From positions 4,773,001 through 4,837,000 of the forward strand of contig NZ_CP047656.1 in the NCBI RefSeq assembly GCF_009906955.1: 64,000 bases of DNA. Reading direction: 5' to 3'. The first letter of the stretch is position 1. Each line of letters opens with the position of its first letter. This stretch comes from Paraglaciecola mesophila (GTDB lineage Bacteria > Pseudomonadota > Gammaproteobacteria > Enterobacterales > Alteromonadaceae). A program made the translations under genes and the position numbers. Positions 1 to 64,000 of this stretch are shown here, one piece after another. The notes below the pieces were generated by a model. That model ran no database searches. It was given only the letters and a program-made list of their open reading frames with translations, and had not been told where the DNA came from.

Positions 1-270
1 ATTAACATTCCACGGTGCATCTGGTTCATGATAAACGTTATACTGATAGGCTTTGCCGCTGTCTCTATCAACGAGAGTGACTATTTTATTTCTTGATGAA
101 CAGGATATATCTGGATCAACATCTTGGTCACAGATAAGCCTACTAGCCATAGATGTAGCAAAGGCTTTGGCTTTATTTGGGTCTGAACAATCTGTACATA
201 GCAAAGCAGAATCTGCGAATACTGGTGGTGTTGCAATTAATGTACTTAAAAAAGCGAGTATTCTTTTCAT
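1..270 (-). CDS. Secreted small protein, partial (3' end beyond window)
   Basis: The first 90 codons read without a stop from an ATG at 268-270 to the window edge. The N-terminus is a clear Sec signal peptide: MKR, then a hydrophobic stretch (ILAFLSTLIATPPVF), with likely cleavage after VFA. The mature part begins with a Cys-rich segment (LLCTDCSDPNK) and has further cysteines near residues 50 and 60, which suits disulfide bonding in the periplasm. No family is recognised. The opposite strand also has a 74-codon open frame, but it lacks a signal peptide or any family resemblance, and the signal peptide on the minus strand makes this the real gene. The gene reads out of the window, so total length is unknown. 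Confidence 0.6.
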   Translation of the reverse strand, partial: MKRILAFLSTLIATPPVFADSALLCTDCSDPNKAKAFATSMASRLICDQDVDPDISCSSRNKIVTLVDRDSGKAYQYNVYHEPDAPWNVN

Positions 271-520
271 TATTTAATCCATTAACATTAGAAGATAATC
301 CTTCTCAAAAATCTATTGAAGTATAGATAACCTTAAGTTTTGAGGAGGTTTAAAAAATTACCATTTTTATGCTGCTCTGTCTTGCTCGGTTTAGATAACG
401 TGAATTGTAACGAATAGCGAATTTAAGTTAGTAATAACGCGTTTTCAACCGGTGTAATGTCAAGGTTTATAATGAATAAGCAGCACGTGACAAAAAGACT
501 GGTTCTTCATTTATGCATAT

Positions 521-562
521 AAAAAAGCCGCAAATTACGTTATTCAGTAACTGCGGCTTTGG
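521..562 (-). terminator. Rho-independent terminator of the CoA-transferase gene
   Basis: Arms AAAGCCGCA (524-532) and TGCGGCTTT (552-560) form a hairpin. Read on the minus strand, the stem is followed by a run of T, as expected for termination of the minus-strand gene that stops at 603. The rest of 271-602 shows no gene. Confidence 0.75.
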
Positions 563-602
563 TCTAGGGACTGTGCTTAAATTGCTATCGCTGATGTTGG
601 CG

Positions 603-1787
603 TTAAGCGCTTATAACGCCAAGGGAAAGTAGTTTCTGAATATCCTCATCACTAAAGCCAGCGTCTTTTAGTGTCGCGACTGAATTGCCTTTATCGGTAG
701 GGATGTCGTGGCGCAGCGGCATGCGTTCGTTATTCATCTCTAGAGGCAATCCAGGCAGTTTAGTTTTGACCCCATCTGGCAGAGTAACATCGACCAACCC
801 ACCTGCATTTAAATGCGGATCTTCAAATAAATCAGAGGGCTTATTGATAGGGGCGAAAGGTAAACCGGATTTTTCTAATTTAGCCATAAGTTCAGTTTTA
901 CTAAGAGTGGCAAACACCGCATTTATAACCGGTAAAATACGCTCTCGTTGGGCGACACGGCCATTGTTCTGAGCGAGGCTTTGATCCTGCGCTAATTCTT
1001 TAAGGTCAAACGCTTCACAGAAGATGCGCCATTGGGTATCACTGACCACACCGATAAACACCTGTTCGTTATTAGCACAATGAAAGATATCGTACACTGC
1101 CCACGCAGAGCGGCGTACAGACATGGGGGGCGGCGCTTCGCCTGTTACGGCCTGTTGTGCCATGTGTTGCCCGACCATAAATGCAGTGGTTTCATACAAT
1201 GAGCAAGTCACATTTTTGCCTTCATTGGTATGATGGCGCTCTTCAAGGGCAGCTAAAATACCAATGACACCAAACATGCCACCAGTTATGTCAATTACCG
1301 ATGAGCCCGCACGCATAGGTTTATCGGGCAAACCTGTCATGTACGCTAAGCCCCCCATCATCTGGGTGACCTCATCTAGCGCGGTGCGATGAGCATAAGG
1401 ACCACTTAAAAACCCCTTAAGCGAACAGTAAATCAGGCGTGGGTTAATTGTTTTTAGTTGCTCATACCCAAGGCCTAATTTGTCCATTGCGCCCGGACGA
1501 AAGTTCTCAAGTAAAATATCAGCTTCTTTAAGTAGAGATAACGCGACGTCTTTTCCTTCAGGGCTTTTGATATCGATACACACACTCTGTTTATTGCGGT
1601 TGTACATGGAAAAATAGCCCGCACCTGAGCCTTTTAAGCGCCGTGTGTTGTCTCCCCCTAGTGGCTCAACTTTTATAACCTGAGCACCCAAGTCAGCCAA
1701 AATGACCCCAGCGGTCGGGCCCATAACCATGTGTGTGAATTCCACTACTTTAATGCCTGATAGCGGCAATCGTCCTGAATTTGTCAT
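603..1787 (-). CDS. CaiB/BaiF family CoA-transferase (family III)
   Basis: A cytoplasmic 394-residue protein with the family III CoA-transferase layout, at the usual length. The N-terminal half has GIKVVEFTHMVMGPTAG and ADLGAQVIKVEPLGGD, then LLENFRPGAMDKLGLGYE. The Asp of VIDITGG (about residue 166) fits the catalytic Asp that forms the acyl-anhydride intermediate in this family. Such enzymes move CoA from a donor thioester to a free acid. It is transcribed alone and divergently from the HMG-CoA-lyase-like operon starting at 2142, and a terminator follows at 521-562. The acid substrate cannot be told from sequence. Two further members of the family lie at 34289 and 35510. Confidence 0.9.
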   Translation of the reverse strand: MTNSGRLPLSGIKVVEFTHMVMGPTAGVILADLGAQVIKVEPLGGDNTRRLKGSGAGYFSMYNRNKQSVCIDIKSPEGKDVALSLLKEADILLENFRPGAMDKLGLGYEQLKTINPRLIYCSLKGFLSGPYAHRTALDEVTQMMGGLAYMTGLPDKPMRAGSSVIDITGGMFGVIGILAALEERHHTNEGKNVTCSLYETTAFMVGQHMAQQAVTGEAPPPMSVRRSAWAVYDIFHCANNEQVFIGVVSDTQWRIFCEAFDLKELAQDQSLAQNNGRVAQRERILPVINAVFATLSKTELMAKLEKSGLPFAPINKPSDLFEDPHLNAGGLVDVTLPDGVKTKLPGLPLEMNNERMPLRHDIPTDKGNSVATLKDAGFSDEDIQKLLSLGVISA

Positions 1788-2141
1788 CGTTAGTATTCCC
1801 AGATTTATTGATAACTCACGATGTCTTTTTTTAAGAAGGCGAACTTCATTGTAAAAAAGACTACTTTTTGTCTGTATGATATAATATTATAACAATAGGG
1901 TTTGAATGTAAAAGCAACAGATTAACTTTTGTCAAATTCGCTGCACCTGCGTGATGTAGCACCATTGCAAAAACACGTCTGTGCAACGTATTTTAATTTT
2001 TCTCGTTCTATTTTCTTGTTTGCTTCTTTTCTTGGCGCACCAATAAATAAGAAGGCTAAAAAATGAAAGTAGGATCTCATTATTCAACCTTGCTTGGCGC
2101 GTTTAAGCGTTAGTGGTTAAAGGTTCTAAATTGGAAGAAAT
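1788..2141. promoter_or_regulatory. Divergent promoter region, CoA-transferase / HMG-CoA-lyase-like operon
   Basis: These 354 bases separate divergent genes. They contain a perfect AT palindrome ATAATATTAT (1881-1890) and TTAACTTTTGTCAA (1922-1935). The latter differs by one base from the TTGAC-N4-GTCAA boxes seen upstream of the receptor at 38026. No promoter hexamers are assigned with confidence. Confidence 0.35.
2063..2113 (+). CDS. Possible 16-codon leader peptide
   Basis: An ATG at 2063 is preceded by GAAGG about eight bases upstream and reads 16 codons (MKVGSHYSTLLGAFKR) to TAG, ending 28 bases before the lyase gene. The good ribosome site is the only support. The peptide is not enriched for one amino acid, so a classic attenuator is not indicated, and it may be chance. 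Confidence 0.3.
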   Translation: MKVGSHYSTLLGAFKR

Positions 2142-3074
2142 ATGTCAACGTTTGATATCGAAATCAGTGAAGTAGGGCCCAGAGATGGCCTGCAAAGTAT
2201 TAGCACTATTATGCCAACGGCTGACAAATTAGCTTGGATTGACGCGCTAGCGGCAGCTGGGGTGCCTGAAATTGAAGTGGGCTCGTTTGTACCAGCTAAA
2301 GTGCTTCCTCAACTTGCTGATACTGCTGAGGTGGCTAAATATGCGCGGGAAATCGCTGGATTGAATATCGCTGTGTTAGTGCCAAACTTTCGCGGAGCTC
2401 AAAACGCTATTGAGGTGCGGCCTACTAAAATGAGTATTCCTCTGTCAGTCAGCGAAACGCACAGCTTACGTAACGTTAAGCGTAATCATCAACAGGTGCT
2501 TGAAGAGGTTAAGCGTATCGCTGAATTGGTCAAAAGCTTACCGAAAGAGCAACGTCCGAAATTTGAAGGTGGGTTATCAACGGCATTTGGCTGCACCATA
2601 GAAGGCGTGGTGAGTGAGGACAAAGTCGTCGAGTTAGCCGTTGCACTCATGGAGGCTGGCTGCGATGAAGTGGGATTATCAGACACAACAGGTTACGCCA
2701 ATCCAGCGCAGGTACAGCGTCTTGTAAAGAAAGTATGGGCCGCTATTGGCAAAGAAAACCTAACGGGTATTCATCTTCACAATACCCGCGGACAAGGTTT
2801 GGCAAATGCATTAGCGGCAGTTGAAGTCGGTATCACCACAGTCGACTCATCAATGGGCGGCATAGGTGGTTGCCCTGCTGCACCTGGGGCGAGTGGCAAT
2901 ATCGTCACCGAAGATCTCGTTTTCATGCTTGAAGCAATGGGCCTAAAAACGGGAATTGATTTTGACCGCTTATTTGCTGCGCGAAAAATATTAGCTAACG
3001 CATTACCGAATGAGCCTCTATACGGTTTTACTCCTGATGCAGGTTTACCAAAAGGCTTTCAACGCGCAGTGTAA
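2142..3074 (+). CDS. Hydroxymethylglutaryl-CoA lyase-like enzyme
   Basis: A 310-residue HMGL-like TIM-barrel lyase at normal family length. It has EVGPRDGLQ at residues 10-18 (with the metal-ligand Asp), GIHLHNTRGQG at 209-219 (metal His residues) and GIGGCPAAPGASGN around residue 244, which carries the catalytic Cys of HMG-CoA lyases. Such enzymes cleave 3-hydroxy-3-methylglutaryl-CoA, or a related branched 3-hydroxyacyl-CoA, to acetyl-CoA and a 3-keto acid. It heads a same-strand group with AhpD-like, GST and oxidoreductase genes. In leucine catabolism the gene (mvaB/liuE) normally sits with isovaleryl-CoA genes, which are absent, so a different substrate is possible. Confidence 0.85.
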   Translation: MSTFDIEISEVGPRDGLQSISTIMPTADKLAWIDALAAAGVPEIEVGSFVPAKVLPQLADTAEVAKYAREIAGLNIAVLVPNFRGAQNAIEVRPTKMSIPLSVSETHSLRNVKRNHQQVLEEVKRIAELVKSLPKEQRPKFEGGLSTAFGCTIEGVVSEDKVVELAVALMEAGCDEVGLSDTTGYANPAQVQRLVKKVWAAIGKENLTGIHLHNTRGQGLANALAAVEVGITTVDSSMGGIGGCPAAPGASGNIVTEDLVFMLEAMGLKTGIDFDRLFAARKILANALPNEPLYGFTPDAGLPKGFQRAV

Positions 3075-3129
3075 AAAGTCAGTTTACTGTATGCGTTAAA
3101 CAAACACATCCAAATTGGAGAATAACGAT

Positions 3130-3696
3130 ATGTCACGTTTATCAGCCTTACCGATTGATGCGCTACCTGACGACCTAAAAGCCATTATGATGGCAGGTGA
3201 GGACATTATGGGGTTTACCCCTAACGACGGTTTAATCATGGCGCGCAGCCCTGAAATGCTTAAAGCCTTTTTAGGCTTGGTGCAATCAATTTATCAACCC
3301 AGTGCACTTGATAACGATTTGAAAAAGCTTTTGGGGTTAATGACAAGTAGTGCTAGCGGTTGCCAGTACTGTCAGGCTCACACGCAATACGGCGCGTTGA
3401 AACATGGCATTACCGAACAAAAAATCGCAGCTATTTGGGAGTATCAAACCAGTGACTTGTTCAGCCCAGCTGAGCGCGAAGCACTGGATGTAGCCCGTAA
3501 CGCAGCCTTGGTGCCAAATGCAGTCACAGATGCGCAGATTGAACGTCTTAAATCGCATTTTAGTGAAGTGCAGATAGTAGAAATAGTCGGCGTGATTTCA
3601 TTGTTCGGCTTTTTGAATCGCTGGAATGCTACGTTTAAAACAGATATTGAAGCGGCTCCAGCGATGGCCAGCAAAAAGTTTACCAGCGCTACCTAA
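3130..3696 (+). CDS. Carboxymuconolactone decarboxylase / AhpD-like protein
   Basis: A 188-residue cytoplasmic alpha-helical protein of the CMD/AhpD superfamily. The redox motif CQYCQAH spans residues 78-84, with Cys78, Cys81 and His84 placed as in AhpD-type thiol peroxidase partners. True gamma-carboxymuconolactone decarboxylases lack this CxxC, so a thiol-redox role is more likely than decarboxylation. An in-frame TTG lies upstream at 3115, but TTGGAG at 3115-3120 is itself a good ribosome binding site for the ATG at 3130, so the ATG is preferred. It sits 55 bases behind the lyase gene and is probably cotranscribed with it. Confidence 0.8.
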   Translation: MSRLSALPIDALPDDLKAIMMAGEDIMGFTPNDGLIMARSPEMLKAFLGLVQSIYQPSALDNDLKKLLGLMTSSASGCQYCQAHTQYGALKHGITEQKIAAIWEYQTSDLFSPAEREALDVARNAALVPNAVTDAQIERLKSHFSEVQIVEIVGVISLFGFLNRWNATFKTDIEAAPAMASKKFTSAT

Positions 3697-3786
3697 TTCA
3701 GTTAGCGAAGACGAAGGGCAATCGTAAGACAAAGAGAACGACCACTAAACATCCGTTACTAGCAATAAGAATAAGAGAGGAATTAA

Positions 3787-4434
3787 ATGCAGTTAATTAA
3801 CCTTGATCATTCACCATACGCTACGCGTGTGCGCATATTGATCCGTAAAAAACAGTTGGATATTGCGATAGTGTCGCCCAATTTAGCCCTGAAAACCCCC
3901 GAATTTTTAGCAGCTTATCCTCTTGGCAAAATACCCTTGCTAGGGTTAGATAACGGACAATATCTACCAGAATCAATAGCCATAATGGAATATTTGGAGG
4001 ATGTTTATCCAACACAAACATTTAGACCTAACGAACCTCTGGCAGCTGCTAAATCTCGCGTATTGGCAAGCTTTACGGATACCCATTTAGCACCCGCTTT
4101 GTTGCCCTATTTTAAAGCCATGATGCTACCGGAATTTACCTTTGATCAAAGCGTTCAATATGACGTTGTGAGAGTCACATTAGAAAAACTCGATCAGTGG
4201 CTTAAGGCAAATGTTGATTTAAAAGACCACGGATTGACCATGGGGGATATTGTACTCGCACCCACCTTCTGGTGGGTTGATGTCACAGTGGGCGCATATG
4301 CAAAGAATAATATAACCGACGGATTGGATTACCTAAATCAATGGTGGGATTGGGTGCGCAATGACGCGGACGTTAAACAAGGTATTAGCGAAATGGCCAG
4401 CGCTTTTGCGGCGTTTCAACGCCAGCAAGCGTGA
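3787..4434 (+). CDS. Glutathione S-transferase family protein
   Basis: A 215-residue protein with a thioredoxin-like N-terminal domain (about 1-78) and a helical C-terminal domain. The start MQLINLDHSPYATRVR places a Ser/Tyr pair near residues 9-11, where GST catalytic residues lie. YPLGKIPLL holds the cis-Pro loop, and LPESIAIMEYLED contains the ES pair that binds the glutathione glutamyl group. GAGAGG provides the ribosome site. Bacterial GSTs in catabolic operons add or remove glutathione from unsaturated or halogenated intermediates, and the neighbours (AhpD-like, MDR reductase) point to thiol or electrophile chemistry. The substrate is unknown. Confidence 0.85.
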   Translation: MQLINLDHSPYATRVRILIRKKQLDIAIVSPNLALKTPEFLAAYPLGKIPLLGLDNGQYLPESIAIMEYLEDVYPTQTFRPNEPLAAAKSRVLASFTDTHLAPALLPYFKAMMLPEFTFDQSVQYDVVRVTLEKLDQWLKANVDLKDHGLTMGDIVLAPTFWWVDVTVGAYAKNNITDGLDYLNQWWDWVRNDADVKQGISEMASAFAAFQRQQA

Positions 4435-4473
4435 TACATCACACTAACATTAAATAAACGCGGAAAATTAAAC

Positions 4474-5466
4474 ATGAAAGAAAATATTCAGGTTCAACTG
4501 GCATCCACACCAGAATCTCAACCTCAACCTCAACACTTTAGTGTGGTAAAAGGTGAAATGCCAAAAGCGCAAGATAAACAAGTTCTATGTGAAACTTTGT
4601 ATTTGTCGTTAGACCCATACATGCGCAGTCAAATCGCTGGCCGACACATGTCCGGTTCAGTTAACCCTGGAGATGTAATGCGTGGTGAAACGGTCAGTAA
4701 AGTCGTTGAGTCTCATCACCCAGACTTTCAAGAAGGGGACTTGGTGCGCTGTTTTGGTGGTTGGCAAAACTATTCTGTGCATGATGGTGATAGCGTTTTC
4801 AAAATTAAGCAGGAAATAGATAACCCTTCTTACGCTTTGTCAGCCTTAGGAATGCCAGGCCTGACAGCCTACGCGGGTATGATTTGGCAAGCCCAACCTA
4901 AAGCCGGTGACGTGGTGGTGATCCCTGCGGCCATCGGTGGTGTAGGCTCAGTCGCTGGACAGTTAGCAAAAATACATGGCTGCACAGTCATTGGTATCGC
5001 CGGCACAGACGAGAAGTGCGACTACGCAGTGAATAACTTAGGTTACGACGCCTGTATCAATCGTAAAAAAGGCGACCTAGGCGAGCAACTGGATAAGCTG
5101 TGCCCAGACGGAGTCGATATCTTCTTTGATTTAGTTGGAGGGGATATGCTTAATACTGTGTCTGAACGCTTAGCCATTGGCGCCAGAGTAATCTTATGCG
5201 GCCTAATGGCCGACTATAACAAAACCACACGAAGTATGGGCCCACCACCAGCAATGTGGATCAAAGCGAGAGCGATCGTGTACGGATTAGTAGTGTATGA
5301 TTTTGAGCCACGCCGAGATGAATTTGTTGATGCTTGCCTAAAATACATAAAAGAAGGAAAACTCACAGTGCGTGAAGATATTGCCAATGGCTTAGTTGAA
5401 GCGCCAGAAGCATTTTGCCGCCTAATGCGCGGTGAAAATATGGGAAAAGCGGTAGTGAAAGTATAG
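4474..5466 (+). CDS. NADP-dependent MDR oxidoreductase (CurA / leukotriene B4 dehydrogenase-like)
   Basis: A 330-residue zinc-free medium-chain reductase. Family marks are LSLDPYMRSQIAGRHM near residue 46, GMPGLTAYAGM, and the nucleotide-binding stretch VVVIPAAIGGVGSVAGQLAKIHG, which carries a Rossmann glycine motif in which the usual AAAGAVG is replaced by AAIGGVG. The family reduces carbon-carbon double bonds next to a carbonyl (alkenals, curcumin-type enones, prostaglandin analogues) with NADPH. It is the last gene of the group starting at 2142 and is followed by a strong terminator, so it likely reduces an unsaturated intermediate of the same route. Confidence 0.85.
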   Translation: MKENIQVQLASTPESQPQPQHFSVVKGEMPKAQDKQVLCETLYLSLDPYMRSQIAGRHMSGSVNPGDVMRGETVSKVVESHHPDFQEGDLVRCFGGWQNYSVHDGDSVFKIKQEIDNPSYALSALGMPGLTAYAGMIWQAQPKAGDVVVIPAAIGGVGSVAGQLAKIHGCTVIGIAGTDEKCDYAVNNLGYDACINRKKGDLGEQLDKLCPDGVDIFFDLVGGDMLNTVSERLAIGARVILCGLMADYNKTTRSMGPPPAMWIKARAIVYGLVVYDFEPRRDEFVDACLKYIKEGKLTVREDIANGLVEAPEAFCRLMRGENMGKAVVKV

Positions 5467-5490
5467 TTGTTACAGCTTTCAGACAAAATA

Positions 5491-5524
5491 AAAACGGGAG
5501 CTGATTTCAGCTCCCGTTTTTTAT
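5491..5524 (+). terminator. Rho-independent terminator after the oxidoreductase
   Basis: AAAACGGGAGCTGA and TCAGCTCCCGTTTT form a near-perfect hairpin followed by T residues, 25 bases after the stop at 5466. Confidence 0.9.
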
Positions 5525-5537
5525 GGGTAATAGTACT

Positions 5538-5794
5538 AATACCAATTCCATTAAATAATTAACCACTCAGCGAAAATTTAAAAGTACTTAATCAAGGCGC
5601 TTAAATGATAGCCCTTTATTAAAAACTAACCTGTGCTCTTTCGAGTTTGAGCAACACAGAGTAAGTGCTTTTAAAATTCGCCCGAGGGGAATTCCCCAGC
5701 GGGTTTTGCACTACGTTCTCGGTATTTGAAAGGGAACAACCATTACTACACACCGACGCCTTGTTCAAAACCCGCTGGATGAATTCTGAGAGGC
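5538..5794. mobile_element. MITE, copy 1, right end missing
   Basis: This stretch matches the element at 42794-43058 almost base for base from the left terminal repeat (ATACCAATTCCATTAA) to GAGGC at 5794, where similarity stops. The right terminal repeat is absent and the sequence passes directly into a secreted-protein gene remnant. Inside are two nested inverted repeats: AAAAGTACTTA with TAAGTGCTTTT, and CCAGCGGGTTTTG with CAAAACCCGCTGG. A short central segment differs from copy 2. It encodes no transposase. Confidence 0.85.
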
Positions 5795-6290
5795 ATATAC
5801 GGCAAACTGCGAACCCCTAAAACGCCGATTGTACGTAGAAACGATATATTGGGTATTCATCGTATCGACAGGCAAACCTAAAGCAGCATCAGAACTTTGC
5901 GCTCTTCTATTAACCGTATAAACCACAAATTCTTCGCTGGCTACTGCGTGAATGGCATTATCTTGAATAGTGTTAGGTGTCGCGTTTGAAATCGCTGTGA
6001 TCGGAATGGGGACGACAGTAACGCTACCAGGAACCACATTTTCGACAGTGGTAAAGGTAGGGCTGTTCATTGGGTAGTTGATGGTAACTTGGGTAGCAGT
6101 ATCTCCGGTTAGGTGAATTTCTACATTACCCGCGTTATCGAAATTTGGCGTAAAGGCCAAAATAAACTCTGTTCCTTTGTTGTCAATTTGTTGAGCATTT
6201 GTTTGCAGCGCACTAAAGCCAAGTAACCAAGCACACAGTACGAGAAAGGTCTTTAGTTGAGAGGGATGATTTAGTAGATTTAGGCAACGC
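5765..6290 (-). pseudogene. Remnant of secreted IgGFc-binding-domain-like protein
   Basis: The minus-strand frame runs from about 6290 to a TGA at 5765-5767. It encodes a hydrophobic leader (KTFLVLCAWLLGFSALQTNA), then GTEFILAFTPNF and FVVYTVNRRAQSSDAALGLP, which resemble the IgGFc-binding N-terminal domain of bacterial surface or secreted proteins. The last residues (ASQNSSSGF) and the stop are supplied by the MITE, so the 3' part is lost. No ATG, GTG or TTG precedes the leader in frame after the upstream stop; an ATT preceded by AAGGA is the only candidate. About 170 residues remain of a family that is normally several hundred long. I regard it as broken at the 3' end and probably at the start. 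Confidence 0.65.
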
Positions 6291-7039
6291 GTAATTAATT
6301 ATCCTTAATTATCTTAACGTAATGAGTGTGAGTATTTAAATTATCAGGGCGGCGACCTAGAACATCTAACTACTGAAACAACATACAACTAAAACATCAA
6401 AGATATGGTTTGCCGAACCGTACAGCTCAAGTCCAACAAGGCACAATTCAAGCCAGAAAAAATTTAATAACTAAATCAACGTTTTAGGTGTTGATTTTCC
6501 GTGGGGAAAAAATTTTCTTGTAAAGTAAATTGACAATAAAACCTCGTGACCTCTTTGATAATCACTCTGTTGGGGCTGATAATTACCCGTAAACTGCATT
6601 GAGCGTTCAATATCTAAACGTGATTTTACGCTATGTCATTCGTCAATTTATGACTAAAAATCATAAGATTGTCGGCTAAATAAAGTCGTCAACGTTTCTT
6701 GCTGAACGTCTTTGCTATCAAGGCAGCACACTACGAAGAAAAGCAGAATACTCAATTGTATATTTTTGCGTCGCTCCTGGTTTTTTACAGCAAAAAGTTC
6801 TTAAAACGGTTTTAAGTACATTTAATTAGTCTACTTAACAACCACATTTTGAGTGTAATTAATCTACCTTGAATGTGAGGCTAAGTACTCTGAAATCAAA
6901 TTATCTATATATTTAACAAATAGTTACTTTGATTTTTATTCGTTCGTTATTTGACCATTTTACGACTTGACATTGTTTAATGTTATAATAATATGTCAAT
7001 AGGCTCATGACAGATTAAAATAATATAAAGGGGACATCT
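6291..7039. promoter_or_regulatory. AT-rich upstream region of the TonB receptor at 7040
   Basis: About 750 bases without a supported gene. Near the receptor lie TTGACATTG (about 6967) and ATGTCAATAG (about 6992). This pair of half-sites resembles TTGACATTT and ATGTCAATAG upstream of the receptor at 38026, although here the boxes are imperfect. A ribosome site AAGGGG precedes the ATG at 7040. Confidence 0.3.
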
Positions 7040-9241
7040 ATGAGTAAGTCTGTAAAGAAAAGGTACCTAGCAACTGTGATAGCAGCTGTGTGTGCAACAT
7101 CTATTTTTCCTGTGTTGGCGCAAGAAGCCACAGGTAGTGAAAGTACAGTTTCAAAGGGTAAAGAGTTAGAAAAAATCGTTGTTACGGCTCAAAGACGTGC
7201 CCAGTCAATTCAAGAAGTCCCCGTTGCGGTCACCTCTATTGGTGCTGCCGATTTAGAGCTAAAACAAGTGACAAATGTGTTGGACTTACAATACGAGATC
7301 CCTAATATCAGCCTCGCTACCAATACTGGTACTGCTAGCGGAGCGCGTATTTTCCTGCGTGGGGTAGGAGAGGACGAATCCCGTGTTTCTGCTGACCCCG
7401 CCGTGGGGGTTTATGTAGACGGCGTATATGTTGGTCGTCAAGTTGGTGCCTTATTTGATCTAGTTGATTTAGAGCGAGTAGAAGTATTGCGCGGCCCGCA
7501 AGGGACTTTATACGGGCGAAACTCTAACGGCGGTGCAATTAAGCTCATTAGTAAGTCACCAGAACTAAATGAAAATTATGGCTTAGTGAAGGCAACGGTT
7601 GGTAGCGATGGTCGTTTAGATGGTCGTTTCACGGGTAACCTTGGTTTATCGGATAGCAGTGCTATTCGTGCGACTGTATTGAGTAAATCTCGCGACGGTT
7701 TTCATACTGTTAATCCAAATGGTGACTTTGCTGACCAAGCGGGTACCGAAGCTGGGGAGAAAGACACCAAAGCATTCCGTATTGCCCTGTACAACGAGTT
7801 CAATGAAGCTTGGAATATGAATCTTGCATTTGATTACACCAAAGATGATTCTGATCCTGTCCCAGATAGCGTTGCGATCGCAAATGACGCAGACAATAAT
7901 CTGTTTACAATTGAGCCTGTACCGGGTGTGACGTGCTCTGCTGCCACACCAGCTGCGTTCTTGAGTTTAGGGTGTTTCAACGACTATCGCAGCGAGGTGG
8001 AAACCAGTGGGCTATCTTTAAACATACAGGGTCAAGTCGGCGAGTATGACATTAGCTTTTTAACGGGTTATCGCCAGATGGAAGATGATCTGTCTAGTCG
8101 TATCGGTTTTCCATATAGCCAGCAAACCGATCAAGATCAGTTCAGCCAAGAAGTGACCTTAAGCTCAAACTATGAAGGGGCTTTTAATTTTGTGACTGGC
8201 ATTTATTACTTCAGTGAAGATGTGCAGATGGACTCGATATTCGTGTTCCCTTCTGAGCTTGGCATTGAAACCGAGGCCTACGCCGCATTTTTTCAAAGTA
8301 CTTATGAGTTTAATGACACCTTAACGTTGACAACTGGTATTCGCTATACAGATGAAACCAAAGAGATCGACGCCCTTATGCCCATCAGTGGTGGTAATCG
8401 CAATGAAGAGCTCGATTTTAGCAACACGACATATAATATCGCGTTGAATAATCAGTTTACCAAAGATGTTATGGGGTATGTTTCATACTCTACAGGCTTT
8501 AAGAGTGGCGGCTGGTCACCTGATTGTTTCGGTGTAGAAACAGCGTGTTTTCTACCTGTTGACGAAGAAGAGTTAGATGCATTTGAAATCGGCGTGCGCA
8601 GCGATTTGCTGGATAACCGCTTACGTTTAAATGCCACTTATTTCTACAACAACTATGACAATTTGCAAATAGCTTCAACTGTACCTGGACTTGGCTTTAC
8701 TCGTTTTAACGTAGATGAAACGAAAATCAGTGGTATCGAACTTGAAGCGCTTTTTGAAGTATCGGACAGCCTGACGCTGAATGTAACATTTGGCACCATC
8801 GACGGGGAATATAAAGAGCTAACACTTGCTCAAGCGGGTGGATTAACCAACAATGGTTCAAGCCCAGATTGTAACGGTGAAGTTAGCATTGAGTGCGCCA
8901 AAGCATTAGAGCTTAAAAATGCCCCTGACTATAAAGGCACTATCGGCTTGACCCACAGAATGCCTATCGCAGAAGGTCTGCTAACAAGCCGTATCGATTT
9001 CTCGTTTGAGGACGATTCTTATAGTTTAGTGGCAAATGCACCTGCCCATTCATTAACCAGTGTCGGTACCATCATTAATGCACGCATTGCGTATGAGCCT
9101 GACAGTGAAAAATGGGCCGTGGCGTTATGGGGTAAAAACCTGAGCGATGAAGTATATGCGCGAGCAGCTGCTGCAGGAGATTTTACTCAATATGCAGCAG
9201 ACCCACTGACTTGGGGTGTGGATGTGGAATATCGATTTTAA
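7040..9241 (+). CDS. TonB-dependent outer-membrane receptor
   Basis: A 733-residue receptor with a Sec signal peptide (cleavage after VLAQ near residue 28), a TonB-box-like segment (KIVVTAQRR), and a plug of about 120 residues ending in LERVEVLRGPQGTLYGRNSNGGAI. A beta-barrel follows and ends in Phe (VEYRF), as outer-membrane proteins do. It imports large or scarce substrates with energy from TonB-ExbBD. Plug style and length match the large marine and sphingomonad class often found with catabolic genes. It precedes an alpha/beta hydrolase, a VOC protein and acyl-CoA enzymes, so its cargo may be their substrate. A terminator follows, so it is probably its own transcript. Confidence 0.93.
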   Translation: MSKSVKKRYLATVIAAVCATSIFPVLAQEATGSESTVSKGKELEKIVVTAQRRAQSIQEVPVAVTSIGAADLELKQVTNVLDLQYEIPNISLATNTGTASGARIFLRGVGEDESRVSADPAVGVYVDGVYVGRQVGALFDLVDLERVEVLRGPQGTLYGRNSNGGAIKLISKSPELNENYGLVKATVGSDGRLDGRFTGNLGLSDSSAIRATVLSKSRDGFHTVNPNGDFADQAGTEAGEKDTKAFRIALYNEFNEAWNMNLAFDYTKDDSDPVPDSVAIANDADNNLFTIEPVPGVTCSAATPAAFLSLGCFNDYRSEVETSGLSLNIQGQVGEYDISFLTGYRQMEDDLSSRIGFPYSQQTDQDQFSQEVTLSSNYEGAFNFVTGIYYFSEDVQMDSIFVFPSELGIETEAYAAFFQSTYEFNDTLTLTTGIRYTDETKEIDALMPISGGNRNEELDFSNTTYNIALNNQFTKDVMGYVSYSTGFKSGGWSPDCFGVETACFLPVDEEELDAFEIGVRSDLLDNRLRLNATYFYNNYDNLQIASTVPGLGFTRFNVDETKISGIELEALFEVSDSLTLNVTFGTIDGEYKELTLAQAGGLTNNGSSPDCNGEVSIECAKALELKNAPDYKGTIGLTHRMPIAEGLLTSRIDFSFEDDSYSLVANAPAHSLTSVGTIINARIAYEPDSEKWAVALWGKNLSDEVYARAAAAGDFTQYAADPLTWGVDVEYRF

Positions 9242-9249
9242 AAGCAAAT

Positions 9250-9277
9250 AAGCCCTTATAATAAGGGCTTTTTTTTC
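9250..9277 (+). terminator. Rho-independent terminator after the TonB receptor
   Basis: AAGCCCTTAT and ATAAGGGCTT form a hairpin followed by eight T residues, starting nine bases after the receptor stop. Confidence 0.92.
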
Positions 9278-9314
9278 GATTTATCATTTATCGCATTGTG
9301 AAGGAGTGTCTATC

Positions 9315-10145
9315 TTGACTTCAAAAGTCACTCGTTATTTTACCAATGGGCGCTTTGGGCAGCTGCACTACCGTATGGCGGGCGAGTCGACGGCTAAACC
9401 GGCTGTGGTGTGTTTGCATATGGTGCCTAAATCCAGTCGTTCTTATCACAAAATTTTACCTCTGCTGGGCAAGGACAGACTGGCCATTGCGATTGACTAC
9501 CCTGGATACGGGGAGTCGGACCCAACAGATAGCGAGTCGCAAGCCAACATAGACTGCTATGCAGAAGCTGTTTGGGACGTGCTTGAAGCGCTAGAGTTAA
9601 AAAGTGTTGACCTTGTAGGCTATCACACTGGTTGTATGGTTTCTGTGCGGGCGGCTCATCTGTTTCCAAAGCGGGTAAACAAAGTGATTAATATCGCGGC
9701 GCCAGTGTTTCTTCAAAGCGAGGTTCAGTCCTTTTGCGATTTGTACGCGCCTATACCATTAGACGAGCAAGGCAGCCGTTTTCGTACTATGTGGGAGCGC
9801 ATTATTCATCACCGCGGACCCGGTATGACCCTAGAGATGTGTGCCGATTCAATGGCTGAAAATTTACGTGGTGGAGAAGGGTATGAGTGGGGGCATATGG
9901 CCGCTTTTAATCACGCTGCACAATACATAAGTGACATCAAGACATTGCCTCATCCTTTCTTAGTGATGAACCTAGATGATGACATGCGCGAGCAAAGCGA
10001 GCGGGTAGATCCGTTGCTTAACAATGGACTGCGAAAGAACTATTTCCAATGGTCAACTGGCTTTTTGGATGCCTTTACCCACGACGTCGCAGAAGAAATA
10101 CTGACATTTTTGAATGCACAATCAAGTAACAATATAAAAGAGTAA
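9315..10145 (+). CDS. Alpha/beta hydrolase with His in the nucleophile elbow
   Basis: A 276-residue alpha/beta hydrolase-fold protein. LHMVPKSSRSYHKILPLL carries the oxyanion loop, AIDYPGYGESD is the conserved early strand-turn, and DAFTHD near the C-terminus supplies the usual catalytic His. In the elbow, where G-x-S-x-G is expected, the sequence is G-Y-H-T-G (residues 102-106), with His replacing the Ser. The chemistry may therefore not be ordinary ester hydrolysis. AAGGAG at 9301-9306 sits eight bases before a TTG at 9315; an in-frame GTG at 9306 overlaps that site, so TTG is preferred. The gene for a 157-residue protein follows after five bases, indicating cotranscription. Confidence 0.8.
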   Translation: MTSKVTRYFTNGRFGQLHYRMAGESTAKPAVVCLHMVPKSSRSYHKILPLLGKDRLAIAIDYPGYGESDPTDSESQANIDCYAEAVWDVLEALELKSVDLVGYHTGCMVSVRAAHLFPKRVNKVINIAAPVFLQSEVQSFCDLYAPIPLDEQGSRFRTMWERIIHHRGPGMTLEMCADSMAENLRGGEGYEWGHMAAFNHAAQYISDIKTLPHPFLVMNLDDDMREQSERVDPLLNNGLRKNYFQWSTGFLDAFTHDVAEEILTFLNAQSSNNIKE

Positions 10146-10150
10146 ACAGC

Positions 10151-10624
10151 ATGACAAACACGTTAAAGCAGCTTATGCCTGATGTATTAGAGCATGAAGG
10201 CGTTTGGCGAGGGACTTATCGGCATATTAATCCCCAAGGGGAAACCCTTGATTTTCACCATAGCCAAGTCGAATGCGTATTTCCTGCCAGCGGACCAGTT
10301 GTTTATATTCAACGGAATCAATTTACCTGGGACGACGGGCGAGTGTTCAACGTTGCGTTTGACGGAATGATAAAAAACGACAAAATTTATTGGGATACTG
10401 AAACCTTCAAGGGGTATGGATGGGTAGCCAGCCCAAATATATTTTTACTGGAACTAGAACGAAAAGACGAACCAGGCGCCTGGTTTTATGAAAGCATAGT
10501 GATGGGAGCAGACAAGAAGCACCGCGCAAGGACGTGGCATTGGTTTAAAGACGGAGTGTGCTTTAAACGTACATTGTGTGATGAACATCTAGTGATTTCA
10601 TCGCCAGAAGGTAATCACAAATAA
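10151..10624 (+). CDS. Lipocalin-like protein of unknown function (DUF3598-like)
   Basis: A 157-residue cytoplasmic protein. It opens with a helix and the phrase HEGVWRGTYRHINPQGETLDFHHSQVEC, followed by alternating beta-strand patterns (VVYIQRNQFTWDDGRV, KIYWDTETFKGYGWVA, NIFLLELERKDEPG), as in small lipocalin-like barrels. The pattern resembles DUF3598-type proteins, but this is by eye and weak. It begins five bases after the hydrolase gene and is likely translated from the same mRNA. A role in binding or converting the hydrolase product is a guess from position only. Confidence 0.7.
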   Translation: MTNTLKQLMPDVLEHEGVWRGTYRHINPQGETLDFHHSQVECVFPASGPVVYIQRNQFTWDDGRVFNVAFDGMIKNDKIYWDTETFKGYGWVASPNIFLLELERKDEPGAWFYESIVMGADKKHRARTWHWFKDGVCFKRTLCDEHLVISSPEGNHK

Positions 10625-10813
10625 GGCAATTCTTCGCGTACCGAAAAGGCGATTTAAAGCTAAACAGTTTATTCAGCTCAATATTGTGCTAATTGAGTAG
10701 AAGGTTAATAATCAGCGCCTTGCTATAGGTAATTTGCGTTTAAATTGAAGTGAACTCTAGCACGGCGAGATAAGAGAAGACGAGTCACCCGAACGAGCAG
10801 TGGGACCAACAGG

Positions 10814-11710
10814 TCACGCTGCTGGGCGTTCGACTAATTCGATTAATTCACCTGCGGGTCCTTTTGCGAGTATTGCTTTGGATGTGGGGTAGTAGGCATT
10901 GTGTATTTGTTTTACAGGTAAGGCTAGTTTCTTCACAGCAAATGCTAAGTCATCAACCATACAGGTGACCATTGCGATCCCTGACGGTAATGAGCCTTTA
11001 TTACTGACCACAGATTGTGCTTGAGGTACCTGATCAATTTCGAATAAGCATTGTCCTGCAAGCTGTATTGTTGCCACCGGATATTGATGTTCAATGTCAT
11101 GTCCCCAAGCATTGTTCAATACGGTCACTTTGGTATCAAATTTGAGGCCCGTTAGCTGATTAAGAGACTCGTAGAATGCCAAACTTGCGTCACGATCAGG
11201 TGTACATAACACGGGTATAAACAAGCTGCCAGTGCGTGCTTTTGTCATAGGAAGTTCAAAAGGAGGAACAGGTTTATCAATTTGGGTGATGTAGCTAACT
11301 TCGTCGCATGGGCCAATGACTTGCATTGCTTTTATTGCGTCACTTATTTGTAGATAGGCTGGTTCGCCGATGATTTTGAATACTTTGGTATCGATTTCTT
11401 TGCGGATGACATCGACGTCCGCCACGTTAACTTCAAGTGCCATCCAGCCGTGAGTTTTCAAAGGTTTGGTGGGTTGACAGTGTTGGTCCTCTACTATTCG
11501 TAGCCAAGCGTGGCCATTGGCAGCAGCCAATACATGAACAGGGTTATTGAGAAGGTTAGGGGCATTCCACAGATCACACATTTGCTGGCTGACGACCTCT
11601 TTGCCGACCAAAGTGTAGCCCATAGCTGTTTGATAACAGTGGCTAGCAAATTTCAAATGGGGGGCCAACAGTGTTGCGCCAACGACTGGGCCTAAAAGTG
11701 GGTCGCTCAT
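10814..11710 (-). CDS. VOC-superfamily protein with two domains, cytoplasmic
   Basis: A 298-residue protein with two vicinal-oxygen-chelate-like halves. The first is about 1-140, with APHLKFASHCYQTAMGYTLVGKE and a middle segment AWLRIVEDQ. The second is about 150-298, with IPVLCTPDRDASLAFYESLNQLTGLKF and a closing AKGPAGELIELVERP, the typical last strand of VOC folds. No signal peptide is present, unlike the VOC genes at 51769-56508. VOC proteins include extradiol dioxygenases, glyoxalases and isomerases; the residues here do not decide between them. It is divergent from the crotonase-thioesterase pair and probably shares their control region. Confidence 0.8.
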   Translation of the reverse strand: MSDPLLGPVVGATLLAPHLKFASHCYQTAMGYTLVGKEVVSQQMCDLWNAPNLLNNPVHVLAAANGHAWLRIVEDQHCQPTKPLKTHGWMALEVNVADVDVIRKEIDTKVFKIIGEPAYLQISDAIKAMQVIGPCDEVSYITQIDKPVPPFELPMTKARTGSLFIPVLCTPDRDASLAFYESLNQLTGLKFDTKVTVLNNAWGHDIEHQYPVATIQLAGQCLFEIDQVPQAQSVVSNKGSLPSGIAMVTCMVDDLAFAVKKLALPVKQIHNAYYPTSKAILAKGPAGELIELVERPAA

Positions 11711-11836
11711 ATCTTGCTCTCAGTGAGGAATAATTGCTAAATCGCAATTTATTATTGTGTTGAATGGATGATAATTTGACGTAACCTAACTCGCAACGCA
11801 ACCTTGGACTAAACCGACACCGGAGCTTATTGATTT

Positions 11837-12622
11837 ATGTCAACAGTCACCTTGAATATAAAGGGAAAAGTCGCTTATTTAAGCCTTAACAGAGCACACA
11901 AATACAACGCGTTAACCCAGGACATGTGGCATGCCATCGCGCAAGCTTGTGACTCGTTAATGCAAGACCGTACGGTTCGGGTTTTAGTGTTGAAGGCCGA
12001 GGGGCAAAAAGCATTTTGTGCCGGTGCAGACATCCAAGAGTTACACGAAATGTTAGCCAACCCAGATGCGTTCTCTGCCAGCAATCAGATTGTTCAGGAA
12101 GCGCAGCAAAAATTAGCGGCACTGCCGTTTGCCACTATTGCGCAAATTAACGGTGTGTGTGTCGGCGGTGGAATGGGATTAGCCATGTGCTGTGATTTTC
12201 GTATCGCTGTAAATGACGCTACCTTTGCCATTACCCCCTCTAAATTAGGTTTGCTATATAGCCTTGCAGACACAAAGCGTCTAGTAGATTTGGTCGGTTT
12301 ACCTAGGGCGAAAGAGCTGTTGTATTTGGGCAAAAAAATTAATGCAGATACGGCTCATCACTGGGGGCTTATCACTCAAGTCGTAGAGCGAGCAAGCCTG
12401 AGTGAAGCCACAGAAGCATTGGTGCAACAAATACTGAGCGTGAGTGGTTATTCTGTTAGTGGTACGAAGCGATCGTTACAATATTTAGGTGAAATGCCGA
12501 GCAATGACGCCCTTGATAACGAAGCGAGATTGCTGCGTTTGTTTGACGATGCGTTCCATGGTGATGATTTCAAAGAGGGGGCTGCTGCGTTTACGCAAAA
12601 GCGACCTGCGAGGTTTTCTTAA
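11837..12622 (+). CDS. Enoyl-CoA hydratase/isomerase family (crotonase) protein
   Basis: A 261-residue crotonase. The two oxyanion-hole elements are present: KAFCAGADIQEL (Ala62 to Asp65) and NGVCVGGGMGLAMCCDFRIA (Gly110-112). The first catalytic Glu of classical hydratases appears to be replaced by Ser in PSKLGLLYSLADTKRL, and the second acidic position falls near LADTKRL. It may therefore be an isomerase, thioester hydrolase or dehydratase-type member rather than a plain hydratase. Its stop codon overlaps the ATG of the thioesterase by one base, so translation is coupled. Its ribosome site is weak. Confidence 0.85.
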   Translation: MSTVTLNIKGKVAYLSLNRAHKYNALTQDMWHAIAQACDSLMQDRTVRVLVLKAEGQKAFCAGADIQELHEMLANPDAFSASNQIVQEAQQKLAALPFATIAQINGVCVGGGMGLAMCCDFRIAVNDATFAITPSKLGLLYSLADTKRLVDLVGLPRAKELLYLGKKINADTAHHWGLITQVVERASLSEATEALVQQILSVSGYSVSGTKRSLQYLGEMPSNDALDNEARLLRLFDDAFHGDDFKEGAAAFTQKRPARFS

Positions 12623-13038
12623 TGACGGATATTCGCTTTGATGAAAGCTTTACTCCTTGCACTCAGCAAGAGGGGTTCTCTGCGCATATGGGACCTTTTT
12701 ATGAGAAGAATATAAATGGGGTGATGCACAGAGCATTAAAAATTGAGCCTTACCATCTTAACCCAGAAGGGGTGGTGCATGGTGGCGTAACACTCGCTTT
12801 TGCCGATTATGCTATTTACCGCGGCATTGGCGACGAAATTGGTCATGACATTCGTTTTGCCACTATTTCTTTGAATAGCAACTTAATTGCTGCGGGTAAA
12901 GAAGGGGATGTGTTGTTTGGCGTAGGCAGTGTTGTGCGTAAAACGCGAAGTGTCATTTTTGCACAGGGGCGAATTTTTACCAATAAAAACATTGTTTTAC
13001 AAGCCACAGGTGTGTGGAAAATCATAGGTGAAAATTGA
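12622..13038 (+). CDS. PaaI-type hotdog-fold thioesterase
   Basis: A 138-residue single hotdog-domain protein. The motif NPEGVVHGGVTLAFADYA (about residues 47-63) is the PaaI-family signature, with the HGG turn and the helix Asp that act in acyl-CoA hydrolysis. The start overlaps the crotonase stop by one base (TAATG). Members release CoA from aryl- or acyl-CoA intermediates, often as a safety valve when CoA becomes trapped. Pairing with the crotonase implies action on the same pool of CoA esters. Confidence 0.85.
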   Translation: MTDIRFDESFTPCTQQEGFSAHMGPFYEKNINGVMHRALKIEPYHLNPEGVVHGGVTLAFADYAIYRGIGDEIGHDIRFATISLNSNLIAAGKEGDVLFGVGSVVRKTRSVIFAQGRIFTNKNIVLQATGVWKIIGEN

Positions 13039-13106
13039 TAATTCTCAATGCGCTCCCCCACCGTTCGACTAGTCTAGTTTAGGTCAAAAATAAGAGAATG
13101 GAACAC

Positions 13107-14018
13107 ATGAAAAAGCTCAAACTGGCATCATTATTTTTACTAGCAGGTGCGTCGTTCAACAGCGCATTTGCAGCAACGAAACTCGATTTAAACACTCCCG
13201 AAGGCGCCAACATGGCGATGCGCAAGATCCAATGTTCAACCATTGATGATAAGCCTGTTTTTTACTGGTGGAAGGGCAAAGTGTTCTCCCGTCGTCAAGG
13301 TGAAGTTGATAAGCACATCTTTAACGTTGAGGGTATGAACGTGCGCACTTGTGGTACGGTTGATGGGGGCAAAAAAGGTAAAGCATACCGCTTAGTGACC
13401 CGCGAAATATTACTGTATACCGACAAGAAAACTGGCCAACCACTAGATACATGGGAAAACCCATGGACCAACGAAGTGGTTGATGTGCACCATGTGTTGA
13501 ATGATCCGGTTAATCAGCCTCCTAGCTTTCCTCGTAACGAAGATGGCACAGCCTCACCTTGGAAACAAAAATTCGGGGGCGACATTAAAGGAGACTACTG
13601 GTGGATGACCTTCCCTGTGCCGCTTTTTTATCACAACGACTTAGGGGGCGATTACCAGAAGCAAGTAGGCGGTGTGTATCATGCCTCTGAACTCTTTAAC
13701 TTTTCAGGTGACTTGGAAAGCTTAACCAGCAGTGAAAAGGACACCGCGGATGTACATGTAGGTTGGGTACGTATCTCAGATTGGCTGCCCTTTATGATGA
13801 TGAGTGGGCGCGAAGGCTCGATCTATATCCATACAGCTGGGCGCAAAGTAGATAGTTTCGATGATATGGGTGAAGTGATGAAAACCTTTATCAATGAACA
13901 TGCTCCAAAGTACAAAACACCACCGCCAACGGACGATGAACGCCCCAATGAAACCAGTTGGACAGGCTACAAAAAAGTGGTGAAAGGCGAGAAGTTTACA
14001 CGCCAGCGAGCTCAATAA
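13107..14018 (+). CDS. Exported DUF1838 family protein
   Basis: A 303-residue protein with a Sec signal peptide (MKKLKLASLFLLAGASFNSAFA). The mature part matches the DUF1838 style: LNTPEGANMAMRKIQCSTIDDKPVFYWWKGKVFS, a central aromatic-rich GDYWWMTFPVPLFYH, and AGRKVDSFDDMG near the end. The biochemical role of DUF1838 is not known to me; such genes are often near TonB receptors and catabolic enzymes. An ATG nine bases upstream (13098) lies directly on the purine-rich site AAGAGA, so the ATG at 13107, with normal spacing, is the better start. It follows the thioesterase by about 70 bases. Confidence 0.85.
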   Translation: MKKLKLASLFLLAGASFNSAFAATKLDLNTPEGANMAMRKIQCSTIDDKPVFYWWKGKVFSRRQGEVDKHIFNVEGMNVRTCGTVDGGKKGKAYRLVTREILLYTDKKTGQPLDTWENPWTNEVVDVHHVLNDPVNQPPSFPRNEDGTASPWKQKFGGDIKGDYWWMTFPVPLFYHNDLGGDYQKQVGGVYHASELFNFSGDLESLTSSEKDTADVHVGWVRISDWLPFMMMSGREGSIYIHTAGRKVDSFDDMGEVMKTFINEHAPKYKTPPPTDDERPNETSWTGYKKVVKGEKFTRQRAQ

Positions 14019-14689
14019 TAAGCTGTGATATAAAAAGCAGTAGCGAAGTTTAGAAAGGTTAGTCTCAGGGCTAACCTTTTTTGATTGAGTTTCACCTTGG
14101 GAAGCATCACGTATTAATTACGGGCTGTGAATTAACAGTGAATTCGATGCTTCTGTGGACAGGAGACGCTAACTCTCAACCACAACAGAAGTATATACGC
14201 TCTGCTAATCTGGGTATTGCTTTACGTATTGCTGTTAACACATTGCTCCAGCCTACGCGTCGTTTCCAAAGTACACCATCTATAAACGCATCATAGCAAT
14301 CAATACGGTCACATTTGAGCAACTCAATACGATGAACCATAGGTCGCCCAGTGTCATAGTCTGTGATTTCGATTACACGCCTCAATTTAAGCATAAAGTG
14401 CCCGGGCGACATCTTCTTACTGCGCTCAAGACGTTGTTATTAGCAATGTCTACAAAAACATCCATTTTTTAGAGAATTTCTACAAAGACACCCATCTTTA
14501 GAGTCCTATAAAAATTTCCTGGCTTAGGGGGACAATTGCCTTCAAAATGCGTAAAGGCACTTGGGGTCTGAGTGATTGAGGATTTTCACTGAAATCTTGC
14601 GCGTTGAGGTATGAAAATGGCGCGCAAAGTCTGTTTTTAGACAAGCGTCTACCTTACAGGTTATGTAAAGGTTGTCTTGTTTGTGGGGC
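14019..14689. other. Intergenic region with REP-like motifs next to the transposase
   Basis: The left part holds a short inverted repeat near 14059-14083 (AGGTTAGTCTCAGGGCTAACCT) followed by T residues, a likely terminator for the DUF1838 gene. Around 14450-14505 two units resembling GGGTGTCTTT read on the minus strand (AGACACCCATCTTTAGA and a diverged AACATCCATTTTTTAGA). These match motifs on the other side of the transposase gene. A possible small gene lies at 14176-14412. Confidence 0.45.
14176..14412 (-). CDS. Possible small conserved protein
   Basis: A 78-codon minus-strand frame begins with MSPGHFMLKLRRVIEITDYDTGRP, with AAGAAG just before the first ATG. The composition is protein-like: basic and hydrophobic patches, IELLKCDRIDCYDAFIDG, then RVGWSNVLTAIRKAIPRLAER. 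I do not recognise a named family. A second start at Met7 is possible. No partner gene is evident; it lies in the repeat-rich stretch beside the transposase and could be an orphan left by rearrangement. Confidence 0.4.
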   Translation of the reverse strand: MSPGHFMLKLRRVIEITDYDTGRPMVHRIELLKCDRIDCYDAFIDGVLWKRRVGWSNVLTAIRKAIPRLAERIYFCCG

Positions 14690-15673
14690 TTAAGCGCGTT
14701 TTAACAGTGCTTTTGCTTTGGTCATGCCTCGTATTCGTTGATGATGAGTATGGCGCTTAAAAGCATTCATCATTTGCTCCGCACCTGCTGCGTAACAGAA
14801 GTGTTTTTCGAACTCAGTGGTTAGGGTTAGCCATTGAGCAGAGTCTAGTCTCAATCTTTGTAGAATAGGACTGTGAGTGTTATCAATATGACCCGCCTTG
14901 TCATCACGAATACAACGACCTGTGGTATCAATGAGCTCACAATAGTCTTTGAGCGAATACGCAATACCTGTGGGCCTGTTTTCACGATGATTTCCCACAA
15001 ACGGCATCAAAACGCTTGGTTGTGATTGTTGGTTTTTAACGGCGTGAATGCGTTTTTTAATACTGGTGTGCTTTGACGTTTCAGGTGTTTTTGCCATTTT
15101 TGCGCGAATGGGGTTTAAATCTACATAGGCCATGCACGCTAAGACTGCACTTTCATCTAGTAACGCTTGGGACTTAAATCGCCCTTCCCAAAAACGACCG
15201 GTGCAGCCGTCTTCTTTATTCGCTTGACGAGCAATATACTCATTTAAATCACGCATAAACCAGCTTATGTCGTAAAGACGTTTCCGATAGGTTTGAACGG
15301 TTTCATCAAAGGTGATTAGCTCTGCTTGGCTCAAGGTATCGCCGTTAACAAACTTCTGAGTCAGCAATGTGCCTCTGTGTAGCTTGTGGTAGCGCCTCAA
15401 CACTTCATCAGCATCCCAATTATCCGCCATAGATTTATCTACATATAGCACCACATGCGTGTGATTATTCATGACTGCATAGGCACAAATGTCGACGGAA
15501 AATACGGTCGATAGAAATAATAAACGCTCTTCTACCCAGCCTTGACGATGCTCATAGCTCTGCCCAGTAAGTTGGTTTGTGCCACACAGATAAGACTGGC
15601 GAACACATCGGGACACACAGTGATAATAAGGCGTATCGATTAAACTGATTTGGCTTTTTCGAGATTGAGGCAT
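14690..15673 (-). CDS. REP-associated tyrosine transposase (RAYT, Y1 family)
   Basis: A 327-residue HUH-type single-strand transposase. The N-terminus (SLIDTPYYHCVSRCVRQSYLCG) is characteristic. The metal-binding HUH variant is His71-Thr72-His73 in MNNHTHVVLYVD, and Tyr146 in RDLNEYIARQANK fits the catalytic tyrosine, followed by GRFWEGRFKSQALLDE. The C-terminal third is longer and basic, as in RAYTs. These enzymes act on short REP palindromes rather than moving themselves often. GGGTGTCT-type motifs flank the gene on both sides, and a degenerate relative lies at 28715-29334, so the family has been active in this genome. Confidence 0.9.
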   Translation of the reverse strand: MPQSRKSQISLIDTPYYHCVSRCVRQSYLCGTNQLTGQSYEHRQGWVEERLLFLSTVFSVDICAYAVMNNHTHVVLYVDKSMADNWDADEVLRRYHKLHRGTLLTQKFVNGDTLSQAELITFDETVQTYRKRLYDISWFMRDLNEYIARQANKEDGCTGRFWEGRFKSQALLDESAVLACMAYVDLNPIRAKMAKTPETSKHTSIKKRIHAVKNQQSQPSVLMPFVGNHRENRPTGIAYSLKDYCELIDTTGRCIRDDKAGHIDNTHSPILQRLRLDSAQWLTLTTEFEKHFCYAAGAEQMMNAFKRHTHHQRIRGMTKAKALLKRA

Positions 15674-15830
15674 AACTCATCCACTTGATAAATTTATTAC
15701 ACGAATAAAGTGTAGTTCAGCCCTGAAAATTGGCCATTTTATCATGGGTGTCATTATTTTAGTGTTGGTGTCTTTCTTTTATTGGGTGTCTCTATTTTAG
15801 TGTTAGAGGTTGGGGTTTAATACCTATTCT
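15674..15830. repeat. REP-like motif cluster upstream of the RAYT gene
   Basis: Three tandem-like units occur between about 15751 and 15812: TGGGTGTCATTATTTTAGTG, a shorter TTGGTGTCTTTCTTTTAT, and TGGGTGTCTCTATTTTAGTG. The same phrase, CATGGGTGTCTCTATAAAATT, ends each copy of the duplicated relic at 28781-29334, and mirror-image units lie on the far side of the gene. They are probably the target repeats of this transposase family. Confidence 0.6.
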
Positions 15831-16043
15831 ATTATGTTTTCGTTTTGCAATTAAAGCACCCCAATAGACTCGTTTCGAGCAATTTATTTTGTTGATACCA
15901 AATTAACTTAGCAGTTAAAAGTCAGGGTATTACTGGGCATTGAAGAAATTGGTAACAGTTGTTTCGTTGCGCTCACAAAGTAAATTTGCTTTATTACCGG
16001 GTCAAAAAGCGACTAAGAAATAGAATATCTAAGGTGAAGTTGA

Positions 16044-16571
16044 ATGAAAGCAATCGTGTTAATGGCAATGTTGTCTCTTTTAGTCGCCTGTACTGCGAAC
16101 GATTGGCGTACCGCATCTCGAGAGCCTGCTGGTCTCGCTCTTAATCCGCTGACGGATACCCAAGCATCGATTGAGGTTTACGCAGCCGATGCCTTTAGTT
16201 GGCGCGGTTGGTTTGCGGTGCATACTTGGTTGGCCTTGAAGCATGAAAACGACCCTGAATACACAGTATATGAAGTGGTTGGCTGGCGAGTAAGAGACGG
16301 GTTACCAGCGTTACGTGAATATCAAACCGTTACGCCTGATCGATTTTGGTATGGGGCCAAACCAAACCGGGTGTTATCGATTCAGGGTGAAAAAGCCGCT
16401 GAGCTTATTCCCAAAGTCATCGCGGCGGTTAAACGCTACCCTTGGGCAAACGAATATACATTATTTCCAGGGCCAAACAGCAATACGTTTCCTGCTTGGG
16501 TTGGGTTACAGGTACCAGAGTTAGAGTTGGATATGCCATTTCGGGCGATTGGCAGCGGATATGCTGATTAG
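16044..16571 (+). CDS. DUF3750 family lipoprotein
   Basis: A 175-residue protein with a lipoprotein signal peptide: LMAMLSLLVAC, where Cys16 in LVAC is the lipidation site. The mature part matches the DUF3750 pattern: DWRTASREPAGLA, then AFSWRGWFAVHTWLALK, YTVYEVVGWRV, and the closing YTLFPGPNSNTFPAWVGLQVPELELDMPFRAIGSGY. Its molecular function is not known to me; the conserved His and the GPNSNTF phrase suggest a hydrolase-like site. It is alone on its strand and convergent with the deacetylase pair; hairpins lie between them. Confidence 0.85.
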   Translation: MKAIVLMAMLSLLVACTANDWRTASREPAGLALNPLTDTQASIEVYAADAFSWRGWFAVHTWLALKHENDPEYTVYEVVGWRVRDGLPALREYQTVTPDRFWYGAKPNRVLSIQGEKAAELIPKVIAAVKRYPWANEYTLFPGPNSNTFPAWVGLQVPELELDMPFRAIGSGYAD

Positions 16572-16583
16572 TTGGTTACGAAG

Positions 16584-16652
16584 CGGTCTGTCAAGACCGT
16601 TTCGGCAGCTACCTACAACCCGCGGTGCAGGATGTAAATGCCCCGCGGGTTG
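16584..16652. terminator. Paired hairpins between convergent genes
   Basis: CGGTCT/AGACCG (16584-16599) and the stronger CAACCCGCGG/CCGCGGGTTG (16616-16652) lie between the convergent DUF3750 and deacetylase genes. There is no clear T tract, so termination activity is inferred from position and stem strength. Confidence 0.5.
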
Positions 16653-16667
16653 ACTGTTAAAGGCGCT

Positions 16668-17594
16668 TTAGGGCGTAGTTTGTGATGTAAACGTTTTAAG
16701 AATATCACTGGCGCTAGCGCTGTAAACATCTTGACTCATCACGTATTCAAGAACCCGCTCTAGGGCGCCAATACGGTGGGGTTGCCCTAGCATCCATGGG
16801 TGAATATTTAAGCTCAGAATTCGCCCGCCACTCTCATTTGCTTCTTTTAATAAAAAGTCACAGGCATCAATCATTTGCTCAGCGTAACTGTCTTCACTGT
16901 GCAAGTTATTAAGCATAATAAAAGCGTCATCCAATTCATTAGAAAGCGGCATAGCCCATAAGTTACCTTGCTGCGTTTTGAACGTGTAGGGCATGTCGTC
17001 GTTTACCCAATCACAAAAATACTCTATGCCGTTTGCGGCGAGTAGTTCTGGGGTGTTTTCACTTTCGTTGCGCCCAGGGCTTAACCATCCGGTAATGTTT
17101 TGCCCAGTTAATTCGCGTAATTGTGACAACGAGTCTTGTACTAACTGGGTTTCGGTTTGCTTGTCTTGGCCGCCATAATGCAGGGCATCCATGTGCATAC
17201 CATGGCACATGATTTCGCTTCCCCGCTCTTTGATGGTATTGAGCAAATAAGGGTTGCGTTTGGCAAGCTCAGTGTTCATGGCAAAGGTAGGCGTTACGCC
17301 GTATTTATCAAACGCTTTTAAAAAACGAAAAATGCCCACTCGGTTGCCGTAATCGCGCAAACTAAAATGCCGTAGATCAGGGTAGGGCATGGTCATGCCA
17401 CCTTGAATTTTGAATGGTTCACCTTTTTGATCCAGCGGGAAAAACTGCAAAGGTACATTTACCCACAACGCTAATTTTTTACCATCAGGCCAGGTAACTT
17501 TGGGTCTGTCGGTTAGCATAGACCAGTCGTAACGGTTGTGATCCATGCCATGGCTACGATGACTGTATTCTAGGTAAGATTTATCTAGCGCCAT
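16668..17594 (-). CDS. PuuE-like polysaccharide-deacetylase-fold hydrolase (1)
   Basis: A 308-residue NodB/CE4-fold protein of the PuuE (allantoinase-like) branch. It has DYGNRVGIFRFLKAFDKYGVTPTFAMNTE, the SEIMCHGMHMD metal-ligand loop and GWLSPGRNESENTPELLAANG. The position of the canonical TFDDG reads WVNVPLQFF, so the usual first Asp is not seen. Such enzymes hydrolyse amide, ureide or N-acetyl bonds. Its ATG overlaps the preceding gene's stop by one base, forming a three-gene operon with a second deacetylase-fold gene and an isochorismatase-fold gene, which together suggest stepwise opening of an N-containing compound. Confidence 0.82.
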   Translation of the reverse strand: MALDKSYLEYSHRSHGMDHNRYDWSMLTDRPKVTWPDGKKLALWVNVPLQFFPLDQKGEPFKIQGGMTMPYPDLRHFSLRDYGNRVGIFRFLKAFDKYGVTPTFAMNTELAKRNPYLLNTIKERGSEIMCHGMHMDALHYGGQDKQTETQLVQDSLSQLRELTGQNITGWLSPGRNESENTPELLAANGIEYFCDWVNDDMPYTFKTQQGNLWAMPLSNELDDAFIMLNNLHSEDSYAEQMIDACDFLLKEANESGGRILSLNIHPWMLGQPHRIGALERVLEYVMSQDVYSASASDILKTFTSQTTP

Positions 17595-18589
17595 TATTTC
17601 GCTCCTTTCTTCTGGGCTGCAGCGCTATCAAGGGCTACAGCGTTATTAAGAGCAATTGCATTTTTTTGCGTAATGTCTATTTTGGCTTGTTCATAGTAAT
17701 GCGCTAGGTAGTAGTCAGCGATTTCTTTCCCTGTGGTTACCCACACATCATCGTGACTGGTGATGTAATCGAGCGCTTCTTCAAATGCTTTCATACGATG
17801 GGGGCAAGACACTTGATAATTGTGAGTAGGGATACACATAATGGTGCCTGACTCATCGCCCTCAGCATATAAACGGTCGAAATTTTTCTTTAACATTTCC
17901 CCGTAACGTCTAGGCTCGATTTTATTGACCACAAAAGCAATGGTGTCGTTCATTTCCAGTGAATAGGGAATAGACACAAAGGGCTTGTTACTGCGAGTGT
18001 GAATAGGCGTGGGTTGGTCGTCATGGAATAAATCGCAGGTATAAATCCCCCCTTCATTGCCAAACAATTCAGTGCCCACTTCGGCGAATAAGTCCAAGGT
18101 CAACTCAGAATGAGATAAGGCGGGTGCTAGGTAGCCAGCGCATTTTTGCCCAGTATGCCGATAAATCGTCTCCATGGAATCTTTGATCATGTCGCGCTCT
18201 TGCTGCTCTGACATACCGTAGGTGTAGCGCGTATTGTAAATACCGTGGCTGAAAAACTCCCAATCACGCTCCTTGCACATTTGAATAATTTCTGGGTGAT
18301 GGTCACACAAAGCCGTTGATAACGAAATAGAACCGCGAATACCGTATTTGTCGAGCAAGTCCATTTGCCGCTGATGCCCAACGCGATTGCCATAATCGCG
18401 AATACTGTAGCCTTGTGTAGCTGGGTAGGGCTGAGGCCACGCTTTGCGTGATGGGTTAGAGGGCGGGTTTAGTTCATAAAACTCGATATTCGGAGCCACC
18501 CAAAATGCCATTTTTTTACCACCAGGCCAACGTATTTTAGGGCGGTTTTCATAAGGCCAATAATCGTAAAATCCAGGATCACTTTTCAT
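17594..18589 (-). CDS. PuuE-like polysaccharide-deacetylase-fold hydrolase (2)
   Basis: A 331-residue relative of the downstream protein. It begins with WPYENRPKIRWPGGKKMAFWVAPNIEFYEL, then SIRDYGNRVGHQRQMDLLDKYGIRGSISLSTALCDHHPE, WEFFSHGIYNTRYTYGM and GYLAPALSHSELTLDLFAEVG. In the TFDDG position it has VAPNIE. An Ala/Gln/Lys-rich tail of about 25 residues at the C-terminus is not part of the fold. It is middle gene of the operon; 21 bases separate it from the isochorismatase gene. Adjacent divergent paralogues suggest two subunits or two successive hydrolytic steps, which sequence alone does not decide. Confidence 0.82.
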   Translation of the reverse strand: MKSDPGFYDYWPYENRPKIRWPGGKKMAFWVAPNIEFYELNPPSNPSRKAWPQPYPATQGYSIRDYGNRVGHQRQMDLLDKYGIRGSISLSTALCDHHPEIIQMCKERDWEFFSHGIYNTRYTYGMSEQQERDMIKDSMETIYRHTGQKCAGYLAPALSHSELTLDLFAEVGTELFGNEGGIYTCDLFHDDQPTPIHTRSNKPFVSIPYSLEMNDTIAFVVNKIEPRRYGEMLKKNFDRLYAEGDESGTIMCIPTHNYQVSCPHRMKAFEEALDYITSHDDVWVTTGKEIADYYLAHYYEQAKIDITQKNAIALNNAVALDSAAAQKKGAK

Positions 18590-18610
18590 TTTTCGACACC
18601 TCGTTACTGG

Positions 18611-19282
18611 CTACTTGCCTTGCTGTTGTGTTAGCCATTGGTTGACTTCTGCCAACGTGAGTACGTCGGCATACTTTAATGACAAGTCAGTTAAATTGGC
18701 ATAGTGATAGCTTTCATGTTTATCCGCTACGCACTCTTCTGGCACTATGGTGCGGTAGCCTCTAGAGAGTGAATCGACGGCTGTGGCACGAATGCAACCC
18801 GAGGTTGAACCGCCAGTTAATATCACGGTATCCACTTGATGCCATACCAGCAGTGACTGTAATTGTGTTTCAAAAAACGCTGAGGGCATTTTTTTTAAGT
18901 ACACCACGTCTTTGACGTAGTCGATTTCGAGGCGATCGTCGAATTCGCTACGTCGCGAGTCAAATTTAATGTTTTGCAAGGAGTCTGGCGTATCAGTGCG
19001 TGTACCCCATATACCGGCATCTTCCGCACTTTCCATATAGGCTACGTGCGTCCAAACAACCGGCCAGCCTAAAGAGCGAAATGTCTTCGACATCTCGTTG
19101 ATATACTCCATTTGGCGCGGATCTGTTTCATACGCCGTGGCAAATTCGTCGGTACAGGTATAGGCCTTTTGCGGGTCGATATTGACCAATACGGCTTTGT
19201 TGCCAAAACCGAAACGTTTTCGCGCAGGGTTATTTTTTACATCGTTATATATTTCTTTTGCGGTTTTAGTGGTCGTTTGCAT
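18611..19282 (-). CDS. Isochorismatase-fold cysteine hydrolase
   Basis: A 223-residue cysteine hydrolase. The catalytic triad of the family is visible: Asp36 in VLVNIDPQKAY, Lys130/131 in VVYLKKMPSAF, and Cys163 in GGSTSGCIRATAVDSLSRGY. VVPEECVADKHESYHYANLTDLSLKYADVL is the usual C-terminal stretch. Relatives include N-carbamoylsarcosine amidase, ureidoacrylate hydrolase and maleamate hydrolase. As first gene of the operon with two allantoinase-like proteins, it probably cuts an amide or carbamoyl bond in the same route. The 270-bp gap before the divergent gene at 19553 should hold its promoter. Confidence 0.87.
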   Translation of the reverse strand: MQTTTKTAKEIYNDVKNNPARKRFGFGNKAVLVNIDPQKAYTCTDEFATAYETDPRQMEYINEMSKTFRSLGWPVVWTHVAYMESAEDAGIWGTRTDTPDSLQNIKFDSRRSEFDDRLEIDYVKDVVYLKKMPSAFFETQLQSLLVWHQVDTVILTGGSTSGCIRATAVDSLSRGYRTIVPEECVADKHESYHYANLTDLSLKYADVLTLAEVNQWLTQQQGK

Positions 19283-19552
19283 CGGATTACCTTTAAATTT
19301 TTGATAATTGTCATAGGTTTTATGGCTGATATTGACAACAATTTAACCTTGAATTGCATTAATTTTTAGTGCACCTTTAAGTTAATGTGCTATTGATATA
19401 ACAATTATATTTATAACTCAGTTTTAGCATAGCTTGCAAATCTAATTGGTGACAAATTGACATCGCCCAAAATGGCTGGTTGTGATCACTAAATTATTTT
19501 TAAAAGCAGACAAATATGCCCTTCAAATAAGCAAAATTAAGGCAGACCAAAC

Positions 19553-20290
19553 ATGAAGCACAGAACGATTCGCGGAACGATTCAATACACCAGTAAAAAA
19601 CCTGAACGATTTGGACAAGCGCGTGGAAGAGAGTTCTTTACCTTGACGAATCAATCGGATGGGGTGCAAGTTATGCACGCTCACTGCGAAATTGATGATG
19701 AACCAAATGTGGTGCGTGACGTCGTTCAGTCCATGAGACAAGACTGCAGCCCAATTGACTGCAGTGTACGCTTATCCGTTGGGGATAAATATGAAGGAAG
19801 CGGCTGGATCCGCTTTACCGATTCCTATGCTGAGTGTGAAACCCATAACCAAAGAGACGGGCGCATAAGCCAGCGAATTGAACTTGAACAGTCAGTCAAA
19901 TGGTTACAGTCTCACCCGATTGTAGGTGATGGCATACTGATGAAACTGTATGATTTAACTCAAGGACCAGGAAAAACGTTTTTCCCTGATATTATGTTGA
20001 CCTCGCCTGATCATCGTGGCGCAACCGGGCCGCTACTGTTTAAAATGAATGGGTTGGGTATCCAGTACCTAGGTGAGGAAGAGATTGAAGTTCAGGCGGG
20101 CAAGTTTACCGCGCGGCATTTCCAAGTAGTGGATACCGCAGGCAACTTACCGGAAGAGCATCCTCCTTATAATTTATGGGTAACGGCCGATGATGATTAT
20201 TTATTACTCAAAGCCGGTGTGGATGGTTACATGCAGACCCACTATGAACTAACTGAATTTGAGATCATTGGAGGCGAAAATGAGCAGTAA
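19553..20290 (+). CDS. Unknown protein in methyltransferase operon
   Basis: A 245-residue cytoplasmic protein with no signal peptide. It is rich in beta patterns: QARGREFFTLTNQSDGVQVMHAHCEI, a middle GPLLFKMNGLGIQYLGEEEIEVQAGKFTARHFQVVD, and YNLWVTADDDYLLLKAGVDGYMQTHYELTEFE. The segment from 'GEEEIEVQAGKFTARHF' resembles DUF3108-like folds, in which a conserved 'G.f.a..y' strand precedes a 'lwv..d...lvk' hairpin; this is by eye only. AAGGCAG serves as ribosome site. Its stop lies 11 bases inside the next gene, so the three genes from 19553 to 21871 are one translationally coupled operon. Confidence 0.75.
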   Translation: MKHRTIRGTIQYTSKKPERFGQARGREFFTLTNQSDGVQVMHAHCEIDDEPNVVRDVVQSMRQDCSPIDCSVRLSVGDKYEGSGWIRFTDSYAECETHNQRDGRISQRIELEQSVKWLQSHPIVGDGILMKLYDLTQGPGKTFFPDIMLTSPDHRGATGPLLFKMNGLGIQYLGEEEIEVQAGKFTARHFQVVDTAGNLPEEHPPYNLWVTADDDYLLLKAGVDGYMQTHYELTEFEIIGGENEQ

Positions 20291-21497
20291 CGCATTACCA
20301 AGCTGGGATGTGTTAACAAAGCACGGCGTATTTCCTAGCGGCAATCATGATGAAGTTGCACGATTAAATTTTTTAACGCATTTAAATGTACATTTAAGTA
20401 GCCAGATATTGCCAGGAGTGAAGACTGCTTATGATAAGCAGGTAAAACCGGCCATTATTGCTCAGACTGGCCAAGAACCCACATCACGTCATGAAGTACG
20501 AATGCACATGCTGAACAATGGTTACTTTCAAGTGTGGAGTGCCTTGCGCCGAAATACCATGGAAATGCGTCATCAAGCTGCGCGCTCTCAGGTACTGGGG
20601 CAAATTGAAGGCATAGTAGAGAATGTCGATAAAGCCTGTGTCGATGATGTAAATCTTCAGTTGGATAACAGCATAAGCATTCCTCCTAATGTGGGTTCGG
20701 TGGACATTCATTGCCAACCTGGTTGTTATTATCAAGAGTATTTCGAGAACGATGTCACCGTGGCGGCAAGTTACGATTTGGGCTTATTTGTGACCACCGC
20801 AGGTTTATTGGGAGCGCTCAGTGACGGTGGCGGTCAAGGCATTGCAAACTGGCTCAAGACGCAACACCCTGAATTTGCACCTAAGCGTATTTTAGATATT
20901 GGTTGTACTGTGGGGCACAATGCTGTGCCTTTGGCTGAGCACTTTCCTCATGCCGAGGTGATTGCTGTTGACGTGGCTCGCCCAAGTTTACGGTATGCCC
21001 ATGCACGCGCGAAATCATTGGGCGTGCACAATATTCAATTTGTACAAGCTAACGCGGAAGATCTTAGACAATTTGATGATGGTTCATTTGATTTGATCAC
21101 GACCTCGATGTTTCTGCATGAATTGTCTCATCAATCGTTACCGAAAATTCTTAAAACCATACATAGGTTATTAGCCGATGGTGGCTTGAATTTGCATCTT
21201 GAACAGCCGCAATATGCGGGCATGGATGTATACCAACAATTTATTCGTGACTGGGACACGTACTTTAACAACGAGCCCTATTGGGGGCCTATGCACGAGC
21301 TTGACTTGCCAAAAGTCTTTGCTGAATGTGGATTTGATCCTAACGATTTATTTGATGTAGGTGTGGTGTCAAAAGTAGACGAAAAAATATTCGGTAAGCC
21401 AAAAACTGATGGGGAAGACTATGGTCGTTCACCTGTTTGGAACGCACTAGGGCTATGGAAAGGACAGCATGCAAAAATGAGAGAGAATGCAGCATGA
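20280..21497 (+). CDS. Class I SAM-dependent methyltransferase
   Basis: A 405-residue protein with an N-terminal helical domain of about 190 residues and a C-terminal Rossmann methyltransferase domain. Motif I is RILDIGCTVGHNAVPLAEHFP (about residue 205); the acidic end of beta-2 is VIAVDVA, and VQANAEDLRQFDDGSFDLITTSMFLHEL covers motifs II-III. The usual GxGxG reads GCTVG, a common variant. Targets are small molecules or quinone-like compounds. The ATG at 20280 follows GGAGGCG and is preferred over a TTG at 20259. It overlaps both neighbours. The long N-terminal region is not recognised and may bind the substrate. Confidence 0.87.
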   Translation: MSSNALPSWDVLTKHGVFPSGNHDEVARLNFLTHLNVHLSSQILPGVKTAYDKQVKPAIIAQTGQEPTSRHEVRMHMLNNGYFQVWSALRRNTMEMRHQAARSQVLGQIEGIVENVDKACVDDVNLQLDNSISIPPNVGSVDIHCQPGCYYQEYFENDVTVAASYDLGLFVTTAGLLGALSDGGGQGIANWLKTQHPEFAPKRILDIGCTVGHNAVPLAEHFPHAEVIAVDVARPSLRYAHARAKSLGVHNIQFVQANAEDLRQFDDGSFDLITTSMFLHELSHQSLPKILKTIHRLLADGGLNLHLEQPQYAGMDVYQQFIRDWDTYFNNEPYWGPMHELDLPKVFAECGFDPNDLFDVGVVSKVDEKIFGKPKTDGEDYGRSPVWNALGLWKGQHAKMRENAA

Positions 21498-21871
21498 GTG
21501 AAGTTAAAAAACACCTAACACAGAGTGAAAAAATCAATCTAGCTGGCAGCAAAGCAAAAGGTCAGCGACCTTATTTTTTGCAAGACAAACAAACTGAACA
21601 GGCGCTATCAGTTGCCATGACATTGGCCATGGAGTTATCAGTAGTCAAAGAGCGCTTATCATCCCTTGAATGTATGTTGGTGGATAAAGGGGTAATTGAA
21701 AAAGGCGAACTTGATCAGTACCAACCAAGTAAAGAAGAGGTCGCCAAGCGCAGTCTTGAGACCCAAGCTTATCTAGCTCGCGTACTGCGTATTATGCAGC
21801 AGGATAAAGAGGAACTTGAGCGAGATGATCCTGACATGCAAACCGTGCAAGATGAACTCACAAAGTGGTAA
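21494..21871 (+). CDS. Small helical protein, operon partner of the methyltransferase
   Basis: A 125-residue protein starting at ATGA, four bases overlapping the methyltransferase stop. After MSEVKKHLTQSEKINLAGSKAKGQRPYFL comes a predicted long helix (about 35-70: ALSVAMTLAMELSVVKERLSSLECMLVDKG) with heptad-like leucines, then a charged C-terminal helix. This suggests a coiled-coil accessory subunit. An upstream in-frame start at 21437 would lie wholly inside the methyltransferase gene and lacks a reason to be used. The family is unrecognised. Confidence 0.75.
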   Translation: MSEVKKHLTQSEKINLAGSKAKGQRPYFLQDKQTEQALSVAMTLAMELSVVKERLSSLECMLVDKGVIEKGELDQYQPSKEEVAKRSLETQAYLARVLRIMQQDKEELERDDPDMQTVQDELTKW

Positions 21872-22298
21872 TGAAACAATTCAACGGCTAATTTAGCCTG
21901 CGTCACTACTTGGTGCGAAAGAGTGCGACCGCTTTTCTAGCGTGTTTAGCAAAGGAAACGTACAAAAGACGCCTACGACACAGAGCATATATCGAAGTCT
22001 TGGCTACCCATCGCGTTGTGTATGCTTTTAGATAAAATTCGCTTTTGTGTTCACAGGCATCTTACTGTGCATTCTTTCGTTGCCTCACCTTTCTAGGTAT
22101 CACTGAATCGTATACAATCCTCGCCCGTTTTATATTGGGTTAACGCGCACACCTGATCGATATCTGACTGTCAATAAATGATTTAACCAAGTATAAAGCC
22201 CGTCGCTGGGTACGCAGGCTATGCCGTTTTGTTAGCTCGTTGCAAAACAAAACACGCGCTTTAAAAAAACACACAAAAACACGCAACAAGGATAAACA
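21872..22298. other. Intergenic region before the atypical TonB receptor
   Basis: 427 bases. I see no gene, terminator with a T tract, or shared operator. The end (AAGGA at 22288) is the ribosome site of the receptor gene, so the receptor promoter is presumably here. Confidence 0.3.
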
Positions 22299-24221
22299 AT
22301 GATTCGCCCTGTAACGATTATCGCCGTATGTATCGGCTCTAGTATTTCTCTCTCTGCTTACAGTGCTGGTTTACAAACCGTGAATGTTGGTCACGTGGTT
22401 GCAAATAAGAGCGATAAAGATGTGCACAACGACGGTGAAAAGAATAGGGTAGGGCAGGTAGAAAAAATTACCATTGAAGGCGCGGCAACAGCGAATGAAT
22501 CACCTGTTGGTACCTTTACAACCCCGATTTCAAATTTAGAATACGATCCCCGAGTCGACCTTCAATCTAGGAATATGGCTGAAGCTCAGGCGGATGTGAC
22601 GATCCGTGGTGGAATATTTGAAAACACAGGCTTTAGCGTAGGCAGTGCTACTCTTATTGATCCGCAATCGGGGCATTACGTGGCAGAAATACCGATTGCG
22701 CCGGAAATGCTAAGTGCCCCCGCTATCTTAACTGGCGTTGATAACTCACTTTACGGTACGAATAGCTCTGTGGGGTCGGTAGCATATCAATGGCGACCCA
22801 TTCAAACAGCAGGTAGTGTGTCAGTCGGTGTTGGCAATAATGACTTTAATATGCAAAGGATACACAACGCCGCTTCTTGGGCGCTTGATGATGCTTCACA
22901 GTGGAAAGTAGGTGTTGAAGGTGAATACTCGCGCTCCCAAAGCGATGGCAGTATCGAAAATGGGGATCACAATTTCGAACGGGCATCAGGGCGTGTGCAA
23001 TTATTAGGTGATACGTCGCAAACTGATGTGTTTTTCGGTTATCAAGAAAAGTTCTTTGGTTGGCCTAACCTGTATACCCCCTTTAATGTCAATGAAACAG
23101 AGGACTTACAAACTCGTTTGTTGATGGTTAATCATCAGCAGCAATATGCACAAAATAGCAATTTTGAAGTGTCAGCTTACTATCGAAAGCATAACGATCA
23201 TTATGTGTTTTCACGGGAAAACCCAGATAGCTTTCAAGCGTTTCACGAAACTAAGGTCAAAGCCATTGCTGCTTCGGGTCGCCATGAGCTATCTGACACA
23301 CTCGCGCTTAACTACGCTGTTCAGCTCTCGGCGGATGAGATTGAATCGACGAGTCTTGAAAACAATTTTACCTCGCGAGATTACTACAAGGTAAGTATGG
23401 TACCTGAGTATACAGTGGCCTTTAGCGATCGTGAGCAGTTAACGTTTCGTGTTGGGGCGGCATATGACGATACTAACCGAGATGATTCGCAGCTTTCATT
23501 AATAAGCGATATTGTTTGGCAAAAATTAAACCCTGATAATTCGGTGCATACGGTCAACTTGTCGTATTCAGAAGCTACTCAAGTAGCAGGGTATACAGCC
23601 ATTGGTGGCAGTACCTCAAGTGGACTCTTTAGAAGCAATGATGCCCTTCAACGAGAAACTAGCAAAAATCTTGAGTTGGGTATGTCTTTCGATGAAGCAA
23701 CATGGCGAGTAGACTCTGCCGTGTTCTACCGCTGGGATAACGAGCTCACCGATTGGACGTACAGCTTTGACTCCACATCCGCGCGGGTGGCAAATCCGGT
23801 AGACATTGAAACCTTAGGTGTGGAATTTATTGCGATTGCACGTTTAGATGCAGTCGATTTAGTGACAAGCTATGCCTTTCTGGATAAATCTGAAAACTAT
23901 CGAGATGAGAATATAGATGCGAGCTTCTATGCATTAAATTACCCTCCTCATCGTTTTACCTTGGGGATGATTTGGTATCCAGGGGATTCGTTTGAAATCA
24001 AAGTAGACAATGAATGGCGCAAGCAAGAAGAGAATGTACTGCGACAGGGAGGCGATACGGCTTTTTTCACGCATATTACCCTGACTTATTTACCACCGCA
24101 GTTTGAAGGATTAAATGTGATCCTTGCAGCCGATAACCTTTGGGATGAATCGTTCGAGGAAATTCCAGGTACACCAGGACGTTCAGAGCAGTTATCGCTT
24201 ACGATCAGCTATCTCTGGTAA
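22299..24221 (+). CDS. TonB-dependent receptor with atypical plug
   Basis: A 640-residue outer-membrane receptor, short for the family. It has a signal peptide ending near SAYSAG, then an unusual N-terminal region and a plug reading VDLQSRNMAEAQADVTIRGG and FENTGFSVGSATLIDPQSGHY. The common VEVLRGPQGTLYG step is replaced by ILTGVDNSLYGTNSSVGSV. The barrel ends in LSLTISYLW (aromatic last residue). A bound ligand cannot be told. It follows the methyltransferase operon and precedes a DUF6314 gene; that set may work on one imported compound. The plug differs strongly from the other four receptors in the window. Confidence 0.88.
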   Translation: MIRPVTIIAVCIGSSISLSAYSAGLQTVNVGHVVANKSDKDVHNDGEKNRVGQVEKITIEGAATANESPVGTFTTPISNLEYDPRVDLQSRNMAEAQADVTIRGGIFENTGFSVGSATLIDPQSGHYVAEIPIAPEMLSAPAILTGVDNSLYGTNSSVGSVAYQWRPIQTAGSVSVGVGNNDFNMQRIHNAASWALDDASQWKVGVEGEYSRSQSDGSIENGDHNFERASGRVQLLGDTSQTDVFFGYQEKFFGWPNLYTPFNVNETEDLQTRLLMVNHQQQYAQNSNFEVSAYYRKHNDHYVFSRENPDSFQAFHETKVKAIAASGRHELSDTLALNYAVQLSADEIESTSLENNFTSRDYYKVSMVPEYTVAFSDREQLTFRVGAAYDDTNRDDSQLSLISDIVWQKLNPDNSVHTVNLSYSEATQVAGYTAIGGSTSSGLFRSNDALQRETSKNLELGMSFDEATWRVDSAVFYRWDNELTDWTYSFDSTSARVANPVDIETLGVEFIAIARLDAVDLVTSYAFLDKSENYRDENIDASFYALNYPPHRFTLGMIWYPGDSFEIKVDNEWRKQEENVLRQGGDTAFFTHITLTYLPPQFEGLNVILAADNLWDESFEEIPGTPGRSEQLSLTISYLW

Positions 24222-24322
24222 CAAGCAGAGATAATCTATGGGGCGTGATACATGCTTGGGAAAATTTACATGAGTAAATTCGCTTAGGTAGATTCACTTG
24301 GGTAGAGTGGTAAGGATTAGCG

Positions 24323-24790
24323 ATGAAAAATAGAAACAACAACTCAGCCTGCGCTCCTACTGCGGTAGCTACAGAAGCACATCCGTGCTGCCTGCAAAGT
24401 TTTGTGGGGGCATGGCAGCTAAGTAGGCAGATCTTGCAAAGTAGTGGTGAAGCGTTTCTATTTAAGGGAACGGCGAATTTTACGCCGTCGGGTTCTCATT
24501 TGTTATACCACGAATCAGGGGTGGTGACGGCATCTGACGGTCGAACGTTACACGCTGAACGCGCCTATTTATGGCAACAGGGAACAGATGGGAAAATTGA
24601 CGTGTTATTTGATGATAATCGCTATTTTCATACCTTTAGTGCAGTTGAGCCCACTGCAAAACACTTGTGTGGCGACGATCATTACGTGGTGACGTATAGG
24701 TTTGATGATTGGCCATGTTGGCAGTCAACATGGCAGGTAAACGGACCAAGAAAAGACTACCAAATGAACAGCCTTTATCGACCTGTATAA
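24323..24790 (+). CDS. DUF6314 family protein
   Basis: A 155-residue cytoplasmic protein with good agreement to the DUF6314 pattern: SFVGAWQLSRQILQSS, FKGTANFTPSGSHLLYHESG, AERAYLWQQGTDGKIDVLFDDNRYFHTF, then HLCGDDHYVVTYRFDDWP and WQVNGPRKDYQMNSLYRP. It looks like a small lipocalin-like barrel with conserved Trp, His and Cys residues. Function is unknown to me. The first 20 residues (MKNRNNNSACAP...) are low-complexity and may not be conserved. It lies about 100 bases after the atypical TonB receptor on the same strand and may be cotranscribed. Confidence 0.85.
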   Translation: MKNRNNNSACAPTAVATEAHPCCLQSFVGAWQLSRQILQSSGEAFLFKGTANFTPSGSHLLYHESGVVTASDGRTLHAERAYLWQQGTDGKIDVLFDDNRYFHTFSAVEPTAKHLCGDDHYVVTYRFDDWPCWQSTWQVNGPRKDYQMNSLYRPV

Positions 24791-24834
24791 ACAGGCTAGG
24801 AACACGCTTCTTGCTGTGCTTAACCAGCATCGCA

Positions 24835-25710
24835 CTACAGATTATTTTCTATTCCCCGATCCATTGCACTGCGCTTTTGCGATAACCACAATGCAATTGC
24901 AATAATGGCAGCACCAAATACAAGGCGGCTAAAATCAGTGTCTTTTTGCCACAATAGCAGGTTAACAATAAGCCCTGCGGGAATAAGTGCATTATTCATT
25001 ATGGCTAAGGTGCCAGCCGATACCTTAAGGGCCCCTTGATTCCAAAAATAATACCCCAGCCCAGATGCCACCACGCCTAGCCAGAAAAGCACCCCCCATT
25101 GTGTTGGAGTTTGCGGTAATTGATTGGTATTTCCGAAAAGAAAGAATGCAGGTAAGGCCACAGCCAGCGCGCCCAAATAGAACCAAGCGAATATATTGTG
25201 ATTTGTCACCTCAGGTTGAAATGTAGTGGCCAGTTTCCGATAGCCCACCTGACCCAGAGCAAAACAAAGATTAGCCCCTTGGACAATACAAAAGCCTGCC
25301 CAGAAGTGCTCGCTGACACCTTCAAAACGAATGATTGCCGCGCCGGCAGTGGCGATGAGCGCACACATCATATGAAAAGGAGTGAAGCGTTTAAAAAGCG
25401 CATCGTTAAGCATAGTCACATACAGCGGAGTGAAAATGGTAAATAACAGCACTTCAGGAACTGACAGATAAAGAAATGAGTGATAGAAAAATATGTACAT
25501 CATGCCCAGTTGCAGGGCTCCTAATACCCCTAGGGCGAGCTTTTGTTTGGGAGTTAGCAGTGACACTTTTAGAAACGGTAAAAATAACAAAGATGCGAGT
25601 AACACTCGGGTAAGAACAGCAAAGTAGCTATCTACGCTGCCAGCCAAATACTCGCCTATTAAAGAAAACGAAAATGCCCATAAAACGGTGACCGTTACTA
25701 AATAAAACAC
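24835..25710 (-). CDS. EamA-family (DMT) transporter
   Basis: A 291-residue inner-membrane protein of the drug/metabolite transporter type. Ten hydrophobic segments fit the two-repeat EamA topology. The first segment (FYLVTVTVLWAFSFSLIGEYLAG) and the last repeat (GVVASGLGYYFWNQGALKVSAGTLAIMNNALIPAGLIV) carry typical motifs. Members export amino acids, purines or small metabolites. The start is a GTG at 25708-25710 preceded by AGAG. It is convergent with the DUF6314 gene and divergent from the TIM-barrel gene at 26038. The substrate is unknown. Confidence 0.88.
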   Translation of the reverse strand: MFYLVTVTVLWAFSFSLIGEYLAGSVDSYFAVLTRVLLASLLFLPFLKVSLLTPKQKLALGVLGALQLGMMYIFFYHSFLYLSVPEVLLFTIFTPLYVTMLNDALFKRFTPFHMMCALIATAGAAIIRFEGVSEHFWAGFCIVQGANLCFALGQVGYRKLATTFQPEVTNHNIFAWFYLGALAVALPAFFLFGNTNQLPQTPTQWGVLFWLGVVASGLGYYFWNQGALKVSAGTLAIMNNALIPAGLIVNLLLWQKDTDFSRLVFGAAIIAIALWLSQKRSAMDRGIENNL

Positions 25711-26037
25711 GGAAGACTCTTTTGCTAAATGATGTGCGCGCTAAAGTATTGCATCGCGGCGCTTTAATCAAGATTGCTGTTCAGTCAGTGCGGTGCGTGA
25801 GCAAAGGTGAGACATTCTTAACTCAGGTTTTTAAGTACAAACATCCCCGTAAATTAAAAAATCATAATACTCAAGATAATCTAGTGCCAGCTAACATGTG
25901 CCGTAGATCGGTAAAACACGGTTAACGCGTCCTGCTAGTGGAGCGATGGCACTCAGCGTGGTGGTTCAAAAAGCAAATGTGCAGATACACCAAGGCCGCT
26001 GGGATGAATTCAGATTATGTAATATTAGGCAATCAAT
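25711..26037. other. Intergenic region, divergent genes
   Basis: 327 bases between divergent genes. No convincing operator, RNA or gene was found; short open frames here lack ribosome sites and family resemblance. Confidence 0.3.
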
Positions 26038-27312
26038 ATGAAAGTAACCGCAACGCTTGTAATGCTCGTCCTTTTTATTTCTCAGTTGAGTGCGCAAGAA
26101 TTACTTGGCTCGCAAGCCGCTCGTTTACATCAATATGTTGGCCATTGGGTAAGTAGCGAGCATGCAAAGACTGACAAGGTCGCTGCGTTGCCTGCCATTA
26201 AAATGAACAACACATCAACCATGGATGGGCAATCCATTCAAGTAGAAGTGCTTCAATACCAACAGGGGCAATACCAGACAGTGCTCACGGAGCTTATTGG
26301 TTACGACTCCAAGACAGAACAAATTATCGCCTTAGGACAAAACCAAGACGGTGTTATTTTTAAAGGGGAAGGGGGATTCTTAACAGATAATCATTGGAAA
26401 ATGCGCGATCGCGATATGTTAGGAGATTTTTATTTGTCCGTGGAATTTGACTTTCAAAGTCCAACCAAAGTGCTACTGAAAGGCTTTGATAAAGCGGGTA
26501 AAAACACCTGGGAAACGCGGTATATCAAAGCTAACCCAAAGGATAAAAATATCGGTATTCAATTGGTTTCAGTTCACCAAGATATGCTACATGACCCCGT
26601 TAAGACACTGGGAGAGCTGGGCAGAATGGGCTATCGATTTGTAGAAACATTTGTATATGACCAAGGAACGTTTTATGGCATGTCGCCGGTAAAATTTCGC
26701 CAAGTGGTGCAAGACAGTGGTATGCAGTTTTTAGGGTCGATGACCTTTTATGATCTGCCTGCTTCTGATGACTGGCAGGCAGCCATGGATTGGTGGTCAA
26801 AAACGATACGCGATCACGCACAAGCGGGAGTGAAATACTTAACTACCTCTAATAATCAACTGAGTTCAATCCAAAACTTGGCGCAGCTGCAGCGTTATGC
26901 TGAGTATTACAATGCCATTGGAAAATTATGCAAAGAGCAGGGTATAAGCTTTGCGTTTCATAATCATGCTGATGAATTTATGCGTGTCGAAGACGTGCTT
27001 ATCTATGATTATTTATTAGAAAACACTGAGCCTAACTATGTTTCTTTTCAAGCTGACATTTATTGGATGCATGTTGCCGGAGTATCACCTCAAGCGTATT
27101 TCACAAAATACCCGAAGCGATTTTTAAGTTGGCATATCAAAGACGACAAAGAACTAGGCGCAAGCGGGAAAATCGATTGGGCAGCGCTGTTTAACCACAC
27201 TGAATTTGACCCGCCACAGTACATGGTCGCGGAGGTTGAAGACTATTCGTATCCGCCTTTGTACAGTGTGCAATTGGCATGGGAATACCTGTATTACACT
27301 CTGCTAAAATAG
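26038..27312 (+). CDS. Exported sugar-phosphate isomerase/epimerase-like TIM barrel with N-terminal extra domain
   Basis: A 424-residue protein with a signal peptide (MKVTATLVMLVLFISQLSAQ). Residues 20-170 form an added beta-rich domain (HWVSSEHAKTD..., VLTELIGYDSKTEQIIALGQNQDG) like those in DUF1579-type lipocalin folds. From about 175 a xylose-isomerase-like barrel follows: GIQLVSVHQDMLHDPVKTLGELGRMGYRFVE, FAFHNHADEF, VSFQADIYWMHVAG, SWHIKDDK and MVAEVEDY, with His/Glu/Asp metal ligands. The usual family length is about 280-300, so this is a fusion. It probably acts on sugars or inositol-like compounds in the periplasm. A related protein without the extra domain lies at 62357. Confidence 0.82.
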   Translation: MKVTATLVMLVLFISQLSAQELLGSQAARLHQYVGHWVSSEHAKTDKVAALPAIKMNNTSTMDGQSIQVEVLQYQQGQYQTVLTELIGYDSKTEQIIALGQNQDGVIFKGEGGFLTDNHWKMRDRDMLGDFYLSVEFDFQSPTKVLLKGFDKAGKNTWETRYIKANPKDKNIGIQLVSVHQDMLHDPVKTLGELGRMGYRFVETFVYDQGTFYGMSPVKFRQVVQDSGMQFLGSMTFYDLPASDDWQAAMDWWSKTIRDHAQAGVKYLTTSNNQLSSIQNLAQLQRYAEYYNAIGKLCKEQGISFAFHNHADEFMRVEDVLIYDYLLENTEPNYVSFQADIYWMHVAGVSPQAYFTKYPKRFLSWHIKDDKELGASGKIDWAALFNHTEFDPPQYMVAEVEDYSYPPLYSVQLAWEYLYYTLLK

Positions 27313-27421
27313 GGTTTTGAACTGGGTCAAAAGGGCGATACTTTCTAACGCTAACTAAAAAGCAACTGTACAAGCGAAGCGCTTGTGGGCATCGCTTACT
27401 CCGCGTGTAAAAATCAATCGA

Positions 27422-28321
27422 CTAATAAACAGAAGGCTCCCCTGGTGGGCGAGTTTTAAAGCGGCGATGAACCCACATGTACTGATCAGGTTGTTCACGA
27501 ATCGCGCTCTCAATCATTTGGTTGATAATGGTGGCGTCTTGCACATCATCACCACTTGGAAATTCAGCCTCTGGAATAGCAAAGGTGATTTTATATTGAT
27601 TGGTTTCAAGGTCACGTTTATGGGCGACGAAGACCGGTTTGGCCTTGCCTAAGCGCATTAATTTACTGGCTGATGTGACAGTCGTGGCAGGTATACCAAA
27701 AAATGGCGCGAATACAGAGTTCTTTATGCCGTGATCTTGATCCGGTGAGAACCACACCACGCGACCCTCGCGCAGGGAGCGAATAATAGCGCGCATATCA
27801 GAGCGCTCAAATACGTTTTTAAAAACACGTTTTCTGCCTTCGGTGATCACGTATTCAAAAACCGGATCATTATTTTTACGGTAGATAACGTCCATGTCGG
27901 CCACTAAATTAACCATCATGCCTGCTAGGTCCAAGTGGGTATAGTGACCGCCAATGAGCAATACGCCTTGATTATTGGTCGTCGCAGCTTGTAATACCTT
28001 TAAGCCTTCTACGCTAAAGCGCTTGCGTAACGACTCGGGCTTAGCCCACCACGCCCAAGCAATTTCAAAGAAACCAATGCCATTGGCCACAAAAATATCT
28101 TTGACCAATTGTTCTTGTTCCGCTTTCGATTTTTCAGGAAAACACAGTGCAATATTGGTGGCGGTGATATGGCGACGACGTTTGAAAAATCGATAGCCGA
28201 TTTTGCCAAATGCAGTGCCTGCTAACATTTTTACTTTAAAGGGAAGTAAGGCAATAATCCGAAGAATAAGTACTGCAAACCAGCTCGCCCAATGTCTTGG
28301 ATGTAGAAGAGATGTTGACAT
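27422..28321 (-). CDS. LpxL/HtrB-type lipid A acyltransferase
   Basis: A 299-residue inner-membrane-associated acyltransferase of the LpxL/LpxM group. A hydrophobic N-terminal helix (WFAVLILRIIALLPF) precedes the catalytic H-x4-D motif in GGHYTHLDLAGMM (about residue 130). WFSPDQDHGIKNSVFAPFFGIPATT and PDQYMWVHRRFKTRPPGE are standard family blocks. It adds a secondary acyl chain to the Kdo-lipid A precursor. It is a house-keeping type gene, unrelated to the catabolic genes around it. Which of the LpxL/LpxM/LpxP activities it has cannot be said. Confidence 0.88.
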   Translation of the reverse strand: MSTSLLHPRHWASWFAVLILRIIALLPFKVKMLAGTAFGKIGYRFFKRRRHITATNIALCFPEKSKAEQEQLVKDIFVANGIGFFEIAWAWWAKPESLRKRFSVEGLKVLQAATTNNQGVLLIGGHYTHLDLAGMMVNLVADMDVIYRKNNDPVFEYVITEGRKRVFKNVFERSDMRAIIRSLREGRVVWFSPDQDHGIKNSVFAPFFGIPATTVTSASKLMRLGKAKPVFVAHKRDLETNQYKITFAIPEAEFPSGDDVQDATIINQMIESAIREQPDQYMWVHRRFKTRPPGEPSVY

Positions 28322-28714
28322 GAATTAATACGCCATCCGAAAAATTTAAAATTACAGTGCACAATCTAGGGAATATAACAAAAATGCCTTTTTATAGGCA
28401 CACTTAGGAAAGATTATTTTTTATCATTTGCCGAATTAGCATGCCAAATCTAAACAACAAGTAAAACCGCACGAAAAAGCACCCTTATCGCGCCACTGGA
28501 ATACCCCTTACTAAGCCATAAATTTAAGTTGAGAAATCACCGGTAGTAACAAGGGGAGTCAAAATGCCAGTTCAATCCACATCAGCGTTAGCGCGTAAGT
28601 ACCGATTCAGTGTCCCAATTATCAGCCAAGGTTTTATCCACACAAAGAGCCCCATAGGGCTACTTCAACGCCCTTCGGGCCAGCGAGAGCTGTTTTAAAA
28701 TACGCTAGCCGCGC
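28322..28714. other. Intergenic region upstream of the transposase relic
   Basis: About 390 bases without a gene. A short hairpin-like stretch (GCCCCATAGGGC, and CGCCCTTCGGGCC near 28669) may be REP-like. No other feature was found. Confidence 0.25.
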
Positions 28715-29334
28715 TATCGATGGCAAACACGGTCGATAAAACGGTAAATGCTCTTCCACCTAGTCACGACAATGCCCGTAGTTCAGCCCAATAAGTTGTT
28801 TAGTACCGTGTATAAAGAAGACCGGTGTACACAGAAAGGCACACAGTGACAAAATGATCGGAAATATAATTTGCACAATTTTAGCTTGCTTCGAAGAAGT
28901 GAACGACATGGATGTTGTGAATGAAATAAGGCATATCTATTAAGTTGATTTGGCTTTTTCGTAACTGGGGCATAACAGTCGCGTCATTAAGTAGGAATCC
29001 GCATCAAGTTTAGTTCTGAAAATTGACCGATTTTAGCATGGGTGTCTCTATAAAATTGTTCAGCCCAATAAGTTGTTTAGTACCGTGTATAAAGAAGACC
29101 GGTGTACACAGAAAGGCACACAGTGACAAAATGATCGGAAATATAATTTGCACAATTTTAGCTTGCTTCGAAGAAGTGAACGACATGGATGTTGTGAATG
29201 AAATAAGGCATATCTATTAAGTTGATTTGGCTTTTTCGTAACTGGGGCATAACAGTCGCGTCATTAAGTAGGAATCCGCATCAAGTTTAGTTCTGAAAAT
29301 TGACCGATTTTAGCATGGGTGTCTCTATAAAATT
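28715..29334 (-). pseudogene. Degenerate RAYT transposase relic, partly duplicated
   Basis: Read against the intact transposase at 14690-15673, this stretch aligns with its 5' end and upstream flank: ACGGTCGATA...AAATGCTCTTCCACCTAG, CCCAATAAGTTG, ACACAGTGA, AAGTTGATTTGGCTTTTTCG and GGGGCATAAC all have counterparts. An insert of roughly 75 bases interrupts the N-terminal coding part after ACACAGTGA, and stops abound. The 3' two-thirds of the gene are missing. It is inactive, and it carries the terminal CATGGGTGTCTCTATAAAATT motif in each of its two repeats. Confidence 0.7.
28781..29334. repeat. Perfect 277-bp tandem direct duplication
   Basis: 28781-29057 and 29058-29334 read identically, each from GTTCAGCCCAATAAG to CTCTATAAAATT. 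The unit lies within the transposase relic. Apparent complete identity points to a recent duplication or an assembly join. Confidence 0.85.
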
Positions 29335-29462
29335 ATCTGTGTTGATTGGCTCAGATTGCGTCGCTATTTATGGGAGAGCGAGTGTGAAAGCACTTTAATG
29401 GGTATCGCTTTATGCGCCCAATTGCTTTTTGTCAAATACTCCAGAGCTAATTTCAGCAATGA

Positions 29463-29491
29463 TTGACTTGCCTTCTGACACAAACTAAATT
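29463..29491 (+). promoter_or_regulatory. Candidate sigma-70 promoter of the 29525 operon
   Basis: TTGACT (29463-29468), 17 bases, then TAAATT (29486-29491). The -10 element overlaps the palindrome at 29488-29505, a position suited to repression. TTGCTTTTTGTCAA (29422-29435), a weak FNR-like box, lies upstream. Confidence 0.5.
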
Positions 29492-29505
29492 TGTCCGTAC
29501 AAATT
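29488..29505. promoter_or_regulatory. Palindromic operator, site 1 (29525 operon)
   Basis: AATTTGTCCGTACAAATT is a perfect inverted repeat with 7-base arms around CCGT. Its core TGTCCGTACA recurs at 51540-51549 and 55318-55327, and with one change at 37922-37931, always just upstream of genes of this cluster. It lies 19 bases before the first ATG of the operon. The arm length and spacing suit a TetR-type dimer, but no TetR gene is in the window. Confidence 0.75.
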
Positions 29506-29524
29506 ATTTTGCTCGAGGCAACCA

Positions 29525-29833
29525 ATGACCACCATAGTCGTATTATTCAATTTGCAAGCCGGTGTTGATGAAAGTGTTTATCGTCAATGGGCCATACAAA
29601 CCGATATTCCTACCGCAGGCGGCCTCGCGTCGGTTGATTCATTCGAAGTGCTAAAAGCAGAAGGTGTATTGATGAGTGAGGCAACGCCGCCGTATCAATA
29701 TATCGAAATTCTCAAAATTAACGACATGGAGCAATTCGGCCAAGATGTCGCAACAGCGACTATGCAGAAAGTCGCCAGCGAGTTTCAGCAGTTCGCGGAT
29801 AACCCTATCTTTATCATGACATCAAAACTGTAG
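29525..29833 (+). CDS. HapK/RedY-like small alpha-beta barrel protein
   Basis: A 102-residue protein of the ferredoxin-like dimeric barrel type. The pattern IVVLFNLQAGVDESVYRQWAIQTDIPTAGGLASVDSFEVLKAEG, then PYQYIEILKINDMEQFGQDVATATMQKVASEFQQFADNPIFIMT, matches REDY-like HapK proteins. In prodigiosin producers these are minor pathway proteins of uncertain chemistry. Here it heads the catabolic run directly behind operator site 1, with nine bases to the SDR gene, so it is likely a binding or isomerase-like partner for the first cytoplasmic steps. No pigment synthesis genes are nearby. Confidence 0.8.
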   Translation: MTTIVVLFNLQAGVDESVYRQWAIQTDIPTAGGLASVDSFEVLKAEGVLMSEATPPYQYIEILKINDMEQFGQDVATATMQKVASEFQQFADNPIFIMTSKL

Positions 29834-29841
29834 GTGACGCT

Positions 29842-30684
29842 ATGTCTCAATATCCTGAATTAAAAGGCAAAGTAGCGGTTATTACTGGGGCTGGCCGTCA
29901 AGCGGGTCTTGGTGAAGCCATGGCTAAGCGACTGGCTGCTGAAGGCTGCAAAGTGGTGATCACTGACATAGGTAAATCTGTTAGTGAACACACGCCTGAC
30001 AGTGCGATAGGCCACAGTGATGAAATGAATCAGATTGTGGCTGAAATTAAGCAAGCAGGCGGTGAAGCAAGTGCGTTTGTGTGTAACGTTTTAAACGAAA
30101 AGGACGTGCAAGACACAGTCGACTTTGCAGTACAAACCTACGGTTCCCTTGATATCTGGGTGAATAACGCAGGAATCGGCTACTTAATGAAGTCCATTCT
30201 TGATATGCAGGTAGATGAGTGGGACGCAGTGCTTGGGGTTAATCTACGAGGTGCGTTTCTTGGGGTGAAGTACGCCGCAGCGCAAATGGTAAAGCAAGGT
30301 AAAGGCGGCAAAATTATCAATATTGGCTCTCAAGCGTCCAAGTCAGCCTTTGGACATGCTTCTGCTTACACCACGTCAAAACATGGCATGAACGGCTTGA
30401 CCCGCGTAGCGGCGATTGAGCTAGGCAGTCACAAGATCAACGTGAATGAAATTTGTCCAAACCATGTCACAACGGGTTTAGGGGCATGGCAAAACGCCCA
30501 CTTTTCAGAAGTGACAGGCAAAGGCCACGAACAGTATATGCAAGACATGCGCGAGCGCATTCCTCTAGGCCGACCAGGGTTGCAAGAAGACATCGCCAAA
30601 GCCTGCGCGTTCTTGTGTTCCGAGCAAGCCAGTTACATCACGGGTGAGTGCATGAACGTATCCGGCGGTGAAGAATATCACTAG
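29842..30684 (+). CDS. Short-chain dehydrogenase/reductase
   Basis: A 280-residue classical SDR. The cofactor loop is AVITGAGRQAGLGEAMAKRLA, a variant of TGxxxGxG with an added Gln-Ala; DIGKSV follows beta-2. The NNAG motif (VNNAGIGY), catalytic Ser (IINIGSQASKSAF) and YTTSKHG (YxxxK) are present. The C-terminus (FLCSEQASYITGECMNVSGGEEYH) is canonical. It oxidises or reduces an alcohol or ketone with NAD(P). It lies between the HapK-like and deacetylase-fold genes in one operon, so it likely acts early on the imported compound. Confidence 0.9.
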   Translation: MSQYPELKGKVAVITGAGRQAGLGEAMAKRLAAEGCKVVITDIGKSVSEHTPDSAIGHSDEMNQIVAEIKQAGGEASAFVCNVLNEKDVQDTVDFAVQTYGSLDIWVNNAGIGYLMKSILDMQVDEWDAVLGVNLRGAFLGVKYAAAQMVKQGKGGKIINIGSQASKSAFGHASAYTTSKHGMNGLTRVAAIELGSHKINVNEICPNHVTTGLGAWQNAHFSEVTGKGHEQYMQDMRERIPLGRPGLQEDIAKACAFLCSEQASYITGECMNVSGGEEYH

Positions 30685-30751
30685 TGGTGAAAGCGCCTGT
30701 AAATCAGAAATGTCCTTGAAAAAACATACAAGAAGATGAGAGAGCAATTTA

Positions 30752-31645
30752 ATGTCAGATTATAAATGGCCAAAAGACAAACGACTCGCCATGTCCATAG
30801 TGGTGAACGTTGAAGAGGGCTCAGAGTACAGCATTAAAGAAGGCGATAAGGGCATGGAGCCGGTGGATGAATTGCAAGTTCACCTTAAAAAGCCGATGCG
30901 TAATTACGGTAACGAGTCAAATTATCAATACGGGATCACGGAAGGCGCGCCGCGGATCATCAAGTTACTCGATAAATATCAGGTGCCGGCAACGTGGACG
31001 GCAGCGGCATTAAGTTTAGAGCGAGCACCACAAATTGCCGAAGCAATTCGCCGCAGAAATGATGAAACCTGTTCTCACGGTTATCGCTGGGTGTTTCAGT
31101 TCCGTATGAATGAAAACGAAGAACGGCAGTTTATAAAAGATGCTGTTACCAGTATTGAAAAGACCACAGGTAAGCGACCGTTAGGCTGGTTATCACGCTA
31201 CCTACTGACTGAAAACACGCGCCGTATTTTACAAGAAGAAGGCTTCTTGTATCACATGGATGATTACAGCGCCGATGCGCCCTTTTGGGATGCGGTGCAA
31301 GGTTCAGATGAGCCCATGGTCATCGTGCCATACGCATTGGATTCAAATGATATGAAAATGTGGGTAGCGCCTTCGTTAACACCAGATGCGTGGCTGAAAT
31401 ACGCCATTGATACGTTTGACGTGTTATACGCAGAGGGAGCAGAGCAGCCCAGAATGATGAGTTTAGGCTTGCATTTGCGCATTATTGGGCGACCTGGTCG
31501 TATTGGTGCTTTTGAGGCGTTCCTGAAGTATGTCAGTGAAAAACCAGGTGTGTGGTTTGCCACCCGTCAACAAATAGCAGAAACCTTCCAAGAGCAAGTA
31601 CCAGCATCAGGCTATACACCTAACAAGTGTGATGGAGTGGCCTAG
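30752..31645 (+). CDS. PuuE-like polysaccharide-deacetylase-fold hydrolase (3)
   Basis: A 297-residue relative of the two genes at 16668-18589. It begins with KDKRLAMSIVVNVEEGSEYSI, where NVEEG replaces the TFDDG of classical deacetylases, as in the allantoinase PuuE. Next come YQYGITEGAPRIIKLLDKYQVPATWTAAA, DETCSHGYRWVFQF, GWLSRYLLTENTRRILQEEGF and LGLHLRIIGRPGRIGAFEAFLKYV. The last block matches the usual C-terminal His-containing motif. It is predicted to cut an amide-type bond. Its stop overlaps the GTG of the CitE-like gene by one base, which ties it firmly to the CoA pathway. Confidence 0.85.
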   Translation: MSDYKWPKDKRLAMSIVVNVEEGSEYSIKEGDKGMEPVDELQVHLKKPMRNYGNESNYQYGITEGAPRIIKLLDKYQVPATWTAAALSLERAPQIAEAIRRRNDETCSHGYRWVFQFRMNENEERQFIKDAVTSIEKTTGKRPLGWLSRYLLTENTRRILQEEGFLYHMDDYSADAPFWDAVQGSDEPMVIVPYALDSNDMKMWVAPSLTPDAWLKYAIDTFDVLYAEGAEQPRMMSLGLHLRIIGRPGRIGAFEAFLKYVSEKPGVWFATRQQIAETFQEQVPASGYTPNKCDGVA

Positions 31646-32475
31646 TGAACACCATTTTACGCTCTTTGCTTTTTGTGCCTGGCTCACGCCCTGAACGCTT
31701 TGAAAAAGCCTTAGGGGCTGGTGCTGATTTGGTTTGCATTGATTTAGAAGATGCTGTGCTACCGAATGACAAAGATTCAGCACGTGATGCAGTTTTAAAG
31801 TGTGTACATCAAACGCAATCGCTTTGCGTGCGCATTAACCCTGTAGGCAGTGACGCGGGAGAGAAAGATCTACAGGCGTTTGCCAATGCGCCGTTAGCAC
31901 CTGAAGTGGTGATGCTAGCTAAATGCGAATCAGCAGAAGATGTATTGCATGCGCAGCGTGTTATCGGCAACACAAGCACACGCTTTTTACCGCTCATTGA
32001 AACGTTAAAAGGGGTTGAAAACGCCTACCAAATAGCCAGCGCCAGTAAGCAGGTCAAACACATCATGTTTGGTGGTGCCGATATGGCGAGTGAGCTTAGG
32101 TGTGATTTTAGCTACCAGCCTTTGTTGTTTGTTCGCAGTCAATTGGTGTTTGCTGCGGCCAAAGCCAATGTTGGTCTTATCGACGTACCGTTTGTGGATA
32201 TTAAAAATGAAGCTGGGCTGGTAGACGAAACCTACAAGATCAAAGCCCTTGGTTTCAGTGGTAAAGCCGCTATTCATCCTTGTCAAATTCCAGTTATTCA
32301 CCAGACATTTATGCCCACTGCAGAGCAAATCGCTTATGCAGAGCAAGTCATGGCTGCTGTAGAGGGACCGGATGCAGGGGTAGTGGTGGTAAACAATAAA
32401 ATGGTTGACCGGCCGATAATTTTAGCCTGTCAACGCATACTGGCGTTAGTGAGTAACACGTCGTCAAATCCATAA
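31645..32475 (+). CDS. CitE-like acyl-CoA lyase (HpcH/HpaI family)
   Basis: A 276-residue TIM-barrel lyase. The start is a GTG overlapping the previous stop (TAGTG). Family blocks are RSLLFVPGSRPERFEKALGAGADLVCIDLEDAV, VRINPVGSDAGEKDL, LPLIETLKGVENAYQIA, IMFGGADMASEL and GFSGKAAIHPCQIPVI. Members cleave malyl-, beta-methylmalyl- or citramalyl-CoA to glyoxylate or pyruvate plus an acyl-CoA. With the MaoC hydratase downstream, the hydrate-then-cleave pair of itaconate or mesaconate degradation is reproduced. The exact substrate is not determined by sequence. Confidence 0.88.
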   Translation: MNTILRSLLFVPGSRPERFEKALGAGADLVCIDLEDAVLPNDKDSARDAVLKCVHQTQSLCVRINPVGSDAGEKDLQAFANAPLAPEVVMLAKCESAEDVLHAQRVIGNTSTRFLPLIETLKGVENAYQIASASKQVKHIMFGGADMASELRCDFSYQPLLFVRSQLVFAAAKANVGLIDVPFVDIKNEAGLVDETYKIKALGFSGKAAIHPCQIPVIHQTFMPTAEQIAYAEQVMAAVEGPDAGVVVVNNKMVDRPIILACQRILALVSNTSSNP

Positions 32476-32492
32476 CTAAGAGAGAATGACCT

Positions 32493-33011
32493 ATGGTACA
32501 GAATGTAAAAAAAGTGGGTGAAAACCGTTATCGCGAAACCTTCGGCAGATGCTTCGAAGAGTTTACCGTAGGTGACGTGTATGAGCATCGTCCTGGGCGC
32601 ACGATAACCAAGACTGACAATACGTGGTTTACCTTGCTCACCATGAATACACACCCAATGCACTTTGATGATGAGTACGCTAAAGCCAGTGAATTTGGTA
32701 AATGCATTGTGTGTTCACCTTTCACCGTCGCGTTAATGGTCGGAATGAGCGTTACCGATGTTAGCCAGAAAGCGATTGCCAATTTAGGCTGGGAAGACAT
32801 CAAAATGACCTACCCACTGTTTGAAGATGACACCTTATACGCAGAATCAAAAGTGATTGATAAGCGAGAGTCTAAATCACGTCCTGGCGCGGGAATTGTG
32901 ACAGTAGAAACACTGGGCTTTAACCAAGACGGCAAACAAGTGTGTAGCTTTGTGCGCAAAATGCTTATCGCCAAACAAGGTCACTCAGTCGAAGAAAAAG
33001 TTAATTATTAA
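32493..33011 (+). CDS. MaoC-family acyl-CoA hydratase
   Basis: A 172-residue hotdog-fold hydratase. The MaoC signature is GRCFEEFTVGDVYEHRPGRTITKTDNTWFTLLTMNTHPMHFDDEYA, with the Asp (TKTDN) and His (NTHPMHFD) catalytic pair. Then come FTVALMVGMSVTDVSQKAIANLGWEDIKM and KRESKSRPGAGIVTVETLGFNQDG. The protein style is that of mesaconyl- or itaconyl-CoA hydratase-like enzymes that add water to an enoyl-CoA. It sits between the CitE-like lyase and the acyl-CoA dehydrogenase. Confidence 0.88.
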   Translation: MVQNVKKVGENRYRETFGRCFEEFTVGDVYEHRPGRTITKTDNTWFTLLTMNTHPMHFDDEYAKASEFGKCIVCSPFTVALMVGMSVTDVSQKAIANLGWEDIKMTYPLFEDDTLYAESKVIDKRESKSRPGAGIVTVETLGFNQDGKQVCSFVRKMLIAKQGHSVEEKVNY

Positions 33012-33038
33012 TCGCTAGATAATCAGTAGAGGTTTGCT

Positions 33039-34214
33039 ATGTCTGACGCATGGTCAAAAGAAGATGAATTAGGGATCATAGACATGATCGAAAAATGGGT
33101 TGAAAACGATGTTCGACCCATCGCCAAAGAGCATGATCAACAAGATAAATATCCCCATGCGCTTGCTGAGCAAATGAAAGTATTGGGGCTATTTGGTGCC
33201 ACCATAGGTCAAGAATTTGGTGGCCTAGGTTTACCCGCTTCCATCTATGCCAAGATCGTCATGAAGGTGGCCTCTGCCTGGATGGCCCCAAGTGGGATTT
33301 TCAATTCGCATTTGATTCAAGCCTCGGCCATAGAACGTTGCGGCACGCAAGCGCAAAAAGAGCGGTTTTTACCACGCATGGCCACCGGCGAACTGCGTGG
33401 GGGCGTGGCACTAACTGAACCTAACGCAGGGACTGATTTACAAGCCATCCGCACCACCGCAGTGAAAGACGGTGATGAGTACATCATCAATGGGGCAAAA
33501 ACCTGGATCACTAATTCTCTCAATGGGAATTCATTAGCAGTGTTGGTAAAAACCGATCTTGATGCAGTGCCTGCTCACAAGGGCACCAGTATGTTCATTG
33601 TAGAGACCAAAGACGCTGACGGTAATTTTAAACCCGGGATCACCGTTTCAAAAATGACCAAACTGGGATATCGAGCAATTGATACCTGTGAAGTGGTATT
33701 TGAAAATGTACGTGTTCCTGCGGCAAATTTAGTCGGTGAAAAAGAAGGCTCGGGTTTCAAACATGCCATTGGCGGTTTGGAGTTAGGGCGGATCAATGTC
33801 GCTGCGCGTGGCGCCGGTATTGCTCAAGGAGCAACAGAGTTGGCAGTGCGTTACGCTCAAGAGCGTGAAACCTTTGGAAAAGCCATTTGTCAGCACCAAG
33901 CTATTCAGCTCAAGTTAGGCGAAATGGCTACCCAAGTGGAAGCCGCTCGGTTGCTAATTGAGCAAGCCGCAACAAAATACGACGCCAATGAGCGCTGTGA
34001 TATGGAAGCAGGCATGGCGAAATATTTTGGCTCAGAAGCTGGGGTGTTTTGTGCCAATGAAGCCATGCGTATTTTTGGCGGCTATAGCTACTCAGTGGAG
34101 TACGACATTGAGCGTTACTACCGAGATGCCATGCTGATGTGTATTGGTGAAGGTACCAATGAAATGCAACGCATTATTATCGCTAAGCAATTAATTGATA
34201 AACATAAAATTTAA
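33039..34214 (+). CDS. Acyl-CoA dehydrogenase
   Basis: A 391-residue flavoprotein of usual length. Family blocks are FGATIGQEFGGLGLPASIYAKI, GGVALTEPNAGTDLQAIRTTAV, YIINGAKTWITNSLNGNSLAVLVKTD and FGKAICQHQAIQLKLGEMA. The C-terminal IFGGYSYSVEYDIERYYRDAMLMCIGEGTNEMQRIIIAKQL carries the catalytic Glu (SVEY) where short-chain and branched-chain enzymes place it. It oxidises an acyl-CoA to an enoyl-CoA and passes electrons to ETF. In this operon it would make the double bond that the MaoC enzyme hydrates. Confidence 0.93.
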   Translation: MSDAWSKEDELGIIDMIEKWVENDVRPIAKEHDQQDKYPHALAEQMKVLGLFGATIGQEFGGLGLPASIYAKIVMKVASAWMAPSGIFNSHLIQASAIERCGTQAQKERFLPRMATGELRGGVALTEPNAGTDLQAIRTTAVKDGDEYIINGAKTWITNSLNGNSLAVLVKTDLDAVPAHKGTSMFIVETKDADGNFKPGITVSKMTKLGYRAIDTCEVVFENVRVPAANLVGEKEGSGFKHAIGGLELGRINVAARGAGIAQGATELAVRYAQERETFGKAICQHQAIQLKLGEMATQVEAARLLIEQAATKYDANERCDMEAGMAKYFGSEAGVFCANEAMRIFGGYSYSVEYDIERYYRDAMLMCIGEGTNEMQRIIIAKQLIDKHKI

Positions 34215-34288
34215 CTGATCCTCGATGGCACATGGTGAGCTACCGCTCACTTTCGTGCTTACTTGACGTACGATAACAGGACAAAAGC

Positions 34289-35479
34289 ATGACACAACTC
34301 CCTCTTGATGGTGTAAGGATCATCGCAGTTGAACAATACGGTGCGGGCCCATACGGCTCTATGTATTTGGCTGATTTAGGCGCAGAGGTGATAAAAATCG
34401 AGAACCCGGCCATAGGGGGAGACGTGTCTCGCCAAACGGGGCCATTTTTTATCGGTGAAAATGACAGCTATTTCTACCAGACTTTTAATGTAAACAAAAA
34501 AAGCCTGACTCTGAATTTAAAATCGGCGGAAGGACGCAAAGTTTTCGAAGAGTTGGTAAAAACAGCCGATGCAGTGACCAACAATTTACGCGGCGACCAA
34601 CCGCAAAAATTGGGTATTACTTATGAACAGTTAAAGCAGGTAAACCCTAAAATTGTGTGTGGACATTTATCTGCCTATGGGCGGGATAATGACCGCGCTA
34701 GTTGGCCGGGTTATGATTACTTAATGCAGGCCGAAGCTGGCTTGATGTCACTTACAGGTGAGCCTGATCAAGCGCCCACGCGATTTGGCGTGTCCATGGT
34801 CGATTTCATGACTGGCGCAGTGGCATCTTTAGGTTTGATTGCGGGCATACTGGGTGCCCATCGAACAGGTCAGGGAAGAGACGTAGATGTTTCATTATTT
34901 GATGTGGCTTTGCATCAATTGTCTTACCCAGCGACCTGGTATTTAAATGAGCAGCACGTGGTGCAGCGCGTAGCGCGTTCAGCGCACCCAGCTACCGTGC
35001 CGTGTCAGCTTTATAAAACCCAAGATAGCTTTGTATTTTTAATGGCCATGACAGACAAATTCTGGGATGTGCTGGTTGATATTCTTGATGACGACGTGTT
35101 GAAAGAACCCCGTTTTGCGCATGTGGCGTCGCGGCGTGAAAATCGTGATGTTCTGACCGCAGAAATCGATCGCGTTTTATCAGCACACTCTACCGCACAT
35201 TGGCTTGAAATATTGAAGGGGCGCATTCCATGTGCACCAGTCTATGACGTTCCTCAAGCCTTAAATAACCAATACATTCGCGATATTGGCATGGTGCATT
35301 CCGTTCCCCATCCCCACAACCAAGACATGGAAATCTTAGCGAATCCGATTAAGCTCGACGGCCAACGCCTAACTGGCAAAGCCGCAGTAGCCATGGGCAC
35401 TGATACCCAGAGCATACTTGAAGAGCTGGGTTACAGCGAGCAGGAAATAAGCCGCCTTAGCCAAAACAAAGTCGTGTAG
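34289..35479 (+). CDS. CaiB/BaiF family CoA-transferase (second copy)
   Basis: A 396-residue family III CoA-transferase: GVRIIAVEQYGAGPYGSMYLADLGAEVIKIENP, the NNLRGDQPQKLGITYEQL block, and Asp172 in SMVDFMTG at the catalytic position. It is separated from the acyl-CoA dehydrogenase by 74 bases and from the next CoA-transferase by 30, all on one strand. It presumably activates an acid by CoA transfer from succinyl-CoA or another donor. The N-terminal EQYGAGP wording is common in the formyl-CoA/itaconate-type branch, although the assignment is not certain. Confidence 0.9.
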   Translation: MTQLPLDGVRIIAVEQYGAGPYGSMYLADLGAEVIKIENPAIGGDVSRQTGPFFIGENDSYFYQTFNVNKKSLTLNLKSAEGRKVFEELVKTADAVTNNLRGDQPQKLGITYEQLKQVNPKIVCGHLSAYGRDNDRASWPGYDYLMQAEAGLMSLTGEPDQAPTRFGVSMVDFMTGAVASLGLIAGILGAHRTGQGRDVDVSLFDVALHQLSYPATWYLNEQHVVQRVARSAHPATVPCQLYKTQDSFVFLMAMTDKFWDVLVDILDDDVLKEPRFAHVASRRENRDVLTAEIDRVLSAHSTAHWLEILKGRIPCAPVYDVPQALNNQYIRDIGMVHSVPHPHNQDMEILANPIKLDGQRLTGKAAVAMGTDTQSILEELGYSEQEISRLSQNKVV

Positions 35480-35509
35480 TTCATTTGTCATTCTTAGGAG
35501 TATAACAAG

Positions 35510-36670
35510 GTGAAATTAAAAGGTCTTCGCGTATTGGATTTATCACTCTTTTTGCCCGGACCTCATTTTACCATGATGATGGCCGATCATGGCGCTGAGG
35601 TGTTAAGCCTTGAACCGCCGACAGGTGAGCCGGTGCGAGAAATCGGTTTAAAACAAAACGGCCAATCTGTTTGGTTTAGAAACGTATTTCGAGGGAAAAA
35701 AAGCATAAATTTAAATTTAAAAAGTACAAAAGGAAAAGAAGCGTTTTATAAATTGTGTGAAACCGTCGATGTATTAGTTGAAGCCTTTAGACCTGGGGTA
35801 GTTGAGCGGCTAGGAATTGACTTCGATACCATAGCAAAGATTAATCCTAAGTTAGTTTACTGTTCTATTTCGGCCTACGGACAAACCGGACCTAAACGAT
35901 TGAATCCTGCCCACGACCTGAGTATTCAAGCAGATTCTGGCGCCGTGCAAATTAATCAAGGACAGGATGCCAAGCCAGCACAGCCTGGAATGCCCGTGGC
36001 TGATATGGCCGGCAGTTTAATGGCTTTTTCTGGGGTGTTGATGGCACTGTTGCGTTGTCAGCAAACAGGGAAAGGTGACTACCTTGATATATCTATGCAG
36101 GATTCTTTGGTTGCTTGGTATGCCAATGTGATGGGCCCGCCATTTGCTGAAAACCGCTCACCAGAACCTAAAGAAGAACGTAGCTGGGGCGGTGCAGCGA
36201 TGTACAACATTTATCAAACCGCAGATGACAGATATTTTACCCTAGGCGGCAGCGAGCTTAAATTTGCTAGCAATCTTCTGACCGCATTAGGCCGAGAAGA
36301 TTTAATTAGCCTGTGTCGGCTTCCACCCGGTGCCGGGCAAGCGCCGGTAAAGGCCTTTTTAGAAACAAGGTTTTTAGAGAAGCCGCTGGATTATTGGGAG
36401 GAATTTCTAGCGAATATTGATGTTTGCTGGTCTCCAGTTCGTAGTTTGAATGAGGCTATTCGTGATGAACATTTGCTACAACGCGATATGTTGCTCACAG
36501 ATGAGCAGGGCAACTTGCATCTAGGCGTACCCGTTAAGTATCGCCGAGAACCGGCTCAGCCGAACCTTGGCTTGCCCGCATTTAGTCAAGATACCCAAGC
36601 CGTGTTAGCTGAGCTTGGGTATAGCGAGCAAGACATTACCCATATGCGCAATGAAAATGCGTTTATTTAA
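35510..36670 (+). CDS. CaiB/BaiF family CoA-transferase (third copy)
   Basis: A 386-residue family III CoA-transferase starting at GTG 35510, with AGGAG ten bases upstream. It shows LRVLDLSLFLPGPHFTMMMADHGAEVLSLEPPTGEP, EAFRPGVVERLGIDFDTI and Asp165 in PVADMAGSLMA at the catalytic position. It differs clearly from its neighbour at 34289, so the two are not a recent duplication. The pair may form a heteromer or act on two acids of one route. The gene ends 16 bases before the CpcT-like lipoprotein start. Confidence 0.9.
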   Translation: MKLKGLRVLDLSLFLPGPHFTMMMADHGAEVLSLEPPTGEPVREIGLKQNGQSVWFRNVFRGKKSINLNLKSTKGKEAFYKLCETVDVLVEAFRPGVVERLGIDFDTIAKINPKLVYCSISAYGQTGPKRLNPAHDLSIQADSGAVQINQGQDAKPAQPGMPVADMAGSLMAFSGVLMALLRCQQTGKGDYLDISMQDSLVAWYANVMGPPFAENRSPEPKEERSWGGAAMYNIYQTADDRYFTLGGSELKFASNLLTALGREDLISLCRLPPGAGQAPVKAFLETRFLEKPLDYWEEFLANIDVCWSPVRSLNEAIRDEHLLQRDMLLTDEQGNLHLGVPVKYRREPAQPNLGLPAFSQDTQAVLAELGYSEQDITHMRNENAFI

Positions 36671-36686
36671 CCAAGTAGGGAAAGTT

Positions 36687-37721
36687 ATGAAACAAATCAT
36701 CACTGTATTGTGGGCGGCAGCTATTTTAGCTGGTTGTGCCAGTCAAGACAGGGCCTCAACGACTAACGCTCAGGTACAAGCCAAAGACACTATCCAGGAA
36801 TCTCTTTTTCACCAATGGTTCGCTGCTGAGTTTGATAATCACGAACAGCACTGGCAAGACAATATCAATAAGGAAAAAGAGCCTGACTTACAGGTACATG
36901 AGCATATACATCATGTTTTTGCGCCTTTGGCAACGCCTGCACTTGAAGGCACCACATACTTCGTAAAGCAATACATGGATGGTGATCCGAGTAAGGTGTA
37001 TCGTCAACGCTTGTACCAATTTTTACCCAACGAAGAAAAGGGTGCCTTACAGCTCAATATCTTTCGTTTCAAGGACGAAGCTAAGTATGCTGATGCGCAT
37101 CTACACCCTGAGCTTTATGATAAATTAACCCGAGATGAAATTGTCACGTATCCGGGGTGTGAAGTGTACTGGCGATTTAACGGTGAGTACTTTGACGGCA
37201 CCATGGGGAATAACACCTGTAGTATTGTGTCTAAACGTAGCGGTAAAAAAATCTTTTTTAACGATACCTTGCGTCTAACGGACAACGAAATTTGGATCGC
37301 GGATAAGGCCGCGGATGAAGATGGCAATTATGTTTTCGGCAACAAAGCGGGTATTCCCCATAAAAATCGTAAAGTGACTTACTTTACTGGCTGGGGCGGC
37401 GCTCGAGTAGGTGGAAAAGAGGCCTCGGAAGATGCCAGATGGATTTTCAATCGTGACTTGTTACTGCACAACGAAGGGCAAATTGTTGCTTTGCAAGATG
37501 CGAAAACAGGCGAAAAAACGGGCTACTCGATTCAACTGGCGTTATTAACCTATCAGAATACCTCTGACCCAATTTTTAAGTTTGGTCTGATTGATGACGC
37601 CACTGGCAAAACCATTACTTATATTTGGAGCGACCGTAGCAACCCAACAACGGGTATGAATTTACGATGGATGCAAGCGGGTGTAAAAATCAAACAAATC
37701 CGGCCCCATTTCAGCTTTTAA
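36687..37721 (+). CDS. CpcT/CpeT-like chromophore-lyase-fold lipoprotein
   Basis: A 344-residue protein starting at ATG 36687 after AGGGAAAG; an upstream in-frame ATG at 36615 lies inside the CoA-transferase. The first residues form a lipoprotein signal (MKQIITVLWAAAILAGC, lipobox LAGC). The body matches the CpcT/CpeT style: HQWFAAEFDNHEQ, YFVKQYMDGDPSKVYRQRLYQF, TYPGCEVYWRFNGEYFDGTMGNNTC and LRLTDNEIWIADKAADEDGNYVFGNKAGIPHKNRKV. In cyanobacteria CpcT-type lyases attach bilins to phycobiliproteins; here it is an envelope lipoprotein in a non-phototroph operon, so ligand binding in the periplasm is a fair guess only. Confidence 0.82.
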   Translation: MKQIITVLWAAAILAGCASQDRASTTNAQVQAKDTIQESLFHQWFAAEFDNHEQHWQDNINKEKEPDLQVHEHIHHVFAPLATPALEGTTYFVKQYMDGDPSKVYRQRLYQFLPNEEKGALQLNIFRFKDEAKYADAHLHPELYDKLTRDEIVTYPGCEVYWRFNGEYFDGTMGNNTCSIVSKRSGKKIFFNDTLRLTDNEIWIADKAADEDGNYVFGNKAGIPHKNRKVTYFTGWGGARVGGKEASEDARWIFNRDLLLHNEGQIVALQDAKTGEKTGYSIQLALLTYQNTSDPIFKFGLIDDATGKTITYIWSDRSNPTTGMNLRWMQAGVKIKQIRPHFSF

Positions 37722-37748
37722 GCGCGTCGTTTAGGCGCAATGTGAACG

Positions 37749-37781
37749 AGGCGGGGCAATTTATGCACCGCCTTTTTTTTG
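37749..37781 (+). terminator. Rho-independent terminator after the 29525-37721 operon
   Basis: AGGCGG (37749-37754) and CCGCCT (37768-37773) form a stem with a long loop, followed by eight T residues. It closes the long operon before the TonB receptor promoter. Confidence 0.8.
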
Positions 37782-37861
37782 CATGACGGTCAATGAGTTA
37801 TCTACGCTCAACGCATACCAAAGATCACGTTCTTATCACTTTTTTGTAACAGTGGTCAACT

Positions 37862-37899
37862 TTGACATTTGTCAAACGAAATTGATTGATAAATGTCAA
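37862..37899. promoter_or_regulatory. Two FNR/CRP-type boxes upstream of the TonB receptor
   Basis: TTGACATTTGTCAA (37862-37875) and TTGATAAATGTCAA (37886-37899) each fit the FNR-type layout TTGA(T/C)-N4-(A/G)TCAA; their centres are 24 bases apart. An FNR-like regulator with the matching recognition residues is coded at 52488. A similar box lies at 52412. Confidence 0.6.
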
Positions 37900-37917
37900 T
37901 AGTGGATTTTTTCAACG

Positions 37918-37935
37918 AATTTGTCCGTGCAAATT
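37918..37935. promoter_or_regulatory. Palindromic operator, site 2 (TonB receptor 38026)
   Basis: AATTTGTCCGTGCAAATT differs by one base from site 1 at 29488-29505. It lies 90 bases before the receptor ATG, just behind the two FNR-type boxes, so the promoter may respond to two regulators. Confidence 0.72.
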
Positions 37936-38025
37936 TGGCTAGAGTGATATCTGCCAACTGAAGACATTGTCGTTTTCGGGTTGCGTATAACGCCAAATTA
38001 TTACAATAAAGTTAGAGGACCACCC

Positions 38026-40314
38026 ATGAACATGCATTTTAGTCGCAGTAAAATCGCGCAAATGAGCAAGCTAGCCATAATGGCTCCGCTTGTGAGTATG
38101 CCGCTTGGAGCCATGGCTCAAGAAAACGCACCCGATACAGAAACGGTATTCGATCAAGACGTGATTGAGCAAATTGAAGTTACGTCTCGTTATCGTAAAG
38201 AAACATTAAATAAAATCCCTATTTCTGTGACGACCTTTAGCGCGGACGATATCGAAGAAGCAGGTTTGAGGAATATCAACGATATCGCAGTGAGTGCAGT
38301 GGGCATGTCGATGGAGCGCACATTCGGACGTCAATCTGATATTCCTGTTATCCGTGGCGTGTCATGGATCCCAGGCTTTGGCTCTCAAAAAGCCTCGTAC
38401 TTTATTGATGGTGTATATTTTGGAGGCTCTATTCAAAGTTTACCGCTGGATTTGATTGAGCGAGTAGAAATTGTCAAAGGTCCACAAAGTGCTCAGTATG
38501 GCCGTCGTACTTTTTCTGGGGCAATTAACTTTATCACCAGCCGTCCCAGTGACGAGTTATCAGGGTACGTTAACCTCACATTAGGGCAAAACGGGAACCA
38601 GAAATTAGCCGCTGGGGTATCAAGCAAGCTATCAGACATGTTTGCCTTTCGCGCCTCTATTTCAGCAGATAGTTATGATGGTGATTGGGAAAACACCAAG
38701 GAAGACGGCCCAGATGTGGGTGGCGAAAAAACTAAATCAGGTATGTTAGGTTTCTATTTTACTCCCAGTAAGAACACTGATATTTCGCTTAACTACATTT
38801 ACAACGAAAATGATGACGAAGCGCAGCCTTTCGGATTTCAAGGAGCGGATGAAAACAACTGCTTTTTGGACACTCGGCCGTACTATTGTGGTGAAGCACT
38901 CAGAAATCAGCCTATTAGTATCGGTGGTGGCGGTTTCCTCGATAATGATGATTATGGTTTACGGGTGACCAGTGAGCATATTAGCTTTAAAATTAACCAC
39001 CATTTCGATTTTGGTACCCTTTCATGGATCAGTGGTTGGAACTCGCGAGATGGGGAAACCGGTTTAGATCAAACTTACAATGGCTACGAAGAATCCTTTA
39101 GCTTTGGTTTTTTCAGTGGTGGCCCATACTTAGCACCAGCAGATGCATGGTACACCTTGGATACATCAGGCACAGATGAGTACAGTCATGAATTACGCTT
39201 CAGCTCTAGTGCCTTTGATGACCGTTTGTATTGGTCGGTGGGCGCATACTTATGGCATTCAGAAGCCGAACCAAATGCAGTGGATAGCTTTGCCGAAGAA
39301 CTAGAAAACCAAGCATTAATGGCAATGGCTACCTACGAGTTTACTGATGATTTTCGTTTATCCGCTGAGATCCGTCGCTCCAGTGACGAAGTCAATACTG
39401 AGGCTTATGATGAGTTAATTCAAAACGCGGAATTTGCTAACGTCAGTAACGAATTTGATAGCACCACGACACGTTTTATCGCTGAATATGATGTGAGTGA
39501 CGACACGCTAATGTACTTAACGCGCTCTGAAGGCAATAGCCCAGGTGGATTCAATACAAGTACCTTGCTGCCCAATGATTTGGTCGTTATAGACGAAGAA
39601 GACATGGTGATGTATGAACTTGGGGTGAAATCAACCTTGTTCGATGGAAGCTTGTACGTGTCAGCTGCCGCTTACACCATGGATTGGACCAAACAGCAGC
39701 TAACCGATAGCTTTGATGAAGTCGAAGGCCCGCCAGTTTCATATACATCTAATGCCGGCTCGACGGAAATCAAGGGCCTTGAGATTGAAGGTACTTGGCT
39801 TATCAATGAGAATTTTAGCTTGGAATTTGGGTTATCACGCACCGATGCCCAGTTTGAAGAATTGTTTGATAGTAACCAATGCCGCTTTTTTGCACCGGGC
39901 GGGGCATCAAGCTTCTGTGTTGGGGATAACTTACGTGAGTTTGGTGATCTTAAAGGCAATTCACCACCTCAAGTACCAAAGAATGAAGCCACATTAGCAC
40001 TGAGCTATTCCACGCAAATCAAAGAAGGTTTAGAAGTCTTTAGTCGTATGGATTTTTCATATGATTCGAGCCGTTATGCCCATGTGCACAACTTGATTGA
40101 AACGGGTTCGCGTAAGTTACTCAATTTAAAAGCTGGGGTGCAATTGGATAACGTACGCTTAACAGCTTGGGTAAATAACGTTACGGATAACGATACCCCA
40201 ACCTATGTATTTAGATATGTTGATGTACAAAGCTTTGCCTTTGGCTCGCGCGCTTTCCCTGTCGCACCGAGCAGAGGACGAGAAGTGGGTATTACGGCTT
40301 CATATAAATTTTAG
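38026..40314 (+). CDS. TonB-dependent receptor, regulon member A
   Basis: A 762-residue outer-membrane receptor. The ATG at 38026 follows GAGGA and is preferred to a TTG 45 bases upstream. A signal peptide ends near GAMAQEN, and a TonB-box-like IEQIEVTSRYRKE precedes the plug. The plug includes PVIRGVSWIPGFGSQKASYFIDGVYFGGS and ERVEIVKGPQSAQYGRRTFSGAINFI. The barrel ends GREVGITASYKF. It is a clear paralogue of the 49047 receptor, sharing EVTSR, PVIRG, YFIDG and VVKGPQSA..GR.. signatures. Operator site 2 and FNR-type boxes precede it. It presumably imports the substrate of the adjacent operon. Confidence 0.93.
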   Translation: MNMHFSRSKIAQMSKLAIMAPLVSMPLGAMAQENAPDTETVFDQDVIEQIEVTSRYRKETLNKIPISVTTFSADDIEEAGLRNINDIAVSAVGMSMERTFGRQSDIPVIRGVSWIPGFGSQKASYFIDGVYFGGSIQSLPLDLIERVEIVKGPQSAQYGRRTFSGAINFITSRPSDELSGYVNLTLGQNGNQKLAAGVSSKLSDMFAFRASISADSYDGDWENTKEDGPDVGGEKTKSGMLGFYFTPSKNTDISLNYIYNENDDEAQPFGFQGADENNCFLDTRPYYCGEALRNQPISIGGGGFLDNDDYGLRVTSEHISFKINHHFDFGTLSWISGWNSRDGETGLDQTYNGYEESFSFGFFSGGPYLAPADAWYTLDTSGTDEYSHELRFSSSAFDDRLYWSVGAYLWHSEAEPNAVDSFAEELENQALMAMATYEFTDDFRLSAEIRRSSDEVNTEAYDELIQNAEFANVSNEFDSTTTRFIAEYDVSDDTLMYLTRSEGNSPGGFNTSTLLPNDLVVIDEEDMVMYELGVKSTLFDGSLYVSAAAYTMDWTKQQLTDSFDEVEGPPVSYTSNAGSTEIKGLEIEGTWLINENFSLEFGLSRTDAQFEELFDSNQCRFFAPGGASSFCVGDNLREFGDLKGNSPPQVPKNEATLALSYSTQIKEGLEVFSRMDFSYDSSRYAHVHNLIETGSRKLLNLKAGVQLDNVRLTAWVNNVTDNDTPTYVFRYVDVQSFAFGSRAFPVAPSRGREVGITASYKF

Positions 40315-40336
40315 GGTGCTCCTTGAACTAAAAAGG

Positions 40337-40361
40337 TAGCGGGCCGTTGGCTCGCTTTTTT
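40337..40361 (+). terminator. Terminator after the TonB receptor 38026
   Basis: AGCGGGCC and GGCTCGCT pair around GTT and are followed by a T run, about 25 bases after the receptor stop. Confidence 0.75.
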
Positions 40362-40398
40362 ATTGGCGAGTATTCAAGGTTGTTTATATCAGAGGTAA

Positions 40399-41811
40399 AT
40401 GATGCAACGTAGGCAAATCATCAAAGGTTTTGCTACCAGTTCACTGCTGTTGGGGGCTGGTGGAATTAGCATGCCATTGTGGGCTAGTGGTAACAGTCGC
40501 GCGGATGTCATCGTTATCGGTGCCGGTTTAGCTGGCTTAACCAGTGCCCGCTACTTAAAAGCGCAGGGGCTTAAAGTGTTACTGCTTGAAGCGCGCGAGC
40601 GGGTAGGGGGAAGGATCCTCACGCTCAATTCAACCGGTATGGACGTTGAGGCCGGTGGACTGCAAATCGGTCAGGGATACGGATTAATGCGCACCTACGC
40701 TCAGCAACTTGGCTTACCGCTTGTGTCGTTGGGGCGATATGCTGAACAAAACGCCTTTGTAATAAACGGACAACGTATTAGCGCCGAGGAATGGCCAACT
40801 CACCCACAAAATTTGCTAGCAACGTCTGAAAAAAATACGCTGCCTTCGCGTTTATATTATCAGATGTTAAGCAAAGGCCCAGAATATGCTCTGCCTTGGG
40901 ACTGGACATCAGAAAAATACGCGCCATTAGATATATCGTTAGACGCATATTTTTCCCAGCAAAACATCTCAACACAAGCGCTGCGCTTAATGGATGCCAA
41001 TATTAATGCGTTGAGCTTAAAAGACTTGTCCGCTGCAGATGCATTTTACCGATTGAGTCTCGCTCGTATCGGGGGAAGAGGGGCACAAAAAATTGAAGGG
41101 GGAAACAGTCGTTTTACACAGGCTTTAGGAGATGAACTCACAGGAGAATTACACACTGAAAAGGTCGTGACTCACATTAACCAAAGTCATGATAAGGTGG
41201 CGGTGCGCTGTGAAGATGGCAGTCAGTATATTGCTAAGCGCTGCATTGTCACCAGCCCGTTTTCTGCACTAAAAGAGGTGTCAATTCAAGGCGATATAAG
41301 CCCACAGAAACGTCAAGCGATCGATAAGGCGCTATATACACCCGTGACCCAAGTGCATTTTGCCGTTAAGAAGCAAGTAGATGCTTCTATGTTAGAAGCG
41401 ACGAATTTATGGACCGACAACGCTTTAGGTAGAGTGTTTAGTCAACTCAATGATGCTGGTCAATTGTGCTACCTAACCAGTTGGATAAACGGTCAACAAG
41501 CGAAAGCGTTAGACATGCTTAGCCCCAGCGAAGCCGTTAACACCGTTAAGCGCGCATTAGAGAAATATTATCCTGACCTTAAGGGTAAAACTGACGTTGT
41601 TCATCATCAATCTTGGGCTAACGAGCGCTTCTCAAAGGGGGCATATATTCAATTCGCCCCGGGTCAAGTACAAACATTAGTACCCCATATGGCCAGTATC
41701 GAAGGCAGGTTACATTTTGCCGGTGAGCATACCGAGTTTATGTACTCGGGTATGGAGTCTGCGATAGTATCTGGAGTACGTGCTGCACAAGAAGTTGCCG
41801 AAAGGCTTTAG
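40399..41811 (+). CDS. Exported flavin amine oxidase
   Basis: A 470-residue FAD amine oxidase. The N-terminus has a twin-arginine type signal (QRRQIIKGFATSSLLLGAGGISMPLWA), so it is probably exported folded with FAD. The dinucleotide motif is VIVIGAGLAGLTSARYLKAQGLKVLLLEARERVGGRI. The C-terminal flavin block is GRLHFAGEHTEFMYSGMESAIVSGVRAAQEV, in which the residue usually carrying a cysteinyl-FAD bond is Met-Tyr-Ser, so FAD is likely non-covalent. It oxidises an amine or a similar C-N or C-C bond. Two adjacent ATGs (40399, 40402) are possible starts. It follows the receptor and operator site 2, which suggests periplasmic processing of the imported compound. Confidence 0.87.
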   Translation: MMQRRQIIKGFATSSLLLGAGGISMPLWASGNSRADVIVIGAGLAGLTSARYLKAQGLKVLLLEARERVGGRILTLNSTGMDVEAGGLQIGQGYGLMRTYAQQLGLPLVSLGRYAEQNAFVINGQRISAEEWPTHPQNLLATSEKNTLPSRLYYQMLSKGPEYALPWDWTSEKYAPLDISLDAYFSQQNISTQALRLMDANINALSLKDLSAADAFYRLSLARIGGRGAQKIEGGNSRFTQALGDELTGELHTEKVVTHINQSHDKVAVRCEDGSQYIAKRCIVTSPFSALKEVSIQGDISPQKRQAIDKALYTPVTQVHFAVKKQVDASMLEATNLWTDNALGRVFSQLNDAGQLCYLTSWINGQQAKALDMLSPSEAVNTVKRALEKYYPDLKGKTDVVHHQSWANERFSKGAYIQFAPGQVQTLVPHMASIEGRLHFAGEHTEFMYSGMESAIVSGVRAAQEVAERL

Positions 41812-41855
41812 TTGAAATTATGTGTGGCGGTCGTTAGAACCAAGGAGTTGTTTAG

Positions 41856-42194
41856 ATGAAACACACGTACGCTTTTCTATTTACTCTGTTCAGCCTGCAG
41901 GCATGTAGCCCGCCTACTATCGAACAAGATTCCTCCCCTGAGCAAGCCGATAAGGGGCAGCGATACACCCAAGTGATCTTCGAATGTGAGCGCAATGAAC
42001 CTGTTACCGTCCGTTTTTACAAGGACAGTGAACGCGCTGTCATGACCCGTAACAACCAAGACATTGAGCTCGTGCAACAGCCCACAGCATCAGGGTTTTC
42101 TTACTCCAACGGGCCGAACAGCATTCGCGGTAAAGGGGATGACTTAACGGTGAATATAGGCCGTATGGCAGCGATAAACTGCCGCGCAATGTAA
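41856..42194 (+). CDS. MliC-like lipoprotein
   Basis: A 112-residue lipoprotein: signal MKHTYAFLFTLFSLQAC with lipobox LQAC (Cys17). The mature domain has the MliC pattern (membrane-bound inhibitor of c-type lysozyme): FECERNEPVTVRFYKDSERAVM, TASGFSYSNGPNSIRGKGDDLTVNIG, and a final Cys in INCRAM, which would pair with the first Cys (FEC). MliC proteins block host or environmental lysozyme. It stands 44 bases after the amine oxidase, possibly cotranscribed, although functional ties are not obvious. Confidence 0.8.
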   Translation: MKHTYAFLFTLFSLQACSPPTIEQDSSPEQADKGQRYTQVIFECERNEPVTVRFYKDSERAVMTRNNQDIELVQQPTASGFSYSNGPNSIRGKGDDLTVNIGRMAAINCRAM

Positions 42195-42341
42195 ACCGCC
42201 TAGCGCTGATAAAGCACTAAGGGCCTAGGAAACAACGTAGCTATCCCCTCGCCAATGTCGTGCTGGGTTTTATCCACATCCCAGACTAAACATAAATGCA
42301 GCAATAAAGTGCTGGCACTGACAGCGAGCTTAATACATACT

Positions 42342-42355
42342 TGAACAATCGTTCA
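42342..42355. promoter_or_regulatory. TetR-style inverted repeat before the EthD gene
   Basis: TGAACAATCGTTCA is a 5+4+5 perfect inverted repeat 69 bases before the ATG at 42425. It differs from the TGTCCGTACA operator, and no cognate regulator is in the window. Confidence 0.45.
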
Positions 42356-42424
42356 TGTTGATGTGTAGGCCGCTCGCTCTGGTAAATGCACCAATACTCA
42401 TATTACCTAAATAGGACAATTTTA

Positions 42425-42736
42425 ATGATTAAAGTCAGTGTGTTATACCCAAACAGTGAAGACGCCACCTTTGATATGGATTATTACCGTGCTACGCACC
42501 TGCCGCTGGTGGCTGTGTTGGTCGGTGAGGCACTTGTGTCAGCGCATGCTGATTTAGGGGTAGCGAGTGGCGTGCCCGGTCAGGCCGCAGCTTACATCGC
42601 GATGGGGCATTTAGTATTTGAATCGGTGGAATCATTCCAGCAGGCGTTTGGGCCTCATCAAGGGGAAATTTTGGCAGATTTGGTTAATTTCACCAATACA
42701 CAGCCAATAGTTCAAATTAGCGAAATACAGCAGTGA
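42425..42736 (+). CDS. EthD-family protein
   Basis: A 103-residue dimeric alpha-beta barrel protein. The start MIKVSVLYPNSEDATFDMDYYRATHLPLVAVLVGEALVSAHADLG is the EthD pattern (D-Y-x-x-H), and AAYIAMGHLVFESVESFQQAFGPHQGEILADLVNFTNTQPIVQISE completes it. It begins at ATG 42425 after AGGA; an upstream in-frame ATG at 42386 lacks a ribosome site. EthD proteins assist P450 or decyclase steps in xenobiotic and polyketide chemistry, and their own reaction is poorly known. It has its own upstream inverted repeat. The third small barrel type in this stretch (with HapK-like and SnoaL-like) is notable. Confidence 0.82.
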   Translation: MIKVSVLYPNSEDATFDMDYYRATHLPLVAVLVGEALVSAHADLGVASGVPGQAAAYIAMGHLVFESVESFQQAFGPHQGEILADLVNFTNTQPIVQISEIQQ

Positions 42737-42793
42737 TTAAAGCTCTCCTGTATATGTAACATGTTTTTTAAGCCAGTATTCGCTGACTTGCTT

Positions 42794-43058
42794 ATACCAA
42801 TTCCATTAAATAATTAACCACTCAGCGAAAATTTAAAAGGACTTAATCAAGGCGCTTAAATGAAGTAATAGTGGTGCTCTTTCGAGTTTGAGCAACACAG
42901 AGTAAGTCCTTTTAAAATTCGCCCGAAGGGAATTCCCCAGCGGGTTTTGCACTACGTTCTCGGTATTTGAAAGGGAACAACCATTACTACACACCGACGC
43001 CTTGTTCAAAACCCGCTGGATGAATTCTGAGAGGCCAATTATTTAATGGAATTGGTAT
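42794..43058. mobile_element. MITE, copy 2, intact
   Basis: A 265-bp element with 22-bp terminal inverted repeats (left begins ATACCAATTCCATTAA; right ends TTAATGGAATTGGTAT). It matches the copy at 5538-5794, but here the right terminal repeat is present. Inside are AAAAGGACTTA/TAAGTCCTTTT and a 13-bp stem CCAGCGGGTTTTG (42937-42949) / CAAAACCCGCTGG (43007-43019). It encodes no protein and must be moved in trans. Confidence 0.88.
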
Positions 43059-43175
43059 TACTGTCAGAATAGCAAGCGTTATGTGCATGCCAAGGCAATG
43101 AACATGATTAATAGGACAAGGTTTTGCGGCAGAATGTAGCGAATCTTTGTCCTATGTTAGTGGCACTGATGTCAT

Positions 43176-44069
43176 TTAAAAACGTTTTGCTAGGTCGATA
43201 AACGCCCGCAGTCTTGCTGGCATGTGGCGCTTTGTTAAGTAGTTAATTGTATAGCGGGGTAAGTTAGGGATGTATTCATCGAAAATTGAAATGAGCTTTC
43301 CCGAGCGAATTAATGCGTCTGCTGGTTTTCGATAAACATAGGTCACTCCGAACCCAGATTGGGCGAAATGAAGCAAAGAGACCAGATCATTCACTATCAT
43401 TCGTGGCTTAGGTCTTACCATATACAGGGTATTTTGTTCATCCTTGAACTCCCAGGGGGCAAGTCTGTCTGCACTGCCAAACCCAAAACGAATGCCGTCA
43501 TGCTGCGTGAGTTCGGTTGGGTGTGTTGGTAGGCCTTTTCGCTTAAAGTAGTCTGGGGAGGCAACCAATGTCATTTCTAGCTCAGGGCCAATTTCAACAC
43601 TGTGGCTGCCGTTTTCCAGCAAGGTCTGGGAGCGGATAGCACCGTCTATTCCCGAGGTCACTAGATCGACTTTCTCATCGTTATAGATAATTTCTATGTC
43701 CACTGTTGGGTAAGTGCTTGCAAACTCAGTGATAACCTCATCAAGAAAAAACGGTGAGCTGCTCTTTGGTGCCGATAAACGTAGTGTCCCTGCCAAGGCG
43801 TCTTGTTCTTCTTGTGTATCATTTAGCGCATGTTCAAGCTCTGCCAAGGCAGGTATCGACCTTTTTAACAATCTCTCTCCGGCATTTGTCAGTGAAATTT
43901 TACGTGTTGTTCGTTCAATTAATCGCACCCCGAGGCGGCTTTCTATGCGTTGAACGATTTCACTTACTGATCCCGGTGCAAGGTTTAGCTTGTCTGCGGC
44001 AGCGCGAAAACCGTTTGCTCGAACGACCTCTGTAAATACCGCAAGATCATTAAGATTGACATTTTTCAT
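43176..44069 (-). CDS. LysR-family transcription regulator
   Basis: A 297-residue LysR-type regulator. The N-terminal winged HTH is NLNDLAVFTEVVRANGFRAAADKLNLAPGSVSEIVQRIESRLGVRLIERTTRKISLTNAGERLL (about 4-67), followed by a periplasmic-binding-like effector domain from about 90 (LSAPKSSSPFFLDEVITEFASTYPTVDIEIIYND). It belongs to the large group that usually controls the divergent neighbour. That neighbour is the disrupted SnoaL-like gene at 44192, whose promoter lies in the 122-bp gap, so its original target may be lost. Confidence 0.9.
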   Translation of the reverse strand: MKNVNLNDLAVFTEVVRANGFRAAADKLNLAPGSVSEIVQRIESRLGVRLIERTTRKISLTNAGERLLKRSIPALAELEHALNDTQEEQDALAGTLRLSAPKSSSPFFLDEVITEFASTYPTVDIEIIYNDEKVDLVTSGIDGAIRSQTLLENGSHSVEIGPELEMTLVASPDYFKRKGLPTHPTELTQHDGIRFGFGSADRLAPWEFKDEQNTLYMVRPKPRMIVNDLVSLLHFAQSGFGVTYVYRKPADALIRSGKLISIFDEYIPNLPRYTINYLTKRHMPARLRAFIDLAKRF

Positions 44070-44191
44070 TGTTCATTATTCCGAACGATTTGTTTTCAAT
44101 TGATTTATTTATTAAGACAATAAGGCAAGTTATATTGCTTTGCAACTGAAGACTTCGCGTCTGGTACGCGCAAATGAAGGAGAAATATATT

Positions 44192-44595
44192 ATGAACAAT
44201 CAGCGTCGTATAGCTAAGCGGCCAAGAGACATCGCCCATTGTGTAAGTGCGTTTTTACAAGAAGGTGACATAGACGGCATCGTGTCAATGTTCCATCCCG
44301 ACTGCGTTATTTTTTTCCACCTGAGGAAGCACCGCACAAAGGGTTAGATGGTGCAAGGCAGGTTTTCCTTAGCTTTTTAGCGCTTCGCCCTCAGATAAAG
44401 AGTGACATTATTAGTGAAGTTATCACAGGTGACATAGCGCTTACTCGGGCCAAATGGCAAGTGATTAGCACTGACGGCAATATTCTAGCTGAAGGGGAAT
44501 CAACAGAAGTTGCGAAGAAACTTGAGAATGGCGGATGGGGTTATCTTATTGATTGCCCGAATGGTGTTCCAGTGCTCCCTCAACAAGGTGGTTAA
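44192..44595 (+). pseudogene. SnoaL-like protein gene with a frameshift
   Basis: After AAGGAG, the frame MNNQRRIAKRPRDIAHCVSAFLQEGDIDGIVSMFHPDCVIFF reads to a T run at 44310-44316, then hits a TAG soon after. One added T would restore a continuous protein: VIFFPPEEAPHKGLDGARQVFLSFLALRPQIK, then DIALTRAKWQVISTDGNILAEGESTEVAKKLENGGWGYLIDCPNG, ending at 44595. The restored protein (about 134 residues) fits a SnoaL/NTF2-like polyketide-cyclase fold. The shift lies in a homopolymer, so slippage, a real mutation or a base-calling error are all possible. Confidence 0.75.
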
Positions 44596-44696
44596 CCGTC
44601 AAATCCATTGGTCGTAGGACACGAACCAAGTCTTAATTTAACAACAAGCATATCAAATATGTAGCTTATGAAAGCTTAACGACAAGGCAAATCAAA

Positions 44697-45077
44697 ATGA
44701 ATGAATTGAATAAAATAAAGAGCGCGTTCGAGCAATTTAATATCGCCCTAGATAAGGGGGATATTGATGCGCTTGCGGCAACCTGTGATCCTGATGTGGT
44801 GATCTGCAATGAGCATCAACCTACAACAGTTGGGGTGCAGGCGTTGCGTGATAAGTATGGTCCGCGCATGGAAGTGGCTGATTTTAAAAGTAAAACAGAT
44901 ATCACAGACATAAAGATGTTTGGCGACTTTGCCATTGTGGTCGCTAACTTTGATGTGCAAACAATCAACAAGACAACCCAAGAACAAGGAGGGGGGAAGG
45001 GACGAGTTGTTATTGGCTATCGCCGTGACGCCCAAGGGAATTGGAAAATGGCGTTAGATGTAGATAACAATGACTAA
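44697..45077 (+). CDS. SnoaL/DUF4440-type NTF2-like protein
   Basis: A 126-residue cone-shaped NTF2-fold protein. Blocks are IKSAFEQFNIALDKGDIDALAATCDPDVVICNEHQPTTVGVQALRDKYG, then SKTDITDIKMFGDFAIVVANFDVQTINKTTQEQGGGKGRVVIGYRRDAQGNWKMALDVDNND, as in DUF4440/SnoaL-like families, which range from isomerases to cyclases and binding proteins. It follows the frameshifted SnoaL-like gene and is divergent from the LysR gene's strand, so the pair may have been a LysR-controlled operon. A strong terminator follows. Confidence 0.85.
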   Translation: MNELNKIKSAFEQFNIALDKGDIDALAATCDPDVVICNEHQPTTVGVQALRDKYGPRMEVADFKSKTDITDIKMFGDFAIVVANFDVQTINKTTQEQGGGKGRVVIGYRRDAQGNWKMALDVDNND

Positions 45078-45091
45078 CCCAACTTGGTAAC

Positions 45092-45126
45092 CCATAGCCC
45101 AGCAAAGTCTGGGCTATGGCAGTTTT
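45092..45126 (+). terminator. Rho-independent terminator after the SnoaL-like gene
   Basis: CCATAGCCCAG and CTGGGCTATGG form an 11-bp perfect stem followed by a T run, 15 bases after the stop. Confidence 0.9.
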
Positions 45127-45235
45127 TACGTTTTCTATCTTCCCTTTGTATTGCGTTTTTTGCACAACCAGCCTCCTCTTTTACCCATCTGATCGTTTCC
45201 CCTTGTGTTTTCTTCCCTTAGTTGCATTGCTTATA

Positions 45236-45264
45236 GTAGGTAGGCATAACATTGTCGTACCTAC
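45236..45264. repeat. GTAGGTA/TACCTAC inverted repeat
   Basis: GTAGGTA (45236-45242) and TACCTAC (45258-45264), with a further GTAGGTG a few bases downstream (near 45271), lie just before the small frameshifted gene. This could be an operator or a weak hairpin. Confidence 0.3.
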
Positions 45265-45311
45265 GATAAGGTAGGTGTGTCAAGATTCAGATAGATGTAA
45301 AGAGAGCAAAG

Positions 45312-45547
45312 ATGAAACACAATTCTCATAATATTGGGCATTTTATGGGCTTGGAAACCGCTATCGCTAATGGTGAAGCGCAAACCGTTGGTGATACGGT
45401 AGCGGATCAAAAATCACTAAAATTGAGAAAGGTTATTTGACTGATTTCGCCAAGCTTAATCATCACCAAGACATCATTCTATTGCTTGAAGCGATAGAGG
45501 AAAAAGTAAAGGACGTCTTAAGCGTAACTTTAAAGCATTGCGCCTAA
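45312..45547 (+). pseudogene. Small hypothetical protein with a frameshift
   Basis: From ATG 45312 the frame MKHNSHNIGHFMGLETAIANGEAQTVGDTVADQKSLK reads to a TGA at 45438. The next frame continues IEKGYLTDFAKLNHHQDIILLLEAIEEKVKDVLSVTLKHCA to a TAA at 45547. A single-base insertion near 45415-45425 would give one 78-residue protein of consistent helical, Leu/Glu-rich composition. No family is recognised. The evidence for continuity is only the smooth protein-like sequence on both sides, so this is less certain than the SnoaL-like case. Confidence 0.5.
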
Positions 45548-45652
45548 GGGAAAATTATAAGAAATTAAATGAAAACATATTTGGCTGAATCAGGCTATTT
45601 GATTACAGTGTGCTGACTTCATATTCACACAGGCTCATAGTGAAGGAGATGT

Positions 45653-46870
45653 ATGGCGAAGCCTAACGCACAGATACCCGTGAACTTCCCCTTGAATCGA
45701 TACCGAGAACTAATAGGGCGAACATTGGTGCCGGATGCCGCCCAACACCAAGTTATTACCGCTTTAGATAATGTGTACTGGCAATTAATAGAAGAGCCTA
45801 AGTGTCAGAGCCGTTTTGTGAAAGGTGTGTACATTTGGGGTGATGTGGGTAGGGGGAAATCGTTTTTAATGGATTTGTTTTATGAATGTTTGCCGCAAAA
45901 AGGAAAGTTACGACTGCATTTTCATCACTTTATGGCGCAAGTTCATCAATCGCTTAAACAATACAGTGGGCAACAAGACCCATTGCCAAAGGTAGCGAAA
46001 GGGCTCGCCTCTTCGCTAGGTGATAAATACAGAGTGTTGTGTTTCGATGAGTTTTTTGTATCAGACATCGGTGATGCGATGCTTTTGTCTGGCTTGTTCG
46101 ATTGTTTGTTTAGCGAAGGTGTGGTGCTGGTTGCGACTTCGAATATTCCTATCGAACGCTTATACGAGCATGGCTTGGCGCGACACAAGTTTTTACCGTG
46201 TATTGACTTATTGCAACGCCATACACAGATACTGCACCTTAAAGGGGAAGTGGATCACCGGGTATACTCAGTGGTCATGAGCGGCAAAGAACGTAGCCGT
46301 GTTTCCGATTTTGTCGGAATTTAAGACAGTATTAATTTTCCAGCTGTATTTGATGACTTAACCCAGAACGTGCAGGCAACCTGTATCACTCAAGGTAATA
46401 TTGAGGTATGTCATCGCAAGATCCCGGTTTGTCGAGCAACACGTGACCACAGTGTTCCGAGCGTGGTGTGGTTTACGTTTAGCGCACTATGTGAAGGGCC
46501 GCGCTCGCAACTAGATTACATGGACATTGCGACACGCTTTGACATAGTGATGCTCAGCGAGGTACCTCAACTAGGCGCTCAGGTTAGAGGCTGGATCAAG
46601 GCTAGGGGTACTGAAGATGGAGTGGGAGATAATCAGGCTACGAGCACAGGTGAGAGAGTGTTGTCATACTCAAAGCATGATGACAAAGCGCGACGTTTTA
46701 TTAGCTTGGTGGATGAGTTGTATGATCAAAAGGTTACGCTTTATTTAAGCTGCGACGTGCCCTTAGAAGAACTGTATTTAGACGGCGCGCTGACTTTCGA
46801 GTTTCGCAGGACGTATAGCCGTTTGATTGAAATGAGTAGAGGAAAGAGAGAAGTACCAAAAGCACAATAA
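45653..46870 (+). pseudogene. ZapE/AFG1-like ATPase interrupted by an in-frame TAA
   Basis: A ZapE-type (AFG1-like) ATPase with Walker A GDVGRGKS (residues 63-70) and Walker B FDEF (131-134) in FDEFFVSDIGDAMLLSGLFDCLF. The reading frame stops at TAA 46322-46324 after SDFVGI but continues in the same frame to 46870 with DSINFPAVFDDLTQNVQAT, VVWFTFSALCEGPRSQLDYMDIATRF and FIELMSRGK-like end blocks (RRTYSRLIEMSRG). The intact protein would have about 405 residues, near family length. ZapE normally supports Z-ring stability and membrane-protein turnover. The sequence is divergent from classical ZapE, so this may be a second paralogue that is decaying. Confidence 0.8.
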
Positions 46871-46973
46871 TATTAGCCTCAGAGCTAATAAATACCAGCA
46901 GTGAACGCCTAAACTAACCCTCATCAGAGCAAATATTAGCGTTTCAAGGGCGGTAAAAAGTTGATTGTACAAA

Positions 46974-47993
46974 TTATCGAGCAATCACTTTATTACGCCC
47001 AGTCTCCTTAGCGCGATATAGTCTCTCATCCGCCAGTTTGTATATCTGGTTCAACGTCTGGCCATCTTCGGGCCAGTGTGAAACGCCAATGCTCACACTG
47101 ATTGTTAAGTCTTCATTTTTAATCATTATGTCTTTTTCTATTGCTAGACGAATTCGTTCAGCGATATTTTGAGCCTGCTGCTCGCTGGTATCCGGGATAA
47201 GCATACAAAATTCTTCTCCCCCTAGGCGGAACGCCCAGTCATTTAAGCGGCGTGTTTCATTGATAAGCCGAGCGACTTCAATTAGCACTTTATCACCAAT
47301 ATCGTGGCCATATTTGTCGTTTACCTTTTTAAAGTGGTCTAAATCAATGAGCAACATAGACATAGTTTGATGTTGCTCTGGTAGGCTTTCACAGAGCATC
47401 TCGAAGCTGGAATCTAATAACAATCGGTTATGCAAACCTGTTAAAGGGTCTAGAGATGCCATTTGCTGTAATCGTTTGACCATGGAGGCTCTCTTTGATT
47501 CATAGGTGTACGACAGGGCCCAAATGGCCGATAGACATAGGCTGATGTTCACTACCGATATCAAAGGTATTTCAGATGAATCAGAGAACAAAGCTTTACA
47601 CAAAGCGACCACGCCCGTTATCACGTACACACAGGTAAATAGGTTACCTAAGGTGATACCAAGGAGCAGGTAAGAAAGGACTGGGATCAAGAACAGCCAC
47701 GTATAAAGGGCCGCTTTAAACGCGACGGTGAATATACCAATCAAAATAACCGTATAAACGGCAAATAAAAATAAAGAAGACCAAAGGGTGAGATTAGGTG
47801 TTTTCTTATGAATCGCGAGCAACCCAACAGAAAACAAAACAACCGCCAATTCAATTAATGCATAAACTTTGAATCCATTCAGCCAATTATTGACCACAAA
47901 AATGGAGCCAGCAAAAATGATGATGCACAGTACGACCTTCAGCACTGTACGTCGATAATCCAACTCGTTTGCCCACAATTTTGCTCTAAACAT
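46974..47993 (-). CDS. Membrane diguanylate cyclase (GGDEF)
   Basis: A 339-residue inner-membrane protein: about five or six hydrophobic segments up to residue 165 (for example VLCIIIFAGSIFVV and FLIPVLSYLLLGITLGN), then a GGDEF domain from about 175. The active-site motif is GGEEF (258-262), an active variant, and the product-inhibition site RxxD is Arg249-Leu-Asn-Asp252 five residues ahead. It makes cyclic-di-GMP. The membrane part is not a recognised sensor domain. It is transcribed alone and divergent from nothing close. Confidence 0.92.
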   Translation of the reverse strand: MFRAKLWANELDYRRTVLKVVLCIIIFAGSIFVVNNWLNGFKVYALIELAVVLFSVGLLAIHKKTPNLTLWSSLFLFAVYTVILIGIFTVAFKAALYTWLFLIPVLSYLLLGITLGNLFTCVYVITGVVALCKALFSDSSEIPLISVVNISLCLSAIWALSYTYESKRASMVKRLQQMASLDPLTGLHNRLLLDSSFEMLCESLPEQHQTMSMLLIDLDHFKKVNDKYGHDIGDKVLIEVARLINETRRLNDWAFRLGGEEFCMLIPDTSEQQAQNIAERIRLAIEKDIMIKNEDLTISVSIGVSHWPEDGQTLNQIYKLADERLYRAKETGRNKVIAR

Positions 47994-48375
47994 TTATGTG
48001 TGCTCTTTTTTTATCATGACAATGGATATTGTTAAATTTCTTTTCAGGTCGTTGTAATAACGAATTTAGTCACACAGGGACGCACTTGTATACTACTTTG
48101 CTATTATCAGAGGGATGGCGAGACCAAAACACTATTTTTATTCAATAATAGCTGCTTATTATATGCTGTTTATCAGCGTAAAGAGATTCAACTAAAGGCT
48201 AGTTTCTAAGCTAAAAAATACTGTTTCGCCAGCTGAGTGCCTTAGCCATTATCACATTCCTCTTTGCTAGGAGAGGTCAACGAAGGTGATAAGCGAGAGA
48301 GAGTGAAACGGACCAAGACAGCGTAAATTCGTAGTCGCTAACGGATAAAATAGGGAATAATGATTCATTCACACC
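47994..48375. other. Intergenic region
   Basis: About 380 bases with no gene or clear repeat; it should contain the diguanylate cyclase promoter. Nothing else was seen. Confidence 0.25.
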
Positions 48376-48828
48376 TCAAGAAACAACGTCAAGTTCCATC
48401 ACAACCCCGTCATTTTCGTCTTCTTCGGTTACCTTAAAACCGAACTGTGAATAGAACTTACGCATTGCATGGTGTCCAGGCATATACAGTATCGTGATTT
48501 TTTTGCATTCAGGAATGGCACTCATTTCGCTGATCACTTGTTTGGTGGCGATTTTGCCAATTCCTTGTCCCTGGTATTTGACATCAACCATGAACTGGGC
48601 AATGTAAAACTCATCTGGTAGGCCTTCTTCCAATTCTTGGTAAAACTGGATAAAGCCGACGACTTCATTATCTCGATAAATAGCTCGATTCACATAATGG
48701 GGGTAGAAGCTTGACTCGGCGATAGACTCCGAGTTTAACGCAACATAATTTTCTTGCTCTTTAGTTATTTCTAAATGAATTACATCCAGCCAGTTGTCTT
48801 TAGTTACATCACGTAGGCTAATATTCAT
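48376..48828 (-). CDS. GNAT-family acetyltransferase
   Basis: A 150-residue GNAT protein. The acetyl-CoA loop VDVKYQGQGIGKIATKQVISEM carries the (Q/R)-x-x-G-x-G/A signature (QGQGIG). YMPGHHAMRKFYSQFGFKVTEEDEN is the C-terminal block with the usual aromatic pair. It begins MNISLRDVTKDNWLDVIHLEITKEQENYVALNSESIAES, a form seen in acyltransferases that act on small amines such as spermidine. AAGGAA precedes the start. The substrate is not known, and no operon partner is evident. Confidence 0.88.
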   Translation of the reverse strand: MNISLRDVTKDNWLDVIHLEITKEQENYVALNSESIAESSFYPHYVNRAIYRDNEVVGFIQFYQELEEGLPDEFYIAQFMVDVKYQGQGIGKIATKQVISEMSAIPECKKITILYMPGHHAMRKFYSQFGFKVTEEDENDGVVMELDVVS

Positions 48829-48986
48829 AAAATTCCTTTTGATTCAATGTAATGAGATAGATATATCTAGGCTCAGCAATAAAAAAACAAGTCAAAAGAA
48901 TACATTGAGTACGATGTGTTTCAGCGATACAGTCTTAGTTGATTAGGAATAAATATGGTTAGCAGGTTGATGCAATCAGGATAAAC

Positions 48987-49015
48987 AGAAGCGGGGCCTA
49001 TTGGCCCCGCTTCTT
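48987..49015. terminator. Terminator between GNAT and TonB receptor genes
   Basis: AGAAGCGGGGCC and GGCCCCGCTTCT form a 12-bp perfect stem with a TATT loop. It follows the stop of the minus-strand receptor at 49047 and should end its transcript. Confidence 0.85.
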
Positions 49016-49046
49016 ATTCAATACTCACATAGCATACTGGCTAATA

Positions 49047-51515
49047 TTAGAAGCGATACGTCATGTCGATACCCACTTGTCTACCTCGACGAGCAGCACT
49101 GAAGAAGGCTCTAGGGGATCCATTATCTGCACCTTCAGGGGCGGTGTTGAGTGAAGAGAAAGTAAAGTAGGGAATACCTAACCAACGGGATGTCAAAATC
49201 GGGGCATCTTCATCTGTTAAGTTTCTAGCATACAAACTCACTCGCCAGTTTTCGCCGTTTACACCCATTCTAGCTCCCATAATAATGGCGCTGGGCACGT
49301 ACGCTAAGTTGTGCACTTGAACGTATTTCTTTGACTCATAACTGGCGTCTACGTTAAAGAAAGCATCAAGCTCACCAGAAATAGGCGTGATATATTCTAA
49401 AAATGCACTTGCCTGATGTTTAGAGCTAAGAGGAAAAGCATTTCCCTCGATAGAGCAACTGGCAGGGGTGGTTATGCCAAAATCAGCACTAAAATCTGTG
49501 CCTGTTGTGGTGCCAGGTGTCAATACACCGCCGCCGCTGGTTAGTGACCACTGGAAGTCGTCGCAACCCTTGGTGAATTTGGTGTCAGCCAATGCGTAAG
49601 TGAAACGTCCAGATAATTTATCGGTAAACTGGGCATTAACATCAAGTTCTAAACCTAAAACCTCACCAGCCCCTTGGTTGGTTGCAACAGAGGTGATATT
49701 GCCAGAGGGGACGTTTAATGGCGTGGTCAACTGTACATCGGTTACGTCGTTATAAAACATGGAAACTGTAGCGTATACATTGTCTAGTGCACTGGTTTTT
49801 ATCCCTAACTCGTAAGTGGTGATTTCCTCTTGTTCGTAAGTGGGTTTGCCAGTATCTGCACCGGCTGAGCCGTTAATGCCACCGGGTTTTACCCCTTGGG
49901 CAACGATACCGTAGAAAATAGTGCTGTCATCATAACGGTAATTAAGGGTGGCTCTGGGGGTAAAGTTGTTCCAATTGCCATCAGCATCAAATGTGACTTG
50001 GCCGCTTGGGTCAAATTCGGTCACTGTTTTTTCTTCTTCCGCCCAGCGCGCTTCAAATGTTCCATCAAGTTTATCGCTAAACTGATAATCCACAGAAGCG
50101 TAAATGGCTTTGTTTGTTACACTGCTGTTGTCTTGGAATATACCGACTTTGGTGTCTTCAAAGGTTAAATCAAAGTTATCTCGGTCTTGGTCATAGTAAA
50201 AAGCCCCTGCCATCCACGCTAGCTTGCCTTCTGGTGAGCGTAGGGTAAGTTCGACCGTTTTATCTTTGGTTTCTTGACGAGAGGTATTCGCGAAAAAGGC
50301 TTCTTGACCAGGTGCGAACGTGTAGTTGACTGAGGTGTTATCACCATCTGAACCTGTGCTCGTATCATCATCGCGATAACCTAACGCCAAGGACAGGGCA
50401 TAGCCGGCATCCGTTTCATAATCCATTGCCAAGCTAGAGATGATTAAATCGCGACCCACTCCATCGTAAGCGGTACCATCGGCAGTGTCATAGGGGGTGC
50501 CAAAGAAGGTGGAGCCAGAGGGCAGAAAGCTATTCACCGGTACGCCGGGGACTTCATTCGGTATGCCATCGGCATCTGCTTTGTCGTTCAGGGCAATAGG
50601 TTGGTTTTTAATTTCACCACAGAAGTATTGAAAGTTATTTGCTGAACCTGACGCTGCCCAAGATGAGAGCGAACGATAGCCAGGAGCACAGTTGTTTTCG
50701 CTGCTGGGGGTAAAGAAAAACGGTCGGGTTTCATCCCGGTCTTCTTGACTTTGAAGGCGAAAGCGCAGGCCAAATTTATCTGATGGTTCAGCATCTAATA
50801 CTAGGCTTACAGAGCGGGTGTCTTCACCGCCCACAATTTCATCGGTCACTATGTTGCGCCAATCATCATCACCATCTACTTGGTAATCTCGCACGCTCAA
50901 GCTAGCGGCTAACCAGTCTGTTAACGGTCCGCTGATGTAAGCAGATGCGGTGCGTTCAGAGTCTTGAGCCAGATTTAACTTAACGTTGCCAGTAAAATCA
51001 CCGTGATCAGGCCCTTTGGTGATAAAGTTGATTGCACCGGAGTAAGAGTTACGCCCATAAAGTGCACTTTGCGGGCCTTTTACGACCTCTACTCGGGCGA
51101 TGTCAGACATGTCTAAGCTTTGCACATCACCTGAGTAATAATTGCCATCGATAAAGTAGGCTGCGCCTGACTCTACGCCAAACTGTATGCCAGCAAGTAC
51201 GTTACCCATACCGCGAATAACTGGGCGTTCTGTCGCGCGGCCGAAGGCTTTAGAGAAACTTAAGCCTGACGAGAAGCGGGCAATATCATCGATACTCTGA
51301 AAACCCTGTTGTTCAATCATGGCGTCAGAAAAGGCGGATACCGCCACAGGAATACGATTCAAAGACTCTACTTTTTTACGAGAAGTCACTTCAATGACTT
51401 CCAGTGAATCTTCTGCAGTGGAGGCTGCTGCAGTGTCTTGCGCTAGGGTAGTTAACGACTGGGTCATTAAGACAGACGCAATCGCCAGAGGGAGTTTTCT
51501 TATTATTAATGTCAT
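49047..51515 (-). CDS. TonB-dependent receptor, regulon member B
   Basis: An 822-residue outer-membrane receptor. Two ATGs (51521 and 51515) compete. The AGGA ribosome site abuts the first, so the second is preferred. The signal peptide MTLIIRKLPLAIASVLMTQSLTTLAQ is cut near Ala-Gln. The TonB-box-like LEVIEVTSRKKVE precedes a plug with RPVIRGMGNVLAGIQFGVESGAAYFIDGNYYSGDV and ARVEVVKGPQSALYGRNSYSGAINFI. The end is GRQVGIDMTYRF. It is the closest relative in the window to the 38026 receptor. Operator core TGTCCGTACA lies 25 bases upstream of the start. Confidence 0.93.
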   Translation of the reverse strand: MTLIIRKLPLAIASVLMTQSLTTLAQDTAAASTAEDSLEVIEVTSRKKVESLNRIPVAVSAFSDAMIEQQGFQSIDDIARFSSGLSFSKAFGRATERPVIRGMGNVLAGIQFGVESGAAYFIDGNYYSGDVQSLDMSDIARVEVVKGPQSALYGRNSYSGAINFITKGPDHGDFTGNVKLNLAQDSERTASAYISGPLTDWLAASLSVRDYQVDGDDDWRNIVTDEIVGGEDTRSVSLVLDAEPSDKFGLRFRLQSQEDRDETRPFFFTPSSENNCAPGYRSLSSWAASGSANNFQYFCGEIKNQPIALNDKADADGIPNEVPGVPVNSFLPSGSTFFGTPYDTADGTAYDGVGRDLIISSLAMDYETDAGYALSLALGYRDDDTSTGSDGDNTSVNYTFAPGQEAFFANTSRQETKDKTVELTLRSPEGKLAWMAGAFYYDQDRDNFDLTFEDTKVGIFQDNSSVTNKAIYASVDYQFSDKLDGTFEARWAEEEKTVTEFDPSGQVTFDADGNWNNFTPRATLNYRYDDSTIFYGIVAQGVKPGGINGSAGADTGKPTYEQEEITTYELGIKTSALDNVYATVSMFYNDVTDVQLTTPLNVPSGNITSVATNQGAGEVLGLELDVNAQFTDKLSGRFTYALADTKFTKGCDDFQWSLTSGGGVLTPGTTTGTDFSADFGITTPASCSIEGNAFPLSSKHQASAFLEYITPISGELDAFFNVDASYESKKYVQVHNLAYVPSAIIMGARMGVNGENWRVSLYARNLTDEDAPILTSRWLGIPYFTFSSLNTAPEGADNGSPRAFFSAARRGRQVGIDMTYRF

Positions 51516-51537
51516 GGGCATTCCTGTTGTGTGTGGG

Positions 51538-51552
51538 TATGTACGGACATAT
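51538..51552. promoter_or_regulatory. Palindromic operator, site 3 (TonB receptor 49047)
   Basis: TATGTACGGACATAT (reverse complement ATATGTCCGTACATA) contains the same ten-base core as site 1. It lies 25 bases upstream of the receptor start, so it would block the promoter or the start region when bound. Confidence 0.7.
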
Positions 51553-51768
51553 TATTATTTTGATGGCAGGGCCAATCTAGCACCGGATACTCATCAGTGG
51601 CTTGATAAAAATCAACAAAGCCATTTAACCGAAAGGGCTGGTTGTGCAGTAAATGAGTGATGATTTCTTAGAACAAGGATGCGAAAAAAACAACTGAATA
51701 TCAGATAGTTATTCAGTTGCTCAACCGTTTACATTATATAAGGTTTATGCTTTACGGCGTTTAATGCA

Positions 51769-52335
51769 TTAATCGCTGGCTTTGGCTGGCGCATCTAATA
51801 ATTGATTAACTTCAATCCAGTAGCCATCAGGATCGCGGATCATAGACACCATAACTGCTATTTTCCCGCCGTCAGCTCTAGGGTATTCTACATGATGAGG
51901 TGCTTCTATCACCGCCACCTCAGGTGATTGCTCAACAGCTGTCCAGCGGGTGTCTAAATCTGACACATTCATCACCATAATCGGATCACCTGGCACCGGT
52001 TCATCGAAATGTTCCTGACGCTGAGGCTTGAGAGGGTGAATGTATTGTAGTAATCCCAGCGCCCCAATAAAGGTGTCGTTAGCTTGCATTAGCACCAATC
52101 GTCGCTTGCGTGTTTCACCGTTTTCCATAGGACTGTTAATCATCTGATCGTAAATCACATTTAAGCCAAGGGCATCACGGTAGAGTTTTAGGGATGTATC
52201 AATGTCGTTAACAATAAAAGTGGTTCGACGTATATCCACCGAAATGCGTTTATCCTCACTGACAGGCTCTGCTAAAGCGTGGGAGCTGACCAAGAAGCAG
52301 AGCATAAAGGTGAATAAAGAGGATGTTATTTTCAT
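51769..52335 (-). CDS. Exported VOC-fold protein (single domain)
   Basis: A 188-residue protein with a signal peptide (MKITSSLFTFMLCFLVSSHALA). One VOC module follows: DIRRTTFIVNDIDTSLKLYRDALGLNVIYDQ, a middle LVLMQANDTFIGALGLLQYI and the closing MVSMIRDPDGYWIEVNQLLD, whose Glu fits the last metal ligand of glyoxalase-type proteins. The His expected before the first strand seems replaced by Arg. Export to the periplasm is unusual for this fold. An FNR-type box lies 77 bases before its start, next to the FNR-like regulator gene. Confidence 0.82.
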   Translation of the reverse strand: MKITSSLFTFMLCFLVSSHALAEPVSEDKRISVDIRRTTFIVNDIDTSLKLYRDALGLNVIYDQMINSPMENGETRKRRLVLMQANDTFIGALGLLQYIHPLKPQRQEHFDEPVPGDPIMVMNVSDLDTRWTAVEQSPEVAVIEAPHHVEYPRADGGKIAVMVSMIRDPDGYWIEVNQLLDAPAKASD

Positions 52336-52411
52336 GATTGGTTTCCGTTATTATGATAAGTGACTTTGTTGAAATGAGTCCTCAATATCAACGCCATTTG
52401 CACAGGGCGCA

Positions 52412-52425
52412 TTGACAATGATCAA
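52412..52425. promoter_or_regulatory. FNR-type box before the exported VOC gene
   Basis: TTGACAATGATCAA matches TTGAT-N4-ATCAA with one change; its reverse complement TTGATCATTGTCAA is like the box TTGATAAATGTCAA at 37886. It lies between the FNR-like regulator gene and the VOC gene it would control. Confidence 0.6.
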
Positions 52426-52487
52426 CTGTGTCAGTTTGTATGCCCTTGCATGTGCTTAATCCGTTCTCGTATATCAGATGTGAGTTT

Positions 52488-53186
52488 TTAATCCGCGTAA
52501 GAAATCAACTTGTCGTTGTCTAGTACGGTTATCTGATAATTACTTTCAATCTCGATCAATCCGTCTTTTTTTAACTTGCTAAAGCCGCGGCTAGCGGTTT
52601 CTAAACTCATGCCTAAGTAATCAGCAATGTCTTGGCGACTCATAGGTAACAAGAATCTATGGGTACCGCGACCTAACCTGTGCTCCATATCAAGAAGGAA
52701 ATGCGCCAGACGTTGGTGTGCAGATTTTTGTCCCATGATAAAGAGTTGATCCAATATCAAGGATAAAATGTGACCAGTCACATCATGATAGCGTTTGGCG
52801 ACAGAAGGGTATTTGTCGAAGATGTCTTGCATCAATTTACGACTGATACGAATCACCACACAATTGGTTAAAGCTTTTGCACTGAAGCTATAGCTCACAC
52901 TTTCTGACAGCCCAGCTAGGTTCCCAGTAAAGAGAAAAGCAAAGACTTGGCGTGAACCAGATGCCGTAGAGCGCTCGAGCATGAGTGAGCCTGATTCGGG
53001 AATGTATACATATTCCGGTGCATCTTTTTCTCGAAACACGTATTCACCTTGCTCAAATGAGATCTCTTCAGCATCTTGCGCTAACTCGTCAATGAAGGCA
53101 TTTGCCCCTTCCACTTCTTTAAAATGACTACCAAAGCATGAAGCCAATGAGGTTTTTATAACTACTTTATTAATATCCAGTGACAT
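52488..53186 (-). CDS. Crp/Fnr-family regulator lacking iron-sulfur cysteines
   Basis: A 232-residue Crp/Fnr regulator. The cyclic-nucleotide-like domain (about 30-130: EISFEQGEYVFREKDAPEYVYIPESGSLMLERSTASG) precedes a dimer helix and an HTH. The recognition helix MSLETASRGFSKLKKDGLI has Glu196, Ser199 and Arg200 in the FNR-type E-x-x-S-R positions, so TTGAT-like sites are expected. Only Cys17 and Cys109 are present, so the [4Fe-4S] cluster of FNR cannot form and oxygen sensing by that route is unlikely. It lies between exported VOC genes on one strand. The effector is unknown. Confidence 0.88.
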   Translation of the reverse strand: MSLDINKVVIKTSLASCFGSHFKEVEGANAFIDELAQDAEEISFEQGEYVFREKDAPEYVYIPESGSLMLERSTASGSRQVFAFLFTGNLAGLSESVSYSFSAKALTNCVVIRISRKLMQDIFDKYPSVAKRYHDVTGHILSLILDQLFIMGQKSAHQRLAHFLLDMEHRLGRGTHRFLLPMSRQDIADYLGMSLETASRGFSKLKKDGLIEIESNYQITVLDNDKLISYAD

Positions 53187-53195
53187 GGGATTCGC

Positions 53196-54215
53196 CTATT
53201 TTATTATTGTGTTTACTACCTGATAGAATTCTATCCATGTCCGATCTGGCGTCCTGATTGCCATAATGTCTACCTTTCCATATGGTGCTAACGTCAGGTT
53301 GGTTTGAGATACGATTTCCACTTTATTTTCAATCAGATGCCTACGCAATGCAGGTAGATTGTCTACTGGAAAACGCAGGGTGACAATGCCTAAATTGGGT
53401 GGAGAAGCCAATTCGCTGACATTTTTTCCTTGTGCACCGTGAAATTGTAGCAACTCTATGGAGCCTTCATTGCGTTTTTGTGGATGTAAAATATACACTG
53501 AGCGCGGTATCTCGGTGGTTAAGTTAAACGGTAAACCTAAGACATTGGGGCCTTCTTTTTTACTGGCGCCTTTGTGCTCTAAATATACTTGAAAGCCCAG
53601 CACATCTCGGTAGAAGGCCAGCGAAGTCGCTATGTCATTGACCACTTGGGTAGAATTAAATACGCGGCTAAAGTGCTTTACGTTTGGCCATCCTTCCAAA
53701 ACGGGTTTATGTCGCTGTATCAAGGCAAAACTGACACCGTCAAAACCAGATGTTATCCATTCAGACACCTCATAAGGGCCGAAAGTAAAAGATACGGGAT
53801 CGCTGGTTCCGCGCCAGCCAACATCTTGCAACTGCTTACGTTTACTTGCCATATCTGCGACTCTAACATTTACGTCAAATATACCGCCTACATCCCAAGA
53901 CTGCGTATTGGCGCGGATCACTTGTTGTGGTACGTTGTCGATTTGAATCAAGCGAACATATCCGCGTTTCTCACCCTTATTGGCCAGTAAAACCTGTTGT
54001 AATTTTGCCTGTTCGGGCAGTTGCCACAGCTGTCTAAGTTCTGGTGATACTTGCGCTTTTGAGCGTACCTCCCAGCCCGCATAATCCTGATAAAATTGAC
54101 TGCTTTTGTTTAAGTCAGAGACAATGAAAACGGCTTCCGTGAAGCCCTTTAAGGTAAAATCCTGAGCATGACTTACCCAACTAAACACTATGAGTAATGT
54201 GAAGAGTGAGCGCAT
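53196..54215 (-). CDS. Exported VOC-fold protein, two domains (A)
   Basis: A 339-residue protein with a signal peptide (MRSLFTLLIVFSWVSHAQ). Two VOC-like halves follow. The first is GFTEAVFIVSDLNKSSQFYQDYAGWEVRSK, and the second NSTQVVNDIATSLAFYRDVLGFQVYLEH, closing with MAIRTPDRTWIEFYQVVN. Its start overlaps the stop of the 54215-55309 gene by one base, so both are translated from one mRNA. The first-strand His is not evident in either half, and a sugar- or aromatic-binding role is as possible as catalysis. Most VOC enzymes known are cytoplasmic. Confidence 0.82.
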   Translation of the reverse strand: MRSLFTLLIVFSWVSHAQDFTLKGFTEAVFIVSDLNKSSQFYQDYAGWEVRSKAQVSPELRQLWQLPEQAKLQQVLLANKGEKRGYVRLIQIDNVPQQVIRANTQSWDVGGIFDVNVRVADMASKRKQLQDVGWRGTSDPVSFTFGPYEVSEWITSGFDGVSFALIQRHKPVLEGWPNVKHFSRVFNSTQVVNDIATSLAFYRDVLGFQVYLEHKGASKKEGPNVLGLPFNLTTEIPRSVYILHPQKRNEGSIELLQFHGAQGKNVSELASPPNLGIVTLRFPVDNLPALRRHLIENKVEIVSQTNLTLAPYGKVDIMAIRTPDRTWIEFYQVVNTIIK

Positions 54216-55309
54216 TATTCTTGTACCTCAAATACTTCGATTAAAAAGCCATTTGGGGCGCGCATGGTCGCTACATCACGGGTACCAATTAATGGATCAT
54301 TGAGGTTTTTCTGCACGCTGACAATCTCAGTACCATAGGCTTTTGCATTGTCTAGTACGGTTTGCAGTGAACGCACAGGGAAACTCCACATGCCCAAACC
54401 TAAATTTGGCAAACTTGGGCGATGCTTAGGTTTTAACGGCGATATATTGTGAAAGTCAACAAACAACATATGCCCTGTTGTTGCCCCTTTGCTGTAGACA
54501 ATCGCGAAACGAAACTCGCTGCCATTGGGCAAATTCATCGCACCTTTGTCACCAGCTGATTTAAATACCCGATCAGAGCGGATCTCTAAACCTAATACTT
54601 GGGTATAAAACGTTAATTGCGACTCTGAATCCGTGATCACTTGGGCAGAGTAGGCAGGACCGCCTATTCCATTTTCGTCGGTCGGGCCAAGCTGAGCCAT
54701 GCCATTGCCACGGGTTATCGCTACTCCGTGATTAAAGTCAGGTGCGTTAAAGATAGTCTCATCGATCTGATAACTTGAACCGTCAGGACGGGGAATAGGG
54801 TAGCTTTCAAGGGCATTAAGCGCACCAAAGCCGACTTTGCGAATGTGCTTGTCCAGTGCCACAGTATTCGTGTTGGGAAACCCAAGTGAAAAAGGACCGA
54901 GTTCACGAGAATCCCAGCTGTCGTGAATACTCGGCATTGGCTTACTTAGCACTAACAAGCGGATCTGAATAGCGCTGTCTACCCCTTTTCGGTACAAGCG
55001 ATACGTTTCCCAGCTCACGTCTGGAGGCATATTCCACATTTTTCGTTGTGCTTGCTCTAACGTCTTAGTGATCGTTAAAGGGCCTTCAACAGTCATGCCC
55101 ATGCCGTCCCGATAAAACAATAAACTTTGTTGCAAAGATACCGTGGCGATTGTCACTGTGTGTAAGGGCAGGGCTAGCGCATCTTTTACTTGGCTTTTCG
55201 GCGCTAATGCGTCGTTGCTAGAAGCGTGAGCTAAGTCCGCCAAACCGGTGCTAGCGAGCATGGCTCCCATGATAAAAATCAAAACGAATGGTCTTAATTT
55301 ATTATTCAT
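54215..55309 (-). CDS. Exported VOC-fold protein, two domains (B)
   Basis: A 364-residue protein with a long signal region (MNNKLRPFVLIFIMGAMLASTGLADLAHA). The first VOC half includes ALPLHTVTIATVSLQQSLLFYRDGMGMTVEG, with a His near the expected ligand site. The second is GGPAYSAQVITDSESQLTFYTQVLGLEIRSD, closing with ATMRAPNGFLIEVFEVQE. No ribosome site precedes the start. Operator site 4 and a candidate TTGACA / AAATTT promoter lie so close that the mRNA could be leaderless. It is divergent from the split VOC gene at 55378, sharing site 4. Confidence 0.82.
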   Translation of the reverse strand: MNNKLRPFVLIFIMGAMLASTGLADLAHASSNDALAPKSQVKDALALPLHTVTIATVSLQQSLLFYRDGMGMTVEGPLTITKTLEQAQRKMWNMPPDVSWETYRLYRKGVDSAIQIRLLVLSKPMPSIHDSWDSRELGPFSLGFPNTNTVALDKHIRKVGFGALNALESYPIPRPDGSSYQIDETIFNAPDFNHGVAITRGNGMAQLGPTDENGIGGPAYSAQVITDSESQLTFYTQVLGLEIRSDRVFKSAGDKGAMNLPNGSEFRFAIVYSKGATTGHMLFVDFHNISPLKPKHRPSLPNLGLGMWSFPVRSLQTVLDNAKAYGTEIVSVQKNLNDPLIGTRDVATMRAPNGFLIEVFEVQE

Positions 55310-55313
55310 TAAA

Positions 55314-55331
55314 AATTTGTCCGTACAAATG
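55314..55331. promoter_or_regulatory. Palindromic operator, site 4 (divergent VOC genes)
   Basis: AATTTGTCCGTACAAATG matches site 1 except for the last base. It lies 4 bases from the start of the minus-strand VOC gene and 46 bases from the ATG at 55378, so it can control both directions. On the minus strand, TTGACA (55336-55341) and AAATTT at 17-base spacing bracket it. Confidence 0.72.
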
Positions 55332-55377
55332 TTAGTGTCAATAAATCATATACAAGTACAGGGAAAAAGGTAACTAA

Positions 55378-56508
55378 ATGAAGAAATTGTTAAAATTGTC
55401 GATTTTTGGCCTGCTGTTAAGCGTATCTGTAGGAGCAACTAGTACGGAGAATCCTTTGCCAGATACCGGAGTTGGCGGTGTTTACGAAGTCATGATTGGC
55501 ACAGACGACAGCGTCACTTTGCTTAAATATCTTCGCCAATTTGGCTTCGAGCAAATTGACAAAGGTCAAATTGGGCGAGAAAAAGCGCGTTTATTGTATG
55601 GGGTAGACAGCGCGTTAACCTCTTATCGTTTGCAAAACGGAGCAACCGCAAGCCATGGTTTAATACGTATTCTTGAATGGGAAACCTTACTCGTTGAGGG
55701 TATCGGGTACGCTAAACCTGAAACCACTGGCCAACGGATGATGGTGATGCGAACCAATGACATTTTACGTATTCATGATGTGTTTGCTGACGCGCGAAGC
55801 GCCGGTCAAAAATGGCTACCGACGCCTACTGTATACGCAGACTTGTACGGCATGACACAAGGCAAAACAGACGTACTTAATCGTCGTACTGGGGTGCGAG
55901 AAATGGCGGTTTACGGTGAATTATTTAATCTAGTGTTGTTTCAACGATACGGTTATACCATTGAAGGTTATGGCGCTATCGTCGCGCAAAGCCCGTTGAA
56001 AACCAGTGAAATAACCCACAATGATTTTATTTAAGCGGGACACACAGTGGATGATATGCACCGTCAAACAGATTACTACCGTGATGTATTTGGATTAAAG
56101 CCGGAAGGACCTGTCGTACTTGACGGTGACTGGCAAGATGGCCCGGCAGTTGTGTTTAATATGAACGCGGGCAGTAGCCACTATTATCGTGGTTTTGTGA
56201 GTCCAAATAATATTGCCGGTAAGTTGAAATTTTTTGTCAATCCTGACGCGCGTCCTGACAGAAGTGCATTGCAAAAGCCTGGGTATCGCGGCATTACTTT
56301 GCATTCTTTGTACGCTGAGGCGCCTGAGTTAATTAAGCAGTTGGCGAATAAACATGGAATTAAAACGTCCTCGATGCAGCACAATGAGTTTGGCGAGGAA
56401 AGTTTTGTACTACGCGGGCCTGATGGTTCGAGTTGGCAAATTTTACCTAAACCAAATTTAATAACGCCACCGGTGACACAATTGACGTTCGAATCAACCA
56501 TTCACTAA
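55378..56508 (+). pseudogene. Exported two-domain VOC protein split by an in-frame TAA
   Basis: A signal peptide (MKKLLKLSIFGLLLSVSVGAT) and a first VOC half (GGVYEVMIGTDDSVTLLKYLRQFGFEQIDKG) read to TAA at 56032-56034 after ITHNDFI. In the same frame the second half continues (AGHTVDDMHRQTDYYRDVFGLKPEGPVVLDGDW, closing FVLRGPDGSSWQILPKP) to 56508. The whole would have 376 residues, like the 364-residue two-domain relative across the divergent promoter. The second half could also be read as a separate gene from GTG 56047, but no clear ribosome site precedes it. Either a recent nonsense mutation or a gene fission fits. Confidence 0.7.
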
Positions 56509-56534
56509 TACCAATTATTTAATGGAATTGGTAT
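56508..56534. repeat. Solo MITE terminal repeat
   Basis: The 27 bases from ATACCAATT to AATTGGTAT reproduce the right terminal repeat of the 265-bp MITE with a short added left end, and form a hairpin with 9-bp arms. It begins within the stop codon of the split VOC gene. It may be a deletion remnant and could help end transcription. Confidence 0.6.
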
Positions 56535-56669
56535 AAGAGGCGGCCGTCAGTTATCAAATTTCATTGGCTTCTCGGTCGCACTATATATGCATGATATGCA
56601 AGTGCTTGAAAAGATGGTAGTTTTAGCAAATAACAAGTGCATTCCCCTTGAAAAATGGAGCGCAAGCAG

Positions 56670-57140
56670 ATGCAGATAGAAATAGATAAATTGACCTGCG
56701 ATGGGGTGCGCGGTTTGTTAGAAGCGCATTTAGCGGATATGTATGCAACCTCTCCAGCTGAAAGTGTGCATGCACTAGATATGCAAGGCCTCAAACACCA
56801 GTCAATAACATTTTGGTCAGCCCGCGAAGATGGCAAGGTGTTAGGGTGCGTGGCATTGAAACACTTATCTGACGAGCATGGTGAGATAAAATCCATGCGC
56901 AGCGCTGAGCACGCTCGGCATCGGGGTGTGGCTACTGCCTTGTTGCAGCACTTAATCACCCAAGCGAAACAAAGAGGGTATCGCTGTTTAAGCCTAGAAA
57001 CAGGAACTATGGAATATTTTGAACCGGCTAAATCTTTGTACCGAAAGTTTGGCTTTGTCGATTGCGGACTTTTTGCTGATTACCCTTTGGATCCAAACAG
57101 TTGTTTTATGACTTTGCATTTAAACGACTCGGCTGCGTAA
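56670..57140 (+). CDS. GNAT-family acetyltransferase
   Basis: A 156-residue GNAT protein. It starts MQIEIDKLTCDGVRGLLEAHLADMYATSPAESVHALDMQGL, the common N-terminal block of the PhnO/YedL-like group, has LGCVALKHLSDEHGEIKSMRSAEHARHRGVATALLQHLITQAK with the R-x-x-G-x-A acetyl-CoA loop (RHRGVA), and ends YFEPAKSLYRKFGFVDCGLFADYPLDPNSCFMTL. GGAG at 56657-56660 lies nine bases before ATG 56670, so the ATG at 56655 is less likely. The substrate is unknown, and it is convergent with the sulfatase gene. Confidence 0.87.
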   Translation: MQIEIDKLTCDGVRGLLEAHLADMYATSPAESVHALDMQGLKHQSITFWSAREDGKVLGCVALKHLSDEHGEIKSMRSAEHARHRGVATALLQHLITQAKQRGYRCLSLETGTMEYFEPAKSLYRKFGFVDCGLFADYPLDPNSCFMTLHLNDSAA

Positions 57141-57252
57141 ACTTTATTCACCTTGGGAAGCAGGGCGCGAAAAAGATCCGGTCAAAAGGTGAAAAAGGCG
57201 GCGACTCATCCCATCGCCACCATTACCGAGAACGTGTTATATCAACATATTA

Positions 57253-58713
57253 TTAATAGCGACCAGATGCTTGATACATCTCCATTTTAGAGGGTCTTGG
57301 CCGTTTTCTGTTTGGTGCGTAGGCACCCGTCTTGCGATCAAAATCGTCTAACGTGCGAAAACTGGGAATGAAATCATTCGTTTCCTCAATCCAATTATCT
57401 AAAATATCACTGTGTTGTTGCAATATTGCTTGGTATTGATTGTTACGCGCTAGGTTGGTTAATTCGTAGGGATCGCTTTCTAGATCGTATAATTCCTCTT
57501 TTGGACGAGGGGCTAGGAATGGACGAGATTGTTGCTGTGTTAATGCACCTTGTTCGAATAATCGCGTGAGTTCCCACCACGTTTTGTGATAAACCGTGTC
57601 GGCACTCGGTGTGGCCGGTAAATCAAAGTAGTTGTTACGAATGTATCGATACTGCTTGGTGCGTACCGAGCGACCATGATCTTCAAAGTCATGCCAGTTC
57701 CTTTCTGAAATGGCGAAGTCTCGAAATGGTGCGCTAGGATTTTTAAATAACGATACAAGACTACGTCCTTCAAATGATGCGGGCGTAACGGCATTTGCTA
57801 ATGCGGTAAATGTAGGCGCTAAATCTATGCTGCTGATAAGGCTATCGCTGACACTGCCTTTGGCTATCCCGTCAGGCCAGTGGGCAATAAATGGGGTTTT
57901 TACCCCTGAGTCATACAATGTAGTTTTGTCTCTGGCGAAAGGGCGGCCATTATCGGCGACAAAGATGATCAATGTATTGCCGGCGACTCCTTGTGTTTCA
58001 AGGGTACTAACCACTTTACCTACATACTCGTCTAAGCGTGAAATCTCATCGTAGTAGGCTGCAAAGTCATTCATATAAAGTTCAGTTGCTGGGTAATAGG
58101 GCGGTAAGCGCACATCTTCTTGGGTATGTTTATGAGGGTATTTTCCTTGATAAAATGGACGATGTGAGTCCCATGAGGCAAGCCATAAGAAAAACGGTTT
58201 TTCTTTAGGGCGCATGTTGAGTAAGGGCAACCACTGCGCGCTACCCGATGGCTCATCAATACCATATTTTGACTCTCGCACTACATCAAAACGCTGTTTG
58301 GTGTCTTCGCCCAAATGCCATTTACCCGCTGCTGCTGTCCAATAGCCTGCGTCGTGCAGGGTTTGTGAAACGGTTATCTGCTCCTTTGGTAGAGGCCAAT
58401 GAAGTTGCTCTGCATCGGTATTGTGCGGATAACGACCGGTGATCATACTCGCGCGGCTTGGGCTGCATGAGCTAGCTGTTAGATACGCGTTGTCAAAGCG
58501 CATACCGTTTTTTGCAAGTTTATCGAGATTGGGGGTGTTTACGCCAGTGTTGCCATAGGCGCCAAGATCGTCCCAATTCAGATCATCGGCAACAATTAAA
58601 ATAATGTTGGGGCGCTGCTCAGCTGAAGCATGAGGCACGAGCAATAAAATACATAGTGTTAGCAGTGATTGCGCTGCTGTTTTTATACGTATGTTGTTTA
58701 TAAAACTAAACAT
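57253..58713 (-). CDS. Periplasmic sulfatase (formylglycine type)
   Basis: A 486-residue sulfatase with a signal peptide (TAAQSLLTLCILLLVPHASA). The modification motif CSPSR begins at Cys83, which a formylglycine-generating enzyme would convert. Metal-ligand residues are Asp43-Asp44 in VADDLNWDDLG, and FVADNGRPFARDKTTLYDSGVKTPFIAHWPDG is the second metal block. The DNG-R-F layout resembles heparan N-sulfatase (SGSH)-type members of S1, but the sugar is not certain. It sits with a carbohydrate-type TonB receptor, a TIM-barrel isomerase and a LacI regulator, as in loci for sulfated glycans. Confidence 0.9.
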   Translation of the reverse strand: MFSFINNIRIKTAAQSLLTLCILLLVPHASAEQRPNIILIVADDLNWDDLGAYGNTGVNTPNLDKLAKNGMRFDNAYLTASSCSPSRASMITGRYPHNTDAEQLHWPLPKEQITVSQTLHDAGYWTAAAGKWHLGEDTKQRFDVVRESKYGIDEPSGSAQWLPLLNMRPKEKPFFLWLASWDSHRPFYQGKYPHKHTQEDVRLPPYYPATELYMNDFAAYYDEISRLDEYVGKVVSTLETQGVAGNTLIIFVADNGRPFARDKTTLYDSGVKTPFIAHWPDGIAKGSVSDSLISSIDLAPTFTALANAVTPASFEGRSLVSLFKNPSAPFRDFAISERNWHDFEDHGRSVRTKQYRYIRNNYFDLPATPSADTVYHKTWWELTRLFEQGALTQQQSRPFLAPRPKEELYDLESDPYELTNLARNNQYQAILQQHSDILDNWIEETNDFIPSFRTLDDFDRKTGAYAPNRKRPRPSKMEMYQASGRY

Positions 58714-58785
58714 TCTGAGTTCCCTTATCGCAATTGACTCAAGTCAGGGGGCGATGTGTTACCCCCAGACTTGTTCATCACAGCG

Positions 58786-61623
58786 CTAGAATTGAGCGCT
58801 GACACCTATGTTGTATCTCGCACCAAATTGCTCTGCACTGATGAGCTGATCAGCGAAACGACCATGGCGACGGGTGGTTTCTTCGGTGATGTTTAACCCT
58901 TCAATAAATACAGAAACATTTTCATTGATGTCGTAGCTCACATTGATGTCCCACTGGCCATAGGCTTCTACGAAGGTTGGCTCGCCTTGGCGCTGAGGTT
59001 GGTATAGTGCCAATAAGAAATCATCTCGCCAGTTATAAGCGATACGTGCTTGAAAACCGTCTTTCTCGTAAAAAGCGATGAGGTTTGCAGAATCACTAAG
59101 CCCAGTTAAGGCAAAAGTGCTCTCGACGTCGTAAACATCATATTTCACATTACCGTCGACAAAGGTCATGTTAGCCACAGTACCAAAGCCGCTCTCGCCG
59201 AACATGTGTTGCAGATTAAGCTCCCAGCCATCGACTTCAGCATCATTTAAGTTGTCAGGAGAGGAAATCAAAAAGGTGATTTGGGGATCATCCGAGGTAG
59301 AGAAACACGCTGGGTTACCACCAACTACTTCATCCGGACACCCAGGGCGAGGATTAATACTCGGGTCCGTAAGGGGATTACCATTCACATCAGGCATGGT
59401 GCCTTCACGAGTGGTGATACCAATAAAATTCTCGACATATTTTTTAAAGAAGCCCACTGAAGCGTAGCTGCCATTGTCGTAATACCACTCTAGTGATAAA
59501 TCGATATTTTTTGACTCAAGAGGAAGTAATCCAGGATTGCCGATGGATGCATTGTAAGGCCCGTCTGGGCGCGCATCGATAGTCGTAGATGGAAATAACG
59601 ACGATAGATCTGGGCGACTTAAGGTGGTGCTATATGATACACGGCCCACGAGATCGTCGGTAAATTCAATGTTGAAGTCCATATTTGGCAGTAAACGGGT
59701 GTAGCTGCCTTCAAGGCTGATATTGGTTGGCTCATCGGTAAATACTTCACCAAATCGCCCAGCAGTATTTACGTAATTTAAAGCCTTGATACCGCGTTGC
59801 AAAGATACCGAGGTCACATCAGTGTCTTCCCAGCGTAGCCCTGCGGTAAATTTAATTGGCATTTGATTGAATTCAGTCTCAAAATCAAACGACACATACA
59901 AGGCTAAAGTTTCTTCATTGACTCCGTTATAGATTGGATCTTCTTGAAAATAGAATCCTTGGTCCTTCACCAGTTGCAATGCATCTTGGGCGCTGTAATT
60001 TGAAAGCAAGGGGAAAAAGTTGCTATTGCCCCCTATGTCTTTGCCAAATCCATTGCTGCTATTGAATTGTATATCTAGGCTAGAAATATCAAGTGGTACA
60101 AAAGCGATTGTTCTTTTGGCGTAGGTATCTATGGTGTAATCAGTATTGGCAAGACCAAAATTAATTTGGCTTAGTGCACCGCTGTAAGCATTGACCCACT
60201 GACCATGTAGTTGAGCTTGTTTGATGTTGTTTTCAATTTCGTAGCCGCGGGTTTGAAACAAGTCAAATTGTATGTTTTCTCTGGCGTAGGGGTCTTGACC
60301 GGGTAGATCGGCTGCATCGAAGAATATGTCTGGCCGCCCATTGGGGTCAGTAACAATGCTCACATCCACACCGCCACGATCGGCAACACCATCACCATTG
60401 GTGTCGTTAACCCGTGGGTTTTTGAGGTTCGTGATGGTTTCCGAGTTTCGACCGTCAGGTTGAGAATGGGACGTAGAGTCATGATAATCGAAGTTAAAGC
60501 TTAAGTTTTCAGTGGCTTGATACTCAAGGTTTAAGCCTATCGAATCATTATCGGTATTAAAGTAATTGTGATACGACCAAAAATTCAGTTCATCATCATT
60601 GCGAAACGGGTTGGTGACTGTGCCGTTGGCATCTGCATCGCCGCCCGTATCGCCATCAAACCAAAAACTTGTACGATTGATATTCGAGGTTTCTTCGAAT
60701 CGAGAAAGGGTGTAATCAAGCGTTGCGACTAAGGTATCTATGGGAGCGAACTGCAGTACCAATTGCCCATTTTGTCGCTCTCTTTGGTTGTCGTGGGTAT
60801 CAACACTGATAGCTAGCGGTGCCCAGTGGGTGCGACTTGGGTTTAGACTGGTATCTATGCCACTTTTATCCACATTAGAGCCACGTTCCGGCACCCAGCC
60901 AGGTGTACCTACGCGTTCTTTACGGCTGTCACGTTCAGCGTGCGACAAAGACAAAAGTACACCCACTTTACCGTCTGCGAATTGCTGACTCACCATGCCT
61001 GATATCTCTGGTGTCACGCTATCACCGACTTCAACACTGGTATCAACCACACCTTTGACCGTTGCTACGGCTTTAAAGCCATCGTAATCAAAGGGTTTTG
61101 CTGTTTTTATATTGATAGTGGAACCGATACCACCGGAGGATATATTGGCTTTCCCTGTTTTATAGACTTCTACGCCTGAAACACTTTCTGCTGCAATTTC
61201 GCGAAAATTAAAGCTTCTATCTATGCCATCTTCCAACAAGGTAGATGAGGTGGGCATTTGACGGTTGTTTAAGGTAACAAGGTTAAAACTTGGGCCAAAA
61301 CCACGCACAGTGACTTGGTTTCCTTCGTTGTTGGAGCGGTCTATCGAAACCCCGGTTATACGCTGCAAGGATTCCGCTAAATTGGTATCAGGAAATTTAC
61401 CGATATCTTGTGCAGTAATAGCATCGACGACGCCGTCTGAATCTCGTTTAATGTTTGCTGCGCTAACCAGTGCTCCTCTAACGCCTTTAACATTGATAAC
61501 TTCTACCTCTTGTTCGTCTGCTTGTTGAGCATATACAGGTGAAGTGGCGTGCAAACTCATTAGTGCAAACGTCACAGCACTGGCTAGCTTGGTATGAGTA
61601 AAACTGTGTGTAAAGTGTTTCAT
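58786..61623 (-). CDS. TonB-dependent receptor of the carbohydrate (TonB-Xanth-Caul) type
   Basis: A 945-residue outer-membrane receptor with signal peptide (VTFALMSLHATSPVYA). The plug style is that of TIGR01782-type receptors: VRGALVSAANIKRDSDGVVDAITAQDIGKFPDTNLAESLQRITGVSIDR, then VTVRGFGPSFNLVTLNNRQMPT. The barrel ends IGVSAQF. Such receptors take up oligosaccharides in Xanthomonas, Caulobacter and Alteromonas. The neighbours (sulfatase, LacI regulator) support a sulfated-glycan cargo. AAGG serves as ribosome site. A TTGTCCGTCA sequence 14-24 bases upstream recalls the TGTCCGTACA operator but lacks one base. Confidence 0.93.
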   Translation of the reverse strand: MKHFTHSFTHTKLASAVTFALMSLHATSPVYAQQADEQEVEVINVKGVRGALVSAANIKRDSDGVVDAITAQDIGKFPDTNLAESLQRITGVSIDRSNNEGNQVTVRGFGPSFNLVTLNNRQMPTSSTLLEDGIDRSFNFREIAAESVSGVEVYKTGKANISSGGIGSTINIKTAKPFDYDGFKAVATVKGVVDTSVEVGDSVTPEISGMVSQQFADGKVGVLLSLSHAERDSRKERVGTPGWVPERGSNVDKSGIDTSLNPSRTHWAPLAISVDTHDNQRERQNGQLVLQFAPIDTLVATLDYTLSRFEETSNINRTSFWFDGDTGGDADANGTVTNPFRNDDELNFWSYHNYFNTDNDSIGLNLEYQATENLSFNFDYHDSTSHSQPDGRNSETITNLKNPRVNDTNGDGVADRGGVDVSIVTDPNGRPDIFFDAADLPGQDPYARENIQFDLFQTRGYEIENNIKQAQLHGQWVNAYSGALSQINFGLANTDYTIDTYAKRTIAFVPLDISSLDIQFNSSNGFGKDIGGNSNFFPLLSNYSAQDALQLVKDQGFYFQEDPIYNGVNEETLALYVSFDFETEFNQMPIKFTAGLRWEDTDVTSVSLQRGIKALNYVNTAGRFGEVFTDEPTNISLEGSYTRLLPNMDFNIEFTDDLVGRVSYSTTLSRPDLSSLFPSTTIDARPDGPYNASIGNPGLLPLESKNIDLSLEWYYDNGSYASVGFFKKYVENFIGITTREGTMPDVNGNPLTDPSINPRPGCPDEVVGGNPACFSTSDDPQITFLISSPDNLNDAEVDGWELNLQHMFGESGFGTVANMTFVDGNVKYDVYDVESTFALTGLSDSANLIAFYEKDGFQARIAYNWRDDFLLALYQPQRQGEPTFVEAYGQWDINVSYDINENVSVFIEGLNITEETTRRHGRFADQLISAEQFGARYNIGVSAQF

Positions 61624-62356
61624 GCGTTTCTACCTTGTTGTCCGTCATTATATTTAAGTACCAGTTTGGTCTTGAAGGAGAGTGCTTAGCTTCGCCTATA
61701 TAACCCACTGTATTTAAAAGTAATTTAACTAATTCTCCGTCGAGAGTTTTAATTTCCCGAAGAAATTACCGCTAATTGCAACAGTTAATTGTTAACAATT
61801 GATTTGGATAATTGCACATCGTTTTAACAATCTCAATACAATGTTTTGGTTTTTATGTGTTAAATTTGAATGATTGTGTGTAATTTAATGTGTGGAGATA
61901 AGAAATTTATGCGGACTTGTGTTTTACTTTTCCTGCCATGATCCACTGTTGCGCGCACTTTAATTGAAAACATGTATACAAATAGCTAAGAAATAAAGTG
62001 TATTCGGCGTGGTTTGACGTATCGATTACGTTGAATATACTGCAACGTAAACGCATCGGGCGGATAGGCTTTATGCTGGAATAGCTGGTTAAAATAAGAG
62101 CACTCTTGGGTCATATCCCGTCATGCATGTGATAGCAGCCTTGAGCGTGGTAACACTAAACTACTCGGTGTGGCTAAACTAACGGGCGACCAAGCGCTGT
62201 CAATGTGAACTGTCCGAGTCAAATTGCGCTATCGAGCTAAATATCTTTTTCTAATTGGTATTGAAATGAATTTAGACAATAAAAAAGTCGCTCAGCGTGC
62301 GGGCGTTGCGACTTGTTAATTAAACTGCTTTAGATGAAAAATACAGTACTGACAGT
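61624..62356. other. Long upstream region of the sugar TonB receptor
   Basis: About 730 bases without a supported gene, AT-rich next to the receptor. ATGTATACA (near 61972) is a short palindrome. A terminator for the isomerase lies at 62285-62314. No clear LacI operator was recognised. Confidence 0.3.
62281..62316 (-). terminator. Terminator after the TIM-barrel isomerase gene
   Basis: AAGTCGC (62285-62291) and GCGACTT (62308-62314) form a stem. Read on the minus strand it is followed by a T run, 40 bases after the isomerase stop. Confidence 0.8.
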
Positions 62357-63259
62357 TTAGGCTAAGAGCTTAGACATCGCCTTGTAACCTTGCTGAATAG
62401 TCTTCAATTTATCATCGGTTTTGTCTCGTTCTATAAATCTGTGCTCAACGCCTGAAAGTGCAGACTGAGCGAAAATCGGTGCAAAATCTATTGTTCCTGT
62501 TCCTACATCGGCGAAGTTACCGGCTTCGTCCATATCTTTTACGTGCCACAATTTAAAGCGACCTGGATGTTGTCTGAAGTAGGTGAGAGGGTCTTTATTG
62601 GCTTTGAACATCCAAAATAAATCCATTTCCATGGACATCAAATTTTTGTCTGTTTCGTTGAGCAGAACGTCGTAAGGCAATTGCCCGTTGCGGACTTCAA
62701 ACTCAAACGCATGGTTGTGATATGCCAATTGCAGACCTGCTTTATTGCATGCTTCACCAATGACGTTACAGCGCGCTGCTAGTTTCTTGTAAACGTCAAT
62801 GCCAGTGCCTCTTTGTTCTTCGGTTAAATAAGGAATAACAACATATTGATGGCCGACTTCCAAAGCGTGATCGATGACGCTATTGACGCCTTTATCAAAT
62901 TCGGCAAGGCCGATATGCGCAGAGGGAGCGCTTAATCCTTCGTTATGCAATATGGTTTTTACTTCACTGGCTTTGTGTCCGAAGTAACCGGCAAATTCGA
63001 GTTCTTTGTAACCCACAGCTGCCACTAACTTTAATGTTGCCGGTAGGCTGACTGTCATCATATCTCGCAAGGTATACAGCTGAAGGCCAACGGCTGATGG
63101 TGACGTGAGCTGATTAGCGGCAAAAGCAATGGACCCAGGCATGGCGGCAAGCCCCATGGCAGCTGTGCTGAGCTTTATGAAACGACGACGGCTCTCTTGC
63201 TGAGCTAAATCGAAATTTGACGTACCGGAACAAGATACGCTGCGAGCGGTGTTTTTCAT
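62357..63259 (-). CDS. Tat-exported sugar-phosphate isomerase/epimerase-like TIM barrel
   Basis: A 300-residue xylose-isomerase-like barrel with a twin-arginine signal (SRRRFIKLSTAAMGLAAMPGSIAFA). Blocks are VGLQLYTLRDMM, GYKELEFAGYFG, LAYHNHAFEFE, LMSMEMDLFWMFKAN, FKLWHVKDMD and HRFIERDKT, carrying the Glu/His/Asp metal ligands of the family. Such periplasmic proteins are seen with glycan loci and may isomerise or dehydrate keto-sugars. It is a relative of the 26038 protein, without the extra domain. It precedes the LacI-type gene on the same strand with a 35-base gap. Confidence 0.88.
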   Translation of the reverse strand: MKNTARSVSCSGTSNFDLAQQESRRRFIKLSTAAMGLAAMPGSIAFAANQLTSPSAVGLQLYTLRDMMTVSLPATLKLVAAVGYKELEFAGYFGHKASEVKTILHNEGLSAPSAHIGLAEFDKGVNSVIDHALEVGHQYVVIPYLTEEQRGTGIDVYKKLAARCNVIGEACNKAGLQLAYHNHAFEFEVRNGQLPYDVLLNETDKNLMSMEMDLFWMFKANKDPLTYFRQHPGRFKLWHVKDMDEAGNFADVGTGTIDFAPIFAQSALSGVEHRFIERDKTDDKLKTIQQGYKAMSKLLA

Positions 63260-63294
63260 GTTTATTCTCCGAGTGAATGCGTGTGAATGAAGTA

Positions 63295-64000
63295 TTAGCT
63301 AGCCTTGTCAGCATCAGGTGCTGGTCCAGTACTAGCACGCACAATTAATTCAAATGGCATGATGACTTTGGGTGCTTTGGTGATCTTGCCTTCGAGTAAA
63401 TCAATCAATAGTGACACCGCACTTTGGCCAAACTCTTCCGCTGGCTGGGCGATGGTAGTTAGTGGTGGATCGCAAAAGGCGGAAAATGAAATGTCATCAA
63501 ACCCCGCTATCGAGATATCTCGCGGAATGTTAAGGCCAGCTTGCTTGAAGCACTGCATGGCCCCAATAGCGGTCTCATCGTTCTCGCAAAATACCGCCGT
63601 CGGGCGATGCTCACTGGCAATAATGTTAGTCGCTGCGTCGTGACCTGATTGCAACGTAAAATCACCGGGATAGAGCAGGGATTCGTCGAATTTTAAGCCT
63701 GCCTCAGTTAGTGCATCACGATACCCTGCTAAACGGTCACGTGTTAACGGACTAGACTGTGGGCCTTTGATAAGCGCTATTCTGCGATGACCTTGTGCGA
63801 TTAAATGCATCGTCATTGCTTTAGCCGCCGCGCGATTATCCAGCGTCACTATCGGGCAGTTTACGTCATGCATCACTTCACACACATTTACCATAGGTAA
63901 CAATTCATTTGGCTTATTGATGGATGCATCAAACGGATTATGTGCGCGTAATTGAATCAGGCCATCTGCTTGTGAGGTTTGTACCATCTTGGCGTAATTT
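63295..64000 (-). CDS. LacI/GalR-family regulator, partial
   Basis: The 3' part of a LacI-type regulator; the gene reads through the window edge (about 235 residues visible), so the N-terminal HTH is not seen. The effector domain has CPIVTLDNRAAAKAMTMHLIAQGHRRIALIKGPQSSPLTRDRLAGYRDAL, TAVFCENDETAIGAMQCFKQAGLNIPRDISIAGFDDISFSAFCDPPLTTIAQPAEEFGQSAVSLLIDLLEG and FELIVRASTGPA. The GFDD block is usual for the family. It probably senses a sugar and controls the nearby TonB receptor, isomerase and sulfatase genes. An ATG at 63987 is internal, not the true start. Confidence 0.9.
   Translation of the reverse strand, partial: NYAKMVQTSQADGLIQLRAHNPFDASINKPNELLPMVNVCEVMHDVNCPIVTLDNRAAAKAMTMHLIAQGHRRIALIKGPQSSPLTRDRLAGYRDALTEAGLKFDESLLYPGDFTLQSGHDAATNIIASEHRPTAVFCENDETAIGAMQCFKQAGLNIPRDISIAGFDDISFSAFCDPPLTTIAQPAEEFGQSAVSLLIDLLEGKITKAPKVIMPFELIVRASTGPAPDADKAS

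Follow-up and report, generated by a model that had tools for sequence, protein, structure and literature searches.

In the 64,000-nucleotide stretch of Paraglaciecola mesophila DNA analysed here (the window), eight forward-strand ORFs were found at the coordinates and in the order given by the initial annotation, and their families were assigned with Pfam and NCBIfam. They encode a HapK/REDY-like dimeric alpha-beta barrel protein (29525–29833; PF11639, 39.9 bits), an SDR oxidoreductase scoring under every curated subfamily cut-off (29842–30684), a polysaccharide-deacetylase/PuuE-fold protein proposed to be an imide/ureide ring-opening hydrolase (30752–31645), a CitE-like acyl-CoA lyase of the HpcH/HpaI family related to RipC (31645–32475), a RipB-related MaoC hydratase (32493–33011), an acyl-CoA dehydrogenase proposed to act on succinyl-CoA or its substituted forms (33039–34214), and two class III CoA-transferases (34289–35479 and 35510–36670), the first of which has succinyl-CoA:mesaconate CoA-transferase as its top NCBIfam match, at 226 bits vs. 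a cut-off of 700. These genes belong to a larger system, in which the operon continues into a ninth gene for a CpeT/CpcT-family lipoprotein with an additional C-terminal part (36687–37721, forward; the ORF opens at 36615, and ATG 36687 is the likely start), and ends at a terminator-like hairpin with a T run (37748–37781, forward; fold z = −2.98 and direct reading). The ninth product matches the CpcT/CpeT bilin lyase family (PF06206, 123 bits vs. a gathering score of 21, E = 1.6e-35); its lipobox cysteine is invariant in 8 orthologs, and phmmer relates it to CpcT (4o4o, 4e-8), while its predicted structure (pLDDT 55) was too poor for use. The one-base overlap of the hydrolase and lyase genes, to which the initial annotation drew attention, is present (TAG 31643–31645, GTG 31645–31647), but the junction varies among orthologous operons (a 4-base overlap in 4 genomes, gaps of 2–5 bases in 4 others), and the overlap therefore carries no evidential weight.

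A conserved palindromic operator, AATTTGTCCGKACAAATT, is common to the main operon and three other transcription units of the Paraglaciecola genome. Its copy AATTTGTCCGTACAAATT (29488–29505) lies 19 nt 5′ of the HapK start and overlaps a weak −10-like hexamer (29486–29491). The copy AATTTGTCCGTGCAAATT (37918–37935) is upstream of a TonB-dependent receptor (37981–40314, forward; PF00593/PF07715; likely start ATG 38026) followed by an exported flavin amine oxidase (40399–41811, forward; PF01593, 2.6e-64) with a twin-arginine-type (Tat) signal recognised by reading; an EthD-domain protein (42386–42736, forward; PF07110) is encoded further on. The copy AATTTGTCCGTACAAATG (55314–55331) occupies a divergent promoter between exported VOC (glyoxalase-fold) proteins on the reverse strand (54215–55309, 53196–54215 and 51769–52335; all PF00903, the last with a signal peptide by reading) and an exported VOC-like protein on the forward strand (55378–56034; no Pfam match, synteny conserved). 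With the reverse-strand genes stand a Crp/Fnr-type regulator (52488–53186, reverse) and, by conserved synteny, the second TonB-dependent receptor of the regulon (49047–51521, reverse). The remaining operator-bearing unit encodes a GntR regulator, two MmgE/PrpD proteins, a CoA ligase and an amidase. The initial annotation had overlooked the CpeT gene, the operator 5′ of HapK and the partner units within or just outside the window, and with them most of the pathway parts (amidase, CoA ligase, two MmgE/PrpD proteins, GntR, TonB receptors and oxidase).

In a genome-wide scan with the 18-mer, all four sites with ≤2 mismatches sit at promoters of this island; at ≤3 mismatches, 6 sites were found vs. 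6 for the reversed control, i.e., no enrichment. The evidence for the operator thus rests on the position of the ≤2-mismatch sites and on the conservation of the site between genomes: in Alpha-, Beta- and Gammaproteobacteria it stands ahead of the same genes, though no recognisable site was found in some genomes that bear the operon (L075 and L081). A GntR regulator with a UTRA domain is encoded divergently beside the palindrome, the arrangement of a HutC-type GntR regulon. In the literature searched, no description of the gene set or the operator was found, the operator match being an unrelated Drosophila paper.

The window also holds a reverse-strand module of three hydrolase/amidase genes, read as part of a second branch (16668–19282), comprising two further PuuE/polysaccharide-deacetylase-fold hydrolases (16668–17594 and 17594–18589) and an isochorismatase-like amidase (18611–19282). 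These genes co-occur with the operon; in a sphingomonad they bear the same operator. An associated module (19553–21871, forward) encodes a beta-barrel protein of no known family, a methyltransferase and a small helical protein; the 19553 ORF has a DUF1849/LolA-like fold that gives no clue to the substrate. To the second branch we also assign a class III CoA-transferase (603–1787, reverse) and an HMG-CoA-lyase-like protein (2142–3074, forward), next to LeuC/LeuD-like genes that lie shortly before the window begins.

Synteny of the eight genes extends over nine Alteromonadaceae genomes and reaches many further Gamma- and some Betaproteobacteria, so that their order is far beyond chance; co-occurrence in other genomes, whose lack would have spoken against the initial annotation, is strongly present. 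Orthologs of the PuuE-like protein and of the distant CoA ligase occur in the identical 9 of 99 relatives, also where the two genes are unlinked. Across 58 long loci that surround members of the PuuE-like clade, the partners were SDR (52), acyl-CoA dehydrogenase (48), CoA-transferase (43), HapK (42), MaoC (33), CoA ligase (31), MmgE/PrpD (29), amidase (28) and CitE (27), whereas seven allantoinase-like control loci had none of them, save one amidase. Across taxa, conservation is strongest for the hydrolase, ligase and amidase. On the Tistrella plasmid pTM2 the set is dispersed over three widely separated loci that all bear the operator, encoding MmgE-ligase-amidase with a GntR, CitE-MaoC, and PuuE-TRAP-MmgE-ACAD-CoAT-CoAT. 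The complete set is present in sphingomonad and Aestuariibacter islands, where ETF genes adjoin it or are operator-linked. Pelagic alphaproteobacteria keep only the PuuE-like protein, MmgE, ligase and amidase; the CitE/MaoC end is therefore not always found near the PuuE-like gene. A phage or viral origin was rejected, as no MaoC relative was found in the viral contigs searched.

The PuuE-like protein is not an allantoinase. It scores 247.3 bits against TIGR03212 (allantoinase PuuE; cut-off 424.6), and a true PuuE is encoded elsewhere in the same genome (493.5 bits). In a quick tree with SH-aLRT support and no bootstrap, a branch with an SH-aLRT of 98 separates 82 operon-type rows from the allantoinases, and 25 diagnostic residues set this clade apart. 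The top PDB matches are 1z7a and 3cl6; with the allantoinase PuuE (3cl6) the protein shares the fold and the ring-recognition motifs SHGYRW and GLHxRxIGRPxR, the cyclic-ureide motifs of PuuE. The PuuE/polysaccharide-deacetylase fold without a signal peptide (read from the sequence start) is what is expected of a cyclic imide hydrolase, and small cyclic imides or ureides are the substrates of PuuE-family enzymes (PMC9304392, PMC3084791). HxnM and the P. putida YZ-26 cyclic imide hydrolases belong to the same superfamily, and there imide ring opening is followed by an amidase (PMC9304392); the operon hydrolase, however, is of another subfamily, nearest PuuE, with 230 bits to the allantoinase side (hydantoin ring) vs. 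60 bits to HpPgdA-type imidases.

The initial annotation had compared the CoA-transferase, MaoC and CitE-like proteins with the ict-ich-ccl set of itaconate degradation. The closest kin of the CitE-like and MaoC proteins are indeed RipC/Ccl and RipB/Ich, respectively: in trees the CitE-like lyase groups with Yersinia RipC (3qll), closer to it than to the P. aeruginosa lyase, and MaoC with an annotated RipB cluster. Yet both fall outside the Rip branch proper and score well below the cut-offs (233 bits vs. 375 for NF038242, RipC/Ccl; 240.6 vs. 340 for NF038241, RipB/Ich), so a place in the itaconate pathway proper is not supported; no bona fide RipB reference above the cut-off was found in 274 genomes of the class, and stand-alone CitE homologs in two genomes (G019 and G051) lacked the operon partners. 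Kinship to the mesaconate enzymes Mcl/Mch fails, because MaoC is a single-domain protein of 172 aa, not a two-domain Mch, and the malyl-CoA lyase profile gives 20.8 bits vs. a cut-off of 500. Reading of the sequences shows the catalytic signatures to be retained: DLED/VRIN/GGADM in CitE, His...HP and Lys in MmgE, and GEGT in ACAD. Together or co-regulated, CoA-transferase, MaoC, CitE, ACAD and MmgE/PrpD form a set of the itaconate/methylsuccinate type. The pseudomonad/Cupriavidus cluster ich-mcd-VOC-mmgE-ict-ccl, where MmgE accompanies methylsuccinyl-CoA dehydrogenase, CoA-transferase, Ich and Ccl (PMC12290011), shares with it class III CoA-transferase, acyl-CoA dehydrogenase, MaoC, CitE-family lyase, MmgE/PrpD and VOC, but lacks the PuuE-fold hydrolase, amidase, CoA ligase, SDR, HapK, second MmgE, TonB uptake, exported oxidase and GntR operator. 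Yersinia-type RipABC provides the top matches of MaoC and CitE, at the sub-cut-off scores above, but its RipA is an acetyl-CoA hydrolase-type CoA-transferase, unlike the class III enzymes here.

Taken together, the data make us lean, with modest confidence, towards a previously undescribed catabolic regulon under a predicted HutC-type GntR/UTRA repressor that would bind the operator, in which a ring is opened and the product enters a RipC-like cleavage. An external substrate would be imported via the TonB receptors and prepared in the periplasm by the CpeT lipoprotein, the flavin amine oxidase and the VOC proteins. Cytoplasmic ring opening would be the task of the PuuE-fold hydrolase, acting on a five-membered cyclic imide, ureide or lactam; a GatA/AtzE-like amidase would remove the second nitrogen, leaving a 1,4-dicarboxylate substituted at C2/C3; all characterised MmgE/PrpD substrates are of this kind (PMC12290011). 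The MmgE/PrpD proteins may set the stereochemistry or move a double bond, a PaaK-like ligase or the class III CoA-transferases would make the CoA ester, acyl-CoA dehydrogenase and MaoC hydratase would turn this ester into one resembling citramalyl-CoA, which the RipC-like lyase would split into a 2-oxoacid and an acyl-CoA. In short, a small nitrogen-containing ring is probably opened and a branched acid cleaved for food. The earlier proposal that an extra hydrolase feeds a branched dicarboxylyl-CoA route agrees with all of these findings, the hydrolase being read as a C-N hydrolase; the reasoning of the initial annotation is supported in part.

As to the substrate, the same enzymology may serve a nitrogen heterocycle such as a substituted hydantoin, a pyrrolidine/piperidine alkaloid or another marine or plant amine, with the flavin amine oxidase performing an initial oxidation; this is a reasonable although not the expected outcome. 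The operator precedes the oxidase homologs in three classes, the hydrolase is nearer the hydantoin-opening allantoinase than HpPgdA, and HxnM opens an alkaloid-type imide (PMC9304392); this reading, however, names no specific compound and leaves CpeT and the two parallel branches unexplained.

Tentatively, the substrate may instead be a tetrapyrrole (a residue of bilin, chlorophyll or heme), its rings being released as methyl/vinyl/ethyl maleimides or hematinic acid. Each of the two ring types would then have a branch of its own, PuuE-like/amidase/MmgE/CitE running in parallel with PDA pair/isochorismatase-like/LeuCD-like/HMGL-like. Consistent with this are the CpeT/CpcT-family lipoprotein in the operon, six C-N hydrolases in the island, both branches under one operator in the sphingomonad, the operator linkage of TonB uptake and exported flavin oxidase, the Tistrella TRAP uptake, which suits a carboxylate-bearing imide, and the presence of maleimides and hematinic acid in senescent leaves and lake sediments (PMC7318184). 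CpeT is kept beside the operon in about ten Alteromonadales loci. On the other hand, most genomes with the operon lack it, and within the order it also turns up in unrelated contexts; the candidate in the sphingomonad island is a partially similar protein, not a Pfam CpeT. Moreover, the TonB receptors lack the heme-receptor FRAP/NPNL motifs by reading, the oxidase is nearest amine and L-amino-acid oxidases, and no bilin, heme or chlorophyll enzymes were found. The full scheme, from TonB uptake, periplasmic oxidation and CpeT pigment binding through imide opening and deamidation to a two-branch CoA-dependent cleavage of C2/C3-substituted succinates, is speculative and somewhat doubtful as a whole; the fragments meant are methyl-vinyl/ethyl maleimides or ethylidene succinimides and hematinic acid, from a bilin or chlorophyll residue as the parent.

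An N-deacetylase or deformylase role for the PuuE-fold protein on an acyclic intermediate, with no ring imide ever handled by the pathway, is rather improbable: the superfamily has many deacetylases and the small-molecule substrate of HpPgdA was not confirmed (PMC3084791), but the cyclic-ureide motifs are retained, a signal peptide is absent, and the gene is linked to the amidase and succinate-type enzymes. A plain itaconate/methylsuccinate operon with an incidental hydrolase, the simplest form of the initial annotation, is very hard to credit despite the RipB/RipC kinship and an ACAD with MmgE as in PMC12290011, given the sub-cut-off CitE/MaoC scores, the hydrolase, ligase and amidase as best-conserved partners, and the same operator at the TonB, oxidase and VOC units.

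If the proposed ring-opening pathway is true, cyclic imides or related nitrogen heterocycles would have a widespread route of catabolism whose members can be predicted from a readable operator, and a substrate class would be named for an enzyme clade likely misannotated as allantoinase/polysaccharide deacetylase. Maleimides and succinimides derived from tetrapyrroles are the most interesting substrate candidate: the regulon possibly lets bacteria use breakdown products of chlorophyll or bile-type pigments, and chlorophyll turnover is on the scale of 10^12 kg per year (PMC7318184). Should the substrate be tetrapyrrole-derived, bacterial mineralisation of chlorophyll ring nitrogen and carbon would become testable.

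The eight genes of the operon are placed and ordered as in the initial annotation, which read them as an itaconate/mesaconate-like pathway; the one-base overlap it pointed to is present in this sequence but is not conserved in orthologous operons. The operon is also longer, with a ninth gene for a CpeT/CpcT-family lipoprotein (36687-37721) directly after the second CoA-transferase, and it ends at a terminator-like hairpin followed by a T run (37748-37781; fold z -2.98). The source genome (G000) is complete and Paraglaciecola-type, and synteny of the eight genes extends across nine Alteromonadaceae genomes. When named genomes were scanned with the PuuE-like protein as a query, giving 80 loci (the most similar of 240, a sample that cannot stand for all of nature), the operon was also found in Colwelliaceae, Shewanella, Psychrosphaera, Aestuariibacter, Stenotrophomonas, Lysobacter and Rubrivivax-type Burkholderiales.

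The PuuE-like protein was rejected as an allantoinase, scoring 247 bits against a cut-off of 424.6, and a true PuuE (493 bits) is encoded elsewhere in the genome. A quick tree placed the 82 operon-type sequences together, all on the same side of a branch with an SH-aLRT support of 98, and 25 positions are fixed differently between them and the allantoinase-like sequences. The closest solved relatives are nonetheless PuuE structures, and the small-ring-site motifs of PuuE are retained. Where enzymes of this branch of the superfamily have been characterised, their substrates are small cyclic imides or ureides (PMC9304392, PMC3084791).

Neighbour clustering and family scans revealed four partners absent from the window, namely two MmgE/PrpD proteins, a PaaK-like CoA ligase and a GatA/AtzE-like amidase, all encoded in G000 14-17 kb upstream of the window, adjoining a GntR/UTRA regulator gene. 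The CoA ligase and the PuuE-like protein occur in the identical set of 9 of 99 relatives, even where the two genes lie far apart; the chance of such a match is ~6e-13 if genomes are taken as independent and ~2e-5 if counted by genus. In 58 long PuuE-like loci we counted SDR 52 times, acyl-CoA dehydrogenase 48, the first CoA-transferase 43, HapK 42, MaoC 33, ligase 31, MmgE1 29, amidase 28 and CitE 27, whereas seven control loci at allantoinase-like genes had none of these, bar one amidase.

These units share a putative operator of a HutC-type GntR/UTRA repressor, the palindrome AATTTGTCCGKACAAATT. In most Alteromonadales operons it lies 18-37 nt upstream of HapK; in Stenotrophomonas, Lysobacter and Burkholderiales the distance is slightly greater. 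With at most two mismatches, it occurs at only four places in the 5.04 Mb genome, all of them island promoters: those of HapK, of GntR/MmgE2, of a TonB receptor followed by a flavin oxidase, and a divergent VOC promoter. With up to three mismatches it is no commoner genome-wide than a reversed control (6 vs 6), so that the weight rests on site position and conservation. Other Paraglaciecola genomes have sites at the corresponding places where fragments cover them. In 85 loci, 57 sites were found vs ~0 expected from Markov sequences, most of them upstream of genes for HapK, DUF1330, TonB receptors, flavin oxidase, MmgE2/GntR, MaoC or PuuE-like proteins. In other whole genomes the sites are grouped within one island each (a sphingomonad has nine within 49 kb); the whole-genome scan found none in two operon-bearing genomes (L075, L081). 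The strongest single case is the Tistrella plasmid pTM2, where the operator stands at the start of each of three separate loci: MmgE-ligase-amidase by a GntR, CitE-MaoC, and PuuE-TRAP-MmgE-ACAD-CoAT-CoAT. Acyl-CoA dehydrogenase requires ETF; the operator is also found ahead of the ETF genes of a Sphingomonas genome, and Aestuariibacter has ETF in one contiguous stretch with almost the whole gene set.

Four VOC or VOC-like proteins, each with a signal peptide, are encoded in the divergent operator-controlled cluster (51769-56034); export is unusual for this fold. Also conserved is a trio (19553-21871) of a beta-barrel protein (no Pfam family; DUF1849-like fold), a methyltransferase and a small helical protein; in pelagic Rhodospirillaceae (L095, L101, L102, L124) tandem barrel-protein copies adjoin PuuE-like genes. 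DUF6314 (24323-24790; weak THAP4 heme-binding-like match), DUF1838 (13098-14018) and an unassigned protein (10151-10624) recur in these islands and are possibly hydrophobic-ligand binders. Y1/IS200-type transposase copies and IS110-like pieces within the island (14690-15673; L148:9109-11514, on an upstream fragment) suggest that it is mobile or has been rearranged. A ZapE-like gene (45653-46870) is apparently split into two ORFs, likewise in relatives, and a separate cluster with sulfatase, TonB receptor, LacI-type and sugar-isomerase genes adjoins (57253-64000 and L149).

The closest characterised system is a pseudomonad itaconate/methylsuccinate cluster, in which methylsuccinate is isomerised by MmgE, and mesaconyl-C4-CoA, made by an acyl-CoA dehydrogenase, is hydrated and then cleaved to acetyl-CoA and pyruvate (PMC12290011). 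The MaoC and CitE of the operon are related to RipB/RipC but lie outside the curated limits, in neighbouring branches of quick trees that have SH-aLRT support only and several long reference branches. What the known substrates of MmgE/PrpD proteins have in common is a C2/C3-substituted 1,4-dicarboxylate skeleton (PMC12290011), and a five-membered imide, once opened and deamidated, would yield exactly this skeleton.

The substrate seems to come from outside the cell and to be trimmed in the periplasm first, judging from TonB uptake, the exported VOC proteins and a likewise exported flavoenzyme of the amine oxidase family. The operon is accompanied by a second branch (16668-19282, 603-3074 and L148:14470-19033), comprising another two PuuE-fold hydrolases, an isochorismatase-like amidase, a GlcD-like oxidase, LeuC/LeuD-like proteins, a CoA-transferase and an HMG-CoA-lyase-like protein; in a sphingomonad it bears the same operator (L206:6536). 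The two branches, the CpeT-family protein and the imide chemistry together suggest, as a hypothesis, tetrapyrrole ring fragments, which are known from leaves and sediments (PMC7318184, PMC8669743). However, among the operon loci CpeT is restricted to those of Alteromonadales, and it turns up in unrelated contexts too, no tetrapyrrole enzyme was found, and the TonB receptors are without heme-receptor motifs.

The initial annotation saw the centre of the regulon and sensibly guessed its end chemistry but missed its extent, its control and the status of the hydrolase. We found no description of this regulon in the papers searched; the island and its partner units are real and widely conserved, and probably form one catabolic regulon.
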